From Citrobacter sp. FP75 (GTDB taxonomy: Bacteria; Pseudomonadota; Gammaproteobacteria; Enterobacterales; Enterobacteriaceae), in contig NZ_JAFDOE010000007.1 of the NCBI RefSeq assembly GCF_018342065.1, positions 127,350 to 191,349 on the forward strand: a DNA stretch of 64,000 nt. The letters are read 5' to 3'. Below, piece after piece: positions 1 to 64,000 of this stretch (positions are counted from its first letter, which is position 1; every line of letters starts with the position of its first letter). Under the pieces are notes generated by a model. It saw only the letters and a program-made list of their open reading frames with translations. It had not been told where the DNA came from and searched no databases. The translations under genes were made by a program, and so were the position numbers.

Positions 1-1049
1 GGGTTAAACAGCATCAGTTAAAAACCGATACACCGGTGGCGCTGTATGGCCGCGAAAGCGACATGCAGGCCGTCAAAGCACGTCTGCAGAACGTCGGCTT
101 TAGCCAACTCTCCACGCTCAGCGATGCGCTACAGGATCCCGCGCGCCTGCAGCGCCTGCCGCACTTCGAACAACTGGTTTACCCACAGTGGCTGCACAAT
201 CTCCAGCAGGGTAAAGACGTGGCCGCTAAACCGGCCGGTGACTGGAAAGTGATTGAGGCTGCCTGGGGTGCGCCGAAACTCTATCTGCTCAGCCATATCC
301 CCGGTGCGGGCTACATTGATACCAACGAAGTCGAAAGCGAACCGCTGTGGAACAAAGTCTCCGACGCGCAGCTCAAAGCGATGCTGGCCAAACACGGTAT
401 CCGCCACGACACCACGGTGATTTTGTATGGTCGCGATGTGTATGCAGCAGCGCGTGTCGCACAAATTATGCTGTATGCGGGCGTGAAAGATGTTCGCCTG
501 CTTGACGGTGGCTGGCAGACGTGGTCCGACGCAGGATTACCGGTCGAACGCGGCACGCCCCCTACGGTAAAACCAGAACCTGATTTCGGCGCGACTATTC
601 CCGCCCAACCGCAACTGATGCTGGATATGGAACAGGCGCGTGGCCTGCTGCACCGTCAGGATGCGTCTTTGGTGAGCATTCGTTCATGGCCGGAATTTAT
701 CGGCACCACCAGCGGCTATAGCTACATTAAGCCAAAAGGTGAGATCGCAGGCGCACGCTGGGGTCACGCAGGCAGCGACTCCACGCATATGGAAGACTTC
801 CATAATCCGGACGGCACCATGCGCAGCGCGGACGATATCGCCGCCATGTGGAAGCAGTGGAACATCCTGCCGGAGCAGCAGGTTTCCTTCTACTGCGGCA
901 CCGGCTGGCGCGCCTCAGAGACGTTTATGTATGCCCGCGCGATGGGCTGGAAAAACGTCTCGGTGTATGACGGCGGCTGGTACGAATGGAGCAGCAATCC
1001 GAAGAACCCGGTTGCCAGCGGTGAGCGCGGCCCGGACAGCAGCAAGTAA
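1..1049 (+). CDS. ynjE: Thiosulfate sulfurtransferase YnjE, 5' end outside window
   Basis: YnjE is a multi-domain rhodanese that transfers sulfur from thiosulfate and has been linked to sulfur delivery for molybdopterin synthesis. The reading frame is open from base 3, so the start lies outside the window; about 348 of roughly 435 residues are present. Two rhodanese-type modules are visible. The last carries the active-site loop YCGTGWRASE, whose Cys accepts the sulfane sulfur. The GTG at 36 is internal and should not be taken as the start. The gene is convergent with ynjF, with the two stops only 7 bases apart. Identity is confident from sequence and from the ynjE-ynjF order seen in E. coli. 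Confidence 0.93.
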   Translation, partial: VKQHQLKTDTPVALYGRESDMQAVKARLQNVGFSQLSTLSDALQDPARLQRLPHFEQLVYPQWLHNLQQGKDVAAKPAGDWKVIEAAWGAPKLYLLSHIPGAGYIDTNEVESEPLWNKVSDAQLKAMLAKHGIRHDTTVILYGRDVYAAARVAQIMLYAGVKDVRLLDGGWQTWSDAGLPVERGTPPTVKPEPDFGATIPAQPQLMLDMEQARGLLHRQDASLVSIRSWPEFIGTTSGYSYIKPKGEIAGARWGHAGSDSTHMEDFHNPDGTMRSADDIAAMWKQWNILPEQQVSFYCGTGWRASETFMYARAMGWKNVSVYDGGWYEWSSNPKNPVASGERGPDSSK

Positions 1050-1056
1050 TCTTTGA

Positions 1057-1680
1057 TTATTCCTGACGCTGGACCGCTTTCAGCGTCAGATATCCGCTCC
1101 AGATCCGCGTAAACGTCGTCATCCAGCACAGCGCGCCAAATATCCACGCCAGCACGGCAAAGTAATCAGGAAACAGACAGGCCAGCACGAACAGCAATAT
1201 TGTCTCGGTTCCTTCGGTCAATCCGCCCAGATAATAAAACGACTTATGCGCGTAGCCGGGGTTATCAATCTGGTGTTTCGCCGCCAGCGCCGCAAAGGCC
1301 AGGAAACTACTGCCGGTGCCGATAAACGCAAATAATAGCCAACTGCCCGCCAGCGCATTTTGCTCGGGCGCTGCCAGAATAAATCCAAACGGCACCAGCG
1401 CGTAAAACAGAAAATCGAGTGAAATATCGAGGAATCCCCCGGCATCGGTAAGCCCCCTGCGCCGCGCCAGCGCGCCGTCCAGTCCGTCAAACAACCGATT
1501 AAGTACAATGGCAACCAGTGCCGCCGGATACCAGCCAAGAGCCAGGAACGGCAAGGCCAGCACGCCAATGGCAAAGCCGATTAGCGTCAGGCCGTCCGGC
1601 GAAATACCGGGTTTATCGATAACGCGCACACACTGATGTAACAGCGGTTTTAATCGCGGATGAAGATGACGGTCAAGCAT
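1057..1680 (-). CDS. ynjF: CDP-alcohol phosphatidyltransferase family protein YnjF
   Basis: This is an integral membrane protein of the CDP-alcohol phosphatidyltransferase family, which joins an alcohol head group to a CDP-activated lipid; the true substrate of YnjF is not known to me. The family signature with its spaced Asp residues is seen in DGLDGALARRRGLTDAGG. Several hydrophobic membrane segments follow. I start at the ATG at 1680 (MLDRHLHPR), giving 207 residues, close to E. coli YnjF; the longer open frame upstream lies inside the preceding gene. The start overlaps the end of the AhpD-like gene by 8 bases, which suggests translational coupling in a two-gene operon. Confidence 0.9.
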   Translation of the reverse strand: MLDRHLHPRLKPLLHQCVRVIDKPGISPDGLTLIGFAIGVLALPFLALGWYPAALVAIVLNRLFDGLDGALARRRGLTDAGGFLDISLDFLFYALVPFGFILAAPEQNALAGSWLLFAFIGTGSSFLAFAALAAKHQIDNPGYAHKSFYYLGGLTEGTETILLFVLACLFPDYFAVLAWIFGALCWMTTFTRIWSGYLTLKAVQRQE

Positions 1681-2242
1681 GCGGGCGTCCTTTGAAGCTG
1701 TCGCACAGCCCCTGTGATGGAATATCCAGCGCAGCGTTAAAACGCGCCGAGAGATTTTGAAACGCAATCAGCGCGGTCATTTCGGTAATCGCGTCGTCGG
1801 CAAAATACTGCTTCATTTGCGCCTTCAGTGCATCATCAACCCGCGGCGGCGTGGCGGTCACTGCATCCGCATAGGCCAGGGCTACGCGCTCTTCTTCGCT
1901 AAACAGCGCAGACTCCTGCCAGTTGGCCACCTGCTGCACTTTATCCAGCGCCCCGCAACGTTCGGCGAGCCGCAAGCTGTTGGCATCCACGCAAAAGGCG
2001 CAATGGCACACCTGCGAAACGCGGGTCATCAACAGCGCCCGCAACACCGGCGTTAAGCGCGCTTTTTTACGCTCCAGAAATCCGACAAACAGCGCCACCA
2101 GCCAGAACAAAAACGGCATGCGGCCCCACCAACGCGTGGGATGCAGTACATCGCCATAGTGTTTTTTCTGCGTCGCGACAAGCGGTGACAAGCTGGAAGG
2201 GATACGCGTCAACGGTTTTACCCACGACTGAGGATCGTTCAA
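1673..2242 (-). CDS. Carboxymuconolactone decarboxylase/AhpD-like protein
   Basis: This 189-residue protein has the AhpD-like CxxC motif in VCHCAFCVDAN, typical of carboxymuconolactone decarboxylase family proteins that act as peroxidase partners or thiol oxidoreductases. A hydrophobic segment (MPFLFWLVALFVGF) lies near residues 42-55, which is unusual for soluble AhpD and may anchor the protein. The start is a TTG at 2242, chosen because an AGGAG ribosome-binding site sits about 7 bases upstream. It is followed by ynjF with an 8-base overlap and diverges from nudG. I do not recall it in the K-12 version of this locus. Actual substrate unknown. Confidence 0.8.
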   Translation of the reverse strand: MNDPQSWVKPLTRIPSSLSPLVATQKKHYGDVLHPTRWWGRMPFLFWLVALFVGFLERKKARLTPVLRALLMTRVSQVCHCAFCVDANSLRLAERCGALDKVQQVANWQESALFSEEERVALAYADAVTATPPRVDDALKAQMKQYFADDAITEMTALIAFQNLSARFNAALDIPSQGLCDSFKGRPHA

Positions 2243-2288
2243 CGGTTGCTCCTGAATACTTTTGGTGAAACTTATGGTTGAGGATAGT

Positions 2289-2315
2289 ATGTCATTTTCT
2301 GCTGTTAGATCTTGA
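2289..2315 (+). other. Possible 8-codon leader ORF coupled to nudG
   Basis: ATG at 2289 is preceded by GAGGA and opens an 8-codon frame ending TGA at 2313-2315. The TGA overlaps an in-frame nudG ATG (TGATG). No ribosome-binding site is obvious for nudG itself, so re-initiation is a plausible way to start it. Coding is inferred only from this geometry. Confidence 0.35.
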
Positions 2316-2323
2316 TGAATATG

Positions 2324-2731
2324 ATGAAAATCCTCGACGTGGTCGCCGCTATCCTTGAACGTGATGGCAAAATTTTACTGGCTCAGCGCCCGGCGCATAC
2401 GGATCAGCCGGGTATGTGGGAGCTTGCTGGCGGCAAGGTTGAGTCTGGCGAAAGCCAGCCGCAGGCGCTGATGCGTGAACTGCGTGAGGAACTCGGTATT
2501 GAGGCGGTCGTTGGGCAATACGTTGCCAGCCATCAACGCGAAGTGTCAGGCCGGATGATTCACCTGCATGCCTGGCATGTGCCGGCTTATCAGGGCGAAC
2601 TGAACGCGCATGAGCATCAGCAACTGGTGTGGTGCTCACCTGAAGAGGCGCTGGAGTATCCGCTGGCGCCTGCCGACATCCCGCTCTTGCAGGCGTTTAT
2701 TCTTTTACGCGACGCCAGACCAGCGGATTAG
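2324..2731 (+). CDS. nudG: Nudix pyrophosphohydrolase NudG
   Basis: NudG hydrolyses oxidised or modified pyrimidine (deoxy)nucleoside triphosphates, such as 5-hydroxy-CTP, as part of nucleotide-pool cleaning in the cytoplasm. The Nudix box is complete, running from GGKVESGE to RELREELGI with the REXXEE core. I place the start at ATG 2324 (MKILDVV) because that gives 135 residues as in E. coli; ATG 2315, which overlaps a tiny upstream ORF, is a real alternative. The last 35 bases overlap the convergent ynjH. Confidence 0.92.
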   Translation: MKILDVVAAILERDGKILLAQRPAHTDQPGMWELAGGKVESGESQPQALMRELREELGIEAVVGQYVASHQREVSGRMIHLHAWHVPAYQGELNAHEHQQLVWCSPEEALEYPLAPADIPLLQAFILLRDARPAD

Positions 2732-2972
2732 TACTGATCGTTTTATCATCGCGCTGGCATTGCAACAGTACGCCATCGGCCTTGATCACCGCACCTTCCG
2801 AATAGTTTTGATCCTGATAAATGCAGCACTGACTACACGGCTGCGCACGCTGACCGCTGGAACTGAACACTTCCGGCGGCACGTTAACCTGTACATCCGG
2901 GCGATAAAGCTGATTTGCCAGTGCCGCGCTGGACAGCATTGCCAGCGCACCTGCCATGATAAAACGGCGCAT
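2697..2972 (-). CDS. ynjH: Exported DUF1496 protein YnjH
   Basis: This is a 91-residue exported protein of unknown function. An N-terminal signal peptide is clear (MRRFIMAGALAMLSSAALA, cleavage after ALA). The mature part has a cysteine cluster, PCSQCCIY, plus a later Cys, suggesting disulfides or metal binding in the periplasm. Its length and order next to nudG match E. coli ynjH. Its 3' end overlaps that of nudG by 35 bases. Confidence 0.9.
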   Translation of the reverse strand: MRRFIMAGALAMLSSAALANQLYRPDVQVNVPPEVFSSSGQRAQPCSQCCIYQDQNYSEGAVIKADGVLLQCQRDDKTISTNPLVWRRVKE

Positions 2973-3107
2973 ATTTTTTCCTTTTAAACTGACATCTATG
3001 CACAGTATAACGGTAGAAACCGGCAGAAACTTTAGTCCCTTCCCTCATCGTTTTTGGTTATGACCGATGCCACACTATTAATTTCCTTAGCGGGGTTAAT
3101 TTTTTTC

Positions 3108-3138
3108 TTGCGTCCCGTCACACTGCTGATGTTATAGT
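3108..3138 (+). promoter_or_regulatory. Candidate sigma70 promoter of gdhA
   Basis: In the 238-base gap before gdhA, TTGCGT at 3108-3113 and TATAGT at 3133-3138 are separated by 19 bases and fit a weak -35/-10 pair. The start site would lie about 65 bases before the gdhA ATG. Spacing is longer than ideal, so this is a candidate only. Confidence 0.35.
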
Positions 3139-3210
3139 CAAAAACTGCACAACACTTAACACAAACATCAAAAATATAACCATATCAATACATAAGAGGT
3201 TTTTATATCT

Positions 3211-4554
3211 ATGGATCAGACATGTTCTCTGGAGTCATTTCTCAACCATGTGCAAAAGCGCGACCCGAATCAAACCGAGTTCGCGCAAGCCGTTCGTGAG
3301 GTAATGACGACGCTGTGGCCGTTCCTCGAACAAAACCCGCGTTACCGCCAAATGTCGCTGCTGGAACGCCTGGTTGAGCCTGAGCGCGTGATCCAGTTCC
3401 GCGTGGTCTGGCTGGATGACCGTAATCAGGTGCAGGTTAACCGTGCCTGGCGCGTGCAGTTTAGCTCTGCGATTGGCCCCTACAAAGGCGGCATGCGTTT
3501 CCATCCGTCGGTAAACCTGTCGATCCTGAAATTCCTCGGCTTCGAGCAGACCTTTAAAAACGCCCTCACCACTCTGCCGATGGGCGGAGGTAAAGGCGGT
3601 AGCGATTTCGATCCGAAAGGGAAAAGCGAAGGCGAAGTGATGCGTTTTTGCCAGTCACTGATGACAGAACTGTTCCGCCACTTAGGGCCAGACACTGACG
3701 TCCCGGCGGGCGATATCGGCGTGGGTGGTCGTGAAGTCGGCTTTATGGCCGGGATGATGAAAAAACTGTCCAACAACAGCGCCTGCGTCTTTACCGGGAA
3801 AGGTCTGTCGTTTGGCGGCAGTTTGATCCGCCCGGAAGCGACTGGCTACGGCCTGGTGTACTTCACCGAAGCGATGCTCAAACGCCATGGTCTGGGCTTT
3901 GAAGGCATGCGCGTCGCCGTTTCCGGCTCCGGTAACGTGGCACAATTCGCCATTGAGAAAGCGATGGAGTTTGGCGCGCGCGTGGTGACCGCCTCTGATT
4001 CCAGCGGTACCGTGGTCGACGAAAGTGGATTTACCAAAGAAAAACTGGCGCGTCTGTGCGCGATTAAAGACAGCCGCGATGGTCGGGTGGCGGATTATGC
4101 CCGCGAGTTTGGCCTGACCTATCTGGAAGGCAAGCAGCCGTGGTCGGTGCCGGTTGATATCGCCCTGCCGTGCGCCACGCAGAACGAACTGGATGTGGAA
4201 GCCGCGCAAATGCTTATCACCAACGGCGTCAAGGCCGTGGCCGAGGGTGCAAATATGCCGACCACCATCGAAGCCACCGATCTGTTCCTGGAGGCCGGCG
4301 TGCTGTTTGCGCCAGGTAAAGCCGCCAACGCCGGTGGCGTAGCGACATCCGGTCTGGAAATGGCGCAGAACGCCGCACGTCTGGGCTGGAAAGCAGAGAA
4401 AGTGGATGCGCGTCTGCACCACATCATGCTGGATATTCACCATGCCTGCGTCGAGTACGGTGGTGAGAGCAAACAAACCAACTACGTACGTGGCGCCAAC
4501 ATCGCGGGCTTCGTGAAGGTTGCCGACGCGATGCTGGGCCAGGGTGTGATTTAA
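3211..4554 (+). CDS. gdhA: NADP-specific glutamate dehydrogenase
   Basis: GdhA makes glutamate from 2-oxoglutarate, ammonia and NADPH, the route used when ammonia is plentiful. The 447-residue length equals that of E. coli GdhA. Substrate and catalytic lysines are in place: K92 in GPYKGGM, K116 in the FEQTFK segment, and K128 in PMGGGKGG. The nucleotide-binding glycine motif SGSGNVAQ follows in the second domain. AAGAGG lies upstream of the ATG. It is a single-gene unit followed by a REP element. Confidence 0.98.
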   Translation: MDQTCSLESFLNHVQKRDPNQTEFAQAVREVMTTLWPFLEQNPRYRQMSLLERLVEPERVIQFRVVWLDDRNQVQVNRAWRVQFSSAIGPYKGGMRFHPSVNLSILKFLGFEQTFKNALTTLPMGGGKGGSDFDPKGKSEGEVMRFCQSLMTELFRHLGPDTDVPAGDIGVGGREVGFMAGMMKKLSNNSACVFTGKGLSFGGSLIRPEATGYGLVYFTEAMLKRHGLGFEGMRVAVSGSGNVAQFAIEKAMEFGARVVTASDSSGTVVDESGFTKEKLARLCAIKDSRDGRVADYAREFGLTYLEGKQPWSVPVDIALPCATQNELDVEAAQMLITNGVKAVAEGANMPTTIEATDLFLEAGVLFAPGKAANAGGVATSGLEMAQNAARLGWKAEKVDARLHHIMLDIHHACVEYGGESKQTNYVRGANIAGFVKVADAMLGQGVI

Positions 4555-4566
4555 TTTTGTTTCTAT

Positions 4567-4606
4567 AGACCGGATAAGGCACGCGTGCCGTCATCCGGCC
4601 TACAAA
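4567..4606. repeat. REP-type palindromic repeat
   Basis: The gap between gdhA and topB holds an inverted repeat built on CCGGATAAGGC and GTCATCCGGCCTAC, the arms of an enterobacterial REP (repetitive extragenic palindromic) unit. It lies between two convergent genes, the usual place, and may act as a transcript-end or stability structure for gdhA. E. coli has ynjI near this position; no such gene is present here. Confidence 0.75.
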
Positions 4607-4610
4607 CGTA

Positions 4611-6551
4611 TTACAGGCTCGCCTCATCAGATGGCGGGCCTTTTTTCGCCGTGCGTTTACGCGGCGCGCTCTTTTTCTTTTCCGCGCCAGTGGGCGCCGT
4701 AATTCCCCGGAATCGGCGCACCGGCGTGCGTTTGGCCTGGTCGATAAGCTGATACAGCGTGTCCACCAGCGGCTGCATAAAGTCCTGATAGCGACACTGT
4801 TTTTCACTGATTTGCGTCAGGATCGATTCCCAGTGCGCGGTCATATCTGGACGCGTTGCCATTTCGGGCAGCGAATGAAACAGCGCTTTTCCAGGATCCG
4901 TAGAGTGTATATAGCGGCCTTTCTTCACGAGGAATCCGCGCTTAAACAGCAGTTCTATAATCCCCGCACGCGTGGCTTCCGTTCCCAGTCCATCGGTGGC
5001 GCGCAGGATCTTTTTCAGATCTTTATCCTGCACAAACCGCGCAATCCCGGTCATCGCCGACAGCAGCGTTGCGTCGGTAAAATGGCGCGGCGGCTGGGTC
5101 TGACGTTCCACCACTTCGCCTTTCTCGCACAAGAGTTCGTCATCTTTTGCCACGACCGGCAGCGGCGTACCGTCGTTCTCTTCATCGCGCTCTTTGTTGC
5201 CAAGCAGCGTGCGCCACCCGGCTTCCGCGAGGAAACGGGCTTTGGCCACAAACTTGCCTTTCGCAATATCCAGTTCAATAACGCACTTACGGAATACCGC
5301 GTCCGGGCAGAACTGCATCAGATATTGACGCGCAATCAGGTTATACACCTTTGCTTCGTTATCATTCAGGTTGATGGATGAAGTGCGCGCGGTGGGAATA
5401 ATCGCGTGGTGCGCATCGACCTTTTTATCATCCCAGCAGCGATTACGCGTATCAGGATTAACCGCCGGCTGCGGTAGTAAATCTGGCGCGTGGACCGCGA
5501 TCGCGTTCATCACCGCATGACGCCCGGCAAAGTGTTCCTCCGGCAGATAGCGGCTATCTGAACGCGGATAGGTGATTAGTTTATGGGTTTCATACAGCTT
5601 CTGGCAGATATCCAGTACGTTTTGCGCGCTCAGCCCGAAGCGTTTAGCCGCTTCAATCTGCAACGCCGACAGCGAAAACGGTAGAGGTGCAGATTCTGAT
5701 TCCCGTTTATCGTTATAGCTGGTGACTATCGCCGGTTGACCGTTGATGCGGTTCACCACGTGCTCAGCCAGCGTACGATTCAGCAAACGCCCTTCTTCAT
5801 CCTGATACGGCTCACACGCCTCGCTGGGCTGCCAGATAGCGGTAAAACGCTCGTCGGCAGGCGTGACGATATGCGCTTTCACTTCAAAGAAATCTTTGGC
5901 AACGAAGTTTTCAATCTCTTCATCACGACGCACCACCAGGCCGAGAACCGGCGTCTGTACGCGCCCGACGGAGAGTACGCCCTGATAACCCGCATTACGC
6001 CCGAGGATGGTGTAAGCACGCGTCATATTGATGCCATACAGCCAGTCAGCGCGCGCACGCGCCAGCGCCGAGACGCACAGCGGGATGAACTCACTGTTGG
6101 CGCGCAGGCGAGAAATCGCCCGCTCTACCGCCTGTGGGTTAAGGTCGTTAATCAGGCAACGTTGTACCTGCTGGCGCTTTTCTGGCGCCAATTGCAGGTA
6201 ATCCAGCACTTCATCAACCAGCAACTGTCCTTCACGATCGGGGTCTCCCGCGTGAATGACTTCACTGGCTTCATGCAGAAAGCGCTTAATGACGTTGAGC
6301 TGTTTAGTGACGGAGGGACGCGGCTGCAGTTGCCACTTTTGCGGCACAATCGGCAGATCGACCAGACTCCAGCGCGCATAGCGACTGTCGTAGGCGTCCG
6401 GCTGCGCCTGTTCAAGCAGGTGACCGATACACCAGGTCACCACTTGTCCGTTTCCGCATTCAATAAAACCATCACCTTTGCGATGCGGCTTAGGTAGCAC
6501 ATCGGCAATGGCGCGCGCCAGACTCGGTTTTTCGGCAATAAACAACCGCAT
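4611..6551 (-). CDS. topB: DNA topoisomerase III
   Basis: TopB is a type IA topoisomerase that cuts one strand and decatenates single-stranded or hemicatenated DNA, working with RecQ and at replication forks. The Toprim domain is at the N terminus (AEKPS, then DPDREGQ near residue 103). The active-site tyrosine is Y328 in ITYPRSD. The C-terminal tail is Lys/Arg-rich, as in E. coli. The start is ATG 6551 ([10 protein letters not shown]), giving 646 residues; the longer open frame upstream belongs to the end of selD. It begins 4 bases after the selD stop, so selD-topB form an operon. Confidence 0.97.
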
Positions 6552-6555
6552 CGAA

Positions 6556-7599
6556 TTAACGGATCTCAACCATGGCGCGACCGCCACGGGCTTCCACCAG
6601 TTCACCAATGGCGGTGAGGGCAATGCCAAACTGCGCCGCGACCGCTTTAACTTCAGCTTCAGATTCCGGGGTCACAGCCAACAACAGGCCGCCGGAGGTT
6701 TGCGGATCGCACAGCAAATCGCGTACCGCCTGCGGCATTTCACCCATCAGGTGTCCGTAGCTGGCAAAGTTGCGCTGTGTGCCGCCCGGTACTGCGCCCT
6801 GCGCGATGTACTCTTCAACGCCAGGCAGTTTTGGAATATCCTGGTAAACTACCTGTGCCTGGACTCCCGCCCCCTGGCACATCTCGCTCAGGTGCCCCAG
6901 CAGACCGAAACCGGTGACGTCGGTCATGGCTTTCACGCCATCAATATCTGCAAACGCCGCACCAGCAACGTTCATGCGACACATGACTTCCGTCGCCAGT
7001 CCAACATGCTCGGGCTTGAGCAGCGATTTTTTCTCTGCGGTGGTCAACACGCCTATACCCAACGGCTTGGTGAGAAACAGCTTGCATCCCGCTTCAGCGG
7101 TGCTGTTTTTCTTCACGCGTTCGGTCGGAACCACGCCCGTCACGGCCAGACCAAAAATCGGCTCCGGAGCATCGATAGAGTGTCCACCCGCCAGCGCAAT
7201 GCCAGCCTCGCGACAGGCAAAACGCCCGCCTTCGGTCACTTCGCGGGCGATTTCCGGTGCCAGCTTATCGAGAGGCCAGCCCAGAATCGCGATAGCCATA
7301 ATCGGTTTGCCGCCCATGGCGAAAATATCGCTGATGGCGTTGGTCGCGGCGATGCGGCCAAAATCAAACGGATTATCGACAATCGGCATAAAGAAATCGG
7401 TGGTGCTGATAACGCTGGTGCCATTACCCAGATCGTACACCGCCGCGTCATCGCGGGTTTCATTTCCCACGAGTAAATTCGGATCAATAAACTTCGCCTG
7501 ATCGCTGTGCAGGATGGTTTCCAGCACTTTGGGGGAAATTTTACAACCGCAACCGGCTCCGTGGCTGTATTGCGTTAAACGAATAGCTTGCTCGCTCAT
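6556..7599 (-). CDS. selD: Selenophosphate synthetase
   Basis: SelD makes selenophosphate from selenide and ATP, the selenium donor for selenocysteine tRNA and selenouridine. The 347-residue length matches E. coli. The catalytic loop SHGAGCGCK carries C17 and K20, and the Asp-rich nucleotide/Mg site is seen in [10 protein letters not shown]. It precedes topB by 4 bases, so the two are likely co-transcribed. The organism therefore probably makes selenoproteins, which is relevant to the Cys-type FdhF at 40204. Confidence 0.97.
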
Positions 7600-7715
7600 G
7601 GACTACTCCTGTCATTGCAATCGGGCTATGGTAGCGCTCATTCCATGATGTGGTAAGAGTGACTGTCTGAATTCGGGTGTCTTTGCTCATAATCCAGACA
7701 GTTTTGCCGTTGATA

Positions 7716-8267
7716 TCAGAAATAACGGACGAACGAGGTCGGATCGGCAAGGTTTATCGAGGTGGAAGCTTTAAGCTGCGGCGTCCCCAGATAAAGGAAA
7801 CCGACAATTTTATCCTGTGGGCGACAATCAAACGCTTCGCGGACCACCGAGCTTTCCGTTAATGCGCCAGTGCGCCAGATTCCGCCAAAGCCTTGCGCAA
7901 TCGCGGCCATCTGCATTGCCATTACCGCGCAACCGGCAGACATTTCCTGCTCCCACTGCGGGACTTTGTCGCTTTCTTCACATTTCGCAACTACCGTAAT
8001 AATCAGTGGTGCACGAAACGGCGCAGTACGCGCTTTTTCGACGGCCTTTTCGTCACCCTCTGCGGCTATCGCCCCTTTTTCGAGCACGCTGCTAAAACGC
8101 TCACGGCCTTCACCTTCAATGACAAAAAATTGCCACGGCTGCAACGTTTTGTGATCCGGTGCACGCATCCCCGCCCGCAGGATGTTTTGCAGTTGCTCGC
8201 CCGCCGGTGCAGGTTCAACAAGACGGGAGGTGCTACGACGAGTCATAAGTAATTCGAGTGCATCCAT
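7716..8267 (-). CDS. ydjA: Nitroreductase family protein YdjA
   Basis: YdjA is a small FMN-dependent nitroreductase-fold oxidoreductase; its natural substrate is not known. The 183-residue length equals that of E. coli YdjA. The N-terminal RRSTSRL segment and [12 protein letters not shown] are typical FMN-contact regions, and GFGGIWR lies near the cofactor pocket. It lies upstream of selD on the same strand, with 116 bases between, so co-transcription is possible. Identity confident, function weakly known. Confidence 0.94.
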
Positions 8268-8442
8268 TTGCTTAACTCCAACAATGAGATTTATTCACAA
8301 AATTAACACGTGAGCGAATTTTGTTACAGCACCGGTAGTGATTCCTGCTGACAAGTGCCTGCCGGGTCATTACGATAGCCACATCTTAACGCCTTTATCC
8401 GGTAGAACGGAGAGGCGTGTTGCTCATCGGTAGGGAGAATAC

Positions 8443-10299
8443 ATGCGAACCCTGTGGCGTTTTATTGCCGGAATTTTTAAATGGACGTGGCGAATACTGA
8501 ATTTCGTCCGTGAATGTGTACTGAATCTGTTCTTTATTTTTCTGGTACTGGTGGGCGTGGGTATCTGGATGCAGGTCAGCAGCAGCAATACCAGTGAACA
8601 CGCCGAGCGAGGCGCGCTGCTGCTGGATATCTCGGGCGTCATTGTTGATAAACCCTCAAGCACCAGCCGCTTAAGCGTGATTGGCCGTCAGCTGTTTGGC
8701 GCCAGCTCCGATCGTCTGCAGGAAAACTCGCTGTTCGATATCGTCAACACCATTCGCCAGGCAAAAGACGATCGCAACATCACCGGCATCGTGATGGATT
8801 TAAAAAACTTTGCCGGAGCCGACCAGCCGTCCATGCAGTATATCGGCAAAGCGCTGCGCGAATTCCGCGACAGCGGGAAACCGGTGTTTGCCGTGGGCGA
8901 TAACTTCAGCCAGGGGCAGTATTATCTGGCGAGTTTTGCCAACAAAATTTGGCTCTCCCCGCAGGGTTCGGTTGACCTGCACGGCTTTGCCACCAACGGT
9001 CTGTACTACAAGTCTCTGCTGGATAAGCTGAAAGTCTCTACCCACGTGTTCCGCGTCGGCACCTATAAGTCTGCCGTCGAGCCGTTTATTCGCGACGATA
9101 TGTCCCCGGCCGCGCGTGAAGCCGACAGTCGCTGGATTGGCGAGCTGTGGCAGAACTACCTCGACACCGTTGCTGCTAACCGTCAGATCCCGGCTCAACA
9201 GGTGTTCCCTGGCGCGCAGGCCATGCTTGATGGTCTGACGAAAGTGGATGGCGATACCGCGAAGTACGCCCTCGACAATAAACTGGTCGATGCCCTCGCC
9301 TCCAGCGCCGAAGTAGAAAAATTGCTGACCAAACAGTTTGGCTGGAGCAAAGCGGATAAAAACTATCGCGCCGTCAGCTATTACGATTACACGCTAAAAA
9401 CCCCGGCTGACACTGGCGACAGCATTGGCGTGGTCTTTGCCAATGGCGCGATTATGGACGGTGAAGAAACGCCAGGTAATGTCGGAGGTGACACCACCGC
9501 CGCGCAGATCCGCGAAGCACGCCTCGATCCGAAGGTGAAAGCCATTGTCCTGCGCGTGAACAGCCCAGGCGGCAGCGTCAGCGCCTCCGAAGTGATCCGC
9601 TCTGAGTTGGCTGCGGCAAAAGCGGCGGGCAAACCGGTAGTCGTGTCCATGGGTGGCATGGCGGCATCAGGTGGGTACTGGATCTCAACCCCGGCAAGCT
9701 ACATTGTGGCGAACCCCAGCACCTTAACTGGCTCAATCGGCATCTTTGGCGTGATCAACACCGTTGAGCACAGCCTGGATTCCATTGGTGTGCATACCGA
9801 CGGCGTGGCAACCTCACCGCTGGCCGATATTTCCGTCACCAAAGCATTGCCGCCGGAAGTGCAGCAGATGATGCAACTCAGCATCGAGAACGGTTATAAG
9901 CGCTTCATCACACTAGTGGCAGATGCACGTAAGACAACGCCAGAGCAGATTGATAAAATCGCGCAGGGCCACGTCTGGACAGGTCAGGATGCGAAAGCTA
10001 ACGGCCTGGTCGACAGTCTCGGTGACTTCGACGACGCCGTAGCAAAAGCGGCGGAACTGGCCAAACTGAAACAATGGCACATTGATTATTATCAGGACGA
10101 ACCGACGTTCGTTGATATGGTCATGGACAGCATGTCAGGTTCCGTGCGCGCTATGTTGCCAGAAGCGATTCAGGCCATGCTCCCCGCGCCGTTAGCCTCT
10201 GCGGCAAGCGTGGTAAAAACCGAAAGTGATAAGCTGGCCGCATTTAACGACCCGCAGAACCGTTATGCGTTCTGCCTGACCTGCGCCAACGTTCGCTAA
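8443..10299 (+). CDS. sppA: Signal peptide peptidase SppA (protease IV)
   Basis: SppA is an inner-membrane serine protease that degrades cleaved signal peptides. One N-terminal membrane segment ([15 protein letters not shown], about residues 27-41) anchors it, with the bulk in the periplasm. The tandem S49 peptidase halves are present. The Ser/Lys dyad is seen as the Lys of [11 protein letters not shown] and the Ser of [10 protein letters not shown], corresponding to E. coli K209 and S409. The 618-residue length matches E. coli. A GGGAG ribosome-binding site precedes the ATG, and a strong terminator follows. Confidence 0.97.
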
Positions 10300-10306
10300 C
10301 AATTGA

Positions 10307-10334
10307 CCCCTCTTCGGGATGAAGAGGGGTTTTT
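10307..10334 (+). terminator. Rho-independent terminator after sppA
   Basis: CCCCTCTTC and GAAGAGGGG form a perfect 9-base stem with a 5-base loop, followed by five T. It separates sppA from ansA. Confidence 0.92.
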
Positions 10335-10355
10335 CTTTGAGACAGAAGAAACGTC

Positions 10356-11372
10356 ATGCAGAAGAAATCGATTTACGTTGCCTATACCGGCGGTACCATC
10401 GGTATGCAGCGCTCAGAACAAGGTTACATTCCCGTTTCCGGCCATCTTCAGCGCCAGCTGGCATTGATGCCTGAATTCCACCGCCCCGAGATGCCTGACT
10501 TCACCATTCACGAATACGTTCCGCTGATGGATTCCTCCGATATGACACCAGAAGACTGGCAGCATATTGCGGCAGATATTAAAGCGCACTACGACGAATA
10601 TGATGGTTTTGTTATCCTGCACGGCACCGATACTATGGCGTTCACCGCCTCGGCGCTCTCGTTCATGCTGGAGAATCTGGGTAAACCGGTTATTGTGACA
10701 GGGTCACAAATTCCGCTGGCAGAGCTACGCTCAGACGGACAAATCAATTTGCTGAATGCGTTGTACGTAGCAGCCAATTATCCAATCAATGAAGTCACGC
10801 TGTTTTTCAACAATCGATTGTATCGCGGCAACCGCACCACCAAGGCGCACGCCGACGGATTTGACGCTTTCGCCTCGCCCAACCTTGCGCCCTTGCTCGA
10901 AGCGGGGATCCACATCCGCCGTCTGGGAACGCCACCAGCGCCACACGGTGCGGGTGAGTTGATTGTGCACCCTATTACCCCACAGCCAATTGGCGTGGTC
11001 ACCATTTATCCGGGGATTTCCGCTGACGTGGTGCGTAACTTCCTGCGCCAGCCGGTCAAAGCGTTAATACTGCGTTCCTACGGCGTGGGTAATGCCCCGC
11101 AAAATAAGGAGTTCCTGAAGGAGCTTGAGGATGCCAGTTCGCGCGGTATTGTGGTGGTGAACCTCACCCAGTGTATGTCCGGCAAGGTAAACATGGGCGG
11201 TTATGCAACCGGGAATGCCTTAGCGCATGCGGGCGTGATTGGCGGCGCGGATATGACTGTCGAAGCCACGCTCACCAAGCTGCATTATTTACTGAGCCAG
11301 GGACTGGACACACAGGCGATTCGCACGGCGATGACGCAAAACCTGCGTGGCGAACTCACGCCGGACGAGTAA
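10356..11372 (+). CDS. ansA: L-asparaginase I (cytoplasmic)
   Basis: AnsA hydrolyses L-asparagine to aspartate and ammonia in the cytoplasm. The two asparaginase threonine signatures are visible: YTGGTIGM near the N terminus and HGTDTMAF near residues 88-95. There is no signal peptide, which fits type I and not the periplasmic type II. The 338-residue length equals that of E. coli AnsA. pncA follows after 8 bases, so the two are an operon. Confidence 0.97.
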   Translation: MQKKSIYVAYTGGTIGMQRSEQGYIPVSGHLQRQLALMPEFHRPEMPDFTIHEYVPLMDSSDMTPEDWQHIAADIKAHYDEYDGFVILHGTDTMAFTASALSFMLENLGKPVIVTGSQIPLAELRSDGQINLLNALYVAANYPINEVTLFFNNRLYRGNRTTKAHADGFDAFASPNLAPLLEAGIHIRRLGTPPAPHGAGELIVHPITPQPIGVVTIYPGISADVVRNFLRQPVKALILRSYGVGNAPQNKEFLKELEDASSRGIVVVNLTQCMSGKVNMGGYATGNALAHAGVIGGADMTVEATLTKLHYLLSQGLDTQAIRTAMTQNLRGELTPDE

Positions 11373-11380
11373 ATGAGTCG

Positions 11381-12025
11381 ATGACAATGACCCGAGCATT
11401 ATTGCTGGTTGATTTACAAAACGACTTTTGTGCCGGTGGCGCCCTCGCCGTCCCGCAGGGTGACAGCACAATCGATATTGCCAACCGCCTGATTGACTGG
11501 TGCGATACGCGTGGCGATACCGTGGTCGCCAGTCTGGACTGGCACCCGGCTAATCACGGCAGCTTCGCCAGTCAGCATCAGGTTGCCCCCTACAGCCAGG
11601 GGCAACTCGACGGTCTGGCGCAAACCTTCTGGCCCGATCACTGCGTGCAAAACAGCGAAGGCGCTGCCCTGCATCCCCTGCTGAACCAGCGTGCGATTAC
11701 TCAAACGTTCACTAAGGGTGAGAACCCGCTGGTCGACAGCTACAGTGCGTTTTTTGATAACGGTCGCCGTCAGGCTACTGCGCTGAATGCGTGGCTTCAG
11801 CAACATCGTATTTCTGAGCTCATCATCATGGGGCTGGCAACCGACTATTGCGTCAAATTTACCGTCCTTGATGCGCTGGATCTGGGCTATACCGTCAATG
11901 TGATTACCGACGGCTGCCGTGGCGTCAATATTCAGCCGCAGGACAGTGCACACGCTTTTATGGAAATGGCGGCGGCGGGTGCGACGCTGTATACCCTGGC
12001 AGACTGGCTGGAAACCCAGCCGTAA
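11381..12025 (+). CDS. pncA: Nicotinamidase
   Basis: PncA deamidates nicotinamide to nicotinate for the NAD salvage pathway. The isochorismatase-fold triad is visible: Asp in LLLVDLQND, Lys in FTKGENP and Cys in GLATDYCVKF. The metal-site histidines lie in DWHPANHGSF. The start at ATG 11381 gives 214 residues, one more than E. coli; ATG 11387 is possible. The open frame further upstream runs back into ansA in a different frame and is not coding. Confidence 0.96.
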   Translation: MTMTRALLLVDLQNDFCAGGALAVPQGDSTIDIANRLIDWCDTRGDTVVASLDWHPANHGSFASQHQVAPYSQGQLDGLAQTFWPDHCVQNSEGAALHPLLNQRAITQTFTKGENPLVDSYSAFFDNGRRQATALNAWLQQHRISELIIMGLATDYCVKFTVLDALDLGYTVNVITDGCRGVNIQPQDSAHAFMEMAAAGATLYTLADWLETQP

Positions 12026-12031
12026 GTGACA

Positions 12032-12053
12032 CCGACAGGGTCACTCCTGTCGG
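12032..12053. terminator. Stem-loop between convergent pncA and ydjE
   Basis: CCGACAGG and CCTGTCGG form a perfect 8-base stem with a 6-base loop. There is no T-run on either side, so termination is likely partial or Rho-assisted. The position between two convergent stops supports a transcript-end role. Confidence 0.5.
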
Positions 12054-12062
12054 CGCGTCATC

Positions 12063-13421
12063 TCAGACCAGCGTTGAAATGTCTTCCAGCGAAACTTTAC
12101 GTGTTTCGACGCCAAAACAAAAAAGAATCAACGCGCAAAACACCAGTATTACACCTAGCACAATAAAGACCGTAATCGAGCCGTAGCGTGTCAACAGAAT
12201 AGCGACGCCATAAGGCGTGAACACCGCCACAATCCTTCCCACAGCATTCACAAAACCCGATCCCCGCAATCTGAGGTGCGTAGGCCACAGTTCCGGAACA
12301 TACACCGCAGAAGCAAAGCAAACATACATATACAGAAAAAAGATCATCACCAGCCCGTAGCTCAGAATAGCCCACTCTTCGGTTTGAACCGAATAGAAGT
12401 ATCCGAGCATCGCGATAATAATCAGCAAGAATGAACCAAATAATCGCCGGGGAAAACGATCGATGATCAGCGCGGCAATAAATATCCCAACCGGCGCGCC
12501 AATCATAATTATCGCGGTCATAAAGATGGATTTTGTCACATCGATTCCCGAATTAACAAAAATCGTCGGGATCCATACCGTAATTGTATAGAGCGAAATA
12601 TTCATCGCGATAAGCACGGTGATCGCCACCAGCGTACAGCGCAACATCGGCCCCTTCAGCAATAGCCAGAATGAACCACTTTCCGAGCTTAAGTCCGCCG
12701 TCAGGCAATCGCTCTGGCAGGAAGGTAAGGTGATATTTTTCTCTTTCTCAATTTGCGATTCCACCTGTAAAAGGTGTTTTTCAGCCTCGCTTCTCTGCCC
12801 TTTGCCAGCCAGCCAGCGAGGAGATTCAATAAAGTACTTGCCGGACAAATACCATGCCAACAGCATAGCTGCGCCGCCGAGCAGAAACATCACCCGCCAG
12901 CTTAAAAAAGTAATGACCACAACACCAATTGCCGCCGATAACATTGGCGACCAGTTGCCGACAAACGACAGGCGGGCAGACCACTTCCCGCGCACCGCAG
13001 GCGGAATAAATTCGGTAAATGAGGCATAACCTACCATAATTAGCGCCCCCATTCCGGTCCCCATCAGGCAACGGAAAAAGATAAGCCAGTACATGTTGGG
13101 TACAAAAGTAGCCGCGCAGGCAGAGACCCCGACGATCAGCAAATTGATGCGGAATGCTTTGCGTCTACCGAAATAATCACCAATAAAGCCACCGGTCAGT
13201 GAGCCGATAAAGTAGCCAAACATCAACGCTGAGGTAAATGCGGCGTTGAGATAATTATTTGACCAACTGGTACTGACTAATTTTGCCAATACCACATTCC
13301 CGGAATAGCTGAGAAAACCGGTGACTAATAAACTAAAACTAATAATGCCGAAAATACGAAAATGAAACCGAGATAAGGGTAAGCGATCTAATCTTGCGCC
13401 GATAGGGTCACATTGTTCCAT
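12063..13421 (-). CDS. ydjE: MFS transporter YdjE
   Basis: This is a 452-residue, 12-helix major facilitator transporter of the sugar/organic acid porter group; the substrate is unknown. The family motif between helices 2 and 3 is present as GGFIGDYFGRRKAF, and ESPRWLAGKG marks the helix 6-7 loop typical of sugar porters. It is similar to YdjK at 18323 (both begin MEQ and share a LDRLP stretch), so the cluster holds two related importers. It is last in the ydj run, downstream of the repressor gene ydjF. Confidence 0.93.
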   Translation of the reverse strand: MEQCDPIGARLDRLPLSRFHFRIFGIISFSLLVTGFLSYSGNVVLAKLVSTSWSNNYLNAAFTSALMFGYFIGSLTGGFIGDYFGRRKAFRINLLIVGVSACAATFVPNMYWLIFFRCLMGTGMGALIMVGYASFTEFIPPAVRGKWSARLSFVGNWSPMLSAAIGVVVITFLSWRVMFLLGGAAMLLAWYLSGKYFIESPRWLAGKGQRSEAEKHLLQVESQIEKEKNITLPSCQSDCLTADLSSESGSFWLLLKGPMLRCTLVAITVLIAMNISLYTITVWIPTIFVNSGIDVTKSIFMTAIIMIGAPVGIFIAALIIDRFPRRLFGSFLLIIIAMLGYFYSVQTEEWAILSYGLVMIFFLYMYVCFASAVYVPELWPTHLRLRGSGFVNAVGRIVAVFTPYGVAILLTRYGSITVFIVLGVILVFCALILFCFGVETRKVSLEDISTLV

Positions 13422-13560
13422 CTGGATGCCTCAAATTCAGCTAAATAGAAAGTATGGTGATCGCGGCAGAAGCAATTTTGCCGCGCCATCCATCATCATT
13501 AGATTCTTATGGCATTATCCAGGTGCAAACTAAAATAACATCACACGACCCACGTTAAAA

Positions 13561-14319
13561 TTAATAAATGAGTTGAATATTATTCTCTTTGCAAAATGCA
13601 ATCCACTCTGCACCCGGTGCCTTATTAGTTATAAGGTAATTAATATGGCTAAAGTCCGCGAGCTGGACGAAAGCTTTACGATCAAATTTTGAGTGATCAA
13701 CCAACAGAGCCACCTCGGTCGCCTGACGAATCATAGTTTTTTTTATTTCCGCTTCCGCTTCGTTGGAGTCAAGAGCCCCGCTCTGCATGTCCAGACCTTT
13801 GCAGCTCATCACCATGATATCAACATGATAGCGGCTGATGATCTCCTTGGTGATCCTTCCCTGCAGCGACAGCGTATTCTTATTCAACTCACCGCCAGTA
13901 GAAACAACGTTAATTTCCGACTGCGCCAGTTCATGAAATGCTTCAGCCGAATTGGTGAGCAGCGTCAGATCGTTTCTTTCCTTCAACAGCTTTAATAATT
14001 CCATCGCTGTACTGCTGGAGTCAGCAGCCATTGTGGTCTTATTTTTAATAAACGGTAATGCATTACGGGCAATAATCTGCTTCTCTTCAAAAAAAGACTT
14101 TGCACGTTTATAAAAATGAATATTGTCGGCCAACGCGGTAGTGTTGAGCACCGCACCGCCATATGTTCGGGTCAAAAAACCTTCATCTTCCAGCTTTTCC
14201 AGATCGCGGCGAATTGTTTCCTCAGTCACCTGAAAGATTGAACTTAAATTAGATACCGCCACTTTCTTATCATTAGCCACCATTTGCTTAATGGCCTGAA
14301 TCCTGTCTTTTGCCGCCAC
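13561..14319 (-). CDS. ydjF: DeoR-family transcriptional repressor YdjF
   Basis: This is a DeoR-type regulator with an N-terminal helix-turn-helix (VSNLSSIFQVTEETIRRDLE) and a C-terminal sugar-phosphate sensing domain (ADSSST, NSAEA, STGGELN motifs). It most likely represses the surrounding ydj catabolic genes in response to a phosphorylated intermediate. I use the GTG at 14319 because it gives 252 residues as in E. coli and has a GAGG site just upstream; the longer frame upstream has no such support. Confidence 0.92.
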   Translation of the reverse strand: MAAKDRIQAIKQMVANDKKVAVSNLSSIFQVTEETIRRDLEKLEDEGFLTRTYGGAVLNTTALADNIHFYKRAKSFFEEKQIIARNALPFIKNKTTMAADSSSTAMELLKLLKERNDLTLLTNSAEAFHELAQSEINVVSTGGELNKNTLSLQGRITKEIISRYHVDIMVMSCKGLDMQSGALDSNEAEAEIKKTMIRQATEVALLVDHSKFDRKAFVQLADFSHINYLITNKAPGAEWIAFCKENNIQLIY

Positions 14320-14455
14320 GATGACACCTCTGTTTCCTGCAAAGTAATAATAAGACCCAAGTATCGCACAGGCTATGTTTATTTTCAAAAGAACATGTCT
14401 GAATCACAGATTTTAGTGCTATTTTACACAGAAACAGAGGTCAATCCCATCTCGC

Positions 14456-15439
14456 TTATTTTATATCCAACGCCTCAGCCATTCGTCTCATCAATAGTGA
14501 ATCGTCATCCGTTAATACGATAGTCAGCGCCTCAACATTCTCACGAACCTGCTCTGGCGCGGTTGCGCCGCTCAGTAAGGTGATTAAATCGCTTTGCTTT
14601 AATATCCACGCCAGAGCCAACGCGGGGATCGTACAGCGATACTTTTCACACAACGGCTGCCACCGTTCGAGCATATCAATCACTCGCAGCATGTTTTCCC
14701 GCTGAAACCAAACTTTGTTAGCCCGCGCACCGCCGGGAACATAATCCCGGGCGATAGTTCCGGTCAACAGACCCTGCTCAAGCGGAGAATAGACCTGCAC
14801 GATAATGCCATTCTGCTGGCATAACGGCAGCAGTTCAGCTTCCAGCGCGCGGTCAAGAATGCTGTACTTGGCCTGCACGATATCCAGTTCACCGTGTTTG
14901 AGATACTCCTTAATGTGCCCGGCATCCACGTTCGCCGCGCCAATAGAACGGATTTTACCCTCTTTCTTTAGTGCATTCAGCGTGTCCACTGTTTCCGCAA
15001 TCGGCGTAAAACAGGGCTCAACCGACTGCCAGTGGGTCATATAGATATCAATACTCTCGATGCCCAGTCTCAGCAGGCTGGCATCCACCTCTTCGCGAAT
15101 CGACTCGGACGTAAGATTTTTGTACAGCTGGCGGTCACCCACTTTGTTAAACAGGCTGCCTGTTCTCTCCCAGACGATGCCGCATTTAGTTTCAACAACG
15201 ATATCGTTACGAGGCAGCTTTTTCAGCGCCTGCCCGACAATCACTTCACTGTTGCCGAAGTTGTAGCCAGGCGCGGTATCAATCAAATTAATGCCGCAGC
15301 GATGCGCCTCCACAATGGTGTCGATGCAAATCTGCAGGTCGAGATCGCCGTTCCATGCCGGGCCGCCGCCAATGGCCCATGTGCCTAATCCCATGCGAGA
15401 AAGCGTAATGTCCGTACTGCCTAAAGGAATCATTTTCAT
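14456..15439 (-). CDS. ydjG: Aldo-keto reductase YdjG
   Basis: YdjG is an aldo-keto reductase; the E. coli protein reduces methylglyoxal with NADH in vitro, but the setting points to a sugar or polyol intermediate. The barrel motifs are clear: MGLGTWAIGG, the catalytic Asp and Tyr in LIDTAPGYNFGNSE, the Lys in ETKCG, and the His of MTHWQS. The 327-residue length is close to E. coli. It starts 9 bases after the ydjH stop, within the operon. Confidence 0.93.
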   Translation of the reverse strand: MKMIPLGSTDITLSRMGLGTWAIGGGPAWNGDLDLQICIDTIVEAHRCGINLIDTAPGYNFGNSEVIVGQALKKLPRNDIVVETKCGIVWERTGSLFNKVGDRQLYKNLTSESIREEVDASLLRLGIESIDIYMTHWQSVEPCFTPIAETVDTLNALKKEGKIRSIGAANVDAGHIKEYLKHGELDIVQAKYSILDRALEAELLPLCQQNGIIVQVYSPLEQGLLTGTIARDYVPGGARANKVWFQRENMLRVIDMLERWQPLCEKYRCTIPALALAWILKQSDLITLLSGATAPEQVRENVEALTIVLTDDDSLLMRRMAEALDIK

Positions 15440-15448
15440 CTGCTGCTA

Positions 15449-16396
15449 TTACCCTTCATATTCATCGAGAAGTTGTTCAACCAGCTTTCTGCTCTTCACG
15501 CCCGTCGTGGCCCCCACGCTCAGAACCGATATCGCGGCCGTTGCGTTAGCAAACAGCGCGCACTCACGCAGTGTTTTGCCTTCAAGCAGCGCGGAGATAA
15601 ATCCCGAAGCAAAATTATCCCCTGCACCGATAGTGTCGATAGCGGTAATTCCCGAAACGGCCGGAACCTCTATTTTCATATCGGAACGCTTGATAAAGCA
15701 GCCTCTCTTACCAGTCTTAATCACTACCGTCTTCACGCCGCAGCTCAAAAAAATGTCGGCAATTTCATCCAGAGTCCCTTTCCCGGTGAGCAGTTTTGCC
15801 TCTTCAAAATTAGGAAATAAGTAATCCACGTAGCTCAACGCCTCGCGGATGTCGTCCAGCGTTTCATTCAGTCGCGGTTTAATCATATCGGCGCAGATAA
15901 TTAGCTTATGCGCTTTCGCCTGAGTGAAAATAGCTGTTAACGCTTTACCGTCCAGCAAGGGACTATTAAAGATGCTTGCCAGCGACAGCAGCTTCACCTG
16001 CGAGAAACGCTCAAAATCAACATCGTTTATATTCAGCTTCCATAGGCTGCCATTACGGTTAGTCACAAAAGTACGCTCACCATCGGCTGTGACTAAACCC
16101 ACGTTAATGGAAGTATCAATTTCAGAATCCTGCTTCAGACTCTGAATATCAATATTCTCCCGACGACAGTGGTCGAGAATAAAATGACCTGCTGCATCAG
16201 CACCTACCCGACTCATTAGCGTTGTACGATGACCGAGACGAGAAATAATAGTCGCTTCATTAATCGCATCTCCCCCGGTGGTCATAGCAATACGTTCCAA
16301 CGGATAAGAATCTACATCAAAGATATTTTTACTTACCGGCTGCAAGGGAATATCAACAATAGCTGCCCCTATACAAATAACCTCGATATTATCCAT
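15449..16396 (-). CDS. ydjH: PfkB-family sugar kinase YdjH
   Basis: This is a PfkB/ribokinase-family kinase expected to phosphorylate the carbohydrate handled by this cluster. The two family signatures are present: the N-terminal TTGGDAINEA region and the C-terminal AIDTIGAGDNFASGF, whose Asp is the catalytic base. Starting at ATG 16396 (MDNIEVICIG) gives 315 residues as in E. coli; the 10 residues upstream of it read through the junction with ydjI. It starts 4 bases after the ydjI stop, so the two are tightly coupled. Confidence 0.93.
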   Translation of the reverse strand: MDNIEVICIGAAIVDIPLQPVSKNIFDVDSYPLERIAMTTGGDAINEATIISRLGHRTTLMSRVGADAAGHFILDHCRRENIDIQSLKQDSEIDTSINVGLVTADGERTFVTNRNGSLWKLNINDVDFERFSQVKLLSLASIFNSPLLDGKALTAIFTQAKAHKLIICADMIKPRLNETLDDIREALSYVDYLFPNFEEAKLLTGKGTLDEIADIFLSCGVKTVVIKTGKRGCFIKRSDMKIEVPAVSGITAIDTIGAGDNFASGFISALLEGKTLRECALFANATAAISVLSVGATTGVKSRKLVEQLLDEYEG

Positions 16397-16400
16397 GTTG

Positions 16401-17261
<861 letters not shown>

Positions 17262-18305
17262 TTAATGGTTAACTTTAATAACGCCTTTAATAATTTCGCG
17301 TTTGTTATTAACGGATTCATCAAACGCGCGCTGAACATCTTCATAATCATAAATATGCGTCACCATCGACTTCACATCGAAACGACCGGAGGAGATGGCT
17401 TCAATAGTAACCGGGTAGCGGTTGGCATAACGGAAAACGGTCTGAATTGAGACCTCACGGTTAATTTTGAGGAAATTAATCGCCGAATCTCCGGGCACCG
17501 TACCGACGATCATGATTTTTCCGCCGCGCATCACCAGATACGGGGTCTGTTTAACGGTGATTGCCGAACCTGCAGTTTCAAAAACAATGTCGGCCCCCAT
17601 ATCGCCCGCGAACTGCTGACAGCATGCGACCGTATCCTCTTTTGCTCCGTTGATGACGGTCATTGCGCCAAGCTGTTCGGCTATTGCGAGGCGTTTTTCC
17701 AGTACATCAACCACCGCAATATCGGTTGCACCCAGGTATTTACAGGCTTGCAGGGTCATTAAGCCGATACAGCCAGCCCCCAGAATGACGATTTTCTTAC
17801 CCGGTTTAACATCTGCCAGCATTGCGGCATGCATCCCCACAGCAGCAGGTTCTACCAGCGCCCCTTCCATGGTGTCCATGTTGTCGGGTAGCTTGTAAGT
17901 GAAACTCTCCGGGTGGCATAGATAGTGGGTTAGCGCGCCGCGATAATTTGGCTGCGTGGCCATAAAATCGACGTCCGGGCAGATGTTGTATTTACCCTCG
18001 AGGCAGTAGCGGCAGTGACCACACGGCACGCCCGGCTCAATATTAACCCGGTCACCCGGTTTAAATTTGGTCACGAGGTTCCCTATCGCCACCACCGTAC
18101 CGGCGCATTCATGCCCGAGACCAATTTCCTGGTTTGGATCTTTCGGCGGAATAAAAGGACCAGATTCAAAACCATGCACATCTGAGCCGCAAATACCAAC
18201 ATATTCAATTTTAATCAGAACTTCATGTTCTTTCGGTATAGGCATATCGGCAGCGATAATTTTCATCGTGCCCGGCGTTTTTAATATCGCTTTTGAATTT
18301 TGCAT
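17262..18305 (-). CDS. ydjJ: Zinc-dependent alcohol/polyol dehydrogenase YdjJ
   Basis: This is a sorbitol-dehydrogenase-like medium-chain dehydrogenase that oxidises a sugar alcohol or similar with NAD. The catalytic zinc ligands are seen in GICGSDVHGF and GLGHECAG. The structural-zinc cysteines are in PCGHCRYCLEGKYNIC, and the dinucleotide motif is GAGCIG. The start is ATG 18305 (MQNSKAIL), with a GGGAAAGAG site upstream; this gives 347 residues as in E. coli. It lies 17 bases after ydjK. Confidence 0.92.
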   Translation of the reverse strand: MQNSKAILKTPGTMKIIAADMPIPKEHEVLIKIEYVGICGSDVHGFESGPFIPPKDPNQEIGLGHECAGTVVAIGNLVTKFKPGDRVNIEPGVPCGHCRYCLEGKYNICPDVDFMATQPNYRGALTHYLCHPESFTYKLPDNMDTMEGALVEPAAVGMHAAMLADVKPGKKIVILGAGCIGLMTLQACKYLGATDIAVVDVLEKRLAIAEQLGAMTVINGAKEDTVACCQQFAGDMGADIVFETAGSAITVKQTPYLVMRGGKIMIVGTVPGDSAINFLKINREVSIQTVFRYANRYPVTIEAISSGRFDVKSMVTHIYDYEDVQRAFDESVNNKREIIKGVIKVNH

Positions 18306-18322
18306 TCTCTTTCCCGTCAATA

Positions 18323-19702
18323 TTATTTGCTGGTAACTGCATCAATGCCTAGACTTTCGACAGAGACGCCTTTGGTTTCAATTCCGATAGTTGCAATGGC
18401 GATAGCGACAATAATGGAGACAGCACCCAGTAGTACAAACACCCCCGTCACGCCGTAACCATTAAGCAATACCGCGACCGCATAAGGCGCGGCGATACCA
18501 CTGATGCGCCCTACCGCGTTGGCGAGTCCGGAGCCACGGAGTTTCGCTTCGGTCGGCCATATTTCCGGAACATAGACTGCCGAGGCATAGCAAACGTACA
18601 TATAAACAAAGGTAATCAGGAAGAAACCAATTAGCGTAATCAGCAACATACTGGTTTGCAGTGAATAGATATAACCCAGCACGGCAATTAACACTAATAA
18701 ACCCACGCCCATGGTCTTTCTCGGAATTTTATCCATTACCAGCATGGCAATAAAAATCCCAAACGGCGCGCCGAACATGCTCATGGTATTTAAGACAATG
18801 GAGTCTTTCAGATTAATACCCTGAGTCATAAATATTGTCGGTAGCCAGTTAATTAAGGTGTACTGCACTACGTTCATGGCGATCAAAACAAAGGAACCCA
18901 AAATAACCCGCTTCAGCAATACTCCTGTTAATAAGGCTGAATACGGAACAGAGCGCGGTTGTTTGCCATTATCTTCTATCACAACTGGCGGCAGTGGCTT
19001 ACCAGTCTGTCGAATGACACCTTCCTCAATTGCCTGCATCACCTTTTCAGCTTCCTGGTAGCGTCCGCGGGACTCCAGCCAGCGAGGTGACTCAGGGAAA
19101 CTGCGCCATGCAATAACAGTTGCAATAAGCGACAACACCGCCGGGATCAACAACTGCACGCGCCAGTTCCATTCGGCGCTGATAAGTGGCGTCAGCCCCA
19201 TCGCAATCAGTGAACAGAGCGGATAAGACCAGTTGCCGATAAACGAGACCCGACTGGACCAGGTACCACGATTTCTGCCAGGCATATATTCAGTGAACCC
19301 GGCAAATAAGGTCACCAATAGTGCGCCTAATCCCACCCCCATTACAAAACGACTGGCGATCAGGAAGGTCATATTTGGTGAAAACGCACCAACGATCATA
19401 GAAATAATATGAATCGATTCATACAGGATAAATGCGTTTTTACGCCCGGTTTTATCTCCGATAATTCCGCCAGCAAGCGCACCGATAAACATTCCCGCCG
19501 TCGTAATGGCGGAAAACGTGGCGGTGGTAGAGTTATCCGTCCAGCCGAGTTCTTTTAACTGTGCGAGAATTAATCCGCCAACGGCATTACTCCAGCAAAC
19601 CAGTAATCCGAAGGCGACCATGGCAAACATTGACGTGTGCCAGCGGCAGTCAGGCAGACGATCCAACCTGGCGCCACAGTGCGGTTTAGCTATTTGTTCC
19701 AT
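18323..19702 (-). CDS. ydjK: MFS transporter YdjK
   Basis: This 459-residue 12-helix major facilitator transporter has the loop motif GGIIGDKTGRKNAF and the ESPRWLESRG stretch of the sugar porter group. It probably imports the substrate of the ydj pathway. It is close in design to YdjE at 12063. It lies 26 bases downstream of ydjL in the minus-strand operon. Substrate unknown. Confidence 0.93.
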   Translation of the reverse strand: MEQIAKPHCGARLDRLPDCRWHTSMFAMVAFGLLVCWSNAVGGLILAQLKELGWTDNSTTATFSAITTAGMFIGALAGGIIGDKTGRKNAFILYESIHIISMIVGAFSPNMTFLIASRFVMGVGLGALLVTLFAGFTEYMPGRNRGTWSSRVSFIGNWSYPLCSLIAMGLTPLISAEWNWRVQLLIPAVLSLIATVIAWRSFPESPRWLESRGRYQEAEKVMQAIEEGVIRQTGKPLPPVVIEDNGKQPRSVPYSALLTGVLLKRVILGSFVLIAMNVVQYTLINWLPTIFMTQGINLKDSIVLNTMSMFGAPFGIFIAMLVMDKIPRKTMGVGLLVLIAVLGYIYSLQTSMLLITLIGFFLITFVYMYVCYASAVYVPEIWPTEAKLRGSGLANAVGRISGIAAPYAVAVLLNGYGVTGVFVLLGAVSIIVAIAIATIGIETKGVSVESLGIDAVTSK

Positions 19703-19728
19703 GCGATAACGTTCCTTTAATAAACATG

Positions 19729-20805
19729 CTATTCATCAAAGTCGTAAGTCATAATGACCTTAATCGCGGTCTTATCGACCATGGCGTCAAAACCTTCGCG
19801 CCATTGCGACAGGCCGATACGGTGAGTGATCATCGGTTTGACTTTGAGCGCGCCGCTGGCAAGCAGACGAATGGCGTTGCGCCAGGAAGTGGAATCGTAG
19901 GCCATATGACCAATGATGCTTTTATTCCACGCGGTGATGTCGTTAATGGAGAAGTCGAGAGGTTTAAAACCCATCCCCACGCGGACGACTTCACCGTTGG
20001 GACGCAGCATTTCGATAGATTGTTTCAGTGCAATATTGGCGCCGGAACATTCGATAACCAGCCCCAGATTGTCTTTACCGCAGATTTCCTGGCAACGAGC
20101 GACCACATCTTCGGTCGAACCGTTGACGACCGCCGTCGCCCCCATTTCTTTGGCTATGGGGAAACGCACCGCGACATCTTCTTCCAGCCCGACCATCACG
20201 ATATTAACGGCCCCCATAATGCGCGCCATTTGTACCGAAAAAAGTCCTAACGGACCGGTACCGAAAACCACTACATCCTGGCCGGGAAGAAATTTGGATT
20301 GTTGAGCGATAGATTTATAGGCATTGCAGATAGGGTCCAGCACCGCCGCCTCTTCATAATCAACGCCCAGTGGGATCTCCCATAGCGCATGGCGGTGAAT
20401 TTTGAGGATTTCGCCAGGCACCAGACAATATTTCGCAAACCCACCGCCCCAGGTATTGTTGTCCAGACCTAAATTCACCTTTTCTGTACAACAAAGAAAA
20501 TCACCCTGCTCGCAGGCAGGACATACGCCGCAAACGTGCCCGCTGTTGTCAGAAACTACTCGCTGGCCAACTTTCCAGTCCTTAACTTTATCGCCAACCT
20601 GCACAATTTGGCCGGCAAATTCGTGACCACGAATCGAATTGAACTGGTCGGATCCACTGTCGACATTGTAGTGTTTCATGTCCGCGCCGCAGATAGCTGC
20701 CGCCTTGATTTCAAGCACTACGTCATCCGGGCCGCATACCGGTTCCGGGACATCAATCATCTTGTAGCCGCCAAAGGCCTTGCCAAATCTTGCCAGTGCT
20801 TTCAT
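19729..20805 (-). CDS. ydjL: Zinc-dependent dehydrogenase YdjL
   Basis: This is a second sorbitol/threonine-dehydrogenase-like enzyme. The catalytic zinc ligands are in AICGADMKHY and RGHEFAG, structural cysteines are in GHVCGVCPACEQGDFLCC, and the NAD motif is GTGPLG. ATG 20805 (MKALARFGK) gives 358 residues, as in E. coli, and has AAGGAAAA upstream; the longer upstream frame is unsupported. It is first in the ydj operon, so the promoter should lie in 20806-21000. That stretch contains a one-sided CRP-like half site (TGTGATCTGAG, minus strand, near 20930). Confidence 0.92.
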   Translation of the reverse strand: MKALARFGKAFGGYKMIDVPEPVCGPDDVVLEIKAAAICGADMKHYNVDSGSDQFNSIRGHEFAGQIVQVGDKVKDWKVGQRVVSDNSGHVCGVCPACEQGDFLCCTEKVNLGLDNNTWGGGFAKYCLVPGEILKIHRHALWEIPLGVDYEEAAVLDPICNAYKSIAQQSKFLPGQDVVVFGTGPLGLFSVQMARIMGAVNIVMVGLEEDVAVRFPIAKEMGATAVVNGSTEDVVARCQEICGKDNLGLVIECSGANIALKQSIEMLRPNGEVVRVGMGFKPLDFSINDITAWNKSIIGHMAYDSTSWRNAIRLLASGALKVKPMITHRIGLSQWREGFDAMVDKTAIKVIMTYDFDE

Positions 20806-21102
20806 TGAATTTTCCTTTGTGTTTAGTTTTGCATCAGTGGGCATCATACTTGTCCATATAATTTCTGAGGTCAACACGAAATCTTTAAAACAAAGATTAT
20901 TATCTGCATTTCACAACTCAGATCACAAATAAATGCAAAGATGAATTGAAGCCCAAAGGCACGTTGCAGCCGCTTCGCTAAAAATGACGTGAACCCCTTC
21001 GCATTTTTCCTGTTATGAAACTGTTAACCTGCGAGTGCTGTTTTTTTCGCCACGCTATTTCCGTGGCGTGTTTGCTTGTTTAAATGTCAAAGAGGAACAC
21101 CG

Positions 21103-22356
21103 ATGAAACTATTGCCTTTGTTGGCAGCATTACCCCTGCTCTGCGCCAGCGTTGTTTCCGCCAATTCACTGATGTCAGTTGGCTACTTTAATGGCGGCGG
21201 CGACGTCACTGCCGGTCCCGGTGGCGATATTGATACACTTGACGTGCGTCAGATAACTCACCTCAACTATTCGTTTGGCCTTATCTACAACAACGAAAAT
21301 GACGAAACCAATGACGCCTTAAAAGATGCCAGCAAGCTGCATCAAATTTGGCTTTCACAGAAAGTGCGCGATGATTTGCTAAAAATTCCAGAGCTGCGCA
21401 AACAGAATCCGAACCTGAAAGTTCTGCTTTCCGTCGGTGGCTGGGGCGCACGTGGATTCTCTGGCGCTGCGGCAACGAAAGAGTCCCGTGCGGTGTTTAT
21501 TCAGTCAGTACAGGACATTATTAAGAAGTATGACCTGGACGGTATCGATCTCGACTGGGAATATCCGGTCAACGGCGCATGGGGACTGGTTGAAAGTCAA
21601 CCAGCCGACCGCGCCAACTTTACCGCGCTACTAAAAGAACTGCGCGCCGCATTGGGCGATAAAAAACTGCTGACCATCGCCGTGGGCGCAAATGCGGAAA
21701 GCCCGAAAAGCTGGGTGGATGTGAAAGCCATTGCGCCGTCACTCGACTACATCAATCTGATGACCTATGACATGGCTTACGGTACCCAGTATTTCAACTC
21801 GAACCTGTACGATTCGACGCAATGGCCGACGGTCGCCGCAGCGGATAAGTACAGCGCCGATTTTGTGGTCAATAACTATCTTGCCGCCGGGCTAAAACCG
21901 GGTCAGATGAACCTGGGTATTGGTTTTTATGGACGTGTGCCAAAACGCGCCGTTGAGCCCGGCATTGACTGGAGCAAACCCGATGCGCAGAAAAATCCGG
22001 CCACCCGGCCCTACTTCGAACCTCAGCAAATTGAACTGTTTAAATCGCTGGGCGTTGACCTGACCAAAGATACCTATGTGAAGTACAACGATATCGTGGC
22101 GAATCTCATCAACGATCCACAAAAACGCTTTAGCCAGCACTGGGACGATGCCGCAAAGGTACCGTGGTTGTCTGTTCAATCTGCTGACGGCAAAACGCTG
22201 TTTGCCCTCTCCTATGAGAACCCGCAGTCTGTCGCCATCAAAGCGGACTACATCAAGAGCAAAGGGCTTGGCGGGGCAATGTTCTGGGAGTACGGCGCGG
22301 ACGAGAAAAATCAGTTGGCTAAACAACTGGCCGAATCGTTAGGGATCAAACACTGA
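21103..22356 (+). CDS. Secreted glycoside hydrolase family 18 (chitinase-like) protein
   Basis: This 417-residue protein has a signal peptide (MKLLPLLAALPLLCASVVSA, cleavage before NS) followed by a single GH18 barrel. The family motif DGIDLDWEYP holds the catalytic acid Glu at residue 153, and LLSVGGWGARGFS is the conserved SxGG strand. It should hydrolyse chitin or related N-acetylglucosamine polymers outside the cytoplasm. No carbohydrate-binding module is visible. The start is ATG 21103 with an AGAGG site upstream. It interrupts the K-12 order between ydjL and yeaC, and no phage or IS gene flanks it. Confidence 0.9.
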   Translation: MKLLPLLAALPLLCASVVSANSLMSVGYFNGGGDVTAGPGGDIDTLDVRQITHLNYSFGLIYNNENDETNDALKDASKLHQIWLSQKVRDDLLKIPELRKQNPNLKVLLSVGGWGARGFSGAAATKESRAVFIQSVQDIIKKYDLDGIDLDWEYPVNGAWGLVESQPADRANFTALLKELRAALGDKKLLTIAVGANAESPKSWVDVKAIAPSLDYINLMTYDMAYGTQYFNSNLYDSTQWPTVAAADKYSADFVVNNYLAAGLKPGQMNLGIGFYGRVPKRAVEPGIDWSKPDAQKNPATRPYFEPQQIELFKSLGVDLTKDTYVKYNDIVANLINDPQKRFSQHWDDAAKVPWLSVQSADGKTLFALSYENPQSVAIKADYIKSKGLGGAMFWEYGADEKNQLAKQLAESLGIKH

Positions 22357-22404
22357 TCTGCATTGTGTCGTAGCTCGCACAATAGGTTATGATTATCGCC
22401 ATCC

Positions 22405-22431
22405 GCTGCGCCTGACACTGGCGCAGCTTTT
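22405..22431 (+). terminator. Rho-independent terminator after the chitinase-like gene
   Basis: GCTGCGCC and GGCGCAGC form a perfect 8-base stem with a 7-base loop, followed by TTTTC. It sits only 27 bases before the YajD-like start, so that gene needs a promoter inside or before this structure. Confidence 0.85.
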
Positions 22432-22457
22432 CATCTTCTACAGGAGCACGACATTTT

Positions 22458-22802
22458 ATGGCTTTTATCCCTAAAAATTACGCCCGTCTGGAAGTCGGAT
22501 ACCGGGAAAAGGCGCTTAAACTGTTCCCCTGGGTCTGCGGCCGCTGTTCCCGTGAGTTCGTGTATTCCAATCTGCGCGAGCTGACGGTACACCACATCGA
22601 TCACGATCACTCCAATAACCCGGAAGACGGTAGCAACTGGGAAATGTTATGCCTGTATTGCCACGATCATGAGCACTCGAAATACACTGAAGTGGATCAG
22701 TATGGTTCCACCGTAGTGGCGGGGGAAGATGCGCAGAAAGACGTCGGCGAGGCGAAATACAATCCGTTTGCCGACCTTAAGGCCATGATGAATAAAAAGT
22801 AA
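22458..22802 (+). CDS. YajD-like HNH nuclease family protein
   Basis: This 114-residue protein closely resembles E. coli YajD, an HNH-fold protein of unknown role. The zinc cysteines are CGRC and CLYC, and the HNH core is seen in VHHIDHDHSNNPEDGSNW followed by HDHEHSK. In K-12, yajD is near tsx, far from this locus, so this is either a relocated yajD or a second copy. An AGGAG site precedes the ATG. Structure call confident; cellular role unknown. Confidence 0.88.
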   Translation: MAFIPKNYARLEVGYREKALKLFPWVCGRCSREFVYSNLRELTVHHIDHDHSNNPEDGSNWEMLCLYCHDHEHSKYTEVDQYGSTVVAGEDAQKDVGEAKYNPFADLKAMMNKK

Positions 22803-22864
22803 TTTTATTGCAGGTCCGCCATTATCAGCTTGCCGGACCTGCGAAGTCACACCGCTCGCCGCAG

Positions 22865-23140
22865 TCAGGATTTGAACGTCGCAATCGGCTCAGGCGTGAT
22901 ACCAAATTCAACCTTCAACTGCTGCTTGCTCTTCATCACCATCTCACCGTTGGTGTCGATAGTCATATGCTGCGCATCGATATTGTTACGCGCCTGCCAT
23001 AGCATCACCAGCTGCATACTGTTCTCTTTTTGTTCCGTCGTTAGCGCAACGCCATCCGGCCACTTTCCCAGCTCAACGGCCGTCGACAAGCGCTGATAAA
23101 CTTCCGGCGTCATGCTGTTAATCATCTCATCAAGATTCAT
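22865..23140 (-). CDS. yeaC: DUF1315 protein YeaC
   Basis: YeaC is a 91-residue cytoplasmic protein of unknown function, conserved next to msrB in enterobacteria. No signal peptide or membrane segment is visible. It begins MNLDEMINSMTPEVYQ and is rich in Gln and Met. The gene lies 41 bases downstream of msrB on the same strand, so it is likely co-transcribed with it. Confidence 0.9.
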   Translation of the reverse strand: MNLDEMINSMTPEVYQRLSTAVELGKWPDGVALTTEQKENSMQLVMLWQARNNIDAQHMTIDTNGEMVMKSKQQLKVEFGITPEPIATFKS

Positions 23141-23181
23141 CTAAAACCCACTCCCGTAGAATAATTGGCTGAATCGTTTCT

Positions 23182-23595
23182 TCAACCTTTGATTTGATCG
23201 CCGTTTTCATCATCGGTGAAATTCAAAGACGCTGAGTTTACACAGTAACGTTCACCGGTAGGTTTTGGACCATCCGGGAAGACATGTCCCAAGTGAGCAT
23301 CACAGTTGCCACAACGGATTTCAATGCGCTGCATCCCGTGTGACGTATCTTTAATGTAACGAATAGCCTCTTCGCTGACAGGCTCGTAGAAGCTGGGCCA
23401 TCCGCAGCCGGAATCGTATTTTGTATCAGAACGAAATAGCGGTTGGTCGCAGATCAGGCAATGGTAAACGCCATCACGTTTGTTATGCAGCAAACGCCCG
23501 GTAAACGGCGGTTCGGTCCCATGATTCTGCGTCACGTAGAACTGCATTTCGGATAAATTTTTCTTTAGTTCTTCTGGAGAGGGTTGATTAGCCAT
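23182..23595 (-). CDS. msrB: Peptide methionine-R-sulfoxide reductase
   Basis: MsrB repairs the R form of methionine sulfoxide in proteins. Two zinc CxxC pairs are visible (CLIC and CGNC), and the catalytic Cys lies in [14 protein letters not shown] 23595 ([10 protein letters not shown]) gives 137 residues as in E. coli; the upstream extension to 23625 is not supported. It diverges from gapA across a 341-base control region. Confidence 0.96.
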
Positions 23596-23710
23596 TTGCT
23601 CACATCTCGCTTTATCTAAACTCACATCGCGAGACAGATTCTAACAAAACATTAACACCGCAGGGCGAACTTTTGTTCTAAACTTGATCATTGCGAAATG
23701 GCAGCCTATA

Positions 23711-23732
23711 AATCGTGACAGCAATCACGTTT
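23711..23732 (+). promoter_or_regulatory. CRP-type operator in the gapA control region
   Basis: CGTGA-N6-TCACG at 23714-23729 is a symmetric match to the CRP consensus TGTGA-N6-TCACA, with A/T-rich flanks on both sides. In E. coli, gapA is under catabolite control, which fits. The site is about 205 bases before the gapA ATG, so it would serve an upstream promoter or msrB. Confidence 0.6.
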
Positions 23733-23865
23733 TTATCTTGATTGCTCTTTAAAATTCGGGCCGCCGCCCCCATGTGGTTTCAAGCCCAAAGGAAGAGTGA
23801 GGCGAGTCAGTTGCGCAAAGCTTAGGCAGCAGATTGATTTGTCGCAATGATTGACACGATTCCGC

Positions 23866-23893
23866 TTGACGCTGCGTAAGGTTTTTGTAATTT
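23866..23893 (+). promoter_or_regulatory. Likely main gapA promoter
   Basis: TTGACG at 23866-23871 and TAATTT at 23888-23893 are 16 bases apart and lie just before the gapA leader. A second TTGACA at 23851 may serve an overlapping start. E. coli gapA is known to have several promoters. Confidence 0.55.
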
Positions 23894-23924
23894 TACAGGC
23901 AACCTTTTATTCACTAACAAATAG

Positions 23925-24932
<1,008 letters not shown>

Positions 24933-24955
24933 GTTGAGATGAAACAGTAATCTGT

Positions 24956-24983
24956 AAGAGCGACTTCGGTCGCTCTTTTTTTT
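24956..24983 (+). terminator. Rho-independent terminator after gapA
   Basis: AAGAGCGAC and GTCGCTCTT form a perfect 9-base stem around a TTCG tetraloop, followed by six T. It lies 22 bases before the yeaD start. Confidence 0.95.
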
Positions 24984-25005
24984 GCTCAAAATAAAGGATT
25001 GCGTA

Positions 25006-25890
25006 ATGATTAATAAAATTTTTGCACTTCCGATAATCGAACAAATTACCCCTGTTCTCTCCCGCCGTCAGCTTGATGAGCTAGAGATTGTGGTTGTCGA
25101 CCACCCGCAGGTTAAAGCCTCTTTCGCACTACAGGGCGCACATCTCCTTTCCTGGAAGCCCACCGGCGAAGAAGAAGTCCTGTGGTTAAGTCACAATACG
25201 CCGTTTAAAACCGGTGTGGCGCTGCGTGGCGGCGTACCGATTTGCTGGCCGTGGTTTGGTCCCGCCGCTCAGCCGGGCCTGCCGTCTCACGGCTTTGCCC
25301 GTAACCTGCCATGGACGCTGAAAGCACATAACGAAGATGGCAACGGCGTGGTGCTGACGTTTGAACTGCAGAGCAAAGCTGAAACGCGTCAGCTTTGGCC
25401 GCATGAGTTTACGCTGTTAGCGCGCTTCAAAGTGGGTGCTACCTGCGAAATCGAACTGGAAGCCCACGGTGAGTTTGAAACCACCTCTGCGCTGCATACC
25501 TATTTCAACGTCGGTGACATTGCGGCAGTGAAAGTGAGCGGTCTTGGCGACCGTCTGATCGATAAAGTTAACGATGCGAAAGAAGATGTCCTGGTCGGCG
25601 GTATCCAGACCTTCCCGGACCGTACCGACCGCGTGTATCTGAACCCGGAGGCGTGCAGCGTCATTCATGATGATGCGCTGAATCGCAATATCGACGTCGT
25701 GCACCATCACCATCTGAATGTTGTCGGCTGGAACCCCGGCCCGGCACTGTCTGTCAGCATGGGTGACATGCCGGATGATGGATACAAAACGTTTGTGTGC
25801 GTAGAAACCGCTTACGCGACCGCGCCGCAGAAAACAACCGAAGAGAAACCTTCTCGCCTGGCACAAACGATTCGTGTTGCTAAGCGTTAA
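25006..25890 (+). CDS. yeaD: Glucose-6-phosphate 1-epimerase-like protein YeaD
   Basis: YeaD belongs to the aldose 1-epimerase fold and is taken to interconvert the anomers of glucose 6-phosphate. The galactose-mutarotase-type residues lie in GVPICWPWFGP, the His of SHGFARN, and HTYFNVGD. ATG 25006 (MINKIFALP) gives 294 residues as in E. coli, with AAAGGA upstream. It sits just after the gapA terminator, so it is probably expressed partly by read-through from gapA. Confidence 0.93.
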   Translation: MINKIFALPIIEQITPVLSRRQLDELEIVVVDHPQVKASFALQGAHLLSWKPTGEEEVLWLSHNTPFKTGVALRGGVPICWPWFGPAAQPGLPSHGFARNLPWTLKAHNEDGNGVVLTFELQSKAETRQLWPHEFTLLARFKVGATCEIELEAHGEFETTSALHTYFNVGDIAAVKVSGLGDRLIDKVNDAKEDVLVGGIQTFPDRTDRVYLNPEACSVIHDDALNRNIDVVHHHHLNVVGWNPGPALSVSMGDMPDDGYKTFVCVETAYATAPQKTTEEKPSRLAQTIRVAKR

Positions 25891-25896
25891 GATTTT

Positions 25897-25970
25897 ACCC
25901 GTTGCCTGATGGCGACGGGTGTCTTATGAGGCCGACAGCACATATCGTAGGCCTGATAAAATGCGTAACA
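25897..25970. repeat. REP/BIME-like stem-loops between yeaD and yeaE
   Basis: ACCCGTTGCC and GGCGACGGGT at 25897-25920 pair around a short loop. A second partial unit, GTAGGCCTGATAAAATGCG, follows at about 25949-25967 and resembles a degenerate REP arm. The pair lies between convergent genes, as REP clusters usually do. Confidence 0.6.
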
Positions 25971-26822
25971 TCACGCCATATCCAGCGCCGTTTTACTCTT
26001 CGGGGCTGGATAAGCCTTATCCAGCCGTGCCAGGTCGCTTGCCGAGAGCGTGATATCCAACGCAGCAGCGTTCTGCTCAACGTGGACGATGTTTGCCGCC
26101 TTCGGAATGGCTATTACCCCAGGTTGGCGTATGACCCACGCCAGCAAAATCTGCGCAGCGCTGGCATTGTGTGCGTCCGCAACCTCATTCACCACCGCAT
26201 TACTCAGCAAATCATTGCGTAAACGTCCTGCCTGGGCCAGTGGACTGTAGGCCATGACTGGCATCTGCTGCTGACACCATGGCAGTAAATCATATTCAAT
26301 GCCGCGTGATGCTAAATGATAGAGCACCTGGTTAGTTGCACACTGCCGCCCGCCCGCAACCTGCCATAGCGCCTGCATATCATCGTAGTCGAGGTTAGAG
26401 ACGCCCCAGTGACGGATTTTCCCCTGGTCGATCAGCGTTTCCATCGCCTCAACCGTTTCTGTAAACGAGTAATTTCCCGACCAGTGCAACAAGTAGAGAT
26501 CCAGATAATCGGTTTTCAGTCGCTGCAGACTCGCTTCGCAGGCCGCGATGGCTTTCTGGCCTCCGGCATTCCAGGGATACACTTTTGACACCAGAAAGGC
26601 GTCATCACGTCGTCCCGACAACGCCTCGCCAACGATCTCTTCCGCTGCACCATCAGCGTACATTTCAGCCGTATCAATCAGTCGCAGACCAAGATCAAGT
26701 CCAGCACTCAGCGCGGAAACTTCATCCCGGCGTCGTCCAGGGTTCTCACCCATGTACCACGTCCCCTGCCCAATAGCAGGAACCTTTACCTGCCCGGCAA
26801 AAATCACCTGTTTATCTGTCAT
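25971..26822 (-). CDS. yeaE: Aldo-keto reductase YeaE (methylglyoxal reductase type)
   Basis: YeaE is an aldo-keto reductase; the E. coli enzyme reduces methylglyoxal with NADPH. The catalytic set is visible: Asp and Tyr in LIDTAEMYADG, Lys in LVSKVYPW, and His in LLHWSG. ATG 26822 (MTDKQVIF) gives 283 residues and has GGAGGG 4 bases upstream, better than the longer open frame. It converges with yeaD across a REP region. Confidence 0.93.
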   Translation of the reverse strand: MTDKQVIFAGQVKVPAIGQGTWYMGENPGRRRDEVSALSAGLDLGLRLIDTAEMYADGAAEEIVGEALSGRRDDAFLVSKVYPWNAGGQKAIAACEASLQRLKTDYLDLYLLHWSGNYSFTETVEAMETLIDQGKIRHWGVSNLDYDDMQALWQVAGGRQCATNQVLYHLASRGIEYDLLPWCQQQMPVMAYSPLAQAGRLRNDLLSNAVVNEVADAHNASAAQILLAWVIRQPGVIAIPKAANIVHVEQNAAALDITLSASDLARLDKAYPAPKSKTALDMA

Positions 26823-27062
26823 CGCACCCTCCTGTGTTTTGCACCACAGTAAAGCAAAGCAACGCACATGTGTCCTGTAATGGTGCACAAATTGCACCAT
26901 CATAGTTTGGAGGGACGACCTTAGGTTATAGGGTTCGGGAACCGATGATGTCCCGGACTGAAATAACGCAAAACTTTATCTGCACAGCGGTTATTTCAAC
27001 CGCCCTAAATATTTTCCCTCTTTCATGGCGTTGATTTTTCCATTCTGGAGGTTTTCTGTGCA

Positions 27063-27088
27063 CAAAAAAAGCCCGCAGTGATGCGGGC
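27063..27088 (-). terminator. Rho-independent terminator after mipA
   Basis: On the minus strand, GCCCGCA and TGCGGGC form a 7-base stem with a 4-base loop, followed by seven T. It lies 23 bases beyond the mipA stop. Confidence 0.93.
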
Positions 27089-27110
27089 TTCTGTTCAGCA
27101 CAGGCTGTTA

Positions 27111-27857
27111 TCAGAACTTATAGGTAATACCCGTAGAAAGCAGACCCGTCCAGGATTTGTCCACCATTGGGCTATCGGTCACTTCATCAGACAAGTGGGT
27201 ATAACGCGCAGTCGCGTACACGCTCCAGTCGCCAAGGAAGTTGTAGTTTGCGCTAAGTTCAAGGTACGGATTCCAGCTACTATTTGGATCGTAGCTGCGC
27301 AGACCGCTACGAGCTGATTCGTGATGCGATACACCATAGTAATATTCGTTTTGGTTTTCGCTGTTCCACTCGACACCAATACCCGGCGTCAGCGTCAGGC
27401 CACCGTTGGTGTAACGGTACAACCACGCCAGATCCCAGACGATGCCATTGCTGTTGTCCAGCGCGTCGCCGGCAAGACTGGTACGCAGGAAGCCGTATTG
27501 CGTATTGTGGACGTAAGACAGACCGGCCATCATGGTGCTCTTACGTTTATCAAGACGACGCAGTTGGCTGTTATCGCTGTCGCCCGGTTTAAAATACATC
27601 GGAGACCAGTAGGCCATGACAGACAGCTTATCGGTGTTGTCATTCCACAGGTAGTAACCGCCACCCAGACCACGGAACCAGAAGTTCTCACTGTCATAGG
27701 TCACAACAGGTACCGGGTAAACGTCATTATCGTATTGTTTATAAGCGTTCTCAACCACACCAACGCCAGCGCCCAGCGTCAGGTTGCTTTCTGCTTGTGC
27801 TACGCCAGAAGAGGTGACAATAAGCACGCCAAGTGCCAGAAGTTTGAGTTTGGTCAC
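27111..27857 (-). CDS. mipA: MltA-interacting outer-membrane protein MipA
   Basis: MipA is an outer-membrane beta-barrel of the OmpV family that bridges the lytic transglycosylase MltA and penicillin-binding protein 1B. The signal peptide ends with VAQA, and the chain ends in Phe (TGITYKF), as barrel proteins do. Repeated aromatic-rich strands (GLGGGYYLW, AYWSPMYF, YYYGVS) are visible. The GTG at 27857 gives 248 residues as in E. coli, with AAGGA upstream. The region 27858-28290 between mipA and yeaG has no gene and holds the yeaG control elements. Confidence 0.93.
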   Translation of the reverse strand: MTKLKLLALGVLIVTSSGVAQAESNLTLGAGVGVVENAYKQYDNDVYPVPVVTYDSENFWFRGLGGGYYLWNDNTDKLSVMAYWSPMYFKPGDSDNSQLRRLDKRKSTMMAGLSYVHNTQYGFLRTSLAGDALDNSNGIVWDLAWLYRYTNGGLTLTPGIGVEWNSENQNEYYYGVSHHESARSGLRSYDPNSSWNPYLELSANYNFLGDWSVYATARYTHLSDEVTDSPMVDKSWTGLLSTGITYKF

Positions 27858-28079
27858 AATCCATAATTCCTTATTCAAATGTAAAGCACTCAAAGTGTAA
27901 CCGTCATTGCGTGACAGCCCAACTATTTTACGTATTCGCCTCGTAATGTAACCCCCTAATTTCTCAGCGGGTGATGACATTTTGCTTGCAGCCCGATGAA
28001 CAAGACATGAATCCTGCCCTGTTTCTTTACATAAGATGTCTATTTTTTGCCGATGAGTTATTGATATGCCATTGAAATT

Positions 28080-28110
28080 CATTTGCACGCGCAGGCAAGT
28101 TTTGCAAATG
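28080..28110 (+). promoter_or_regulatory. Possible activator site upstream of yeaG
   Basis: CATTTGCA and TGCAAATG form a perfect inverted repeat with 15 bases between, 62 bases upstream of the sigma54-type promoter. Its position and symmetry fit a sigma54-activator (NtrC-type) site, but the match to the NtrC consensus is only partial. Confidence 0.4.
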
Positions 28111-28171
28111 CCATCTACGCTTAATTTTAGAAGGTGTATCACCGAATACGTTGATCTTCTGACCATCGAAA

Positions 28172-28187
28172 TGGCATGAGAGTTGCT
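28172..28187 (+). promoter_or_regulatory. Sigma54 promoter of yeaGH
   Basis: TGGCATGAGAGTTGCT matches the -24/-12 sigma54 consensus (TGGCAC-R-N4-TTGCW) at all but one consensus base, with the GG and GC doublets exactly 10 bases apart. E. coli yeaGH is reported to belong to the nitrogen-limitation (NtrC/sigma54) regulon as well as being RpoS-dependent. Confidence 0.8.
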
Positions 28188-28290
28188 TATTTCTTCAGCA
28201 GCGACGTCGTTCAGTTTACCTCTTCAGGGGCCTCTACTATTCATATGAACGGCTCTTAACATGTGCTAAAAAACGAAAGGACGGCATACC

Positions 28291-30225
28291 ATGAATATAT
28301 TCGATCACTATCGCCAGCGTTATGAAGCTGCCAAGGACGAAGAGTTCACGCTGCAGGAGTTTCTTACCACTTGTCGGCAAGATCGCAGTGCTTATGCCAA
28401 CGCGGCAGAGCGGCTATTAATGGCTATTGGTGAGCCTGTCATGGTCGATACTGCCCATGAACCTCGACTTTCTCGACTTTTTTCAAACCGGGTAATTGCT
28501 CGTTATCCCGCGTTTGAAGAGTTTTATGGCATGGAAGACGCGATTGAACAGATTGTCTCTTATCTGAAACACGCGGCTCAGGGGCTGGAAGAGAAGAAGC
28601 AGATCCTGTATCTGCTGGGGCCTGTAGGGGGCGGGAAATCATCTCTCGCTGAGCGACTGAAATCGCTGATGCAAAGAGTACCGATTTATGTCCTGAGCGC
28701 TAACGGTGAACGCAGCCCGGTTAACGATCATCCGTTATGCCTGTTCAACCCTCAGGAAGATGCGCAGATCCTGGAGAAAGAGTACGGGATCCCTCGTCGC
28801 TATCTTGGCACGATTATGTCGCCATGGGCCGCGAAGCGTCTGCATGATTTCGGTGGAGACATTACCAAATTCCGTGTGGTCAAAGTCTGGCCGTCTATTC
28901 TGGAACAAATTGCTATCGCCAAAACGGAACCGGGCGATGAGAATAACCAGGATATTTCCGCTCTGGTCGGGAAAGTGGATATTCGTAAACTCGAACACCA
29001 TGCCCAAAACGATCCGGATGCCTACGGCTATTCCGGCGCACTGTGCCGGGCTAACCAGGGGATCATGGAGTTCGTGGAGATGTTTAAAGCGCCGATTAAA
29101 GTGCTACATCCCCTGCTGACCGCAACTCAGGAAGGCAACTACAACGGGACAGAAGGTATTTCTGCCCTGCCGTTTAACGGCATTATTCTTGCTCACTCGA
29201 ACGAATCCGAATGGGTGACGTTCCGTAACAACAAAAACAACGAAGCTTTCCTCGATCGCGTCTACATCGTGAAGGTTCCGTATTGCTTACGCATTTCCGA
29301 AGAGATCAAGATCTACGAGAAATTGCTTAATCACAGTGAATTAACCCACGCGCCTTGCGCACCGGGCACGCTGGAAACGCTTTCTCGCTTCACGATTCTT
29401 TCGCGCCTGAAAGAGCCAGAAAACTCGAGCATTTACTCGAAGATGCGCGTTTACGATGGCGAAAGCCTGAAAGATACCGATCCAAAAGCGAAATCTTACC
29501 AGGAGTATCGGGATTACGCCGGGGTTGATGAAGGGATGAACGGTCTGTCGACGCGTTTTGCGTTTAAGATCCTCTCCCGCGTGTTTAACTTTGACCACGT
29601 GGAAGTGGCGGCAAACCCGGTACACCTGTTCTATGTTCTGGAACAGCAAATCGAGCGTGAGCAGTTCCCGCAGGAGCAGGCCGAACGCTACCTTGAGTTC
29701 CTGAAAGGCTATCTGATCCCGAAATACGCCGAATTTATTGGCAAAGAGATCCAGACCGCCTATCTGGAATCCTACTCCGAATACGGACAGAACATTTTTG
29801 ACCGTTATGTCACCTATGCAGATTTCTGGATCCAGGATCAGGAATATCGCGATCCGGATACCGGTCAGCTGTTCGATCGCGAGTCGCTGAACTCTGAACT
29901 GGAAAAAATTGAAAAACCGGCGGGTATCAGCAACCCGAAAGATTTCCGTAACGAGATCGTCAACTTTGTTCTGCGTGCCAGAGCGAATAACAGCGGTCGT
30001 AATCCAAACTGGACCAGTTACGAAAAATTGCGCACGGTTATTGAGAAGAAAATGTTCTCGAATACCGAAGAGTTGTTGCCGGTTATTTCGTTTAACGCCA
30101 AAACCTCGACTGACGAGCAGAAAAAACACGACGATTTTGTCGACCGGATGATGGAAAAAGGCTACACGCGTAAGCAGGTGCGTTTACTGTGCGAATGGTA
30201 TTTGCGCGTACGTAAATCGTCTTAA
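28291..30225 (+). CDS. yeaG: PrkA-type serine protein kinase YeaG
   Basis: YeaG is a PrkA-family protein with an N-terminal AAA-type ATPase domain and a C-terminal kinase-like domain, induced in starvation and stationary phase. The Walker A loop is LGPVGGGKSSLAE near residue 110. The 644-residue length equals that of E. coli YeaG. yeaH follows after about 200 bases that contain two hairpins. A GAAAGGA site precedes the ATG. Confidence 0.95.
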   Translation: MNIFDHYRQRYEAAKDEEFTLQEFLTTCRQDRSAYANAAERLLMAIGEPVMVDTAHEPRLSRLFSNRVIARYPAFEEFYGMEDAIEQIVSYLKHAAQGLEEKKQILYLLGPVGGGKSSLAERLKSLMQRVPIYVLSANGERSPVNDHPLCLFNPQEDAQILEKEYGIPRRYLGTIMSPWAAKRLHDFGGDITKFRVVKVWPSILEQIAIAKTEPGDENNQDISALVGKVDIRKLEHHAQNDPDAYGYSGALCRANQGIMEFVEMFKAPIKVLHPLLTATQEGNYNGTEGISALPFNGIILAHSNESEWVTFRNNKNNEAFLDRVYIVKVPYCLRISEEIKIYEKLLNHSELTHAPCAPGTLETLSRFTILSRLKEPENSSIYSKMRVYDGESLKDTDPKAKSYQEYRDYAGVDEGMNGLSTRFAFKILSRVFNFDHVEVAANPVHLFYVLEQQIEREQFPQEQAERYLEFLKGYLIPKYAEFIGKEIQTAYLESYSEYGQNIFDRYVTYADFWIQDQEYRDPDTGQLFDRESLNSELEKIEKPAGISNPKDFRNEIVNFVLRARANNSGRNPNWTSYEKLRTVIEKKMFSNTEELLPVISFNAKTSTDEQKKHDDFVDRMMEKGYTRKQVRLLCEWYLRVRKSS

Positions 30226-30235
30226 CAGCATAAAT

Positions 30236-30265
30236 GGCCCGGAAATTTTATCCGTTTACCGGGCC
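30236..30265 (+). other. Stem-loop downstream of yeaG
   Basis: GGCCCGG and CCGGGCC form a perfect 7-base stem with a 16-base loop just after the yeaG stop. There is no T-run, so it may act as a 3' stabiliser or processing point and not a full terminator, which fits co-transcription of yeaG and yeaH. Confidence 0.5.
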
Positions 30266-30292
30266 AACATTTCTTCTGTTCGCGAGATCATT

Positions 30293-31711
<1,419 letters not shown>

Positions 31712-31718
31712 GCGACAA

Positions 31719-31750
31719 CAATCAGCCGGGGCCTTTGCTCCAGCTGATTG
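31719..31750 (+). terminator. Stem-loop after yeaH
   Basis: CAATCAGC and GCTGATTG form a perfect 8-base outer stem with additional pairing inside, 7 bases after the yeaH stop. There is no clear T-run, so this is a probable but weak terminator. Confidence 0.5.
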
Positions 31751-31865
31751 TATTACGCTTCATTGGGATATTGACATTTTGCAATGGTTTATCCTGTCGC
31801 CCCGTTAGAGCGAATGTTGTGCATGTGGTAAACTCGCCCCTCTAACCTATGGGCTGTAATTCATT

Positions 31866-33356
31866 ATGAAGTTGCATCATAAAGCGCTCAGGCACTTTAT
31901 CTCCGTCAGCGTTATTATATTGACATCCTCTTTTCTGATTTACGAACTGATTGCCAGTAACAAGGCAATGAACGCGTATATGCGTTATATCATTGAGAAA
32001 GCCGACTCCTCTTTTTTGTATGACAAATATACCAATCAGAGCATCGCAGCCCATCTGATGCGCAAATTTTCATCGCCCAAAGACCCCATTTCACTTGAGC
32101 AACGAAAAGCACTTTGCAACGCCTTCGAGAGCGTTAACGGTGCGCATGGGCTCAATCTTACCCACCATCGCTATCTTCCGTTGCGCGGTACTTTACAGAC
32201 CCACTCTTCAAACTGTATTGAGCAACTTGATGACATTTTCCTGTTACCCGCCTTCGACCAGGCGGTAAACGTGAATCGTGAGTTGGTCGATTACGGTCAG
32301 GGATTAGGCACACTGGAATACAAATTTCGTTATTACATTGATCTAAAGAATAACTACATCTATTTCTACAATCTGGTCAACTCTTATCAGTTCACCATGA
32401 ACCATTGGTCTTTTTTACAAAAAGGCACGCTGGGAATTAACCAGAATGATATTGACGATGTTTTTACTGGCCGTACGGTCATCTCCAGTATTTACGAAGA
32501 TGACCTCACGCAAAAGAAAGTGATGAGCTTTTTAACACCGGTCTATTTATCCGGTAAACTAAAAGGTATCGTCATGGTGGATATTAATAAAGAGAATTTA
32601 AAGCATATTTTTTATACCAACGACCGTCCCCTGGTGTGGCGTTATCTTAACGTGACCTTATCTGATACCCACTCAGGTAAAAAGATCGTTATCCACCAAA
32701 GCGAGACCGACCTATTTCAGTACGTTCATTATATTAATGACATACCCGGCGGGTTACGCATCACACTATCACTTGATTTTATGTATTTTATTGTCTCTTC
32801 CTGGAAGATATTCGCCTTCTATCTATTGGCAACGATACTGCTACTGAATATGGTCAGAACACATTTTCGGTTGTATCACAACGTCACGCGTGAAAATATC
32901 AGTGATGCTATGACCGGACTCTACAACCGCAAGATTTTAACGCCCACGCTCGAACAGCGTTTGCAGCAACTGGTCAACACCGGAACGCTGGTGACGTTTA
33001 TCGCCATCGATTGTGACAAGCTAAAAATCATTAATGACACGCTGGGGCATCAGGAAGGCGATCGCATAATCACCATCATGGCTAAAGCTATTCAGGCCAC
33101 TATTCGCAAAAGTGACTATGCGATTCGCCTCGGCGGAGACGAGTTCTGTATTATTCTTATCGATCATCCCACCGATTTAACACCCCGCCTGCTGGAGCGG
33201 ATTCGCTATAACTTACAAATTATTGCACCGGATACATCGATCAACTTTTCCGCGGGGATTTATAATATGCAACCTAATGACACCATTGATGATGCCTATA
33301 AAGCCTCGGACGCCCAGCTCTATCTCAACAAACAGAAAAAGCATCATCGTTCATGA
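31866..33356 (+). CDS. dgcJ: Membrane diguanylate cyclase DgcJ (YeaJ)
   Basis: DgcJ makes c-di-GMP from two GTP. There is an N-terminal membrane helix (about residues 10-28), a long periplasmic sensor region, a second helix (about 312-332), then a C-terminal GGDEF domain. The active-site motif is intact as RLGGDEF, and the domain starts with DAMTGLYNRK. The 496-residue length equals that of E. coli YeaJ. The neighbouring K-12 gene yeaI is missing here. The sensor region is clearly less like E. coli than the GGDEF domain, as is common. Confidence 0.94.
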   Translation: MKLHHKALRHFISVSVIILTSSFLIYELIASNKAMNAYMRYIIEKADSSFLYDKYTNQSIAAHLMRKFSSPKDPISLEQRKALCNAFESVNGAHGLNLTHHRYLPLRGTLQTHSSNCIEQLDDIFLLPAFDQAVNVNRELVDYGQGLGTLEYKFRYYIDLKNNYIYFYNLVNSYQFTMNHWSFLQKGTLGINQNDIDDVFTGRTVISSIYEDDLTQKKVMSFLTPVYLSGKLKGIVMVDINKENLKHIFYTNDRPLVWRYLNVTLSDTHSGKKIVIHQSETDLFQYVHYINDIPGGLRITLSLDFMYFIVSSWKIFAFYLLATILLLNMVRTHFRLYHNVTRENISDAMTGLYNRKILTPTLEQRLQQLVNTGTLVTFIAIDCDKLKIINDTLGHQEGDRIITIMAKAIQATIRKSDYAIRLGGDEFCIILIDHPTDLTPRLLERIRYNLQIIAPDTSINFSAGIYNMQPNDTIDDAYKASDAQLYLNKQKKHHRS

Positions 33357-33400
33357 TATCTTGGTGTGCAGGATATTTATTGTGGTACCAGGAGTAAGAA

Positions 33401-33901
33401 ATGACTGAAGTAAACACAGGTAACGCAACGCATCAGCGTTTAATTTCGCTGTTGTCGGAACACGGCGCAACATACCGCGTGGTCAGCCATGAAGCCGTCG
33501 GGAAATGCGAGGCGGTATCAGAAATTCGTGGCACGGCTTTGGGTCAGGGAGCAAAAGCCCTGGTATGTAAAGTAAAAGGCAATGGCGTCAATCAGCATGT
33601 GCTTGCCATTCTGCCTGCCGATCAGCAGGCCGACCTGAGCCAGCTTGCCAGTCATCTTGGCGGCTTAAGGGCATCGCTCGCCAGCCCGGCGGAAGTGGAT
33701 GAACTGACGGGATGCGTCTTTGGCGCCATTCCTCCCTTCAGTTTCCATCCTCAACTCAAGCTGGTCGCCGATCCGCTGTTGTTTGATCGTTTCGATGAGA
33801 TCGCGTTTAACGCCGGGATGCTGGAAAAGTCGGTCATTATGGATACCCAAGATTATCTGCGCATTGCACAACCTGAGTTAGTCGCGTTCCGCCGCGCGTA
33901 A
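33401..33901 (+). CDS. yeaK: YbaK/EbsC-type aminoacyl-tRNA deacylase YeaK
   Basis: YeaK belongs to the YbaK/ProX trans-editing family that removes wrongly attached amino acids from tRNA. The conserved Lys lies in GAKALVCKVKGNG, and the GXXXP loop in FGAIPPFSF. The 166-residue length is one short of E. coli YeaK. It follows dgcJ by 44 bases on the same strand and ends before a strong hairpin terminator. Confidence 0.92.
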   Translation: MTEVNTGNATHQRLISLLSEHGATYRVVSHEAVGKCEAVSEIRGTALGQGAKALVCKVKGNGVNQHVLAILPADQQADLSQLASHLGGLRASLASPAEVDELTGCVFGAIPPFSFHPQLKLVADPLLFDRFDEIAFNAGMLEKSVIMDTQDYLRIAQPELVAFRRA

Positions 33902-33980
33902 TAACACTGCTATAACCCCCTTACCGGCACAGAAACGCAACATTATGCGTTCGCCCAAAAAGCATCTTCATCACTAAAAA

Positions 33981-34033
33981 AAGCCTGTTCTGCCACGCGT
34001 TTGCGCGTACAGTAAGCAGGCTTATCTTTTTTT
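33981..34033. terminator. Strong hairpin terminator between yeaK and yeaL
   Basis: AAGCCTG and CAGGCTT close a long broken stem with CGCG-TTTG-CGCG at its tip, followed by seven T at 34027-34033. An A-run on the left side would let it also act on the minus strand. yoaI, a small gene of this area in K-12, is not visible here. Confidence 0.85.
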
Positions 34034-34048
34034 GGCAAGGAAACTACG

Positions 34049-34495
34049 ATGTTTGATGTCACTCTGCTGATCCTGCTTGGACTGGCAGCTCTGGGCTTTG
34101 TCAGCCACAACACCACTGTCGCCGTTTCAATTCTGGTGCTGATCATTGTCCGTGTCACCCCACTGAATACTTTTTTCCCGTGGATTGAAAAACAGGGTCT
34201 GACCGTCGGGATTATTATCCTGACCATTGGTGTGATGGCACCGATCGCCAGCGGAACGCTACCGCCCTCCACGCTCATTCACTCCTTTGTGAACTGGAAG
34301 TCGCTGGTCGCCATTGTTGTCGGCGTTGTCGTCTCCTGGCTGGGTGGACGAGGCGTTACGCTGATGGGCAGTCAGCCACAACTGGTCGCCGGTTTGCTGG
34401 TTGGTACGGTACTGGGCGTCGCGCTGTTTCGCGGAGTCCCGGTGGGGCCGCTCATTGCCGCGGGTCTGGTCTCGCTGATTGTTGGGAAGCAGTAG
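34049..34495 (+). CDS. yeaL: DUF441 inner-membrane protein YeaL
   Basis: YeaL is a 148-residue inner-membrane protein with four predicted helices and no known function. Hydrophobic stretches are obvious from the start ([13 protein letters not shown]), and the chain ends VSLIVGKQ. Length matches E. coli. A GCAAGGAAA site precedes the ATG. The last 44 bases overlap the convergent nimR. Confidence 0.92.
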
Positions 34496-35270
34496 CCAAC
34501 CCGCTCAGATAACGGCCTGGTGTCTGACCCAGGCCTTTTTTGAACATGGTGATAAATGCGGTCGTCGAATCGTAACCCAGCATTTGGGCCACCTGTTGAA
34601 CGTTGAGACCATCCACCAGCGCCTGTAGCGCCAGAATCAGCTGCAGCTGATGACGCCAGCGGCGAAAACTCAGCCCGGTCTCTTTCACCACCAGCCGGGC
34701 AAGATTGCGTTCACTCATCGCAAACACGCTGGCCCACTGACCTAAGGTCTGCCATTGCGCGGGCTCCTGCGCCATCGTTGCGACCATCTTGCGAATTTTC
34801 GGATGTTCGGAAACCGGTAACTGCATTTGTTCCTGCGGCTGCTGCGGGAGTTCATCAAACAAGACCTGCGTCAGCCGCTGTGTCGCTGGCTCCAGCCGTT
34901 GGGCATCCGTTCTTGTTGCCAGTGAAAGAATGAGCTCCCGGCATAGTGGCGATATTTTCAGCGTGCAACAGCGTTCGGGCATCACCACCGCCTGCGGTTC
35001 AATAAACAAAAAGCACAGCTCAGCGCCGACGGTGACGTGATTACTGTGAGGGATCTCACCAGGGATCCAAACCGCATACTGAGGCGGCACCATCCACATG
35101 GCATGTTCAACTTCACAGGTGATGGCACCATGCAATGCCAGAATCAGCTGGCCTTTACGGTGCTGATGTCGCGGGCTGAAAAGCTCCTCTTCCCGGGCCT
35201 GGATGCAAAAAGCCACGGCGGCATCGTGATAACGATCCGGCTCATACCCATCCAGCCTCAGTCCAAGCAT
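34452..35270 (-). CDS. nimR: AraC-family regulator NimR (YeaM)
   Basis: NimR is an AraC-type regulator of the neighbouring exporter gene nimT in E. coli. An N-terminal cupin-like sensing domain ([20 protein letters not shown]) is followed by two C-terminal helix-turn-helix units ([15 protein letters not shown] and [19 protein letters not shown]). The 272-residue length is close to E. coli. It is divergent from nimT, with 99 bases between the starts, where its operator should lie. Confidence 0.93.
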
Positions 35271-35369
35271 AACATTGTCCGATTTTAGCGATAATCTGTC
35301 ATTTTAGCTTGATTCATCCATAGTGTAAAAACGTTAAAGTATCGCCTCGCCTGACGATAAGAGAAAAAG

Positions 35370-36557
35370 ATGACCTATTCCCCTTCCCCCCGCGGCAAGC
35401 AAGGTGCTTTGCTGATTGCGGGTATCCTGATGATCGCCACCACGCTGCGCGTCACCTTTACCGGTGCAGCCCCGCTGCTGGATGCGATTCGCGCGGATTA
35501 TGCACTGACGACTGCCCAGACGGGACTGCTGACCACCCTGCCGTTGCTGGCCTTCGCGTTAGTTTCCCCGCTGGCGGCAGGCGTTGCCCGTCGATGGGGT
35601 ATTGAGCGCAGCCTGTTTGCCGCCATGCTGCTGATTTGCGCCGGTATCGCCATACGATCGTTACCCTCTCCGCTGTTCCTGTTCGCTGGAACCACCATCA
35701 TTGGCTGCGGGATTGCATTAGGCAACGTGCTGCTCCCGGGGTTGATTAAGCGCGATTTTTCGCAACATGTGGCAAAACTCACTGGGGCGTACTCGCTGAC
35801 GATGGGGGCTGCGGCCGCCATTGGATCAGCCATCGTGGTGCCGCTGGCGCTAAACGGATTCGGCTGGCGCGGTGCGTTGATGATGTTAATGGTCTTTCCG
35901 CTACTGGCACTGTTTATCTGGCTACCACAGTACCATCAGACGGCCCATGCTACGATGAGTAACTCGCGCGCACTGCATTCCCGCGCAATCTGGCGCTCCA
36001 GCCTCGCCTGGCAGGTGACGCTGTTTCTGGGGATCAACTCACTCATCTATTACGTGATTATTGGCTGGCTGCCCGCCATTTTAATTAGCCATGGCTACAG
36101 CGAAGCGCAGGCCGGATCGCTGCACGGTTTACTGCAACTTGCCACCGCCGCACCCGGATTACTGATCCCCCTAATTTTGTTTAAATTTAAGGATCAGCGC
36201 GCTATCGCCGCACTGGCCTCGCTGATGTGCGCGATGGCAGCCGCGGGATTCTGGTTGCTGCCCAACCAGGCCGTGCTGTGGACGATTTTGTTCGGCTTTG
36301 GCTCGGGTGCGACGATGATCCTCGGACTGACGTTCATCGGGCTTCGCGCCAACTCTGCGCACCAGGCCGCCGCACTGTCAGGCATGGCGCAGTCCGTAGG
36401 GTATTTACTGGCCGCGTGCGGGCCTCCGCTGATGGGCAAAATTCACGACCTCAACGGTAACTGGCAGATACCGTTGATTGGCGTCGCTCTGTTAGCCACG
36501 TTGATGGCTGTGTTCGGCCTTTATGCCGGACGTAACCGTGAGATAACCACGCCATAA
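35370..36557 (+). CDS. nimT: MFS exporter NimT (YeaN)
   Basis: NimT is a 12-helix major facilitator of the cyanate/nitrate-type subgroup; the E. coli protein exports 2-nitroimidazole and confers resistance to it. The length is 395 residues. The loop motif AAGVARRWGIERSL lies after helix 2. It is divergent from its regulator nimR and followed by a good terminator. Confidence 0.93.
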   Translation: MTYSPSPRGKQGALLIAGILMIATTLRVTFTGAAPLLDAIRADYALTTAQTGLLTTLPLLAFALVSPLAAGVARRWGIERSLFAAMLLICAGIAIRSLPSPLFLFAGTTIIGCGIALGNVLLPGLIKRDFSQHVAKLTGAYSLTMGAAAAIGSAIVVPLALNGFGWRGALMMLMVFPLLALFIWLPQYHQTAHATMSNSRALHSRAIWRSSLAWQVTLFLGINSLIYYVIIGWLPAILISHGYSEAQAGSLHGLLQLATAAPGLLIPLILFKFKDQRAIAALASLMCAMAAAGFWLLPNQAVLWTILFGFGSGATMILGLTFIGLRANSAHQAAALSGMAQSVGYLLAACGPPLMGKIHDLNGNWQIPLIGVALLATLMAVFGLYAGRNREITTP

Positions 36558-36568
36558 CGTTAACGTTG

Positions 36569-36601
36569 CGGGCAGGCATAGTATAAACCTGCCCGGTTTT
36601 T
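36569..36601 (+). terminator. Rho-independent terminator after nimT
   Basis: CGGGCAGG and CCTGCCCG form a perfect 8-base stem with an 11-base loop, followed by GTTTTT. It overlaps the stop region of the convergent glutaminase-like gene by 2 bases. Confidence 0.88.
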
Positions 36602-37307
36602 ATCCGCGCGCCGCGCGCAGCATCGCCTGAACAAGTGGAACAGGTTTTCCCGCCAGCGCACCGCGCTCATGCTGAAAAAGCGTGGCAATATAGAAAGGGT
36701 GCGTCACCAGTTCAACGGCGCGAATATCTCCCGCCTCATCCCAGCCCGTCACGCGTAAATCACCGCGTTCAAGTTCGGCAGCAAAGTCTTGTGACACGCC
36801 GTAGTTGCAGTGATAGCCTTCAGAAATCGCCTCCTGCCCGTAAGCTTTGGCGATCAGCGTATTCGCCCGCAGTTCGATATCATCTGTTTTTTCTACCAGT
36901 GAGCAGCTCAACGGCGTAATCACCATACGGCCTTCGGTATCTGTTTCTGCGTGTGCGGCATCATACCAACCCAGCACGTTGCGGGCATATTCAAGAATGG
37001 CATGCTGAAAACCCCCACAGGTACCGAGAAAGGGAATACTATTTTCACGGGCATAGCGAATCGCCGTCAGCGCGCCCTCAGTGTGTTGATAGGGGCTGCC
37101 GGGCACCACCCAGATAGCGTCATAGCCGACCAGGTCCTCATCGCTGCTAATATCCGATGTGGTTAACCAGTCATAATCCGCCATTAATTCCAGCACAGCG
37201 GCTGCGTCATCAATGGCCAGAGGGATCGCCTGGTGCGCAACAATTTCGGGGTTGTAATCGCCGATCAGCGCAATGCGAAGCGTATTTTTTACAGGGGAAA
37301 TATCCAT
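36600..37307 (-). CDS. Class I glutamine amidotransferase-like protein (CTP synthase C-terminal type)
   Basis: This 235-residue stand-alone domain resembles the glutaminase half of CTP synthase. The nucleophile elbow is GTCGGFQHAILEYARN, with C97. A His is at 203 in VTHPFY, but the third triad residue of CTP synthase (Glu in HPE) is Phe here, so normal glutaminase activity is doubtful. ATG 37307 (MDISPVKN) is chosen because AAGGAAA lies upstream. It sits between nimT and yeaO, where K-12 has no gene that I recall. Substrate and partner unknown. Confidence 0.82.
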   Translation of the reverse strand: MDISPVKNTLRIALIGDYNPEIVAHQAIPLAIDDAAAVLELMADYDWLTTSDISSDEDLVGYDAIWVVPGSPYQHTEGALTAIRYARENSIPFLGTCGGFQHAILEYARNVLGWYDAAHAETDTEGRMVITPLSCSLVEKTDDIELRANTLIAKAYGQEAISEGYHCNYGVSQDFAAELERGDLRVTGWDEAGDIRAVELVTHPFYIATLFQHERGALAGKPVPLVQAMLRAARG

Positions 37308-37392
37308 GAGAGTTTCCTTATGTCCAGACAAGAAGGGACAACATAAGGAGCCTCACCCTACCGATATTTTGTTGTTTTCACAATCCCTTAAA

Positions 37393-37423
37393 TTGGGAGT
37401 CAATCGTAGCAAAATGCTATAAT
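37393..37423 (+). promoter_or_regulatory. Promoter of yeaO
   Basis: A perfect TATAAT at 37418-37423 is preceded by TGC, an extended -10. TTGGGA at 37393-37398 is a weak -35 at 19 bases. The strong -10 makes this a convincing sigma70 promoter. Confidence 0.7.
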
Positions 37424-37467
37424 GGTCACGTTTTACGATCTTATTTAACCGTAATGAAGACGATAAC

Positions 37468-37509
37468 ATGTCTCCTTTCGATGATTTTACAGAGCGGATT
37501 GAGAAATGA
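37468..37509 (+). other. Possible 13-codon leader ORF overlapping yeaO start
   Basis: A short frame encoding MSPFDDFTERIEK begins at ATG 37468 and its TGA overlaps the yeaO ATG (ATGA at 37506-37509). The 4-base overlap is the classic form of translational coupling. The ribosome-binding site is weak (GAAGACG), so expression is uncertain. Confidence 0.4.
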
Positions 37510-37853
37510 ACATTCAGTGTAAACGCGTGTATGACCCGGCTGAAAAAACGGATGGCTATCGCGTGCTGGTCGACCGACTGTGGCCTCGCGGGGTAAAAAA
37601 AACCGATCTGGTGTTCAATGAATGGAACAAAGCCCTCACGCCTTCAACCGATCTACGCAAAGCATTTCATGCCGAGAGCATTGATTTCAACCATTTCTCA
37701 GAACAATACCGTGCAGAACTCTCGCAGCAGCAGCAGGAAGGAAAACGGCTTGCTGACATCGCGCGTCAGCAGACCGTCACGCTGCTGTATGGCGCAAAAA
37801 ATACGCAGCAAAACCACGCCCTCGTGCTGGCAGAGTGGTTACGTCAATGGTGA
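37506..37853 (+). CDS. yeaO: DUF488 protein YeaO
   Basis: YeaO is a 115-residue protein of the DUF488 family with the conserved core VLVDRLWPRGVKK; the biochemical function is unknown. Length equals that of E. coli YeaO. It is convergent with yoaF, with 7 bases between the stops. Its start overlaps a short leader frame. Confidence 0.92.
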   Translation: MNIQCKRVYDPAEKTDGYRVLVDRLWPRGVKKTDLVFNEWNKALTPSTDLRKAFHAESIDFNHFSEQYRAELSQQQQEGKRLADIARQQTVTLLYGAKNTQQNHALVLAEWLRQW

Positions 37854-37860
37854 CAGACCA

Positions 37861-38115
37861 TCACTGGCTTTTAGCTGGGTGATCTCTGCGCCAAAGCGTC
37901 CATTCGTCAATCACTTCCCCACCGGGTAGCTTGCAGTCAGAACGTACTCCTTGCGGCGTTTGCACTGCTGTCAGCGTCCCTCCTTGCTGTTCGCAATAGA
38001 CGGATGCTGGATTCGCCATGCCAATTTTTGGTGGCGTTGGGGCATCCGGTTGCGTCGTGCACCCCGCAAGCATCAGCATGCCTGACAACATAATAAACAC
38101 AGATTTCATGACCAC
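37861..38115 (-). CDS. yoaF: DUF333 outer-membrane lipoprotein YoaF
   Basis: This is an 84-residue lipoprotein. The signal sequence ends in a lipobox, LMLAGC, with lipidation expected at Cys19. The mature part contains the DUF333 core NPASVYCEQQGGTL, found in many small enterobacterial lipoproteins. Function unknown. It matches E. coli YoaF in length and location. Confidence 0.9.
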   Translation of the reverse strand: MVMKSVFIMLSGMLMLAGCTTQPDAPTPPKIGMANPASVYCEQQGGTLTAVQTPQGVRSDCKLPGGEVIDEWTLWRRDHPAKSQ

Positions 38116-38295
38116 TCCTGCTAATGATGTTATTACGGCAGATTACCCCGACTGCCCATGTATCTCCATGTTTTACTAATGTGTTTTCATTTCGCGTTTA
38201 CTTTTTGAGCAGCACGGCATGTTTCATCTTTTACAGTGATGTTTTATCATGCTGACATTACCGCTGTTGCTACCACTCAGGAGTATTTACATCTC

Positions 38296-39321
38296 ATGCC
38301 GGACATGATCCTCGCCAGAGTCTCACAATCATTAGCCAGCGATCAGTCTGTTGAGAGTCTGGTTCGGCAACTTCTGGAGATGCTCGAAGTGGTGACTGAT
38401 ATGGAGTCGACCTATTTAACCAAAGTCGATTTAGATGCCCGACTGCAGCATATTCTGTATGCCCGTAACAGTCGGCAGATGCAGATCCCCGAAGGGCTCT
38501 CGGTACCGTGGGATGAAACATTGTGCAAACGCGCAATCGAGGATAACTGTCTGTACAGTGATAACGTCCCTGCTCGCTGGCCAGACTGCTCCGCCGCACG
38601 CGCGCTAGAAATTACCACCTTTTTAAGCACACCGGTCCATCTACCTGATGGGACGTTCTACGGTACGCTTTGCGCTACCAGTCGACAACAGCAGGCGTTG
38701 AGCCAGCGAGGAGAGCAGGTCCTGCATCTGTTTGCGGGCCTGATCGCGCAGTCTATCCAAAAAGAGTCTCTGGTCACGCAATTGCGTCAAGCAAATGCCG
38801 CGCTGATTGCCCACTCCTACACTGACGCACTCACCGGATTACCGAATCGTCGGGCGATTTTTGAGAATATGGAAACCCTCTTTTCGCTGGCCCGCCATGC
38901 GCAACAGAAGATTATTATCGCCTATATCGATTTAGATGATTTCAAGCTGATCAATGACCGTTTTGGTCATGAGGTTGGCGACGAGTTTCTGATCCAGATT
39001 GGTCAACGTTTACGCCGTGGATGCCGTGAAAATGATATTCTCGGCCGACTGGGCGGTGACGAATTTTTGGTCGCAGGACTGTCGCAACAAAATGGAATTG
39101 ATCGGCACGCGCGTCTGCAAAGCGTGAAAAAGCAGCTGCAACAGCAAATATGCGGCGACTATCAGTTAGGCGCTATCCGTCTTTTTTATCCTGGTGCCAG
39201 CCTGGGCGTTATTGAAGTCGATCCGCGAGAAACCGACTTAAACTGTGCGCTTCATGCTGCTGACAGCGCAATGTATCAGGATAAAAAGCGTCAGGACAAA
39301 ACCGCTTTTGTCACACATTAA
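38296..39321 (+). CDS. dgcP: Diguanylate cyclase DgcP (YeaP), GAF-GGDEF
   Basis: DgcP makes c-di-GMP. An N-terminal GAF domain (about residues 20-160; LCKRAIEDNCLYSDNVP and STPVHLPDGTFYGTLC are visible) is joined to a C-terminal GGDEF domain with an intact active site (RLGGDEF). No membrane segment is seen. ATG 38296 gives 341 residues as in E. coli, with CAGGAG upstream; the longer frame from 38236 lacks support. It is the second active-looking cyclase in this window after dgcJ. Confidence 0.93.
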   Translation: MPDMILARVSQSLASDQSVESLVRQLLEMLEVVTDMESTYLTKVDLDARLQHILYARNSRQMQIPEGLSVPWDETLCKRAIEDNCLYSDNVPARWPDCSAARALEITTFLSTPVHLPDGTFYGTLCATSRQQQALSQRGEQVLHLFAGLIAQSIQKESLVTQLRQANAALIAHSYTDALTGLPNRRAIFENMETLFSLARHAQQKIIIAYIDLDDFKLINDRFGHEVGDEFLIQIGQRLRRGCRENDILGRLGGDEFLVAGLSQQNGIDRHARLQSVKKQLQQQICGDYQLGAIRLFYPGASLGVIEVDPRETDLNCALHAADSAMYQDKKRQDKTAFVTH

Positions 39322-39368
39322 GCCCTGCTATTCTGGGGCATCTTTAAATAACGTTGGCTGGTGAAACC

Positions 39369-39467
39369 ATGCGGATTGGTATTATTTTTCCTGTCATTAT
39401 CTTCATTTCCGCTGTTGTTTTCTTATCCTGGTTCTTTATTGGCGGCTATGCCGCGCCGGGAGCATAA
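39369..39467 (+). CDS. yoaK: Small inner-membrane protein YoaK
   Basis: This 32-residue protein starts MRIGIIFPVI and ends GGYAAPGA, differing from E. coli YoaK at only a few positions. It is one hydrophobic helix with a short polar tail. It lies 47 bases after dgcP and 2 bases before yoaJ, the same dgcP-yoaK-yoaJ order as K-12. Function unknown. Confidence 0.88.
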   Translation: MRIGIIFPVIIFISAVVFLSWFFIGGYAAPGA

Positions 39468-39469
39468 CA

Positions 39470-39544
39470 ATGAAAAAAACAACGCTCATCATGATTGGCG
39501 TCGCCATTATTGTGGTGCTGGGAACCGGATTGGGTTGGTGGTAA
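39470..39544 (+). CDS. yoaJ: Small inner-membrane protein YoaJ
   Basis: This 24-residue single-helix protein begins MKKTTLIMIG and ends GTGLGWW, nearly identical to E. coli YoaJ. It follows yoaK by 2 bases, so the two are surely co-translated. A hairpin terminator lies 12 bases after the stop. Function unknown. Confidence 0.88.
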   Translation: MKKTTLIMIGVAIIVVLGTGLGWW

Positions 39545-39556
39545 CACAAAAGTAAA

Positions 39557-39580
39557 GGCCACGCGAAGTGGCCTCTATTT
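39557..39580 (+). terminator. Rho-independent terminator after yoaJ
   Basis: GGCCAC and GTGGCC form a 6-base stem with loop GCGAA, followed by TCTATTT. It ends the dgcP-yoaK-yoaJ transcript. Confidence 0.8.
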
Positions 39581-39596
39581 CAGTATACGTCTTGAC

Positions 39597-39845
39597 CTAG
39601 CTTTTGACTTTTCTGTAGATAAACAGGACAACGATCGCGCCGATAATCGCCACGACAAAGCTGCCAAAGTTGAAACCATCAACTTTACCAAAGCCAAACA
39701 ATGTGCTGATCCAGCCACCGACCACCGCACCAATAACCCCTAAAATAATGGTCATAAAGAATCCGCCGCCATCTTTACCCGGCATAATCCATTTTGCCAA
39801 AATCCCAGCGATAAGACCGAAAATAATCCATGAAAGTATGCCCAT
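39597..39845 (-). CDS. yeaQ: GlsB/YeaQ/YmgE family membrane protein YeaQ
   Basis: YeaQ is an 82-residue inner-membrane protein with three hydrophobic segments and the family glycine-rich loops (GLIAGILAKWIMPGKDGGG and GVIGAVVGGW). Members are stationary-phase or stress proteins of unknown mechanism. A GAGGAAAC site lies upstream of the start. Length and site match E. coli. Confidence 0.93.
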   Translation of the reverse strand: MGILSWIIFGLIAGILAKWIMPGKDGGGFFMTIILGVIGAVVGGWISTLFGFGKVDGFNFGSFVVAIIGAIVVLFIYRKVKS

Positions 39846-40089
39846 TTGTTTCCTCGCTTATGTTTTTAAGTTAACGATTCACTCGTCATATAAAAGCATA
39901 GCATAGACCTGAAAAATTAAAATTTGTGATCAGCATCACTCTGAATTTTCATCTTTATCCGATGTTTCATGGGGTTAAATCTTGCCAAATGGCGATCTTT
40001 TCTGACGTTCATCGTCATTAATGTCGTTTCGTCAGTCGCTTTACTGCCAATTTTATCGCTAACCCCTGCCGCGGCTGCATTTTCATTTC

Positions 40090-40105
40090 TGGCACACTTT
40101 ATGCT
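40090..40105 (+). promoter_or_regulatory. Sigma54 promoter of the fdhF paralogue
   Basis: TGGCACACTTTATGCT matches the -24/-12 sigma54 consensus at every position except one T, with GG and GC 10 bases apart. It lies 98 bases before the gene. Upstream, TGTCGTTTCGTC at about 40022-40033 may be part of an FhlA-type activator site, which is only a guess. E. coli fdhF is itself sigma54/FhlA-dependent. Confidence 0.75.
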
Positions 40106-40203
40106 TTATCCGCCCGTCACTACGATACATCGTAGCCTGTGACCTGTTCACATGGCTGCGTCTACAATTCGCGCTATTTCAGCATTTAACAGGTCTGTTA
40201 TTG

Positions 40204-42351
40204 ATGAAAAAAATCACCAGTGTATGCCCGTACTGTGGGGCCGGGTGCAAGCTCAAGCTTGTTGTTGAAAATAACAAAATCATCCGCGCCGAAGCCGCAG
40301 AGGGTGTCACAAACCAAAATCAGTTATGCCTGAAAGGCTACTATGGCTGGGATTTTCTTAACGACACGCGGCTTCTGACGCCCCGCCTGACTCGCCCACT
40401 GATCCGTTATGAAAAAGGGGGAAAATTCACACCCGTTAGTTGGGATGAGGCCATTCGTTACACCGCAAAACGCTTATCCGACATCAAGAACACCTTTGGT
40501 CCTCGGGCCATCATGACGACAGGCTCTTCCCGTGGGACAGGGAATGAAACCAACTACGTGATGCAAAAATTCGCGCGGGGTGTACTCAACACCAACAATG
40601 TCGATTGTTGTGCCCGCGTATGTCACGGCCCTTCCGTTGCCGGCTTACAGGAAACCCTGGGCAATGGCGCAATGAGCAACTCCATTAGCGACATTGAAAA
40701 CTCCAAATGCCTGCTTATCTTTGGTTATAACTGCGCAGACTCCCATCCGATTGTTGCCCGTCGTGTCATCAAGGCTCGCCAGAACGGCGCTAAAATCATT
40801 GTCTGCGATCCCCGCCGCATTGAAACAGCGCGCATTGCTGACCAGCATCTGCAGTTAAAAAACGGCTGTAACATGGCGCTGGTCAACGCCTTTGGTTACG
40901 TGCTAATTGAAGAGCAACTCTACGACCGTGAATATGTGCAAAAGCATGTCGAAGGTCTGGAAACCTATTGGGAAACCGTGAAGGACTATGCGCCTGAAGC
41001 CGTTGAACACCTTACCGGCGTTCCCGCTCAGCAGGTGCGCCAGGCAATGCGCACCTTTGCCGCCGCACCTTCAGCAACGGTAATGTGGGGAATGGGCGTG
41101 ACGCAGTTTGGACAAGCTGTTGACGTGGTCCGCGGATTGTCGAGCCTGGCCCTACTGACCGGGAATCTGGGGCGACCTAACGTCGGCGTGGGCCCAGTAC
41201 GCGGGCAGAATAACGTTCAAGGTGCATGCGACATGGGCGTTCTCCCCAATCAGTTTCCGGGCTATCAGGATGTTACCGACTTTGCGGTTCGGGAGAAATT
41301 TGCCAAAGCCTGGGGGATTGACGTCAACCTGATGGATGACAAGGTCGGCACACGCATCACCGAAGTTCCCCACCTGGCGATCGAAGGCAAAGTTAAGGCC
41401 TACTACATCATGGGGGAGGATCCGCTGCAGACCGAGGCCGATTTGGGTCTGGTTCGCGAGGGCTTCAACGCGCTCGATTTTATCGTGGTGCAGGATATTT
41501 TCATGACCAAAACCGCGGAAATGGCCGACGTTATTCTGCCTGCGACCTCATGGGGTGAGCACGGTGGCGTCTTTACCTGTGCCGATCGCGGTTTCCAGCG
41601 TTTTGAGAAAGCGATCGACCCCACCGGGGATGTGAAGCGCGACTGGGAGATTATCAGCCTGCTGGCAACCGAAATGGGCTATCCGATGCAGTATCAAAAC
41701 AACCAGCAAATCTGGGATGAAATGCGCGAATTGTGCCCACTGTTCTACGGCGTAACCTACGAAAAAATGGGCGATATGGGCCATATTCAGTGGCCTTGTC
41801 CGGATCTCGATCACCCAGGCACACCGTATCTTTATGCCCACAGCCAGTTTGATACTGCCAACGGCAAAGGCAAACTGTTTGCCGCGCAATGGCGCGCGCC
41901 TGCGGAAATACCTGATGAAGACTATCCGATGGTGCTCTGCACCGTGCGTGAAGTGGGGCATTACTCCTGTCGTTCCATGACCGGCAACTGTGCGGCGCTG
42001 CAGGCGCTGGCAGATGAACCGGGCTATGTGCAGATTAATACTCAGGATGCAGCCAAACTGGGGATCCGACATCGCGATCTGGTATGGGTAAGTTCACGTC
42101 GCGGGAAAGTGATCAGTCGGGCAGATGTCTCCGAACGCATCAATAGCGGAACGGTATACATGACGTATCAGTGGTGGATTGGCGCCTGTAACGAACTCAC
42201 TCAGGATAACCTCGATCCGATCTCGAAAACACCGGAAACCAAGTATTGCGCGGTGATTATCGAACACATTACCGATCAAGGTTGGGCGGAATATTATGCC
42301 GCACAATCGTACAGCGAGATGAAATCACGTTTATGTGAGGCCATTGCGTAA
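40204..42351 (+). CDS. Cysteine-type formate dehydrogenase H paralogue
   Basis: This 715-residue molybdopterin oxidoreductase aligns along its length with E. coli FdhF. The [4Fe-4S] cysteines are C8, C11, C15 and C42, followed by K44. The Mo-ligand position 140 in CCARVCHGPS is Cys (TGT at 40621-40623) where E. coli FdhF has selenocysteine (TGA); the next His is kept. It should oxidise formate to CO2, probably slower than the Sec enzyme and independent of selenium. E. coli fdhF is elsewhere on the chromosome, so this is likely a second copy. ATG 40204 is used; the TTG just before it is not needed. Confidence 0.92.
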   Translation: MKKITSVCPYCGAGCKLKLVVENNKIIRAEAAEGVTNQNQLCLKGYYGWDFLNDTRLLTPRLTRPLIRYEKGGKFTPVSWDEAIRYTAKRLSDIKNTFGPRAIMTTGSSRGTGNETNYVMQKFARGVLNTNNVDCCARVCHGPSVAGLQETLGNGAMSNSISDIENSKCLLIFGYNCADSHPIVARRVIKARQNGAKIIVCDPRRIETARIADQHLQLKNGCNMALVNAFGYVLIEEQLYDREYVQKHVEGLETYWETVKDYAPEAVEHLTGVPAQQVRQAMRTFAAAPSATVMWGMGVTQFGQAVDVVRGLSSLALLTGNLGRPNVGVGPVRGQNNVQGACDMGVLPNQFPGYQDVTDFAVREKFAKAWGIDVNLMDDKVGTRITEVPHLAIEGKVKAYYIMGEDPLQTEADLGLVREGFNALDFIVVQDIFMTKTAEMADVILPATSWGEHGGVFTCADRGFQRFEKAIDPTGDVKRDWEIISLLATEMGYPMQYQNNQQIWDEMRELCPLFYGVTYEKMGDMGHIQWPCPDLDHPGTPYLYAHSQFDTANGKGKLFAAQWRAPAEIPDEDYPMVLCTVREVGHYSCRSMTGNCAALQALADEPGYVQINTQDAAKLGIRHRDLVWVSSRRGKVISRADVSERINSGTVYMTYQWWIGACNELTQDNLDPISKTPETKYCAVIIEHITDQGWAEYYAAQSYSEMKSRLCEAIA

Positions 42352-42362
42352 GCAACAACCAC

Positions 42363-42402
42363 CGCAGCCTGAGTTTTGTCTCGCGGACTCAGGCTGCGTT
42401 TT
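42363..42402 (+). terminator. Rho-independent terminator after the fdhF paralogue
   Basis: CGCAGCCTGAGT and ACTCAGGCTGCG form a perfect 12-base stem with a 12-base loop, followed by TTTT. This is one of the strongest terminators in the window. Confidence 0.93.
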
Positions 42403-42405
42403 GTC

Positions 42406-43050
42406 TCAATCGGCCAGTTGCGGTTTGCCGACGTGAACAGACGAATACTCTTCCTGCTTGTCCCGCTGCATAAAACCAAGGTTTATCAGAAACAATCCCG
42501 CCATAAACGGCAGTTCATACAACTCTTCAATAAGATCGCCGTAATGGGCGTTATGTAGAAACAGTGATGCCAACAGACGGTGATGCTCGACGGTGTCAGA
42601 AATCAAAAATGCACAAGCGGTGATCGCCAGCAGCCAGAGCGGTAGCGGTTCATTGCGTAATCGACGCGCAATATCCTGCCGTAAGCGTTTCGACAGCAGC
42701 ACTGGCAGAATTATCATGGCGATTAACACGACCGAGATGGATCTGAATAGAATTTTAGGCTGCTCAGGGAAATAATCACGACCCCAGCTGGTGCTTCTGC
42801 CCAGTAATACCAGCCACCACATTGCCGCCCAAAGCCAGAATTGCTTCTCGCCTTCAGGACGTGATAAAGGCCGAATATAACAGAAGGTGAACACTGCTCC
42901 GAACAGCAGCCAGAGCGCCTGCCCATTTTCAATCCATCTGACGACGGTACCGTTTAGCAAAGGAAGATTCCAGTTCGCAGTGAACGGGATCGCCACGATG
43001 ACCAGTCCAAGAATGAATGTTGGTAATGTGAGTTGGGTATTCAATTTCAT
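42406..43050 (-). CDS. Unidentified polytopic inner-membrane protein
   Basis: I do not recognise this 214-residue protein. About six hydrophobic segments are visible (near residues 10-26, 43-60, 72-83, 102-119, 137-150 and 178-194). The loops hold YIRPLSRPEGEKQF, GRSTSWGRDYFPE and SDTVEHHRLLA, the last with two adjacent His. It is convergent with the fdhF paralogue and upstream of the yeaR-yoaG pair on the same strand's far side. No operon partner is evident, so no function is proposed. Confidence 0.7.
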   Translation of the reverse strand: MKLNTQLTLPTFILGLVIVAIPFTANWNLPLLNGTVVRWIENGQALWLLFGAVFTFCYIRPLSRPEGEKQFWLWAAMWWLVLLGRSTSWGRDYFPEQPKILFRSISVVLIAMIILPVLLSKRLRQDIARRLRNEPLPLWLLAITACAFLISDTVEHHRLLASLFLHNAHYGDLIEELYELPFMAGLFLINLGFMQRDKQEEYSSVHVGKPQLAD

Positions 43051-43197
43051 AAGCGCGATGTTCTGTATTGTTACTGTGCTGCGATCATAACCCCTGTGAA
43101 TAGTTGGCTATTAGCAATGAATGCGATGTTCTTAAGGTTTTCTTAAGAATTCTTTTTCCGGACTTTTCACACAACAAAACCAACACATTCAGCCAAT

Positions 43198-43236
43198 AAA
43201 AAAACCGCAATGCGCTGTCGTAACGCAATGCGGTTT
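43198..43236 (-). terminator. Terminator after yoaG
   Basis: On the minus strand, AAACCGCATTGCG pairs with CGCATTGCGGTTT (one mismatch) and is followed by a run of T. It lies 46 bases beyond the yoaG stop. Confidence 0.85.
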
Positions 43237-43281
43237 CTACTTAAAGGTGAATAAATTCAAAGAATAAAAGTGTTCACGGCG

Positions 43282-43464
43282 TTACCAGCCGCAGACTTCA
43301 TGCTCATTTTCGGTATCGTAGGAACGTACAGTATTCACCAGATCTTTGACCACTTCGGCTGCCACATCGGGGATCAGCAGCGTCATTGGCGCTTCAGTTT
43401 CATAATCCACAGAAACACCATTGCTGTTATTGGTCACGGTAACGGTATAGGTTGCTTTACTCAT
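43282..43464 (-). CDS. yoaG: Small dimeric protein YoaG
   Basis: This 60-residue protein is nearly identical in sequence to E. coli YoaG, a small dimer of unknown function. It starts MSKATYTVTVTNN and ends HEVCGW. It begins 3 bases after the yeaR stop, giving the nitrate/nitric-oxide-responsive yeaR-yoaG operon. Confidence 0.93.
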   Translation of the reverse strand: MSKATYTVTVTNNSNGVSVDYETEAPMTLLIPDVAAEVVKDLVNTVRSYDTENEHEVCGW

Positions 43465-43467
43465 GAT

Positions 43468-43830
43468 TTACTCCTTGCCGGTACGCACGACTTTTCGCTG
43501 ATTAGCACTCTCCATCAGGACTTCAGGCGCAACGAAAAAGTCGATATTAAAGTAGGTATCGTCGGTCATCACTTCGATGTTATGCCATTTTTCCGGCGGA
43601 AAAACGCCAAACTGACCGGCTTCAATAATCATCACCTCTTCAGGCTCCGGACTGTGTTCATTTGCGAATCCGAGATATTTGACCGCCCCCTGCATAACCG
43701 AAAGTCGAGGATAAACCCCGGCACGGGTTCCTTTATCAAGGTGGCGTTCGAAAATTCCGGCAGGCGCAGTTTCTTTGTTCCAGAACGGAGTTGAGCGTGT
43801 ATGAATGTGATTTTGTGGAATTTGAAGCAT
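43468..43830 (-). CDS. yeaR: DUF1971 protein YeaR
   Basis: YeaR is a 120-residue cupin-like protein induced by nitrate and nitric oxide in E. coli and linked to stress and tellurite response. The core VFPPEKWHNIEVMTDDTYFNIDFF is shared across the family (motif spans residues 75-98). It leads the yeaR-yoaG operon and has an NsrR-like palindrome upstream. Confidence 0.93.
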   Translation of the reverse strand: MLQIPQNHIHTRSTPFWNKETAPAGIFERHLDKGTRAGVYPRLSVMQGAVKYLGFANEHSPEPEEVMIIEAGQFGVFPPEKWHNIEVMTDDTYFNIDFFVAPEVLMESANQRKVVRTGKE

Positions 43831-43900
43831 TTTTCTTCCCTTTTCCAGTCGACAACCAGCGAGTCTTATTGAACCGCTGCTGTGAACAGGGTACGCCTCA

Positions 43901-43925
43901 AAATATACATTTTAAATACCATTTA
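43901..43925 (-). promoter_or_regulatory. NsrR-type operator upstream of yeaR
   Basis: On the minus strand, GGTATTT-AAAATGTAT is a near-symmetric match to the NsrR motif (two ATG(C/T)ATTT-like half sites). E. coli yeaR is repressed by NsrR and activated by NarL, so the site is expected here. Confidence 0.6.
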
Positions 43926-44005
43926 TTGGTTATTGCTGTCATTGACTGACAATGAAAAGAATCGGGAAAAACTGAAGACCCGCCACCATGAGCGGGTCAG
44001 TGGCG

Positions 44006-44644
44006 TTACGACTGAAGCGTCGCCAGACGAGCAGCAAAACCAACAAAAATTAAACCGATAAGGGAATTGCCCACCTTTGCCAGTTTCTTCTTCGTGCGAA
44101 TATACTGCGTAACAAAAGCGCCTGAGAAAATAAGGAAGCTCAGGTAGAAAAAACTCACCACTTCAAGCGTAATGGCCAAAATAAAGAACGACAATCCCGA
44201 GTGCGCCGCATTGACGTCAATAAACTGGACGAAAAACGACACATAAAACAGGATGGCTTTCGGGTTGGTCAGGCTCAAAATTAATGCGCGTTTAAAAATA
44301 GCGCCAAATGGCGTTTCTTCCGTCGCGGTATCCGTGGCCTTCGATTTTAACGTGGCATACAGGATCTTCGCACCGAGATACAGCAGATAAAAAGCACCCA
44401 AATAACGCACGATATTAAACAAAACGGGCGTTGTTTTGATCAATGCCGCAACGCCTGCGTAGGCCAAAAACATCAGCACGGCATCACCGATAAACACACC
44501 GCATGCGGCAAGATAACCGCCTTTCACCCCTCGCCCGACGCTGTTCTTCAGCACAAATATCGTGTTTGGGCCCGGCACCAGCACGATAAAAATAGCCCCC
44601 ACCAGATACGTCCAGTAATTCAGAACTCCATACTCTGCGAACAC
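44006..44644 (-). CDS. leuE: Leucine exporter LeuE
   Basis: LeuE is an inner-membrane amino-acid exporter of the RhtB/LysE family. The family signature [17 protein letters not shown] lies near residue 23, with about six helices in all. The GTG at 44644 is chosen: it gives 212 residues as in E. coli and has AGAGG 6 bases upstream. It is divergent from the YcaC-like gene across a 259-base gap. Confidence 0.93.
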
Positions 44645-44903
44645 GTTAACCTCTTCCTGGTAAAACACATGCACTTGCTGCGAGACAATATGCTAACGAA
44701 TGCATCGCCTGATGGAAAGGGAAATAAGGCCGGAAAGCACTTCCACAATTTATAGCGCCAAACCGCGCGCCAAAAATAATTTTCGTTCCATATTTGCAAC
44801 GATGAAACTCATTTTTGCGACTACCCAATATCCCGGATAGCCACTACTGTTTATCAATAGATTTAGCCCTCAAGGCACCCTCTCATCACCTGGAGAAAGA
44901 AAA

Positions 44904-45530
44904 ATGACTATTGCTTATAAACGTGTTGATAAAGATCAGGCTGCCGTACTGTTGGTCGATCACCAGGCGGGTTTGCTGTCGCTGGTTCGTGACATTGATC
45001 CCGACAAGTTTAAGAACAACGTGCTGGCACTGGCCGATCTGGCGAAGTACTTCAAATTGCCAACCATTCTGACCACCAGCTTTGAAACCGGCCCTAATGG
45101 CCCACTGGTACCCGAGCTAAAAGCCCTGTTTCCTGACGCGCCCTACATCGCACGTCCGGGGCAGATTAACGCCTGGGACAACGAAGATTTTGTCAAAGCG
45201 ATTAAAGCGACGGGTAAAAAGCAGCTAATTATCGCCGGGGTCGTTACCGAAGTGTGCGTCGCGTTCCCTGCGCTGTCGGCCATTGAAGCTGGGTTCGACG
45301 TTTTCGTGGTCACCGATGCTTCCGGTACATTTAACCCACTGACCCGCGACTCCGCCTGGAACCGTATGTCGTCTGCTGGCGTACAGTTGATGACCTGGTT
45401 CGGCCTGGCCTGCGAGTTACACCGCGACTGGCGTAATGACGTTGAAGGACTGGGCACACTGTTCTCCAACCATATTCCTGACTACCGCAACCTGATGACC
45501 AGCTACAGCACGCTGGCTGCCGGAAAATAA
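44904..45530 (+). CDS. YcaC-like isochorismatase-family hydrolase
   Basis: This 208-residue protein is very similar to E. coli YcaC, an octameric cysteine hydrolase of unknown substrate. The catalytic Cys is C118 in VVTEVCVAFP and the Asp is D19 in LLVDHQAG. In K-12, ycaC lies elsewhere, so this is probably a paralogue or relocated copy. A GGAGAAAG site precedes the ATG, and a terminator follows. Confidence 0.88.
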   Translation: MTIAYKRVDKDQAAVLLVDHQAGLLSLVRDIDPDKFKNNVLALADLAKYFKLPTILTTSFETGPNGPLVPELKALFPDAPYIARPGQINAWDNEDFVKAIKATGKKQLIIAGVVTEVCVAFPALSAIEAGFDVFVVTDASGTFNPLTRDSAWNRMSSAGVQLMTWFGLACELHRDWRNDVEGLGTLFSNHIPDYRNLMTSYSTLAAGK

Positions 45531-45546
45531 TTTCAACGCGTTCAAC

Positions 45547-45570
45547 AACCCGCCGTTACCGGCGGGTTTT
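45547..45570. terminator. Terminator after the YcaC-like gene
   Basis: CCCGCCG and CGGCGGG form a perfect 7-base stem with a 4-base loop, followed by TTTT. AA on the left gives it weak activity for the convergent zinT as well. Confidence 0.88.
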
Positions 45571-45588
45571 AATACAGCCATGCCTGAA

Positions 45589-46239
45589 TTAGTGATGCAG
45601 CATCTCGTCGATGACCTCTTCCGCTTTTAGCTGGTACGGATAATAGGTTGGCCAGTTGTCCATCTCTGCAAGCAGAGCCGCCTGCGACGTATTTCCCATA
45701 AAGATGTGATAGTGGCTCGATTTGCGTGGCGCAATAATATGATCGCTAAACTGAACGTATTTCGGCGCGTTGCTGTTTGCCTCTTTGCACTCAAACAGAT
45801 AACGCACACCCTTTTTACCTGACGTGTAAGTCAATATTTTGTACCCGGCATAGTCATATTTGCACGACGCAACCTGATTACCGGTATGAAACTCCATCAC
45901 ACCGTTCTCGATGCCGATAGTGTCCACCTTGGTGGCATAGCCTTTGCGGTAATAGGCTTTAATCTCCTCCGCTGTTTTACTTTTATCCTTCTCGGCTTTT
46001 TTCTTAAATACCGGATCCAGCTCGCCACTGAGCAGATAAGGGTAGACAGACTGCCACATTCCATCCCAGTCGGTCAGCTCCCGGTCCTTCACATTGCTAT
46101 TATCAAAAACGCCCTCTGACGCTTTTTGCTCTATTTCGGTCATCGGCGCGCCGTGGGAATGATGCCCATGAGCCAACGCCTGACTACTGATGAACAGCAT
46201 CCCCAGAACAGCTGCCAGTTTTTCCAAACGAATAGCCAA
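45589..46239 (-). CDS. zinT: Periplasmic zinc/cadmium-binding protein ZinT
   Basis: ZinT binds zinc in the periplasm and works with the ZnuABC importer under zinc starvation. A signal peptide (ends SSQALA) is followed at once by the His-rich segment HGHHSHG. The second metal-binding group lies in SSHYHIFMG. The 216-residue length equals that of E. coli ZinT. A Zur palindrome lies 31 bases upstream. In K-12, zinT is elsewhere; here it lies beside the NikR-linked transporter. Confidence 0.95.
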
Positions 46240-46269
46240 AATTCCACCCTCAATATGTTTGCGAGTGAA

Positions 46270-46286
46270 ATGTTATAATATAACAT
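46270..46286 (-). promoter_or_regulatory. Zur operator of zinT
   Basis: ATGTTATA-A-TATAACAT is a perfect 17-base palindrome and matches the enterobacterial Zur box. It lies 31-47 bases before the zinT start, covering the likely promoter, so zinc should repress zinT. Confidence 0.9.
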
Positions 46287-46356
46287 TACGAATTAATCAA
46301 CGCGGTTATGCAACATTCAACCGCGTTGATAAGCCATTAACACAGAGAAAGGACGA

Positions 46357-46947
46357 TTATGGACAAGGCAGCATTCGCGAGCATATCTGATCAAGCAATG
46401 CCTGCTGATGGCTGATGATGAGTATACCCAACGGGCGACGCTGGCATTCTTCAAGCAGCAGAGCCCATACGTCTCGTTGAATAGAAGGGTCAAGCTGGGC
46501 GGTAATTTCATCGGCAATGAGAAAACGCGTGCGTGGGTCAAGCGCGCGAAGCAGTGCAATACGCGCCAGTTCGCCACCGGAAAGCTGCCCGGGGCGGCGG
46601 GTTAACCATTCAGGGTTGATATGCAAACGGGCGAGCGTTGTTGCGTCCGGCTGCCAGGCATCCCGCACCGCATCACCTGTAGTCCGCCAGGGGTTGAACG
46701 TCAGTTCCGGATGTTGCGGCACCAGCTGTACCGGGCAATATTGCCCGACCGGTAACGGTTTATCATCGACTAAAATTTCACCGTATGTTGGCTTTTGCCA
46801 TCCGGCAAGCACGCGTCCCAGCGTGGTTTTCCCGGTTCCGCTGGGTGCGCAAATCCCCATGCGTTCCCCGATAGCCAGCGAGAACGTCAGATTTTGCCAC
46901 AGCATCTTGCCGCCCTGGCGAATAGTAACATCACGACAGCACAGCAT
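46357..46947 (-). CDS. NikE/DppF-type ABC transporter ATP-binding protein, short
   Basis: This is the second ATPase of the Nik/Dpp-type transporter. Walker A is seen as APSGTGKTTLG, the ABC signature as LSGGELARIAL, Walker B as RFLIADE, and the switch His in LIISHQ. At 196 residues it is about 65-70 shorter than NikE and stops soon after the switch-His region. The C-terminal substrate-specificity part common to the Opp/Dpp/Nik ATPases is missing. It overlaps the first ATPase gene by 17 bases. All motifs for ATP hydrolysis remain, so it may still work. Confidence 0.85.
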   Translation of the reverse strand: MLCCRDVTIRQGGKMLWQNLTFSLAIGERMGICAPSGTGKTTLGRVLAGWQKPTYGEILVDDKPLPVGQYCPVQLVPQHPELTFNPWRTTGDAVRDAWQPDATTLARLHINPEWLTRRPGQLSGGELARIALLRALDPRTRFLIADEITAQLDPSIQRDVWALLLEECQRRPLGILIISHQQALLDQICSRMLPCP

Positions 46948-47725
46948 TCAGCTCTCCAAAAAGTTGATTTCTTTCAGGTAGCGCCCGCCATTGCCGCTGC
47001 AGCTGTTCGCTTATTTCCCCACGCAGCAACTGTTCCCGACTCACGTTATCCGATACCCGTCCCTGATGCAGAGCGACAATGCGGTCCGCATGACGCGCAG
47101 CCAGCGTAAGATCGTGCGTCACCCACAGCACGCCGCGTCCCTGCTCGCAAAGCCCGCGCAAATGCCCAAGCAGCTGATTAGCCAATGGCGCATCGAGCCA
47201 GGCAGTAATTTCATCGGCGAGGATATACCGCGCCTGACTGAGCGACGCATGGCACGCCAGAATACGTTTAGCCATCCCACCGGAAAGCTGGCGCGGGAAG
47301 GCATCTAATACGCTGGCATCCAGTTGACTACGCTGGAGCAGTTGTGTCATTTCCCCCGCATCCCAGGGCTTACCGGAGAGCTGACTCGCTCTTTTTAAAT
47401 GTTTTTCAATGCTCAGCAATGGATTCAGCGCCTGTACACCTTGCGGTACATAACTAAAGGTATTGCCGCGACATTCACGGATCTCATTGCGATCCAGCGT
47501 TTTGCCATCGAGAGTTATCGCGCCCTTAACGCGCAGATTCTCAGGTAGCAGATCGAGCAGGCACTGCAACAGCAGGCTCTTACCTTCTCCGCTGCCGCCG
47601 ACTAACGCCACCATCTGACCGGGTGCAATATCAAAAGAAATATCCTGCAGCAGCGATGACCATTTTCTCGCGCCGTACCAGCGATAGCGCGCCACGTCCA
47701 GCGAGACCTGCTTTAGACTCAACAT
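46931..47725 (-). CDS. NikD/DppD-type ABC transporter ATP-binding protein
   Basis: This is the first ATPase of the importer, 264 residues. Walker A is GGSGEGKS, the signature is RQLSGGMAKRI, Walker B is YILADE and the switch His is in VTHDL. The start overlaps the end of the second permease gene by 7 bases. Together with the short ATPase it would form the motor of the five-gene system. Confidence 0.9.
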   Translation of the reverse strand: MLSLKQVSLDVARYRWYGARKWSSLLQDISFDIAPGQMVALVGGSGEGKSLLLQCLLDLLPENLRVKGAITLDGKTLDRNEIRECRGNTFSYVPQGVQALNPLLSIEKHLKRASQLSGKPWDAGEMTQLLQRSQLDASVLDAFPRQLSGGMAKRILACHASLSQARYILADEITAWLDAPLANQLLGHLRGLCEQGRGVLWVTHDLTLAARHADRIVALHQGRVSDNVSREQLLRGEISEQLQRQWRALPERNQLFGELNAVLS

Positions 47726-48531
47726 GCTTCACCTCTCAACCACAAACGATGTACCGCCCTGGCAAACTGGTCAAATAACATCACCAGGCTGAACAGCATT
47801 AATCCTGGAAACAGCACCAGCCACCAGTTGCCGTGACTGATAAATCGCAGCGCATCCGCCAGTAGCAGCCCCAGCGACGGTTCATGCGGCGCCAGCCCGA
47901 ATCCAAGAAAACTCAACGCCGCGCTATGTAACACCGCGTGCGGAAACATCAACAACGTGCCGGTTAACCATTGCGGCAAAAGCGCAGGTAAATAGTGATG
48001 GCGCCAGCAGTAAAAATGACCGTGCCCCAGCCGTCGGGTCAGCATCAGGTAGTCACTGTGTGCGACACGTTCTGCCTCGGCGCGCAGGATCAAGGCCAGG
48101 CGCGGCCAGTGGGTCAGCGCAACCGCCAGCACGACCCCACTTTTACCGCCGCCAAGGGTAAAACAGATCAGAATAAGCAGCAGCAGATGCGGCATAGAGA
48201 GCATGGCGTCAGTGACCAGACGCATCAGGACATCCATACGCGGATGTAACCGCGAAACCGCCGCCATCAATAAGGCAATCAATCCGCTACACAATGCCGC
48301 GCCGATACCAATCTGCAGGCTGGTTAGCGCTCCCTGAAAACAACGCACCCATAAATCACGTCCGAGGTTATCCGTACCAAACCAGTGCAGCGCATCCGGT
48401 GGCAGATGGCGGGCCAGCAGGTCGACGTTCAGCGCATTATCCAGCGTGGCGGAACCATACAGGGCGATGAAGAGTAGCCCCCCCGCAGACAGCAGCAGGC
48501 GAATTAACGTTGGGGTTGGGTTATAGAGCAT
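47719..48531 (-). CDS. NikC/DppC-type ABC transporter permease
   Basis: This 270-residue membrane protein is the second permease of the importer. It has about five to six helices and the DppC-type entry motif HWFGTDNLGRDLWVR, plus an EAA-like loop region near RAEAERVAHSDYL. It overlaps the upstream permease gene by 11 bases. Substrate is inferred from the NikR-type operator, not from this sequence. Confidence 0.9.
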   Translation of the reverse strand: MLYNPTPTLIRLLLSAGGLLFIALYGSATLDNALNVDLLARHLPPDALHWFGTDNLGRDLWVRCFQGALTSLQIGIGAALCSGLIALLMAAVSRLHPRMDVLMRLVTDAMLSMPHLLLLILICFTLGGGKSGVVLAVALTHWPRLALILRAEAERVAHSDYLMLTRRLGHGHFYCWRHHYLPALLPQWLTGTLLMFPHAVLHSAALSFLGFGLAPHEPSLGLLLADALRFISHGNWWLVLFPGLMLFSLVMLFDQFARAVHRLWLRGEAC

Positions 48532-49495
48532 CAGGACGCTCCACCGCTCGATTCAGAACATGGACTAACCAGGAAGAGAGCGAGTTGCCCATAAACACCA
48601 GCACGGTACTGAACAGGACGATCCCCATCAGTAGCGGCACATCGCCACGCAATCCGGCATCGATGGTGGCCTGCCCCAGTCCGGGATACGCAAAGACTTT
48701 TTCAGCCAGCAATGCGCCACCGAACAGTTCGCCAAGCGAAGCGAACTGCAGGCACAGCGCCGGAGTGATGGCGTGGCGCAGGACCTGATGGCGCAGCAGC
48801 GACCACCCCCTGTCCCCCTGGGAACGGGCAAAACGGACGAATTCGCTTTTCATCACGCTGGCGATGCTTTCTCGGGTATGGAGCGTAATTTGCCCTAATC
48901 CCAATAAACTGAGGGCACATACCGGAAGAACCAGATGGCGCAGACGCTCAGTGAAGGTTGCCATATCGCCACTATTACCCGGTTCCCACGCACAGCAGAC
49001 GGGGAGCAACGGCCAGCGTACCGCAAACACGGCCAGCAGCAGCATACCAATCCAGAAGGTCGGCAATGATGAGAGCAGATAGCTGAGGCGGCAGATCATT
49101 TTATCCGGCCAGCGGTTCAGAAAGCGCCCGGCGACAAACCCCATTGCTGTGCCCAACAAACCCGACAATAACCATGCGCCACTCAGCAGCGCGAAAGAGG
49201 TAGCAAAACGCTCTTTGATCACGCTGGCGACCGGCGCATTAAACAGCATCGAATACCCGAGATCGCCCTGTAAGACGCGTGCAAACCAGTGCCCGAAACG
49301 TTCCCACAGCGGCTGATCCAACCCCCAGCGTGCGGCGATACGCGCATACTGTTCTGGCGGAACATGCAGAAGATCGTTACCAATATAGGCACGAATCGGA
49401 TCGACAGGCGAAAAGCTGAGCAGGATGAAGGTGCCAGCAGCAACCAGCACCAACAACACTACCAGCCGTACAAAATGTCCCACAACAGACTTCAT
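48521..49495 (-). CDS. NikB/DppB-type ABC transporter permease
   Basis: This is the first permease, about 324 residues with six helices; the DppB-type extracytoplasmic region DPIRAYIG and the loop GDLGYSMLFN are visible. I place the start at ATG 49495 because the stop of the binding-protein gene overlaps it as TGATG, which is a strong coupling signal. A longer start at 49516 is open but would overlap more. The family handles peptides, nickel and metal complexes. Confidence 0.88.
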   Translation of the reverse strand: MKSVVGHFVRLVVLLVLVAAGTFILLSFSPVDPIRAYIGNDLLHVPPEQYARIAARWGLDQPLWERFGHWFARVLQGDLGYSMLFNAPVASVIKERFATSFALLSGAWLLSGLLGTAMGFVAGRFLNRWPDKMICRLSYLLSSLPTFWIGMLLLAVFAVRWPLLPVCCAWEPGNSGDMATFTERLRHLVLPVCALSLLGLGQITLHTRESIASVMKSEFVRFARSQGDRGWSLLRHQVLRHAITPALCLQFASLGELFGGALLAEKVFAYPGLGQATIDAGLRGDVPLLMGIVLFSTVLVFMGNSLSSWLVHVLNRAVERPDAL

Positions 49496-51081
49496 CAACG
49501 GCAGGTCCAGGTCCATTCATCAAGATTGTTGAGCAGAGACCAACTGCCGTGAATTTCCGGCGCGCCTTTACCCAGGTTAATGCACGGATTGGCCAGATAG
49601 GTGTGCTGTATATTCAGTAACCATGCCCACGCAGCATCGCCCTGGACACCTGCGCCCTGCTTACCATCCCATTCCACCTGTTGCCAGAAAGGCACCGCTT
49701 TTTGCCAGTCCGCAGCATCAACGGCTTGTTTCAGATGCTGTTCAACCACAGGATTGCTGTAATAGCCGGGGTTGTAATACTCAACGCCCGCAGCCTGCCC
49801 GCTGTAGTGATGGAAAAGCTCCATCGGATCTAAACTTCCCCAGCCAAACAGCGTGGGGTTCGCATGCATATGCCGCTCAACGGTTTCCCAGCTTCCGGAT
49901 TGCAGTGATACCGCAATGCCTACAGGCTCAAGCATCGCACGCACAGCTTCGGCTAAATCCCGACGCGTACTGTCGCCGCTCGCATACCATAACGTCAGGC
50001 GGGCTTCTTTGCCGTCTTTTACACGCACGCCATCCGGGCCGACTTTCCAGCCAGCCTGTTCCAGAATGGTACGTGCTTTTTCAGCGTCGCCATCTTTAAA
50101 TGCAACCGATGGCCCCTGCCACGGCAACCCCTGAACCGCGCTGTACGCCGGGATAGCGTGACCTTCCATAACCTGCTCAGCAAGCTGCTTACGGTCGATG
50201 GCATAGTTGATGGCTCGTCTGATGGCGACATCGGCCGTAATATCGTTACCTACCGGATAACCGTTAGCATCTTTCTTGCCTGCCGGCACCATCGGGAAGA
50301 CAATCCCTCGGTTCTCTACGCTGTTGCGAACCCACAGCTTCAAATTGCTTTGCTGAGGAGCAACGGCCATTGACGGCGCAATACGTACCAGACCCAGTTG
50401 CCCACTGCGTGCGGCTGCATACGCGTTATCTTCGTCCAGGAAGACAAATACCAGCCGGTTAAAATCATTTTTCTTACCGGCATACCAGGGGTTAGCTTCT
50501 ACGATCAACTGCTGACCCGGTTGAAAACTCACCAACCGATAAGGACCAGCGCCAATCGGATTTCTGGCAAATGTTTTTTCATCGTATTGTTTTGCCGGAA
50601 CAATGCCTAACGAGCCCAGCACATTCACAAACGTACTCTGCGGACTGCGTAGCGTTATTTCTACCGTACGATTGTCTTTCTGGCGGGCATGGATGAAATT
50701 CCCCATGTCGATTTTCCCACCACTTGTCGCGGCTTTGTTGAAGGTGAACACCACATCTTCAGCCGTGAGCGGGGATCCATCGGAGAATTTAAGATCGGGT
50801 TTTAACGTTAACGTCCAGGTTTTACCATCTGCATTGGTCGCCACCTTTTCCGTCAACAGGTTTCCCCAACTCATATCCGCATTTTGCTTTAATAAAGGCG
50901 CATGCAGTAGCAGATAGCTGCCGTGACTCCAGCCCAGCATCGGGTCAAACCCTTCCGTGGGTTCTGGCCCAATAGCCAGTTTTAACGTCTGCCCTTGTGC
51001 CGCAGGTTGTGCAGCCAAAAGGGAGGAAGAAAATGCCAGTGTCAATGCACACGTCAGCCGTGCCAGCTTGCCTTTAATCAT
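49495..51081 (-). CDS. Periplasmic substrate-binding protein, Nik/Dpp family (SBP_bac_5)
   Basis: This 528-residue protein leads the five-gene importer. A signal peptide (ends SSSLLAAQPAA) is followed by a family 5 binding fold with conserved LTAEDVVFTFN and NPIGAGPYRLVSF. Its length is close to NikA (524 residues). I cannot tell from sequence whether it binds nickel, a nickel chelate or a peptide. The exact NikR-type operator 120 bases upstream is the main reason to propose nickel. The operon reads binding protein, two permeases, two ATPases. Confidence 0.9.
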   Translation of the reverse strand: MIKGKLARLTCALTLAFSSSLLAAQPAAQGQTLKLAIGPEPTEGFDPMLGWSHGSYLLLHAPLLKQNADMSWGNLLTEKVATNADGKTWTLTLKPDLKFSDGSPLTAEDVVFTFNKAATSGGKIDMGNFIHARQKDNRTVEITLRSPQSTFVNVLGSLGIVPAKQYDEKTFARNPIGAGPYRLVSFQPGQQLIVEANPWYAGKKNDFNRLVFVFLDEDNAYAAARSGQLGLVRIAPSMAVAPQQSNLKLWVRNSVENRGIVFPMVPAGKKDANGYPVGNDITADVAIRRAINYAIDRKQLAEQVMEGHAIPAYSAVQGLPWQGPSVAFKDGDAEKARTILEQAGWKVGPDGVRVKDGKEARLTLWYASGDSTRRDLAEAVRAMLEPVGIAVSLQSGSWETVERHMHANPTLFGWGSLDPMELFHHYSGQAAGVEYYNPGYYSNPVVEQHLKQAVDAADWQKAVPFWQQVEWDGKQGAGVQGDAAWAWLLNIQHTYLANPCINLGKGAPEIHGSWSLLNNLDEWTWTCR

Positions 51082-51200
51082 TATGTTATCCAGATTTGCA
51101 TTATTTTATGCCGTTCAACGATTGATTGCCGTTAAACGGTCTCCGGGGAAAGTGATTATGGCGGACAGAAATGGTGAAAAAAATGATGCGGCTCAGAAAA

Positions 51201-51228
51201 GTATGATGATTTCATAAAATTATCATAC
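51201..51228 (-). promoter_or_regulatory. NikR-type operator
   Basis: GTATGA, exactly 16 bases, then TCATAC: this is the full E. coli NikR operator pattern. The symmetry extends to 11 bases per arm (AAAAGTATGAT and ATCATACTTTT, 51197-51232). It lies 120 bases before the binding-protein gene and about 280 bases before the divergent receptor gene. Nickel-loaded NikR would be expected to repress the importer. Confidence 0.85.
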
Positions 51229-51252
51229 TTTTTTCTGATACTCCGTTATGAG

Positions 51253-51268
51253 TACGATTTGAATCGTA
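51253..51268. promoter_or_regulatory. 16-base palindrome of unknown role
   Basis: TACGATT-TG-AATCGTA is perfectly symmetric and lies 25 bases beside the NikR operator. It matches no operator I know. It could be bound by a second regulator of the locus. Confidence 0.4.
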
Positions 51269-51382
51269 GAGAATTGCTTAAACCGTAGCCATTTGTTCAA
51301 TGACATATTCATCCCAGCCTAACAATTGCCAATGCAGACTATTGGTCTTCCTGCCATTTCCTTATCTGAAATTTATGACAAT

Positions 51383-51413
51383 TTATGTATATTTATTAAA
51401 GAAATACACATAA
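51383..51413. promoter_or_regulatory. Imperfect 12-base inverted repeat before the receptor gene
   Basis: TTATGTATATTT and AAATACACATAA pair with one mismatch around a 7-base spacer. A further TTATGT at 51423 continues the pattern. Role unknown; possible operator overlapping the receptor promoter. Confidence 0.35.
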
Positions 51414-51438
51414 AGTGACAAGTTATGTAAATTTGTAA

Positions 51439-51459
51439 TGATAATTATTTGTATTATCA
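51439..51459 (+). promoter_or_regulatory. Fur box upstream of the TonB-dependent receptor
   Basis: The 21-base stretch begins TGATAAT and ends ATTATCA and agrees with the overlapping-heptamer Fur consensus at about 16 of 21 positions. The symmetry extends to AATGATAAT and ATTATCATT. It lies 53 bases before the receptor ATG, so iron-loaded Fur should repress that gene. Confidence 0.75.
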
Positions 51460-51511
51460 TTTCCATCAATTATCTTACTGCCTTTGAATTTTTAACAAAG
51501 GAAGTTTGACT

Positions 51512-53599
51512 ATGCGTTTAAAACCTGTTGCCTCTGTCGTTCTGTCCTGTCTTGGATTCAGCTGTACTTATGCTTTCGCCGACGACGTGATGGTCGTGAC
51601 CGCTTCTGGTTACGAAAAAAAGATCACCAACGCCGCCGCCAGCGTTTCTGTTATTTCTCAACAAGAATTACAAACCAATAAATATAATGACCTGGGTGAA
51701 GCCCTGCGCTCTGTAGAAGGGGTGGATGTTGAAAGCAGCACCGGTAAAACCGGCGGTCTGGAGGTCAGCATTCGCGGCATGCCCGCCAGCTATACCCTGA
51801 TTCTGATAGACGGTATTCGTCAAAATGGCAGCAGTGACGTGACGCCAAACGGCTTCTCTGCAATGAACACCAGCTTTATGCCTCCTCTGGCAGCCATCGA
51901 TCATATTGAAGTGATTCGCGGCCCCATGTCGACGCTATACGGTTCTGATGCTATCGGCGGTGTCGTTAACATCATAACCAAAAGAAGTACGGACAAATGG
52001 AGCACGTCCATCAATACCGGTGTTAACCTACAAGAAAGCAATAAATGGGGTAACAGCACGGTTGCCAATTTTTGGTCAAGCGGTCCTTTAATCGCCGGCG
52101 TGCTGGACATGCAGGTGCGCGGAAGCACCACACAGCGACAAGGTTCCAGCGTCACCTCCCTGAGCGATACCACGTCGACGCGCGTGCCTTATCCAACGGA
52201 ATCAGAAAACTACAACATCGGTACCCGTCTGGACTGGAAAACCGGTGAAAGTAATACGCTCTGGCTGGATCTCGACTCCGCAAGACAGCGCTACGATAAT
52301 GGCGACGGGCAACTTGGTAACCTGACCGGGGGATACGATAAAACCCTGCGCTATGAGCGCAACAAGGTCACGCTGGGTCACGATACCGCATTAACATTCG
52401 GCACCTGGAAATCATCCGTGGGCTGGAATGAAACCGAGAACAAAGGCCGCCAGTTGGTCTCCTCTGCCCTTACGCCTGAAAATGCAGGCCGGGCCGGTGA
52501 CGCTCGTGAACTGAAAAATACCAACGTCATTCTGGACTCGATACTGCTGACGCCATTGGGCGATTCACATCTGCTTACCCTCGGCGGAGAATACTGGGAT
52601 GCCCGCATGAAGGACGGCGTGGTGCTGGCCAATACCGGCGAAACATTCCACCAGAAAACATGGGCGACCTACGCGGAAGATGAATGGCACATTCTCGATT
52701 CGCTGACATTAACCGCAGGTACACGCTACGAGCATAATGATGTCTTTGGCGGACACCTCAGCCCACGAGCCTACATGGTCTGGGACGTCTCCGAAGAGTG
52801 GACCCTGAAAGGCGGCGTTACAACCGGATACAAAGCCCCGTCACTTAGCCAGTTACACAACGGCATCAGCGGCGTTACCGCCCAGGGAACCGTCAATACG
52901 GTCGGCAACCCTGATCTTAAGCCAGAAGAAAGCACCAGCTATGAAACCGGGCTGTACTATGAGAACGATGCAGGGCTGAACGCCAACGTTACCGGCTTTT
53001 ATACCGAATACAAAAATAAAATTGTCTCGTACTCTATCGATGATAATACCAACAGCTATACCAACAGCGGCAAGGCAAGAACGGACGGTGTTGAATTCGC
53101 CAGTACCTTCCCTCTTTGGTCCGACGTACTGAGTTTGTCGCTCAACTACACCTACACGCAGAGCAAGCAAAAGGATGGTGAGAACAAAGGCGCACCGTTG
53201 AGCTACACCCCCAAACATATGGCTAACGCCCGTTTGAACTGGCAGGCAACCGAAGATATGAACGCCTGGCTGAGCGCACGCTATCGTGGTAAAGCCCCAC
53301 GCTTTACCGAAAATTATGACAATCTCAGTGCAGTACAAAAGGCGGTGTATGATGATAAAGGGGCAAATTTAAAAGCCTGGACCGTTCTGGATATGGGAAT
53401 GTCCTATAAATTGACCAAAGAACTGACGTTGAATACAGCCGTGAATAACGTCCTGGATAAAGACTTTAGCGACGTCACCCTGTATCAGGTAGGCCGCAGC
53501 AGCACCTACGCGGGTGACTATTACCAGACAGCTCAATCTACGACCGGATACGTTAACCCGGGTCGCAACTACTGGGTTTCGTTAAACTACCAGTTCTAA
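51512..53599 (+). CDS. TonB-dependent outer-membrane receptor, CirA/IrgA-like
   Basis: This 695-residue receptor has a signal peptide (ends TYAFA), a TonB box right after it (DDVMVVTAS), a plug domain (RGMPASYTLILIDG, then VIRGPMSTLYGSDAIGGVVN) and a 22-strand barrel ending NYQF. It resembles catecholate-siderophore receptors of the CirA/IrgA group. ATG 51512 has AAAGGAAG upstream. A Fur-like box points to iron control, yet it is divergent from a NikR-linked importer, so it could bring in a metal-chelate used by that system. The ligand cannot be read from the sequence. Confidence 0.92.
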   Translation: MRLKPVASVVLSCLGFSCTYAFADDVMVVTASGYEKKITNAAASVSVISQQELQTNKYNDLGEALRSVEGVDVESSTGKTGGLEVSIRGMPASYTLILIDGIRQNGSSDVTPNGFSAMNTSFMPPLAAIDHIEVIRGPMSTLYGSDAIGGVVNIITKRSTDKWSTSINTGVNLQESNKWGNSTVANFWSSGPLIAGVLDMQVRGSTTQRQGSSVTSLSDTTSTRVPYPTESENYNIGTRLDWKTGESNTLWLDLDSARQRYDNGDGQLGNLTGGYDKTLRYERNKVTLGHDTALTFGTWKSSVGWNETENKGRQLVSSALTPENAGRAGDARELKNTNVILDSILLTPLGDSHLLTLGGEYWDARMKDGVVLANTGETFHQKTWATYAEDEWHILDSLTLTAGTRYEHNDVFGGHLSPRAYMVWDVSEEWTLKGGVTTGYKAPSLSQLHNGISGVTAQGTVNTVGNPDLKPEESTSYETGLYYENDAGLNANVTGFYTEYKNKIVSYSIDDNTNSYTNSGKARTDGVEFASTFPLWSDVLSLSLNYTYTQSKQKDGENKGAPLSYTPKHMANARLNWQATEDMNAWLSARYRGKAPRFTENYDNLSAVQKAVYDDKGANLKAWTVLDMGMSYKLTKELTLNTAVNNVLDKDFSDVTLYQVGRSSTYAGDYYQTAQSTTGYVNPGRNYWVSLNYQF

Positions 53600-53913
53600 T
53601 TGGCTTCACGTTTACCGGTCGGGCTATTATACGCCCGGCCTCTTCCTGATATTGCCATAACACTCGCTGTAGAAATACATAAGGCACAGAAACATTCATT
53701 ATTGGCTGACAGCAATGTTGATATTAATAAAATGCTGGCATTCTGCAAAATCAGCTTACAAAACGCCTACAAACATCGCATTAACTTATTACAAAAATAA
53801 ATATTCACTAAACAACCAGCATTACTCACCCAGTATTAATTACTGGTCGGATATGCCCCACGGGCAATAAATAGGAATATTAATCCCCTTACTATCAAAC
53901 CCAAACGGTTAAA
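53600..53913. other. AT-rich intergenic region after the receptor
   Basis: A hairpin at 53617-53640 (GGTCGGGC and GCCCGGCC, loop TATTATAC) is the likely receptor terminator, although it has no T-run. The rest is AT-rich with no convincing gene; a 66-codon frame starting at 53600 reads through the hairpin and lacks a ribosome-binding site. The promoter of the Bor-like gene should be in the last 100 bases. Confidence 0.5.
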
Positions 53914-54204
53914 ATGAAAAAATTAATGATTGCCTTTATTGCTGCCACAGCAATATCAGGCTGTGCACAGCAAACCTTTAAAATTAATAATGGCATTGCT
54001 GTAAAACCTACGAATGAAACCAAACAAACATTTTTTGTACACGGAATCGGTCAATCGCAAACTATCGATGCTGCGCTTGTTTGTGGCGGTGCAGATAAAG
54101 TCATTCGTACCGAAGTACAGGAATCAGGCATGGATGTTTTCTTGCGTATTATAACGATTGGTATCTACACCCCCCGAGAAGCCAGAGTCTACTGCGCGAA
54201 ATGA
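53914..54204 (+). CDS. Bor/Iss-like lipoprotein
   Basis: This 96-residue lipoprotein is clearly related to the lambda Bor and plasmid Iss proteins, which raise serum resistance. The lipobox is AISGC (Cys17), and the shared motifs are CAQQTFKI, FFVHGIGQSQTIDAA and IGIYTPREARVYC. Bor genes usually sit on lambdoid prophages or virulence plasmids, so this points to past phage input, although no other phage gene is adjacent. Confidence 0.88.
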   Translation: MKKLMIAFIAATAISGCAQQTFKINNGIAVKPTNETKQTFFVHGIGQSQTIDAALVCGGADKVIRTEVQESGMDVFLRIITIGIYTPREARVYCAK

Positions 54205-54361
54205 TCTACTCCGCAGGTGTTCTGTGAACGCCTGCTGGTTTTTATTGACCACTACAAAAATAACGCTATAGCCATAGCTATTTCCAACTCTGTCTACCAT
54301 TATTTCTGTATAAGGCGACCTGGCCAGGAAATTCCCACTCTTTTCGCCACAGGACAAAATC

Positions 54362-55885
54362 ATGCGCAGTACACTTCTTCCAATAATCGTTGCTGTGTGC
54401 CTTTCTCTTGCCGGCGTTTCTATTCTGAGCCTACAGCTATGGTATTCATCAAACGCCGACAGCCTTGCTGGGGCTAAGTATGCAGAAAAAAATATAAATC
54501 GGATCCTCGATGAAGCTTCACTGGCAACCCGAACCGCTATGGATATCGTGATTGAGGGATGCAATCTGGAAGAACAATATCAGCTCGGTACTGAAGCTGC
54601 TCTGAAGCCTCATTTGCGAACTATTATCATAATCAAGAGAGGCACGGTATGGTGTTCATCGCTGCCAGGTAATCGCGTGTTGTTAAACCACGTTCCCAGT
54701 ATGTCTGATACAAACCTACTCCTTGTGCCTGCAAAAGACTCCGCCAATGAACTACCGTTACTGTTATACCAGACAAATTTTGTGGCAAGCCGCATTTTAG
54801 TCACCATTAGCGATCAGCACATTCGGGATGCATTGAATGTTCCATTGAAAGGAGTAACTTATTCTTTACAAGTCGGTGAGAGTGTCATCGGTACGTCTGG
54901 TGATGTGACGACAATAAACGCCAGCAGACAACTTGCCGGGCGGATCGAGTCTACGAAATATCGTTACAGTATAATCTACAATCAGCCACCGTTATTTAGT
55001 CTAGCCAGAATTGTCACTAAAGGTTCGGGCATACTGATTTTCATCCTGCTAATATCCTGTGTAACTGCCTACTTTCTTGATATTTATTTCAAAAAAAATG
55101 ACACACCTGAAGAAACTCTGCGTAGAGCAATTATAGCTGGCGAAATCGTTCCATTTTACCAAATGATTGTAAATGGCAGAGACGGGACACTACGTGGCGT
55201 TGAAGTATTGGCAAGATGGAAGCACCCGAGGGCAGGATATATCTCCCCCGCATCCTTTATTCCTGTTGCCGAGAAGTCGGGTCTTATCATACCGCTAACC
55301 CAGAGCCTGATGATGCAAGTTGTTAAAAATATGAATACCATTTCCAGCAAGTTACCGGAAGGATTTCATATTGGGATTAACTATAGCGCATCCCATATCA
55401 TCTCTCCCACATTCGTGGAAGAATGTCTGAAATACAGAGATAGTTTCAACCGCAGTGATTTACATTTAGTCATCGAAGTCACCGAACGAGAACCCTTACA
55501 TGTCGATGAGAATCTTGTCCGGAGACTAAATACACTGCATGAGAACGGCTTTGTTATAGCGCTTGATGATTTTGGCACAGGCTATTCGGGGCTTTCTTAT
55601 CTTCATGATTTACACATCGATTATATTAAAATTGACCAGAGTTTTATCGGCCGAGTCAATGCAGATCCTGATTCAACCAGAATTTTAGATTGTGTGCTGG
55701 ATCTGGCCCGCAAACTATCTTTGAGCATTGTTGCAGAGGGTGTCGAAACGCAGGAGCAACTCGACTATCTGAACAAAAATAATATCACGTTACTACAGGG
55801 ATACTATTTCTATAAGCCTGTCACTTTCACAGAGCTGATAATGATTCTGTTGTCCAAACCCAGAGTAAAAGTTGTCGTTGGGTGA
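54362..55885 (+). CDS. CSS-motif EAL-domain c-di-GMP phosphodiesterase
   Basis: This 507-residue protein is of the PdeB/C/D/G/N type: membrane helix (residues 4-26), periplasmic CSS domain with the motif WCSSLPG (C98-S100) that senses redox state through cysteines, second helix (about 222-244), then a cytoplasmic EAL domain. The signature is EVLARW in place of EALVRW. Other catalytic motifs are present (IEVTERE, ALDDFGTGYSG, IKIDQSFI, AEGVETQEQ). It should degrade c-di-GMP. It is convergent with the GGDEF-EAL gene 75 bases downstream. Confidence 0.9.
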   Translation: MRSTLLPIIVAVCLSLAGVSILSLQLWYSSNADSLAGAKYAEKNINRILDEASLATRTAMDIVIEGCNLEEQYQLGTEAALKPHLRTIIIIKRGTVWCSSLPGNRVLLNHVPSMSDTNLLLVPAKDSANELPLLLYQTNFVASRILVTISDQHIRDALNVPLKGVTYSLQVGESVIGTSGDVTTINASRQLAGRIESTKYRYSIIYNQPPLFSLARIVTKGSGILIFILLISCVTAYFLDIYFKKNDTPEETLRRAIIAGEIVPFYQMIVNGRDGTLRGVEVLARWKHPRAGYISPASFIPVAEKSGLIIPLTQSLMMQVVKNMNTISSKLPEGFHIGINYSASHIISPTFVEECLKYRDSFNRSDLHLVIEVTEREPLHVDENLVRRLNTLHENGFVIALDDFGTGYSGLSYLHDLHIDYIKIDQSFIGRVNADPDSTRILDCVLDLARKLSLSIVAEGVETQEQLDYLNKNNITLLQGYYFYKPVTFTELIMILLSKPRVKVVVG

Positions 55886-55959
55886 ACACGCTACGACGAT
55901 TTGTAGTGGTCAACTAAAACTGCTGCCCTGAATCCACGGGCAGAAGGATTGTTCGCAAT

Positions 55960-57888
55960 TTAACCGTTTCTGATTTCCCCATCGACACAAGGCTGAGGTT
56001 TACCAAACAGATATCCTTGTGCGAAATCGCAGCCCAGTGCCCGAAGACTTTCCAGCTGTTCCTGCGTTTCAACACCTTCTGCAACAGCCTTCATATTGAG
56101 GGATTTCGCCATGCCAGTGATGAGTTTGATGATATTAAGAGCGTCTTCCTGTGTAGATATTGAATGTACAAAGGACTTGTCTATTTTTATTTTATCAAAG
56201 GCAAGTCTACTCAGTCGCGAAAGAGAAGAGTATCCAGTACCAAAATCATCGATGGAGATTTTCACACCCAGGGCTCTGAGCTTATTAAGTGTATTCATCG
56301 GCGTAGTGCTCTCAGTAAAGAGAGAGGATTCAGTCACTTCCAGCTCAAGACGGTCAGGCGGAAGTTCTGTTTCTTTCAGAATGGACAACACTATCCCCGC
56401 AAAGGCTTTGCTGCTTAGCTGGACAGGAGAGACATTTACTGAAATTTTAGCCGGAACAGCCCAGGAGGCCGCTTCCCTGCAGGCAATTTCAAGCACAGAT
56501 TTCCCCATCTCGTTAATCATTCCTGTTTTTTCAGCAACAGGAATAAAACTATCCGGCGACAGGAGGCCCTTGAGAGGATGTATCCAACGAATAAGAGCCT
56601 CATAGCTGTAAATTTCCTGGCTAAAAGAATCTACAATGGGCTGATAATAAACAACGAATTCTTTATTCACTAATGCCATTGCCATATCATGTTCAAGGGT
56701 TCGGCTTTCTTGCAGCTTTTCTAACATTCGTTGCCGGAAGACTTTTATCTTACCTGAGCCTTCATTTTTGGCTTCATAAAGTGCCAGATCGGCAAATTTA
56801 TAAAGATAGTCGGAGCGGCGTTCAGTTTCTGAGATAACAATGCCGACACAGGTAGTGATATTTACAATCGTATTATAAATAGTGTAGGGCTGGTTGATAA
56901 ATTCACATATTTTTTGAGCTCGTGAAACAGCACGCCCCTCAGTCAGGCCGCTCGAGATAAACGCAAACTCATCCCCACCTAAGCGATAAAGGGTATCTGA
57001 GGCAAGGCTCATCGAAATCAGGCGGTGGGAGATCTGGCGTAATAACATATCACCGGCATCATGACCATACGTATCATTTACCTCCTTGAATCGGTCTAAA
57101 TCAAACAACATCACAGTCACAGAATTGTTATTCTTTTCAGCCACTTCGATTGTTTTATTTAAACTTCCCCAGAAAAAATGGCGATTATTCATCTCAGTAA
57201 GAGAGTCATGGTAGACGTCATATTCCAGCTTTGCATTCTGGATTTGCAGTTTTTCTTTAGAATTCTGCAGTTCTTCAGCAAGGCTCTTAACCTGAAGATG
57301 CCCTCTCAGAATGTTTCTGTTCTGATAGATTATCAGCACGCCCAGAATCGCACTCAATATTATCAGCAGTACAGACGTCGCCGAATAAATATAGTACAGA
57401 GTTTGAATTTTGAGGTTGGCATTATTAATCGAGTTAACATCTTTGTTTAACGCACCGGATGAAAAACGGCCTAACGGCGCATCCAACTCATGCATTACTT
57501 TCAGATATGTCTGGAGTTCTGAGCGGTTCATTTTCTCGAGATTAACATCCAGATAATTAAGGGTGTTTTCAAGTTTTACCGCCAACTCACGATGCATTTT
57601 ATTACCTTCTATATAGTGCCCCAAATCACCTTCTTTTATCAAATCACTCTGGCTGAGCATAATATCGAGACGCAGGCGTACGTCATCGAGCTTAATCGTA
57701 TTATCGATGGTGTAAAGACCAAGCCATGATTCGAATCGGTAATACTCTGATACCATTTGTGCGGCAGACCATGAATCGGTGTATTGCGTCAACTTCTGTA
57801 ACTCTTGTTGCCTTTCATGCACAAGGAAAGATATATACCCGGTAGATATGAAAAGGAAAAATATGATGCCAGCCAGTATTCTGTTCAT
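55960..57888 (-). CDS. Membrane GGDEF-EAL dual-domain protein
   Basis: This 642-residue protein has helices at about residues 5-24 and 168-190 enclosing a periplasmic alpha-helical sensor, a coiled coil (about 195-225), then GGDEF (RLGGDEF intact) and EAL (YEALIRW intact, DDFGTGYSS, KIDKSF, AEGVETQEQ). Both active sites look competent, so it could make or degrade c-di-GMP. It begins 17 bases after the periplasmic molybdopterin-type gene, suggesting a sensor-output pair. Confidence 0.9.
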   Translation of the reverse strand: MNRILAGIIFFLFISTGYISFLVHERQQELQKLTQYTDSWSAAQMVSEYYRFESWLGLYTIDNTIKLDDVRLRLDIMLSQSDLIKEGDLGHYIEGNKMHRELAVKLENTLNYLDVNLEKMNRSELQTYLKVMHELDAPLGRFSSGALNKDVNSINNANLKIQTLYYIYSATSVLLIILSAILGVLIIYQNRNILRGHLQVKSLAEELQNSKEKLQIQNAKLEYDVYHDSLTEMNNRHFFWGSLNKTIEVAEKNNNSVTVMLFDLDRFKEVNDTYGHDAGDMLLRQISHRLISMSLASDTLYRLGGDEFAFISSGLTEGRAVSRAQKICEFINQPYTIYNTIVNITTCVGIVISETERRSDYLYKFADLALYEAKNEGSGKIKVFRQRMLEKLQESRTLEHDMAMALVNKEFVVYYQPIVDSFSQEIYSYEALIRWIHPLKGLLSPDSFIPVAEKTGMINEMGKSVLEIACREAASWAVPAKISVNVSPVQLSSKAFAGIVLSILKETELPPDRLELEVTESSLFTESTTPMNTLNKLRALGVKISIDDFGTGYSSLSRLSRLAFDKIKIDKSFVHSISTQEDALNIIKLITGMAKSLNMKAVAEGVETQEQLESLRALGCDFAQGYLFGKPQPCVDGEIRNG

Positions 57889-57905
57889 GATATTCCTCTG
57901 AACGC

Positions 57906-58400
57906 CTACTCAATATCCATTTTACTGACCTGCCATGCTGACCTTGAATAATAAATCTGATTATTCAGTTCAGGTATGCTGTCATAGGGATACACAATAA
58001 ATAACGGACCTTTATCACGGATGCGCATATATTCTCCGTTGATTTTTAAAGCAAGGATAACATTGTATTTCTTAAAATCACTGAGAGGGATAACGGTGGT
58101 GTAGTCATTGAGCGCAGTGACCTTTACAAGAGTACCGCTCGCCCCAACATAATCCATGAGCTTTTGCAGGGAAATACCCGTAAATGTAGTGCGGCCATTA
58201 TACCAGGGAGAGGTCGTCTGGAAACTTACCATGCCCAGTTTCTCAAGGCTGGCGATATCAAAAACAGCTTTCCCGTCTTGATTTGTATTTTCTATATTAC
58301 CAGACAGTGTTAAAAGGACTTTACCAACAGGTTTGGAAAGCTCACCAGCCCAGACCTGGGTGGAGACTACAAAGCTTAACAACATGACAATTAAACGCAT
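57906..58400 (-). CDS. Exported molybdopterin-oxidoreductase-like protein
   Basis: This 164-residue protein has a signal peptide (ends STQVWA). The rest resembles the small sulfite-oxidase-type molybdopterin fold (FTGISLQKLMDYVGASG, ALNDYTTVIPLSDF, IRDKGPLFIVYPYD). The cofactor-ligating Cys of true sulfite oxidases is not evident, so it may be a non-enzymatic ligand binder. It lies just upstream of the GGDEF-EAL gene; such pairs are known in other proteobacteria and suggest that it feeds a signal to the membrane protein. Confidence 0.8.
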   Translation of the reverse strand: MRLIVMLLSFVVSTQVWAGELSKPVGKVLLTLSGNIENTNQDGKAVFDIASLEKLGMVSFQTTSPWYNGRTTFTGISLQKLMDYVGASGTLVKVTALNDYTTVIPLSDFKKYNVILALKINGEYMRIRDKGPLFIVYPYDSIPELNNQIYYSRSAWQVSKMDIE

Positions 58401-58706
58401 TCTAACCTCACCTGTCTACCGGATGTAAAAGAATTATAATTTAGATATCATGCTATTTATATATGCTGACCAGGTATTATTGATGCCATAAGCTCACTCA
58501 CAACTTAACCCAATAAAATCAATGAGTTAGTTAAAATATATTTTTTAATAATGATTAAGAAAGGTCTATACTGTTATTTAAGCACGCTAGATTTTGGTGT
58601 GTCTGCGCAGAAAAAACCATCTGTTTAGTCAACGCAAAATAAACACTTACAAATATAAAGGTTTATTTTTTGCGCATCTACAGATGCATTGTTGTTTTTC
58701 CGGCGG
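58401..58706. other. AT-rich intergenic stretch left of the icd relic
   Basis: No gene is visible. The DNA is AT-rich with several A/T runs (for example near 58530-58560) and may contain the promoter of the exported protein gene on its left. It could include phage attachment arms next to the icd-derived sequence. Confidence 0.4.
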
Positions 58707-58750
58707 ATCGCTCATACCTTTGACGATCAGGTCAGCCGCTTCAACCCATT
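58707..58750 (-). pseudogene. Short relic of icd 3' end
   Basis: On the minus strand the bases read as part of isocitrate dehydrogenase, [11 protein letters not shown], and match the corresponding segment of the larger icd fragment at 61898-62062 with a few changes and a small deletion. Homology stops on both sides. The icd 3' end is a known insertion site for lambdoid phages, so this is probably an old attachment-site remnant. It is short, so moderate confidence. Confidence 0.5.
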
Positions 58751-58810
58751 GAACTCACAGCACATAGCAACCCTAAAGACGGTAGCTCACCGTCATGGGG
58801 GCGGAGTCTC

Positions 58811-58981
58811 GTGTCAACCAAAAATCCTCTAAAAACCAGCCTGTTGCGTCGTTTTTTATGCCTGTTTTCTGAGTGGGGAAGCTCCGGGAAATTACTGGGG
58901 AGAAACACCGCCAGGACTATTGAATTTGCCAGACAATATAGCGGCTGTGTAGTCGATGATGAAAAACCAGGTGCCTGCTGA
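58811..58981 (+). CDS. Possible 56-residue small protein, unidentified
   Basis: A GTG at 58811, preceded by GGAG at 6 bases, opens a 56-codon frame. The product is basic at the N terminus (KTSLLRRFLCLFS) and ends DDEKPGAC. A hairpin (GGTGCCTG and CAGGCACC, 58970-58996) overlaps its stop and could be its terminator. I recognise no family. Position between icd relics suggests a phage-type cargo gene. Confidence 0.45.
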   Translation: MSTKNPLKTSLLRRFLCLFSEWGSSGKLLGRNTARTIEFARQYSGCVVDDEKPGAC

Positions 58982-59094
58982 CATCAGTCAGGCACCCGTA
59001 ATCACACAGCAGTGCATATTGGATACGCTATATCCGTAGCGAGTGGGTAAATTTATAGTCATTACAAAGACGGTTGTCATTAAATCTTTGTGAT

Positions 59095-59131
59095 TGATAT
59101 CTAATATTTTTAACTAAAATATTAGATATCA
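59095..59131. repeat. Perfect 16-base inverted repeat, AT-rich
   Basis: TGATATCTAATATTTT and AAAATATTAGATATCA pair without a mismatch around a 5-base loop (TAACT). It is too AT-rich for a normal terminator. The surrounding 58982-59346 has no other clear feature. It may be an operator, an attachment arm or an element end. Confidence 0.6.
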
Positions 59132-59346
59132 TGAGTGGTTAATTAAACACCAAACAAGCATAATTATCCTTTCCCATGGATGTGTTTCTATCTACATAAC
59201 CGGGCAATCATCAAATTCTGAGTTCCTTGCATCATTGATGATGTACGTGATCACCCCAAAGGAATTGTAACCATCACTGTCTTCTGGCCCCCCCTCCTCC
59301 TGTTCTCCAGATTAATCAGGTGTGGTTGATGATAAGTTCGGTAACC

Positions 59347-59457
59347 TTACTCATTTCCTGGACAAATCGCTGTGTAGTGACAGTCTTCCGGGCCATTCGG
59401 TTCTCGCTGTATAGAAGCATGCAAGGCCATTTCAATATCGCTACGTCGTGGCATCAT
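59347..59457 (-). CDS. Possible 36-residue protein divergent from the DinI-like gene
   Basis: ATG 59457 is preceded by AGAGGGG at an ideal distance. The product begins MMPRRSDIEMALHA and ends ICPGNE. The strong ribosome-binding site is the main support; no family is recognised. Its start is 38 bases from the LexA box, so it may be SOS-controlled together with the DinI-like gene. Confidence 0.5.
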   Translation of the reverse strand: MMPRRSDIEMALHASIQREPNGPEDCHYTAICPGNE

Positions 59458-59495
59458 TAGACCCCTCTTGAATATCGGATAAAAACACAGTATAA

Positions 59496-59515
59496 AGCTG
59501 TATATCCATCCAGTA
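59496..59515 (+). promoter_or_regulatory. LexA (SOS) box
   Basis: CTG-TATATCCATC-CAG fits the LexA pattern CTG-N10-CAG and matches the 20-base consensus at about 15 positions. It lies 16 bases before the DinI-like ATG, the position expected for repression. Confidence 0.75.
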
Positions 59516-59531
59516 GAAAAGGCAATAAGCA

Positions 59532-59774
59532 ATGTTCGTAGAACTCGTTTATGACAAAAGGAATTTTGATGGTCTACCCGATGCAAAAGAGATCATTCTG
59601 GGCGAATTGAGTAAGAGGGTTCACCGGATCTTCCCCGATGCTGATGTTCGGGTTAAACCGATGATGACACTGCCGGCGATAAACACTGACGCCAGCAAGC
59701 ATGAGAAAGAGCAGATCAGCCGAACGGTTCAGGAAATGTTTGAAGAGGCTGATATGTGGCTTGTTTCAGATTAA
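59532..59774 (+). CDS. DinI/MsgA-family SOS protein
   Basis: This 80-residue acidic protein is a DinI relative, close to Salmonella MsgA and to DinI-like proteins of lambdoid phages. The start MFVELVYDKRN, the core FPDADVRVKPM and the end EEADMWLVSD are family features. DinI modulates RecA filaments in the SOS response. A LexA box is directly upstream. It is located between two icd relics, consistent with prophage origin. Confidence 0.88.
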   Translation: MFVELVYDKRNFDGLPDAKEIILGELSKRVHRIFPDADVRVKPMMTLPAINTDASKHEKEQISRTVQEMFEEADMWLVSD

Positions 59775-59978
59775 ACACACTAATTCATCACACTGGATAA
59801 GTACAATCTACCGCGACTGGCAATCATTCAATACTCGCACTATCGAACGTTCGCCAGTCTGCCGCAACCATGCCCTTGCATGCTGTGTGGTTGCGCCCCC
59901 CCATTCTCACAGGCTTAATTGCTATGGTTATCGAGGAGATATGATAATCCACTATTCTTTGGGATCTCCATACCTCTG

Positions 59979-60008
59979 TAAAAAGACCACTGGTTATAAG
60001 TGGCCTTT
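59979..60008 (-). terminator. Terminator after the acyltransferase gene
   Basis: On the minus strand GGCCACT and AGTGGTC (one G-T pair) form a 7-base stem with a 7-base loop, followed by TTTTT. It begins 8 bases beyond the acyltransferase stop. Confidence 0.8.
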
Positions 60009-60015
60009 AGTTATA

Positions 60016-61050
60016 TCAAATAGATTGTTGTTTTTTCCAGAACGTATCTTTCGGTATTGTAAGACGCGTCTTCAGGCTTAATGATTTCTTCTCAATGATA
60101 TTCCAGGAAAATAAAGCCATTCCAATGGTAAAAATTGTCGAAAGCAATAATGCCGTGTAAGGACTTGTTTTAAAAAAGCCATAATTACAAATAACCTGAA
60201 TTACAGGGAAATTATAAAGATATATACCATAAGATAGATCCCCAATTTTTTGTAAGTTAGCAATGCAAGGAAGAGCTAAGCATATAAAAAGAATGCCAGA
60301 CACAACCAGTGCAGGTTCAATTAAAAACCGTGCCAACGGAAAAGAAATTAACCAGTGTAGCCCTAATGAGTACAGAAAAGTAAATGATATTGCTTTTTTC
60401 TCATTCTTCAATGAGGCAAACAATACTCCACCATAATAATACAACGCCAGCCCAACGAATTGCATGGCAAGAACTCTTGAAGGTGTATGGTGTACGTATA
60501 AAAAATAATAAACCCAGCCGAAAGCCCCTAAAAAAATGATGAAGAAGGTAGTAAACCCCACCCTTTTGAAGAGGAAGTGATAAAATGGCATTGATGAATA
60601 AAGAATAATTTCAGACTTAATCGTCCAAAGTGAGCCATCCACTGACCTGAGCGGATTATGAACAAAAACACCGGGTAGTGAATCTGCTAAAAAATTAAGC
60701 GAGATAGTATTGAATAAAATGTAACGCAAGGTGCTTTTGTTACTGAAAAACTCCCCCAAAGAGTAAGATGTAATAATAGCTCCCATACAAACAGCTGCAA
60801 ACACAACAAACAGATAGGCAGGAAAAACCCGCAATGCACGTTTGATAAAGAAATTTACACCCGAGTCTCTGTAATAACTTTTAGTCACAAGATAACCACT
60901 TATAACAAAAAAGCACTTTACCAGCGTGTCACCTGTAAGGTAATTAAAAATAAAATTTAACTCCTGAGTATCCGTAATACCCGCTGCATGTACCAGTAAG
61001 ATCCCAAATGCCAAAAGAAGCCTGACTAAATCAAAGTTGTCTTTACTCAT
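60016..61050 (-). CDS. Acyltransferase family 3 membrane protein (O-antigen acetylase type)
   Basis: This 344-residue protein has about ten helices and the family features: FDLVRLLLAFGILLVHAAG with the conserved His near residue 21, FFVISGYL, and RALRVFPAYL. Such proteins O-acetylate surface polysaccharides, and serotype-converting phages often carry one. It is notably AT-rich relative to the housekeeping genes here, and lies between icd relics, so recent transfer is likely. Acceptor sugar unknown. Confidence 0.88.
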   Translation of the reverse strand: MSKDNFDLVRLLLAFGILLVHAAGITDTQELNFIFNYLTGDTLVKCFFVISGYLVTKSYYRDSGVNFFIKRALRVFPAYLFVVFAAVCMGAIITSYSLGEFFSNKSTLRYILFNTISLNFLADSLPGVFVHNPLRSVDGSLWTIKSEIILYSSMPFYHFLFKRVGFTTFFIIFLGAFGWVYYFLYVHHTPSRVLAMQFVGLALYYYGGVLFASLKNEKKAISFTFLYSLGLHWLISFPLARFLIEPALVVSGILFICLALPCIANLQKIGDLSYGIYLYNFPVIQVICNYGFFKTSPYTALLLSTIFTIGMALFSWNIIEKKSLSLKTRLTIPKDTFWKKQQSI

Positions 61051-61218
61051 TCGCCACCAAAATAGCTAAAGGGAGGGTTTATACCATCAATCAATAGATG
61101 ATTTTTTTGTAATAAATCCCAAAGACTCAATACAAATGATCAAGATCAACTAACCTAACATCAGATAGAGAGTTAATATTTAATGAAAGTTAACTAAGGA
61201 AAACAGGAGATTATTTCC

Positions 61219-61602
61219 ATGGGAACATATTTAAATGATTTAACGGGAACATATTTAAGTGAAGATGAAAATTATGAGATAACTATCACCAGGGAAGATC
61301 CAAACCTTGGTTTTTTTGAGGGTTTCCTCATAAACAAAAAATCACCATTAGGGGAATGGAGATATGAATTAAATGATTCAAATACACGCCATGCCTATTT
61401 ATCAGGAAAGAAATTAATTGCAGTTGGTATTTTCCCGTGGTACCGGTCAGGCATGTGGGATGAGTCAGTATTTGAATACTGGAATGGCGCTTATGATGCA
61501 CCAACAAACAAATTGACTATGGGTATGACTGTCACTTACACATCCATTGAAAGTGGTATTCAAAACACAGTAGAAAGTAATATTATTCTCATAAAGAGAT
61601 AA
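61219..61602 (+). CDS. Unidentified 127-residue beta-rich protein
   Basis: I do not recognise this protein firmly. It has no signal peptide and alternates short polar and aromatic stretches (FFEGFLINKKSPLGEWRYEL, MGMTVTYTSIESG) that suggest a small beta-barrel. The opening DLTGTYLSEDENYEITITR slightly resembles the first strands of avidin-type barrels, which is a guess. The coding sequence is AT-rich. An ACAGGAGA site precedes the ATG. It is divergent from the acyltransferase. Confidence 0.65.
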   Translation: MGTYLNDLTGTYLSEDENYEITITREDPNLGFFEGFLINKKSPLGEWRYELNDSNTRHAYLSGKKLIAVGIFPWYRSGMWDESVFEYWNGAYDAPTNKLTMGMTVTYTSIESGIQNTVESNIILIKR

Positions 61603-61623
61603 GGGGTTTTATAATCTAAAAAC

Positions 61624-61645
61624 AATGCGCCAGAAAAGGCGCATT
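61624..61645 (+). terminator. Stem-loop after the beta-rich protein gene
   Basis: AATGCGCC and GGCGCATT form a perfect 8-base stem with a 6-base loop, 21 bases after the stop. A T-run is lacking. Confidence 0.6.
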
Positions 61646-61846
61646 AAACTCCCACTACGAACAAATTTCAATTTGCTCTTATTCACAATAAGGACAAACG
61701 TAGAACTGTATGCCGTCAATGCACTGCCAATAACCTCAGCATTACTTGTGTTGCTTTCGCTAAGAATTGGATAGTCGTCGATGTAAAAACAGGGTGAACA
61801 CACCTGTTTTTTGGGGAAGAGTTTTGGGAGACAATTTTGCAGGCAC

Positions 61847-61875
61847 AAAAAAACGGGAACCTCTCGGCTCCCGTT
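61847..61875 (-). terminator. Rho-independent terminator of the icd fragment
   Basis: On the minus strand ACGGGAGCCGAG folds back on TTCCCGT (6-base core stem ACGGGA/TCCCGT) and is followed by seven T. It lies about 22 bases beyond the icd stop, as expected for the original icd terminator. Confidence 0.85.
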
Positions 61876-61897
61876 CTCATACAACCCAGAATGTGGA

Positions 61898-62062
61898 TTA
61901 CATGTTTTCGATGATCGCGTCACCAAACTCTGAACATTTCAGCAGCTTAGCACCATCCATAAGACTTTCAAAGTCATAGGTTACGGTCTTGGCGTTGATC
62001 TCACCGCTCATACCTTTAACAATTAAATCAGCCGCTTCAGTCCAACCCATGTGGCGCAGCAT
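61898..62062 (-). pseudogene. icd: 3' fragment of icd (isocitrate dehydrogenase), last 54 codons
   Basis: The minus strand encodes the C-terminal end of isocitrate dehydrogenase from [18 protein letters not shown] to [12 protein letters not shown] and its stop. Upstream of codon MLRH the match ends abruptly. This is the pattern left when an integrating element enters the icd 3' end and brings its own replacement tail. The intact icd should then be to the right, beyond the window. The fragment still has its own terminator but no start. Confidence 0.9.
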
Positions 62063-62438
62063 TAGTTAGATCATTCAGCCGCAACCATCTGATATAAAAG
62101 CATAATTTCATCAATTCACATATGTTCTACTGACTATTGGGCGTTCCCTAACCCACTGATTATAAATATATTTTTTTAGGTTTTGATAACCACTTTTAGC
62201 GTTAAAACAACAATCAGAGCTATTCAGAATAGGGATTTTGATCGTGCGCATTATACCCATAATCAATAAGTTACCGCTGACTGCAAACCTCAATGATGAA
62301 GCTTATACAGTCCTAACGGTCCGCTATGAGCGAACAGCGGAAATTCGCTGTATGATAAAGGCATTACTTAAATCGTGGGGTGTTAAACAACAGAGAGCAG
62401 GTCGCTCCCTGTTGTTTCCGAAACACTCATGTTAAATG
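62063..62438. other. Intergenic region right of the icd fragment, with hairpin
   Basis: No convincing gene is present; a 65-codon frame at 62238 lacks a ribosome-binding site and reads into the hairpin. A strong stem-loop at 62385-62417 (AAACAACAG..GAGC and GCTC..CTGTTGTTT) lies 21 bases beyond the racemase stop and is its likely transcript end. The left part, directly next to the icd break, is where an element end would be expected. Confidence 0.5.
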
Positions 62439-63128
62439 CTACTGAAGAGCTTTAAACAACGTCTCAATGTGAATATCAACCGTATCCAGTGCTTTAACAG
62501 GTAACTCTGTACCCACGAACAAAAGGGGAAGTTCTGTGCATCCCAGGATGATGGCCTCAATGCCTTCATCCTGACACATCCGTTCAATTACAGCGGTAAA
62601 CTTGTCTCGCGTCTGTGGCTTTATAATGCCTCTTTCGAGTTCATCGTGGATTTTATCTGCGATGTAATCAATCTCATCACTATGCGGGATGACTACCTGA
62701 ATGCCAGCTTCAGTGAAAGGCCGTTTGAAGAAGTCAGCCTCCATTGTAAATCTTGTCCCTACCAGCCCGACTTTCTTCAGGCCCTGAGTCTGAACTTCTG
62801 CACAAGTGGACTCTATAATGCTGACAAGAGGAACCGTGGTACACGACTGGAGTTCATTGAAGACGATATGTGGTGTGTTACCGGTCAAGGCGACGACTTC
62901 AGCCCCTGCGGCCACCAGATTCCCGACAGCCTTTGCCAGGTACTTCGTCAGAGCTTCATAATCTTCCCTTCCACACATAGCCAGGACGTCATATACGTTG
63001 ATACTTTCAATAGTTAGAGGCGGAAAGAATGTATCGCCAATTCTTTTGTTAGCTTCATAAACAAATTTGCGATAGTAGAGCAATGTCGATTCAGGTCCGG
63101 TACCGCCGATTAATCCAAGTTTCTTCAT
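62439..63128 (-). CDS. Aspartate/glutamate racemase family protein
   Basis: This 229-residue protein begins MKKLGLIGGTGPESTLLYYR, typical of the Asp/Glu racemase family. The second catalytic Cys is present in ILGCTELPLL. The first catalytic position, Cys in classical members (CNT), is Gly here (TGNTPH), preceded by Thr. It may therefore be a one-base racemase variant or act on another substrate. ATG 63128 has GAGGG upstream. It diverges from a LysR gene that probably controls it. Confidence 0.85.
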   Translation of the reverse strand: MKKLGLIGGTGPESTLLYYRKFVYEANKRIGDTFFPPLTIESINVYDVLAMCGREDYEALTKYLAKAVGNLVAAGAEVVALTGNTPHIVFNELQSCTTVPLVSIIESTCAEVQTQGLKKVGLVGTRFTMEADFFKRPFTEAGIQVVIPHSDEIDYIADKIHDELERGIIKPQTRDKFTAVIERMCQDEGIEAIILGCTELPLLFVGTELPVKALDTVDIHIETLFKALQ

Positions 63129-63300
63129 TTTACCCTCAAAAGCTCCCGTATTAATCAACCGTGACAATCTTGCCAGGAACAACAAGTGGTTGAGGCTAAC
63201 TGGGGCTGGTAGCTATTTAAATGGAGTAAATAAATTAAAAAACATGTAGATTCATTTCAATTGAATAAAATAGAATCTAATTTTCAATTATGGTAAATTT

Positions 63301-64000
63301 ATGGATGTAACTGACTTCCGAACCATCATAGCACTGGTAGAAACAGGTACCATTACTGCAGCAGCAAATGTGCTCTGCCGAGTCCCCTCAGCAATAACCA
63401 CTCGAGTTCAGAACCTGGAGAGCCAGCTTGGCACCACACTGTTTGTAAAATCTGGTCGTCGGTTTCTTCCAACAAATGAAGGCCAGATGCTTTATGACAA
63501 TGCACTGAAGATTATCGAGCTGGTTACTTTAGCAGAACAGCAGATGGTGAAGCCGGTCCCTGGTGGTCGGTTCAGATTGGGCGCGCTCGACAGTATGGCT
63601 GCAACAAGGTTGCCAGAGCCGCTGGCACGCCTCTACCAGCAACATCAATCAGTGTCGGTGGAGCTGGTTACCGGGATAAGCCGCACATTGCTCGATGCAG
63701 TGCTTAGTCACGAACTTGATGCAGCCTTCATTGCTGACGCACCGGCTGATGACAGACTGGAACGCATGGCTGTTTACAAGGAAGAACTGGTTATTATCGC
63801 CGCAGCAAATTTCCCGCCAATACGTTCTGCTGCCGATTTAACTCACACAACGTTGCTGGTATTCAGTGACGGCTGCTCCTATCGCGACCGGCTAACAGCC
63901 TGGTTCAGAGAGGCAGGGATCAGACCTTACAGGCTGGCAGAAATGTCTTCCTACCATGCCATTCTGGGCGGCGTCAGTGCAGGAATGGGCGCGGGCGTGA
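63301..64000 (+). CDS. LysR-family transcriptional regulator, 3' end outside window
   Basis: The frame from ATG 63301 is open to the window end (233 codons). The N terminus is a LysR helix-turn-helix (DFRTIIALVETGTITAAAN, then RVQNLESQLGTTLF). The effector domain starts near residue 92 (GGRFRLGALDSMA). It is divergent from the racemase gene with 172 bases between, the usual LysR arrangement, so regulation of the racemase is likely. Confidence 0.9.
   Translation, partial: MDVTDFRTIIALVETGTITAAANVLCRVPSAITTRVQNLESQLGTTLFVKSGRRFLPTNEGQMLYDNALKIIELVTLAEQQMVKPVPGGRFRLGALDSMAATRLPEPLARLYQQHQSVSVELVTGISRTLLDAVLSHELDAAFIADAPADDRLERMAVYKEELVIIAAANFPPIRSAADLTHTTLLVFSDGCSYRDRLTAWFREAGIRPYRLAEMSSYHAILGGVSAGMGAGV

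Follow-up and report, generated by a model that had tools for sequence, protein, structure and literature searches.

A probable NikR-repressed Ynt-type nickel importer in the Citrobacter freundii complex, adjoining a separate Iha-type receptor

Comparable nickel uptake systems have been described in Escherichia coli, Proteus mirabilis, Salmonella Typhimurium and Helicobacter. The E. coli nik operator reads GTATGA-N16-TCATAC. P. mirabilis imports nickel mainly through Ynt, which according to a review supplies the metal to urease. In S. Typhimurium, the five genes STM1255-1259 constitute a NikR iModulon, and they are named NikABCDE in a review; like the Citrobacter genes considered below they are five ABC-transporter genes assigned to the NikR regulon, and they are apparently the counterpart of YntABCDE. 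Control of STM1255-1259 by NikR has thus been published before. Helicobacter has NikR-controlled, TonB-linked nickel uptake (fecA3, frpB4). Regarding TonB-dependent receptors of another kind, Iha, an enterobactin receptor and adhesin of pathogenic E. coli strains, mediates enterobactin uptake according to a review. No report of a NikR-ynt unit in Citrobacter, or of a regulon hand-over of the kind proposed here, was found in the open-licence literature.

The window, i.e., the whole stretch of 64,000 nucleotides analysed from Citrobacter sp. FP75, harbors five importer genes on the minus strand in the order A-B-C-D-E, an order also found in relatives; they share the five-gene layout of Yersinia and Proteus YntABCDE, with a sequence match to Yersinia YntA at E 1e-264. 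The first gene, yntA (49495..51081), encodes a nickel-complex binding protein of 528 amino acids with a PF00496 domain, which matches PDB 4ofl and 4ofo, both entitled "Extracytoplasmic Nickel-Binding Protein YpYntA", at E 1.2e-264 (residues 31-528 for 4ofl) and PDB 3ry3 at E 5.2e-266, while the best NikA model gives it 122.7 bits, the cut-off being 393. The permeases yntB (48521..49516; under every NikB equivalog cut-off) and yntC (47719..48531) both carry PF00528, and the ATPases yntD (46931..47725; best model NikD, under its cut-off) and yntE (46357..46947) both carry PF00005. All five proteins fall under the cut-offs of the NCBIfam NikA, B, C, D and E equivalogs. Judged from these matches the five genes are YntABCDE, and their substrate in this organism would be nickel. 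The five importer frames and the divergent receptor frame named in a preliminary description of this DNA are all present in the list of open reading frames.

The candidate NikR operator lies upstream of yntA at 51201..51228, without strand assignment. The sequence GTATGATGATTTCATAAAATTATCATAC at 51201-51228 has no mismatch to GTATGA-N16-TCATAC, and its arms (51197-51207 and 51222-51232) comprise 11 bases each, the repeat running 4 bases outward at each end with 7 bases complementary inward. Allowing up to two mismatches, a motif scan of the window gave five matches, one of them exact, against a mean of 1.70 in shuffles, and a scan of the 5.09-Mb genome gave 95 matches, one of them exact, against 111 for the reversed-pattern control. 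The exact site with 11-base arms is thus confirmed as given in the preliminary description, which had also proposed a genome-wide NikR motif scan and a search of homologous loci; 51201-51228 proved to be the sole exact site in the genome, and an intact operator was found upstream of yntA in 17/17 same-genus genomes examined as well as upstream of ynt in two Salmonella subspecies. Other exact motif sites occur in relatives, several of them apparently unrelated to nickel: one lies in a phage-like coding stretch (L155), one is a hairpin-like repeat (L156), and one is intergenic without a nickel gene (L154), which indicates that single exact sites can arise by chance.

Regarding the regulator, the genome encodes a single NikR over the family cut-off (219.7 bits vs 175.45), from an intact nikR gene, but no NikA over the profile cut-off was found anywhere in it. 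The proposal of a NikR-linked second Nik/Dpp-type importer therefore stands in its first part, given this NikR, the exact conserved operator and a binding protein of the nickel-binding YntA type, and falls in the word "second": ynt is the sole Nik/Ynt-type ABC importer found, and a second Nik importer was rejected. A NiCoT-family permease is also encoded and may be an additional route of nickel entry. The same operator sequence and an E. coli-type NikR are thus shared with E. coli nikABCDE-nikR, but unlike E. coli, Citrobacter sp. FP75 lacks nikABCDE and the target of NikR would be a non-orthologous importer at another site. The loss of nik is not fixed, as nikA is present in 2/17 same-genus genomes. 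Remnants of NikE stand directly before nikR in 7/12 Citrobacter and Salmonella nikR regions; one of the seven is strong (68 residues, 78%, E 4e-32), and the other six are weak by score (E 1e-5 to 0.04). In a survey of 149 genomes of the family, for many of which only nine candidates per genome were scored, YntA was found in 9/9 genomes with NikR over cut-off and no NikA, against 1/20 with both (Fisher p 1.0e-6, a value that overstates independence because the genomes are related, the nine being read here as about three lineages).

Whether the operator could be a functionless palindrome, be it accidental or a relict, has to be weighed against this background. With equal base composition, a genome should contain about 0.3 exact sites, so that position and conservation carry the weight here and not rarity alone. 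The 12 specified bases are invariant in 15/15 aligned upstream regions despite differing spacers and flanks, and an exact GTATGM-N16-KCATAC precedes yntA in 20/28 NikR-bearing and 0/11 NikR-free genomes of the 39 named ones that have ynt. In addition, nikR is under purifying selection (dN/dS 0.007-0.026 in 10 comparisons against the window's gene), and the genome holds no other exact site. A functionless palindrome can accordingly be given almost no credence, and the NikR operator is, as an exact and conserved candidate site, real. Control of ynt by NikR is not universal, as the exact box is missing from 8/28 NikR-bearing genomes with ynt (Klebsiella, six Pseudomonas, Leminorella) and from 2/9 of the genomes with NikR but without NikA (G019 and G116). 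Likewise, no exact box was found upstream of ynt in the examined loci of Morganella, Providencia, Aeromonas and Klebsiella. It could also be supposed that the importer carries another substrate, either a peptide or another metal complex, and that the nickel response of the operator is a side control. The SBP_bac_5 family does include peptide carriers, the importer proteins score under all Nik equivalog cut-offs, and the next unit downstream is zinT, with a Zur-like site. This gene (45589..46239, minus strand; NF007639 over cut-off, PF09223) encodes a periplasmic zinc-binding protein, and the Zur-like 23-mer between yntE and zinT (46267..46289, no strand assigned) has one mismatch to a Zur consensus, with 0-5 mismatches to it in 13/14 named Citrobacter and Salmonella loci; zinT would be a separate Zur-type unit downstream of yntE. 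Against another substrate stand the closest solved relatives, which are YntA nickel-binding proteins, the way in which NikR retained without NikA tracks YntA, and the supply of urease nickel by Ynt in P. mirabilis in the review mentioned above, so that this possibility appears improbable, if less so than a functionless palindrome.

The third alternative concerns the divergent gene (51512..53599, plus strand; likely start ATG at 51512), which encodes a TonB-dependent catecholate siderophore receptor. The preliminary description saw here a candidate metal-chelate uptake system in which nickel and iron control seem to be joined; in such joint uptake, the receptor would carry a nickel or metal chelate across the outer membrane and Ynt would take it across the inner one. 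The divergent adjacency is stable, as the window and 11/12 named Citrobacter loci have it, and Helicobacter offers a precedent in that NikR and a TonB-dependent receptor also occur in one organism. However, with 1360 bits to NF010012 (cut-off 924) and 72.8% identity over 100% of its length to genes annotated iha on E. coli plasmids, the receptor is by sequence Iha, which a review ties to enterobactin; it differs from Iha of pathogenic E. coli in being a chromosomal neighbour of ynt in Citrobacter. It also has a Fur-like palindrome of its own (approximately 51436..51460, without strand assignment), about 210 bases from the NikR operator. The Fur-like box placed earlier at 51439-51459 is indeed present, its best 19-mer (51440-51458) agreeing with a Fur consensus at 14/19 and being the window's only place with at least 14, though 27/500 shuffles of this AT-rich intergenic region do as well; the 25-base core is identical in 10/12 receptor-bearing Citrobacter sequences, and the remaining two each differ by a single change. 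Unlike Helicobacter FecA3 and FrpB4, this enterobactin-type receptor has no NikR box of its own, nor does the genome hold a further exact one. Moreover, Iha adjoins ynt in 11/60 loci, all from Citrobacter; with an Iha query, which a very divergent receptor could escape, no Iha-like receptor was found in the remaining 49, NikR-boxed loci included, and the operator is kept without such a receptor nearby in Citrobacter sp. Awk 4, two Salmonella subspecies, Edwardsiella, Hafnia and Enterobacillus. The receptor was consequently ruled out as part of the nickel system by its identity and its lack of linkage outside Citrobacter; a common pathway is very improbable, and Iha is judged a neighbour outside the NikR unit, a separate catecholate receptor that is probably controlled by Fur.

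With regard to the ynt promoter, a putative -10 hexamer, CATAAT, can be read at 51155..51160 on the minus strand; it is conserved, its distance to the operator being 39-41 bases in 10/12 promoters and 50 in 2/12. The conserved 14-mer CTGAGCCGCATCAT (51183..51196, minus strand) is FNR-like, with 5 to 8 of 10 matches to an FNR consensus in the 12 promoters, and, given a correct -10 call, would have its centre near -41.5, a promoter spacing that was fixed only after the sequences had been seen. If this reading of the conserved core holds, the operator is followed closely downstream by an FNR-like site and a weak promoter, and NikR may therefore block either an activator or the RNA polymerase alpha subunit. 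No RNA element reached the Rfam gathering thresholds in 44000-56000.

As for the origin of the importer, the YntA tree unites Citrobacter, Salmonella and Edwardsiella (100/99), and an alternative clade with Klebsiella is rejected (AU p 5e-5), so ynt was probably acquired by transfer, grouping with Edwardsiella and not with Klebsiella. Together with the co-occurrence of YntA and NikR without NikA, this grouping suggests that, once nikABCDE had been lost, the NikR regulon probably passed to a transferred importer. A megablast of the 7.35-kb stretch against the E. coli collection gave no match. Origin from a mobile island or plasmid was considered and rejected, as the C. freundii "plasmid" record with ynt-iha also has icd and rluE and hence looks chromosomal. 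Edwardsiella, Hafnia and Enterobacillus have the operator in the form GTATGC-N16-GCATAC, and Citrobacter and Salmonella have GTATGA in both half-sites; residue 7 of NikR, in the DNA-binding strand, is Thr in the E. coli type and Ser in Hafniaceae. In Edwardsiella anguillarum, the same motif is found before nikA, ynt, a HoxN/NixA-family permease and a CbiM-containing cluster. A more detailed scenario, possible but rather doubtful, is a hand-over with retuning: ynt would have arrived with a Hafniaceae-type operator whose half-sites are now GTATGA, in keeping with the E. coli-type NikR already present; this NikR would have been retained by selection for ynt alone after nikABCDE decayed, perhaps as an anti-activator sitting, unlike at nikA, upstream of the FNR-like site and not covering the promoter start.

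Taken as a whole, the locus is best explained, with a probability of about 0.83, as a NikR-repressed Ynt nickel importer that was transferred and replaced a lost nikABCDE, Iha being separate. In this freundii-complex Citrobacter, the unit would be an ABC importer whose cargo is probably nickel as a small-molecule complex, and the lineage would have lost nikABCDE and kept nikR, whose product would now govern the non-orthologous YntABCDE. When cytoplasmic nickel is sufficient, nickel-bound NikR would occupy the operator and turn ynt off; in nickel shortage, ynt would be expressed and nickel enzymes supplied.

An account based on joint nickel and iron chelates is thereby replaced by that of a sensor outliving its original operon, NikR having been kept, as proposed here, owing to the different importer that it came to control. 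The position of Iha beside ynt provides no evidence of TonB-dependent nickel uptake. The difference between GTATGC in Hafniaceae and GTATGA in Citrobacter and Salmonella, together with the change at NikR residue 7, offers a natural test of DNA recognition by NikR. With regard to annotation, genes labelled generically as "ABC transporter" in such genomes probably encode a nickel importer.

The operator GTATGA-N16-TCATAC of the preliminary description was borne out, an exact copy with 11-base arms being found at 51201-51228, upstream of yntA (49495-51081). No other exact copy exists anywhere in the genome; matches with up to two mismatches occur at 95 places, not exceeding the 111 of the reversed-pattern control. 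According to the published description, the NikR site of E. coli has the same sequence. The operator precedes yntA in 17/17 same-genus genomes and, in 15/15 aligned upstream regions, its 12 specified bases are invariant while spacers and flanks vary. An exact GTATGM-N16-KCATAC box is present at 20 of 60 named ynt loci, either in the GTATGA form (12 Citrobacter and 2 Salmonella loci) or in the GTATGC form (4 Edwardsiella, Hafnia and Enterobacillus). NikR was looked for in 39 of these genomes: 20 of the 28 that have it carry the box upstream of ynt, versus 0 of the 11 that do not. However, the exact box is absent before ynt despite NikR in Klebsiella, six Pseudomonas and Leminorella, which counts against a simple rule; nikABCDE is present in Klebsiella and carries its own box.

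The importer genes (46357-51081, minus strand) and the divergent receptor gene (51512-53599, plus strand) are as previously described. All five importer products (binding protein, two permeases, two ATPases) show similarity to the Nik/Dpp superfamily, yet none reaches the NikA-E equivalog cut-offs. With E-values of 1e-264 or better to the solved YntA of Yersinia, against 1e-38 for its next solved relative, the binding protein identifies the importer as a Ynt system. Nickel would be its substrate by analogy with the Ynt family; Ynt is presented in reviews as a distant nickel importer in Yersinia and as the main one in Proteus mirabilis.

A single NikR over cut-off is encoded in the genome, 49 bases after an acpT-like gene; no nik genes adjoin it, and no NikA over cut-off was found in this genome, as in 15/17 same-genus genomes. 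NikE remnants precede nikR in 7/12 Citrobacter/Salmonella regions compared, one strong (E 4e-32) and six short and low-scoring but at the expected place; the other five regions, including that of the present genome, have none. NikR is under purifying selection, as dN/dS is 0.007-0.026 in ten comparisons (dS 0.44-1.28). In the two Citrobacter genomes of the same-genus set that do have NikA, G003 and G005 (records L158 and L159), nikABCDE lies away from nikR in differing surroundings, each with its own exact NikR box, a possible re-acquisition.

In a family survey of 149 genomes (NikR over cut-off in 29, NikA in 29, YntA in 15), YntA was found in 9/9 genomes having NikR over cut-off without NikA versus 1/20 having both (Fisher p 1.0e-6, only a guide because the genomes are related). 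Counting weaker NikR matches, the figures are 9/11 and 1/27. Of the 9 genomes with NikR but no NikA, 7 carry the exact box and two lack it; in five further genomes YntA occurs although NikR is absent.

No ABC importer of the Nik/Ynt type other than Ynt was found in the genome, but it is not necessarily the sole nickel route, because a NiCoT-family permease, together with an efflux protein, is also encoded. As for nickel demand, the genome's hydrogenase large-subunit matches comprise one full-length and one partial. The formate dehydrogenase alpha subunit at 40201-42351 (plus strand; TIGR01591 over cut-off) is of the cysteine form (CC in VDCCARVCHG); E. coli FdhF has selenocysteine there.

In 12 ynt promoters, a conserved 14-mer ending in (A/G)TCAT (51183-51196 in the window; matching places in L043-L058, records of relatives) lies 22 bases before a -10-like hexamer of CATAAT/TATAA type, a spacing set after the sequences were viewed. 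The hexamer is 39-41 bases from the operator in ten promoters and 50 in two. Matching an FNR consensus at 5-8/10 positions, the 14-mer is a putative FNR-like site; were it of class II, NikR would be bound immediately upstream of it.

By sequence, the receptor is Iha, through which uropathogenic E. coli takes up enterobactin according to a review. Its Fur-like site (about 51436-51460) is statistically modest, yet conserved. The earlier interpretation is partly supported, but its joining of importer and receptor in one metal-chelate uptake system is not: an Iha-like receptor adjoins ynt in 11/60 loci, in Citrobacter only, versus 20 with the NikR box, so the common intergenic region is a meeting of neighbours. 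Downstream of ynt, a Zur-like 23-mer (46267-46289) precedes zinT, with 0-5 mismatches in 13/14 named Citrobacter/Salmonella loci; three metal-control sites (NikR, Fur-like, Zur-like) thus lie within about 5 kb, zinT being a third metal unit. L172 (NZ_CP056259.1), filed as a "plasmid" of C. freundii and containing ynt-iha, is probably chromosomal DNA, because it also carries icd and rluE.

The NikR-Ynt link is not new in kind, since a 2022 iModulon paper describes a S. Typhimurium NikR iModulon of five ABC genes, STM1255-1259, and nickel transport by STM1255 is credited by a review to Rodionov 2006; from these descriptions, we infer that STM1255-1259 is ynt. No earlier report of the orphan NikR/Ynt co-occurrence or of the operator change was found in the open-licence literature searched.

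Edwardsiella NikR is of another type, with Ser for Thr at residue 7, and its set is wider than that of Citrobacter: besides ynt, the motif stands in E. anguillarum before nikA, before a permease of the HoxN/NixA family (over cut-off) and before a cluster containing CbiM. Five Edwardsiella records (L148, L149, L150, L151, L152) show such NikR-type boxes in front of the HoxN/NixA-family permease and of a DUF4198/CbiM cluster. In L149 (E. anguillarum), a duplicated gene copy (2559-3149 and 9105-9692) with a second NikR-type box alongside is perhaps a duplication scar. A phylogenetic tree built from 31 YntA sequences places those of Citrobacter and Salmonella together with Edwardsiella (support 100/99); a Citrobacter-Salmonella-Klebsiella clade was rejected (AU p 5e-5). 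The simplest reading is that ynt was gained by transfer. Since the operator, with the promoter core after it, can be aligned between Citrobacter/Salmonella and Hafniaceae, it is probably ancestral to both, its sixth base and the mirror base having changed.
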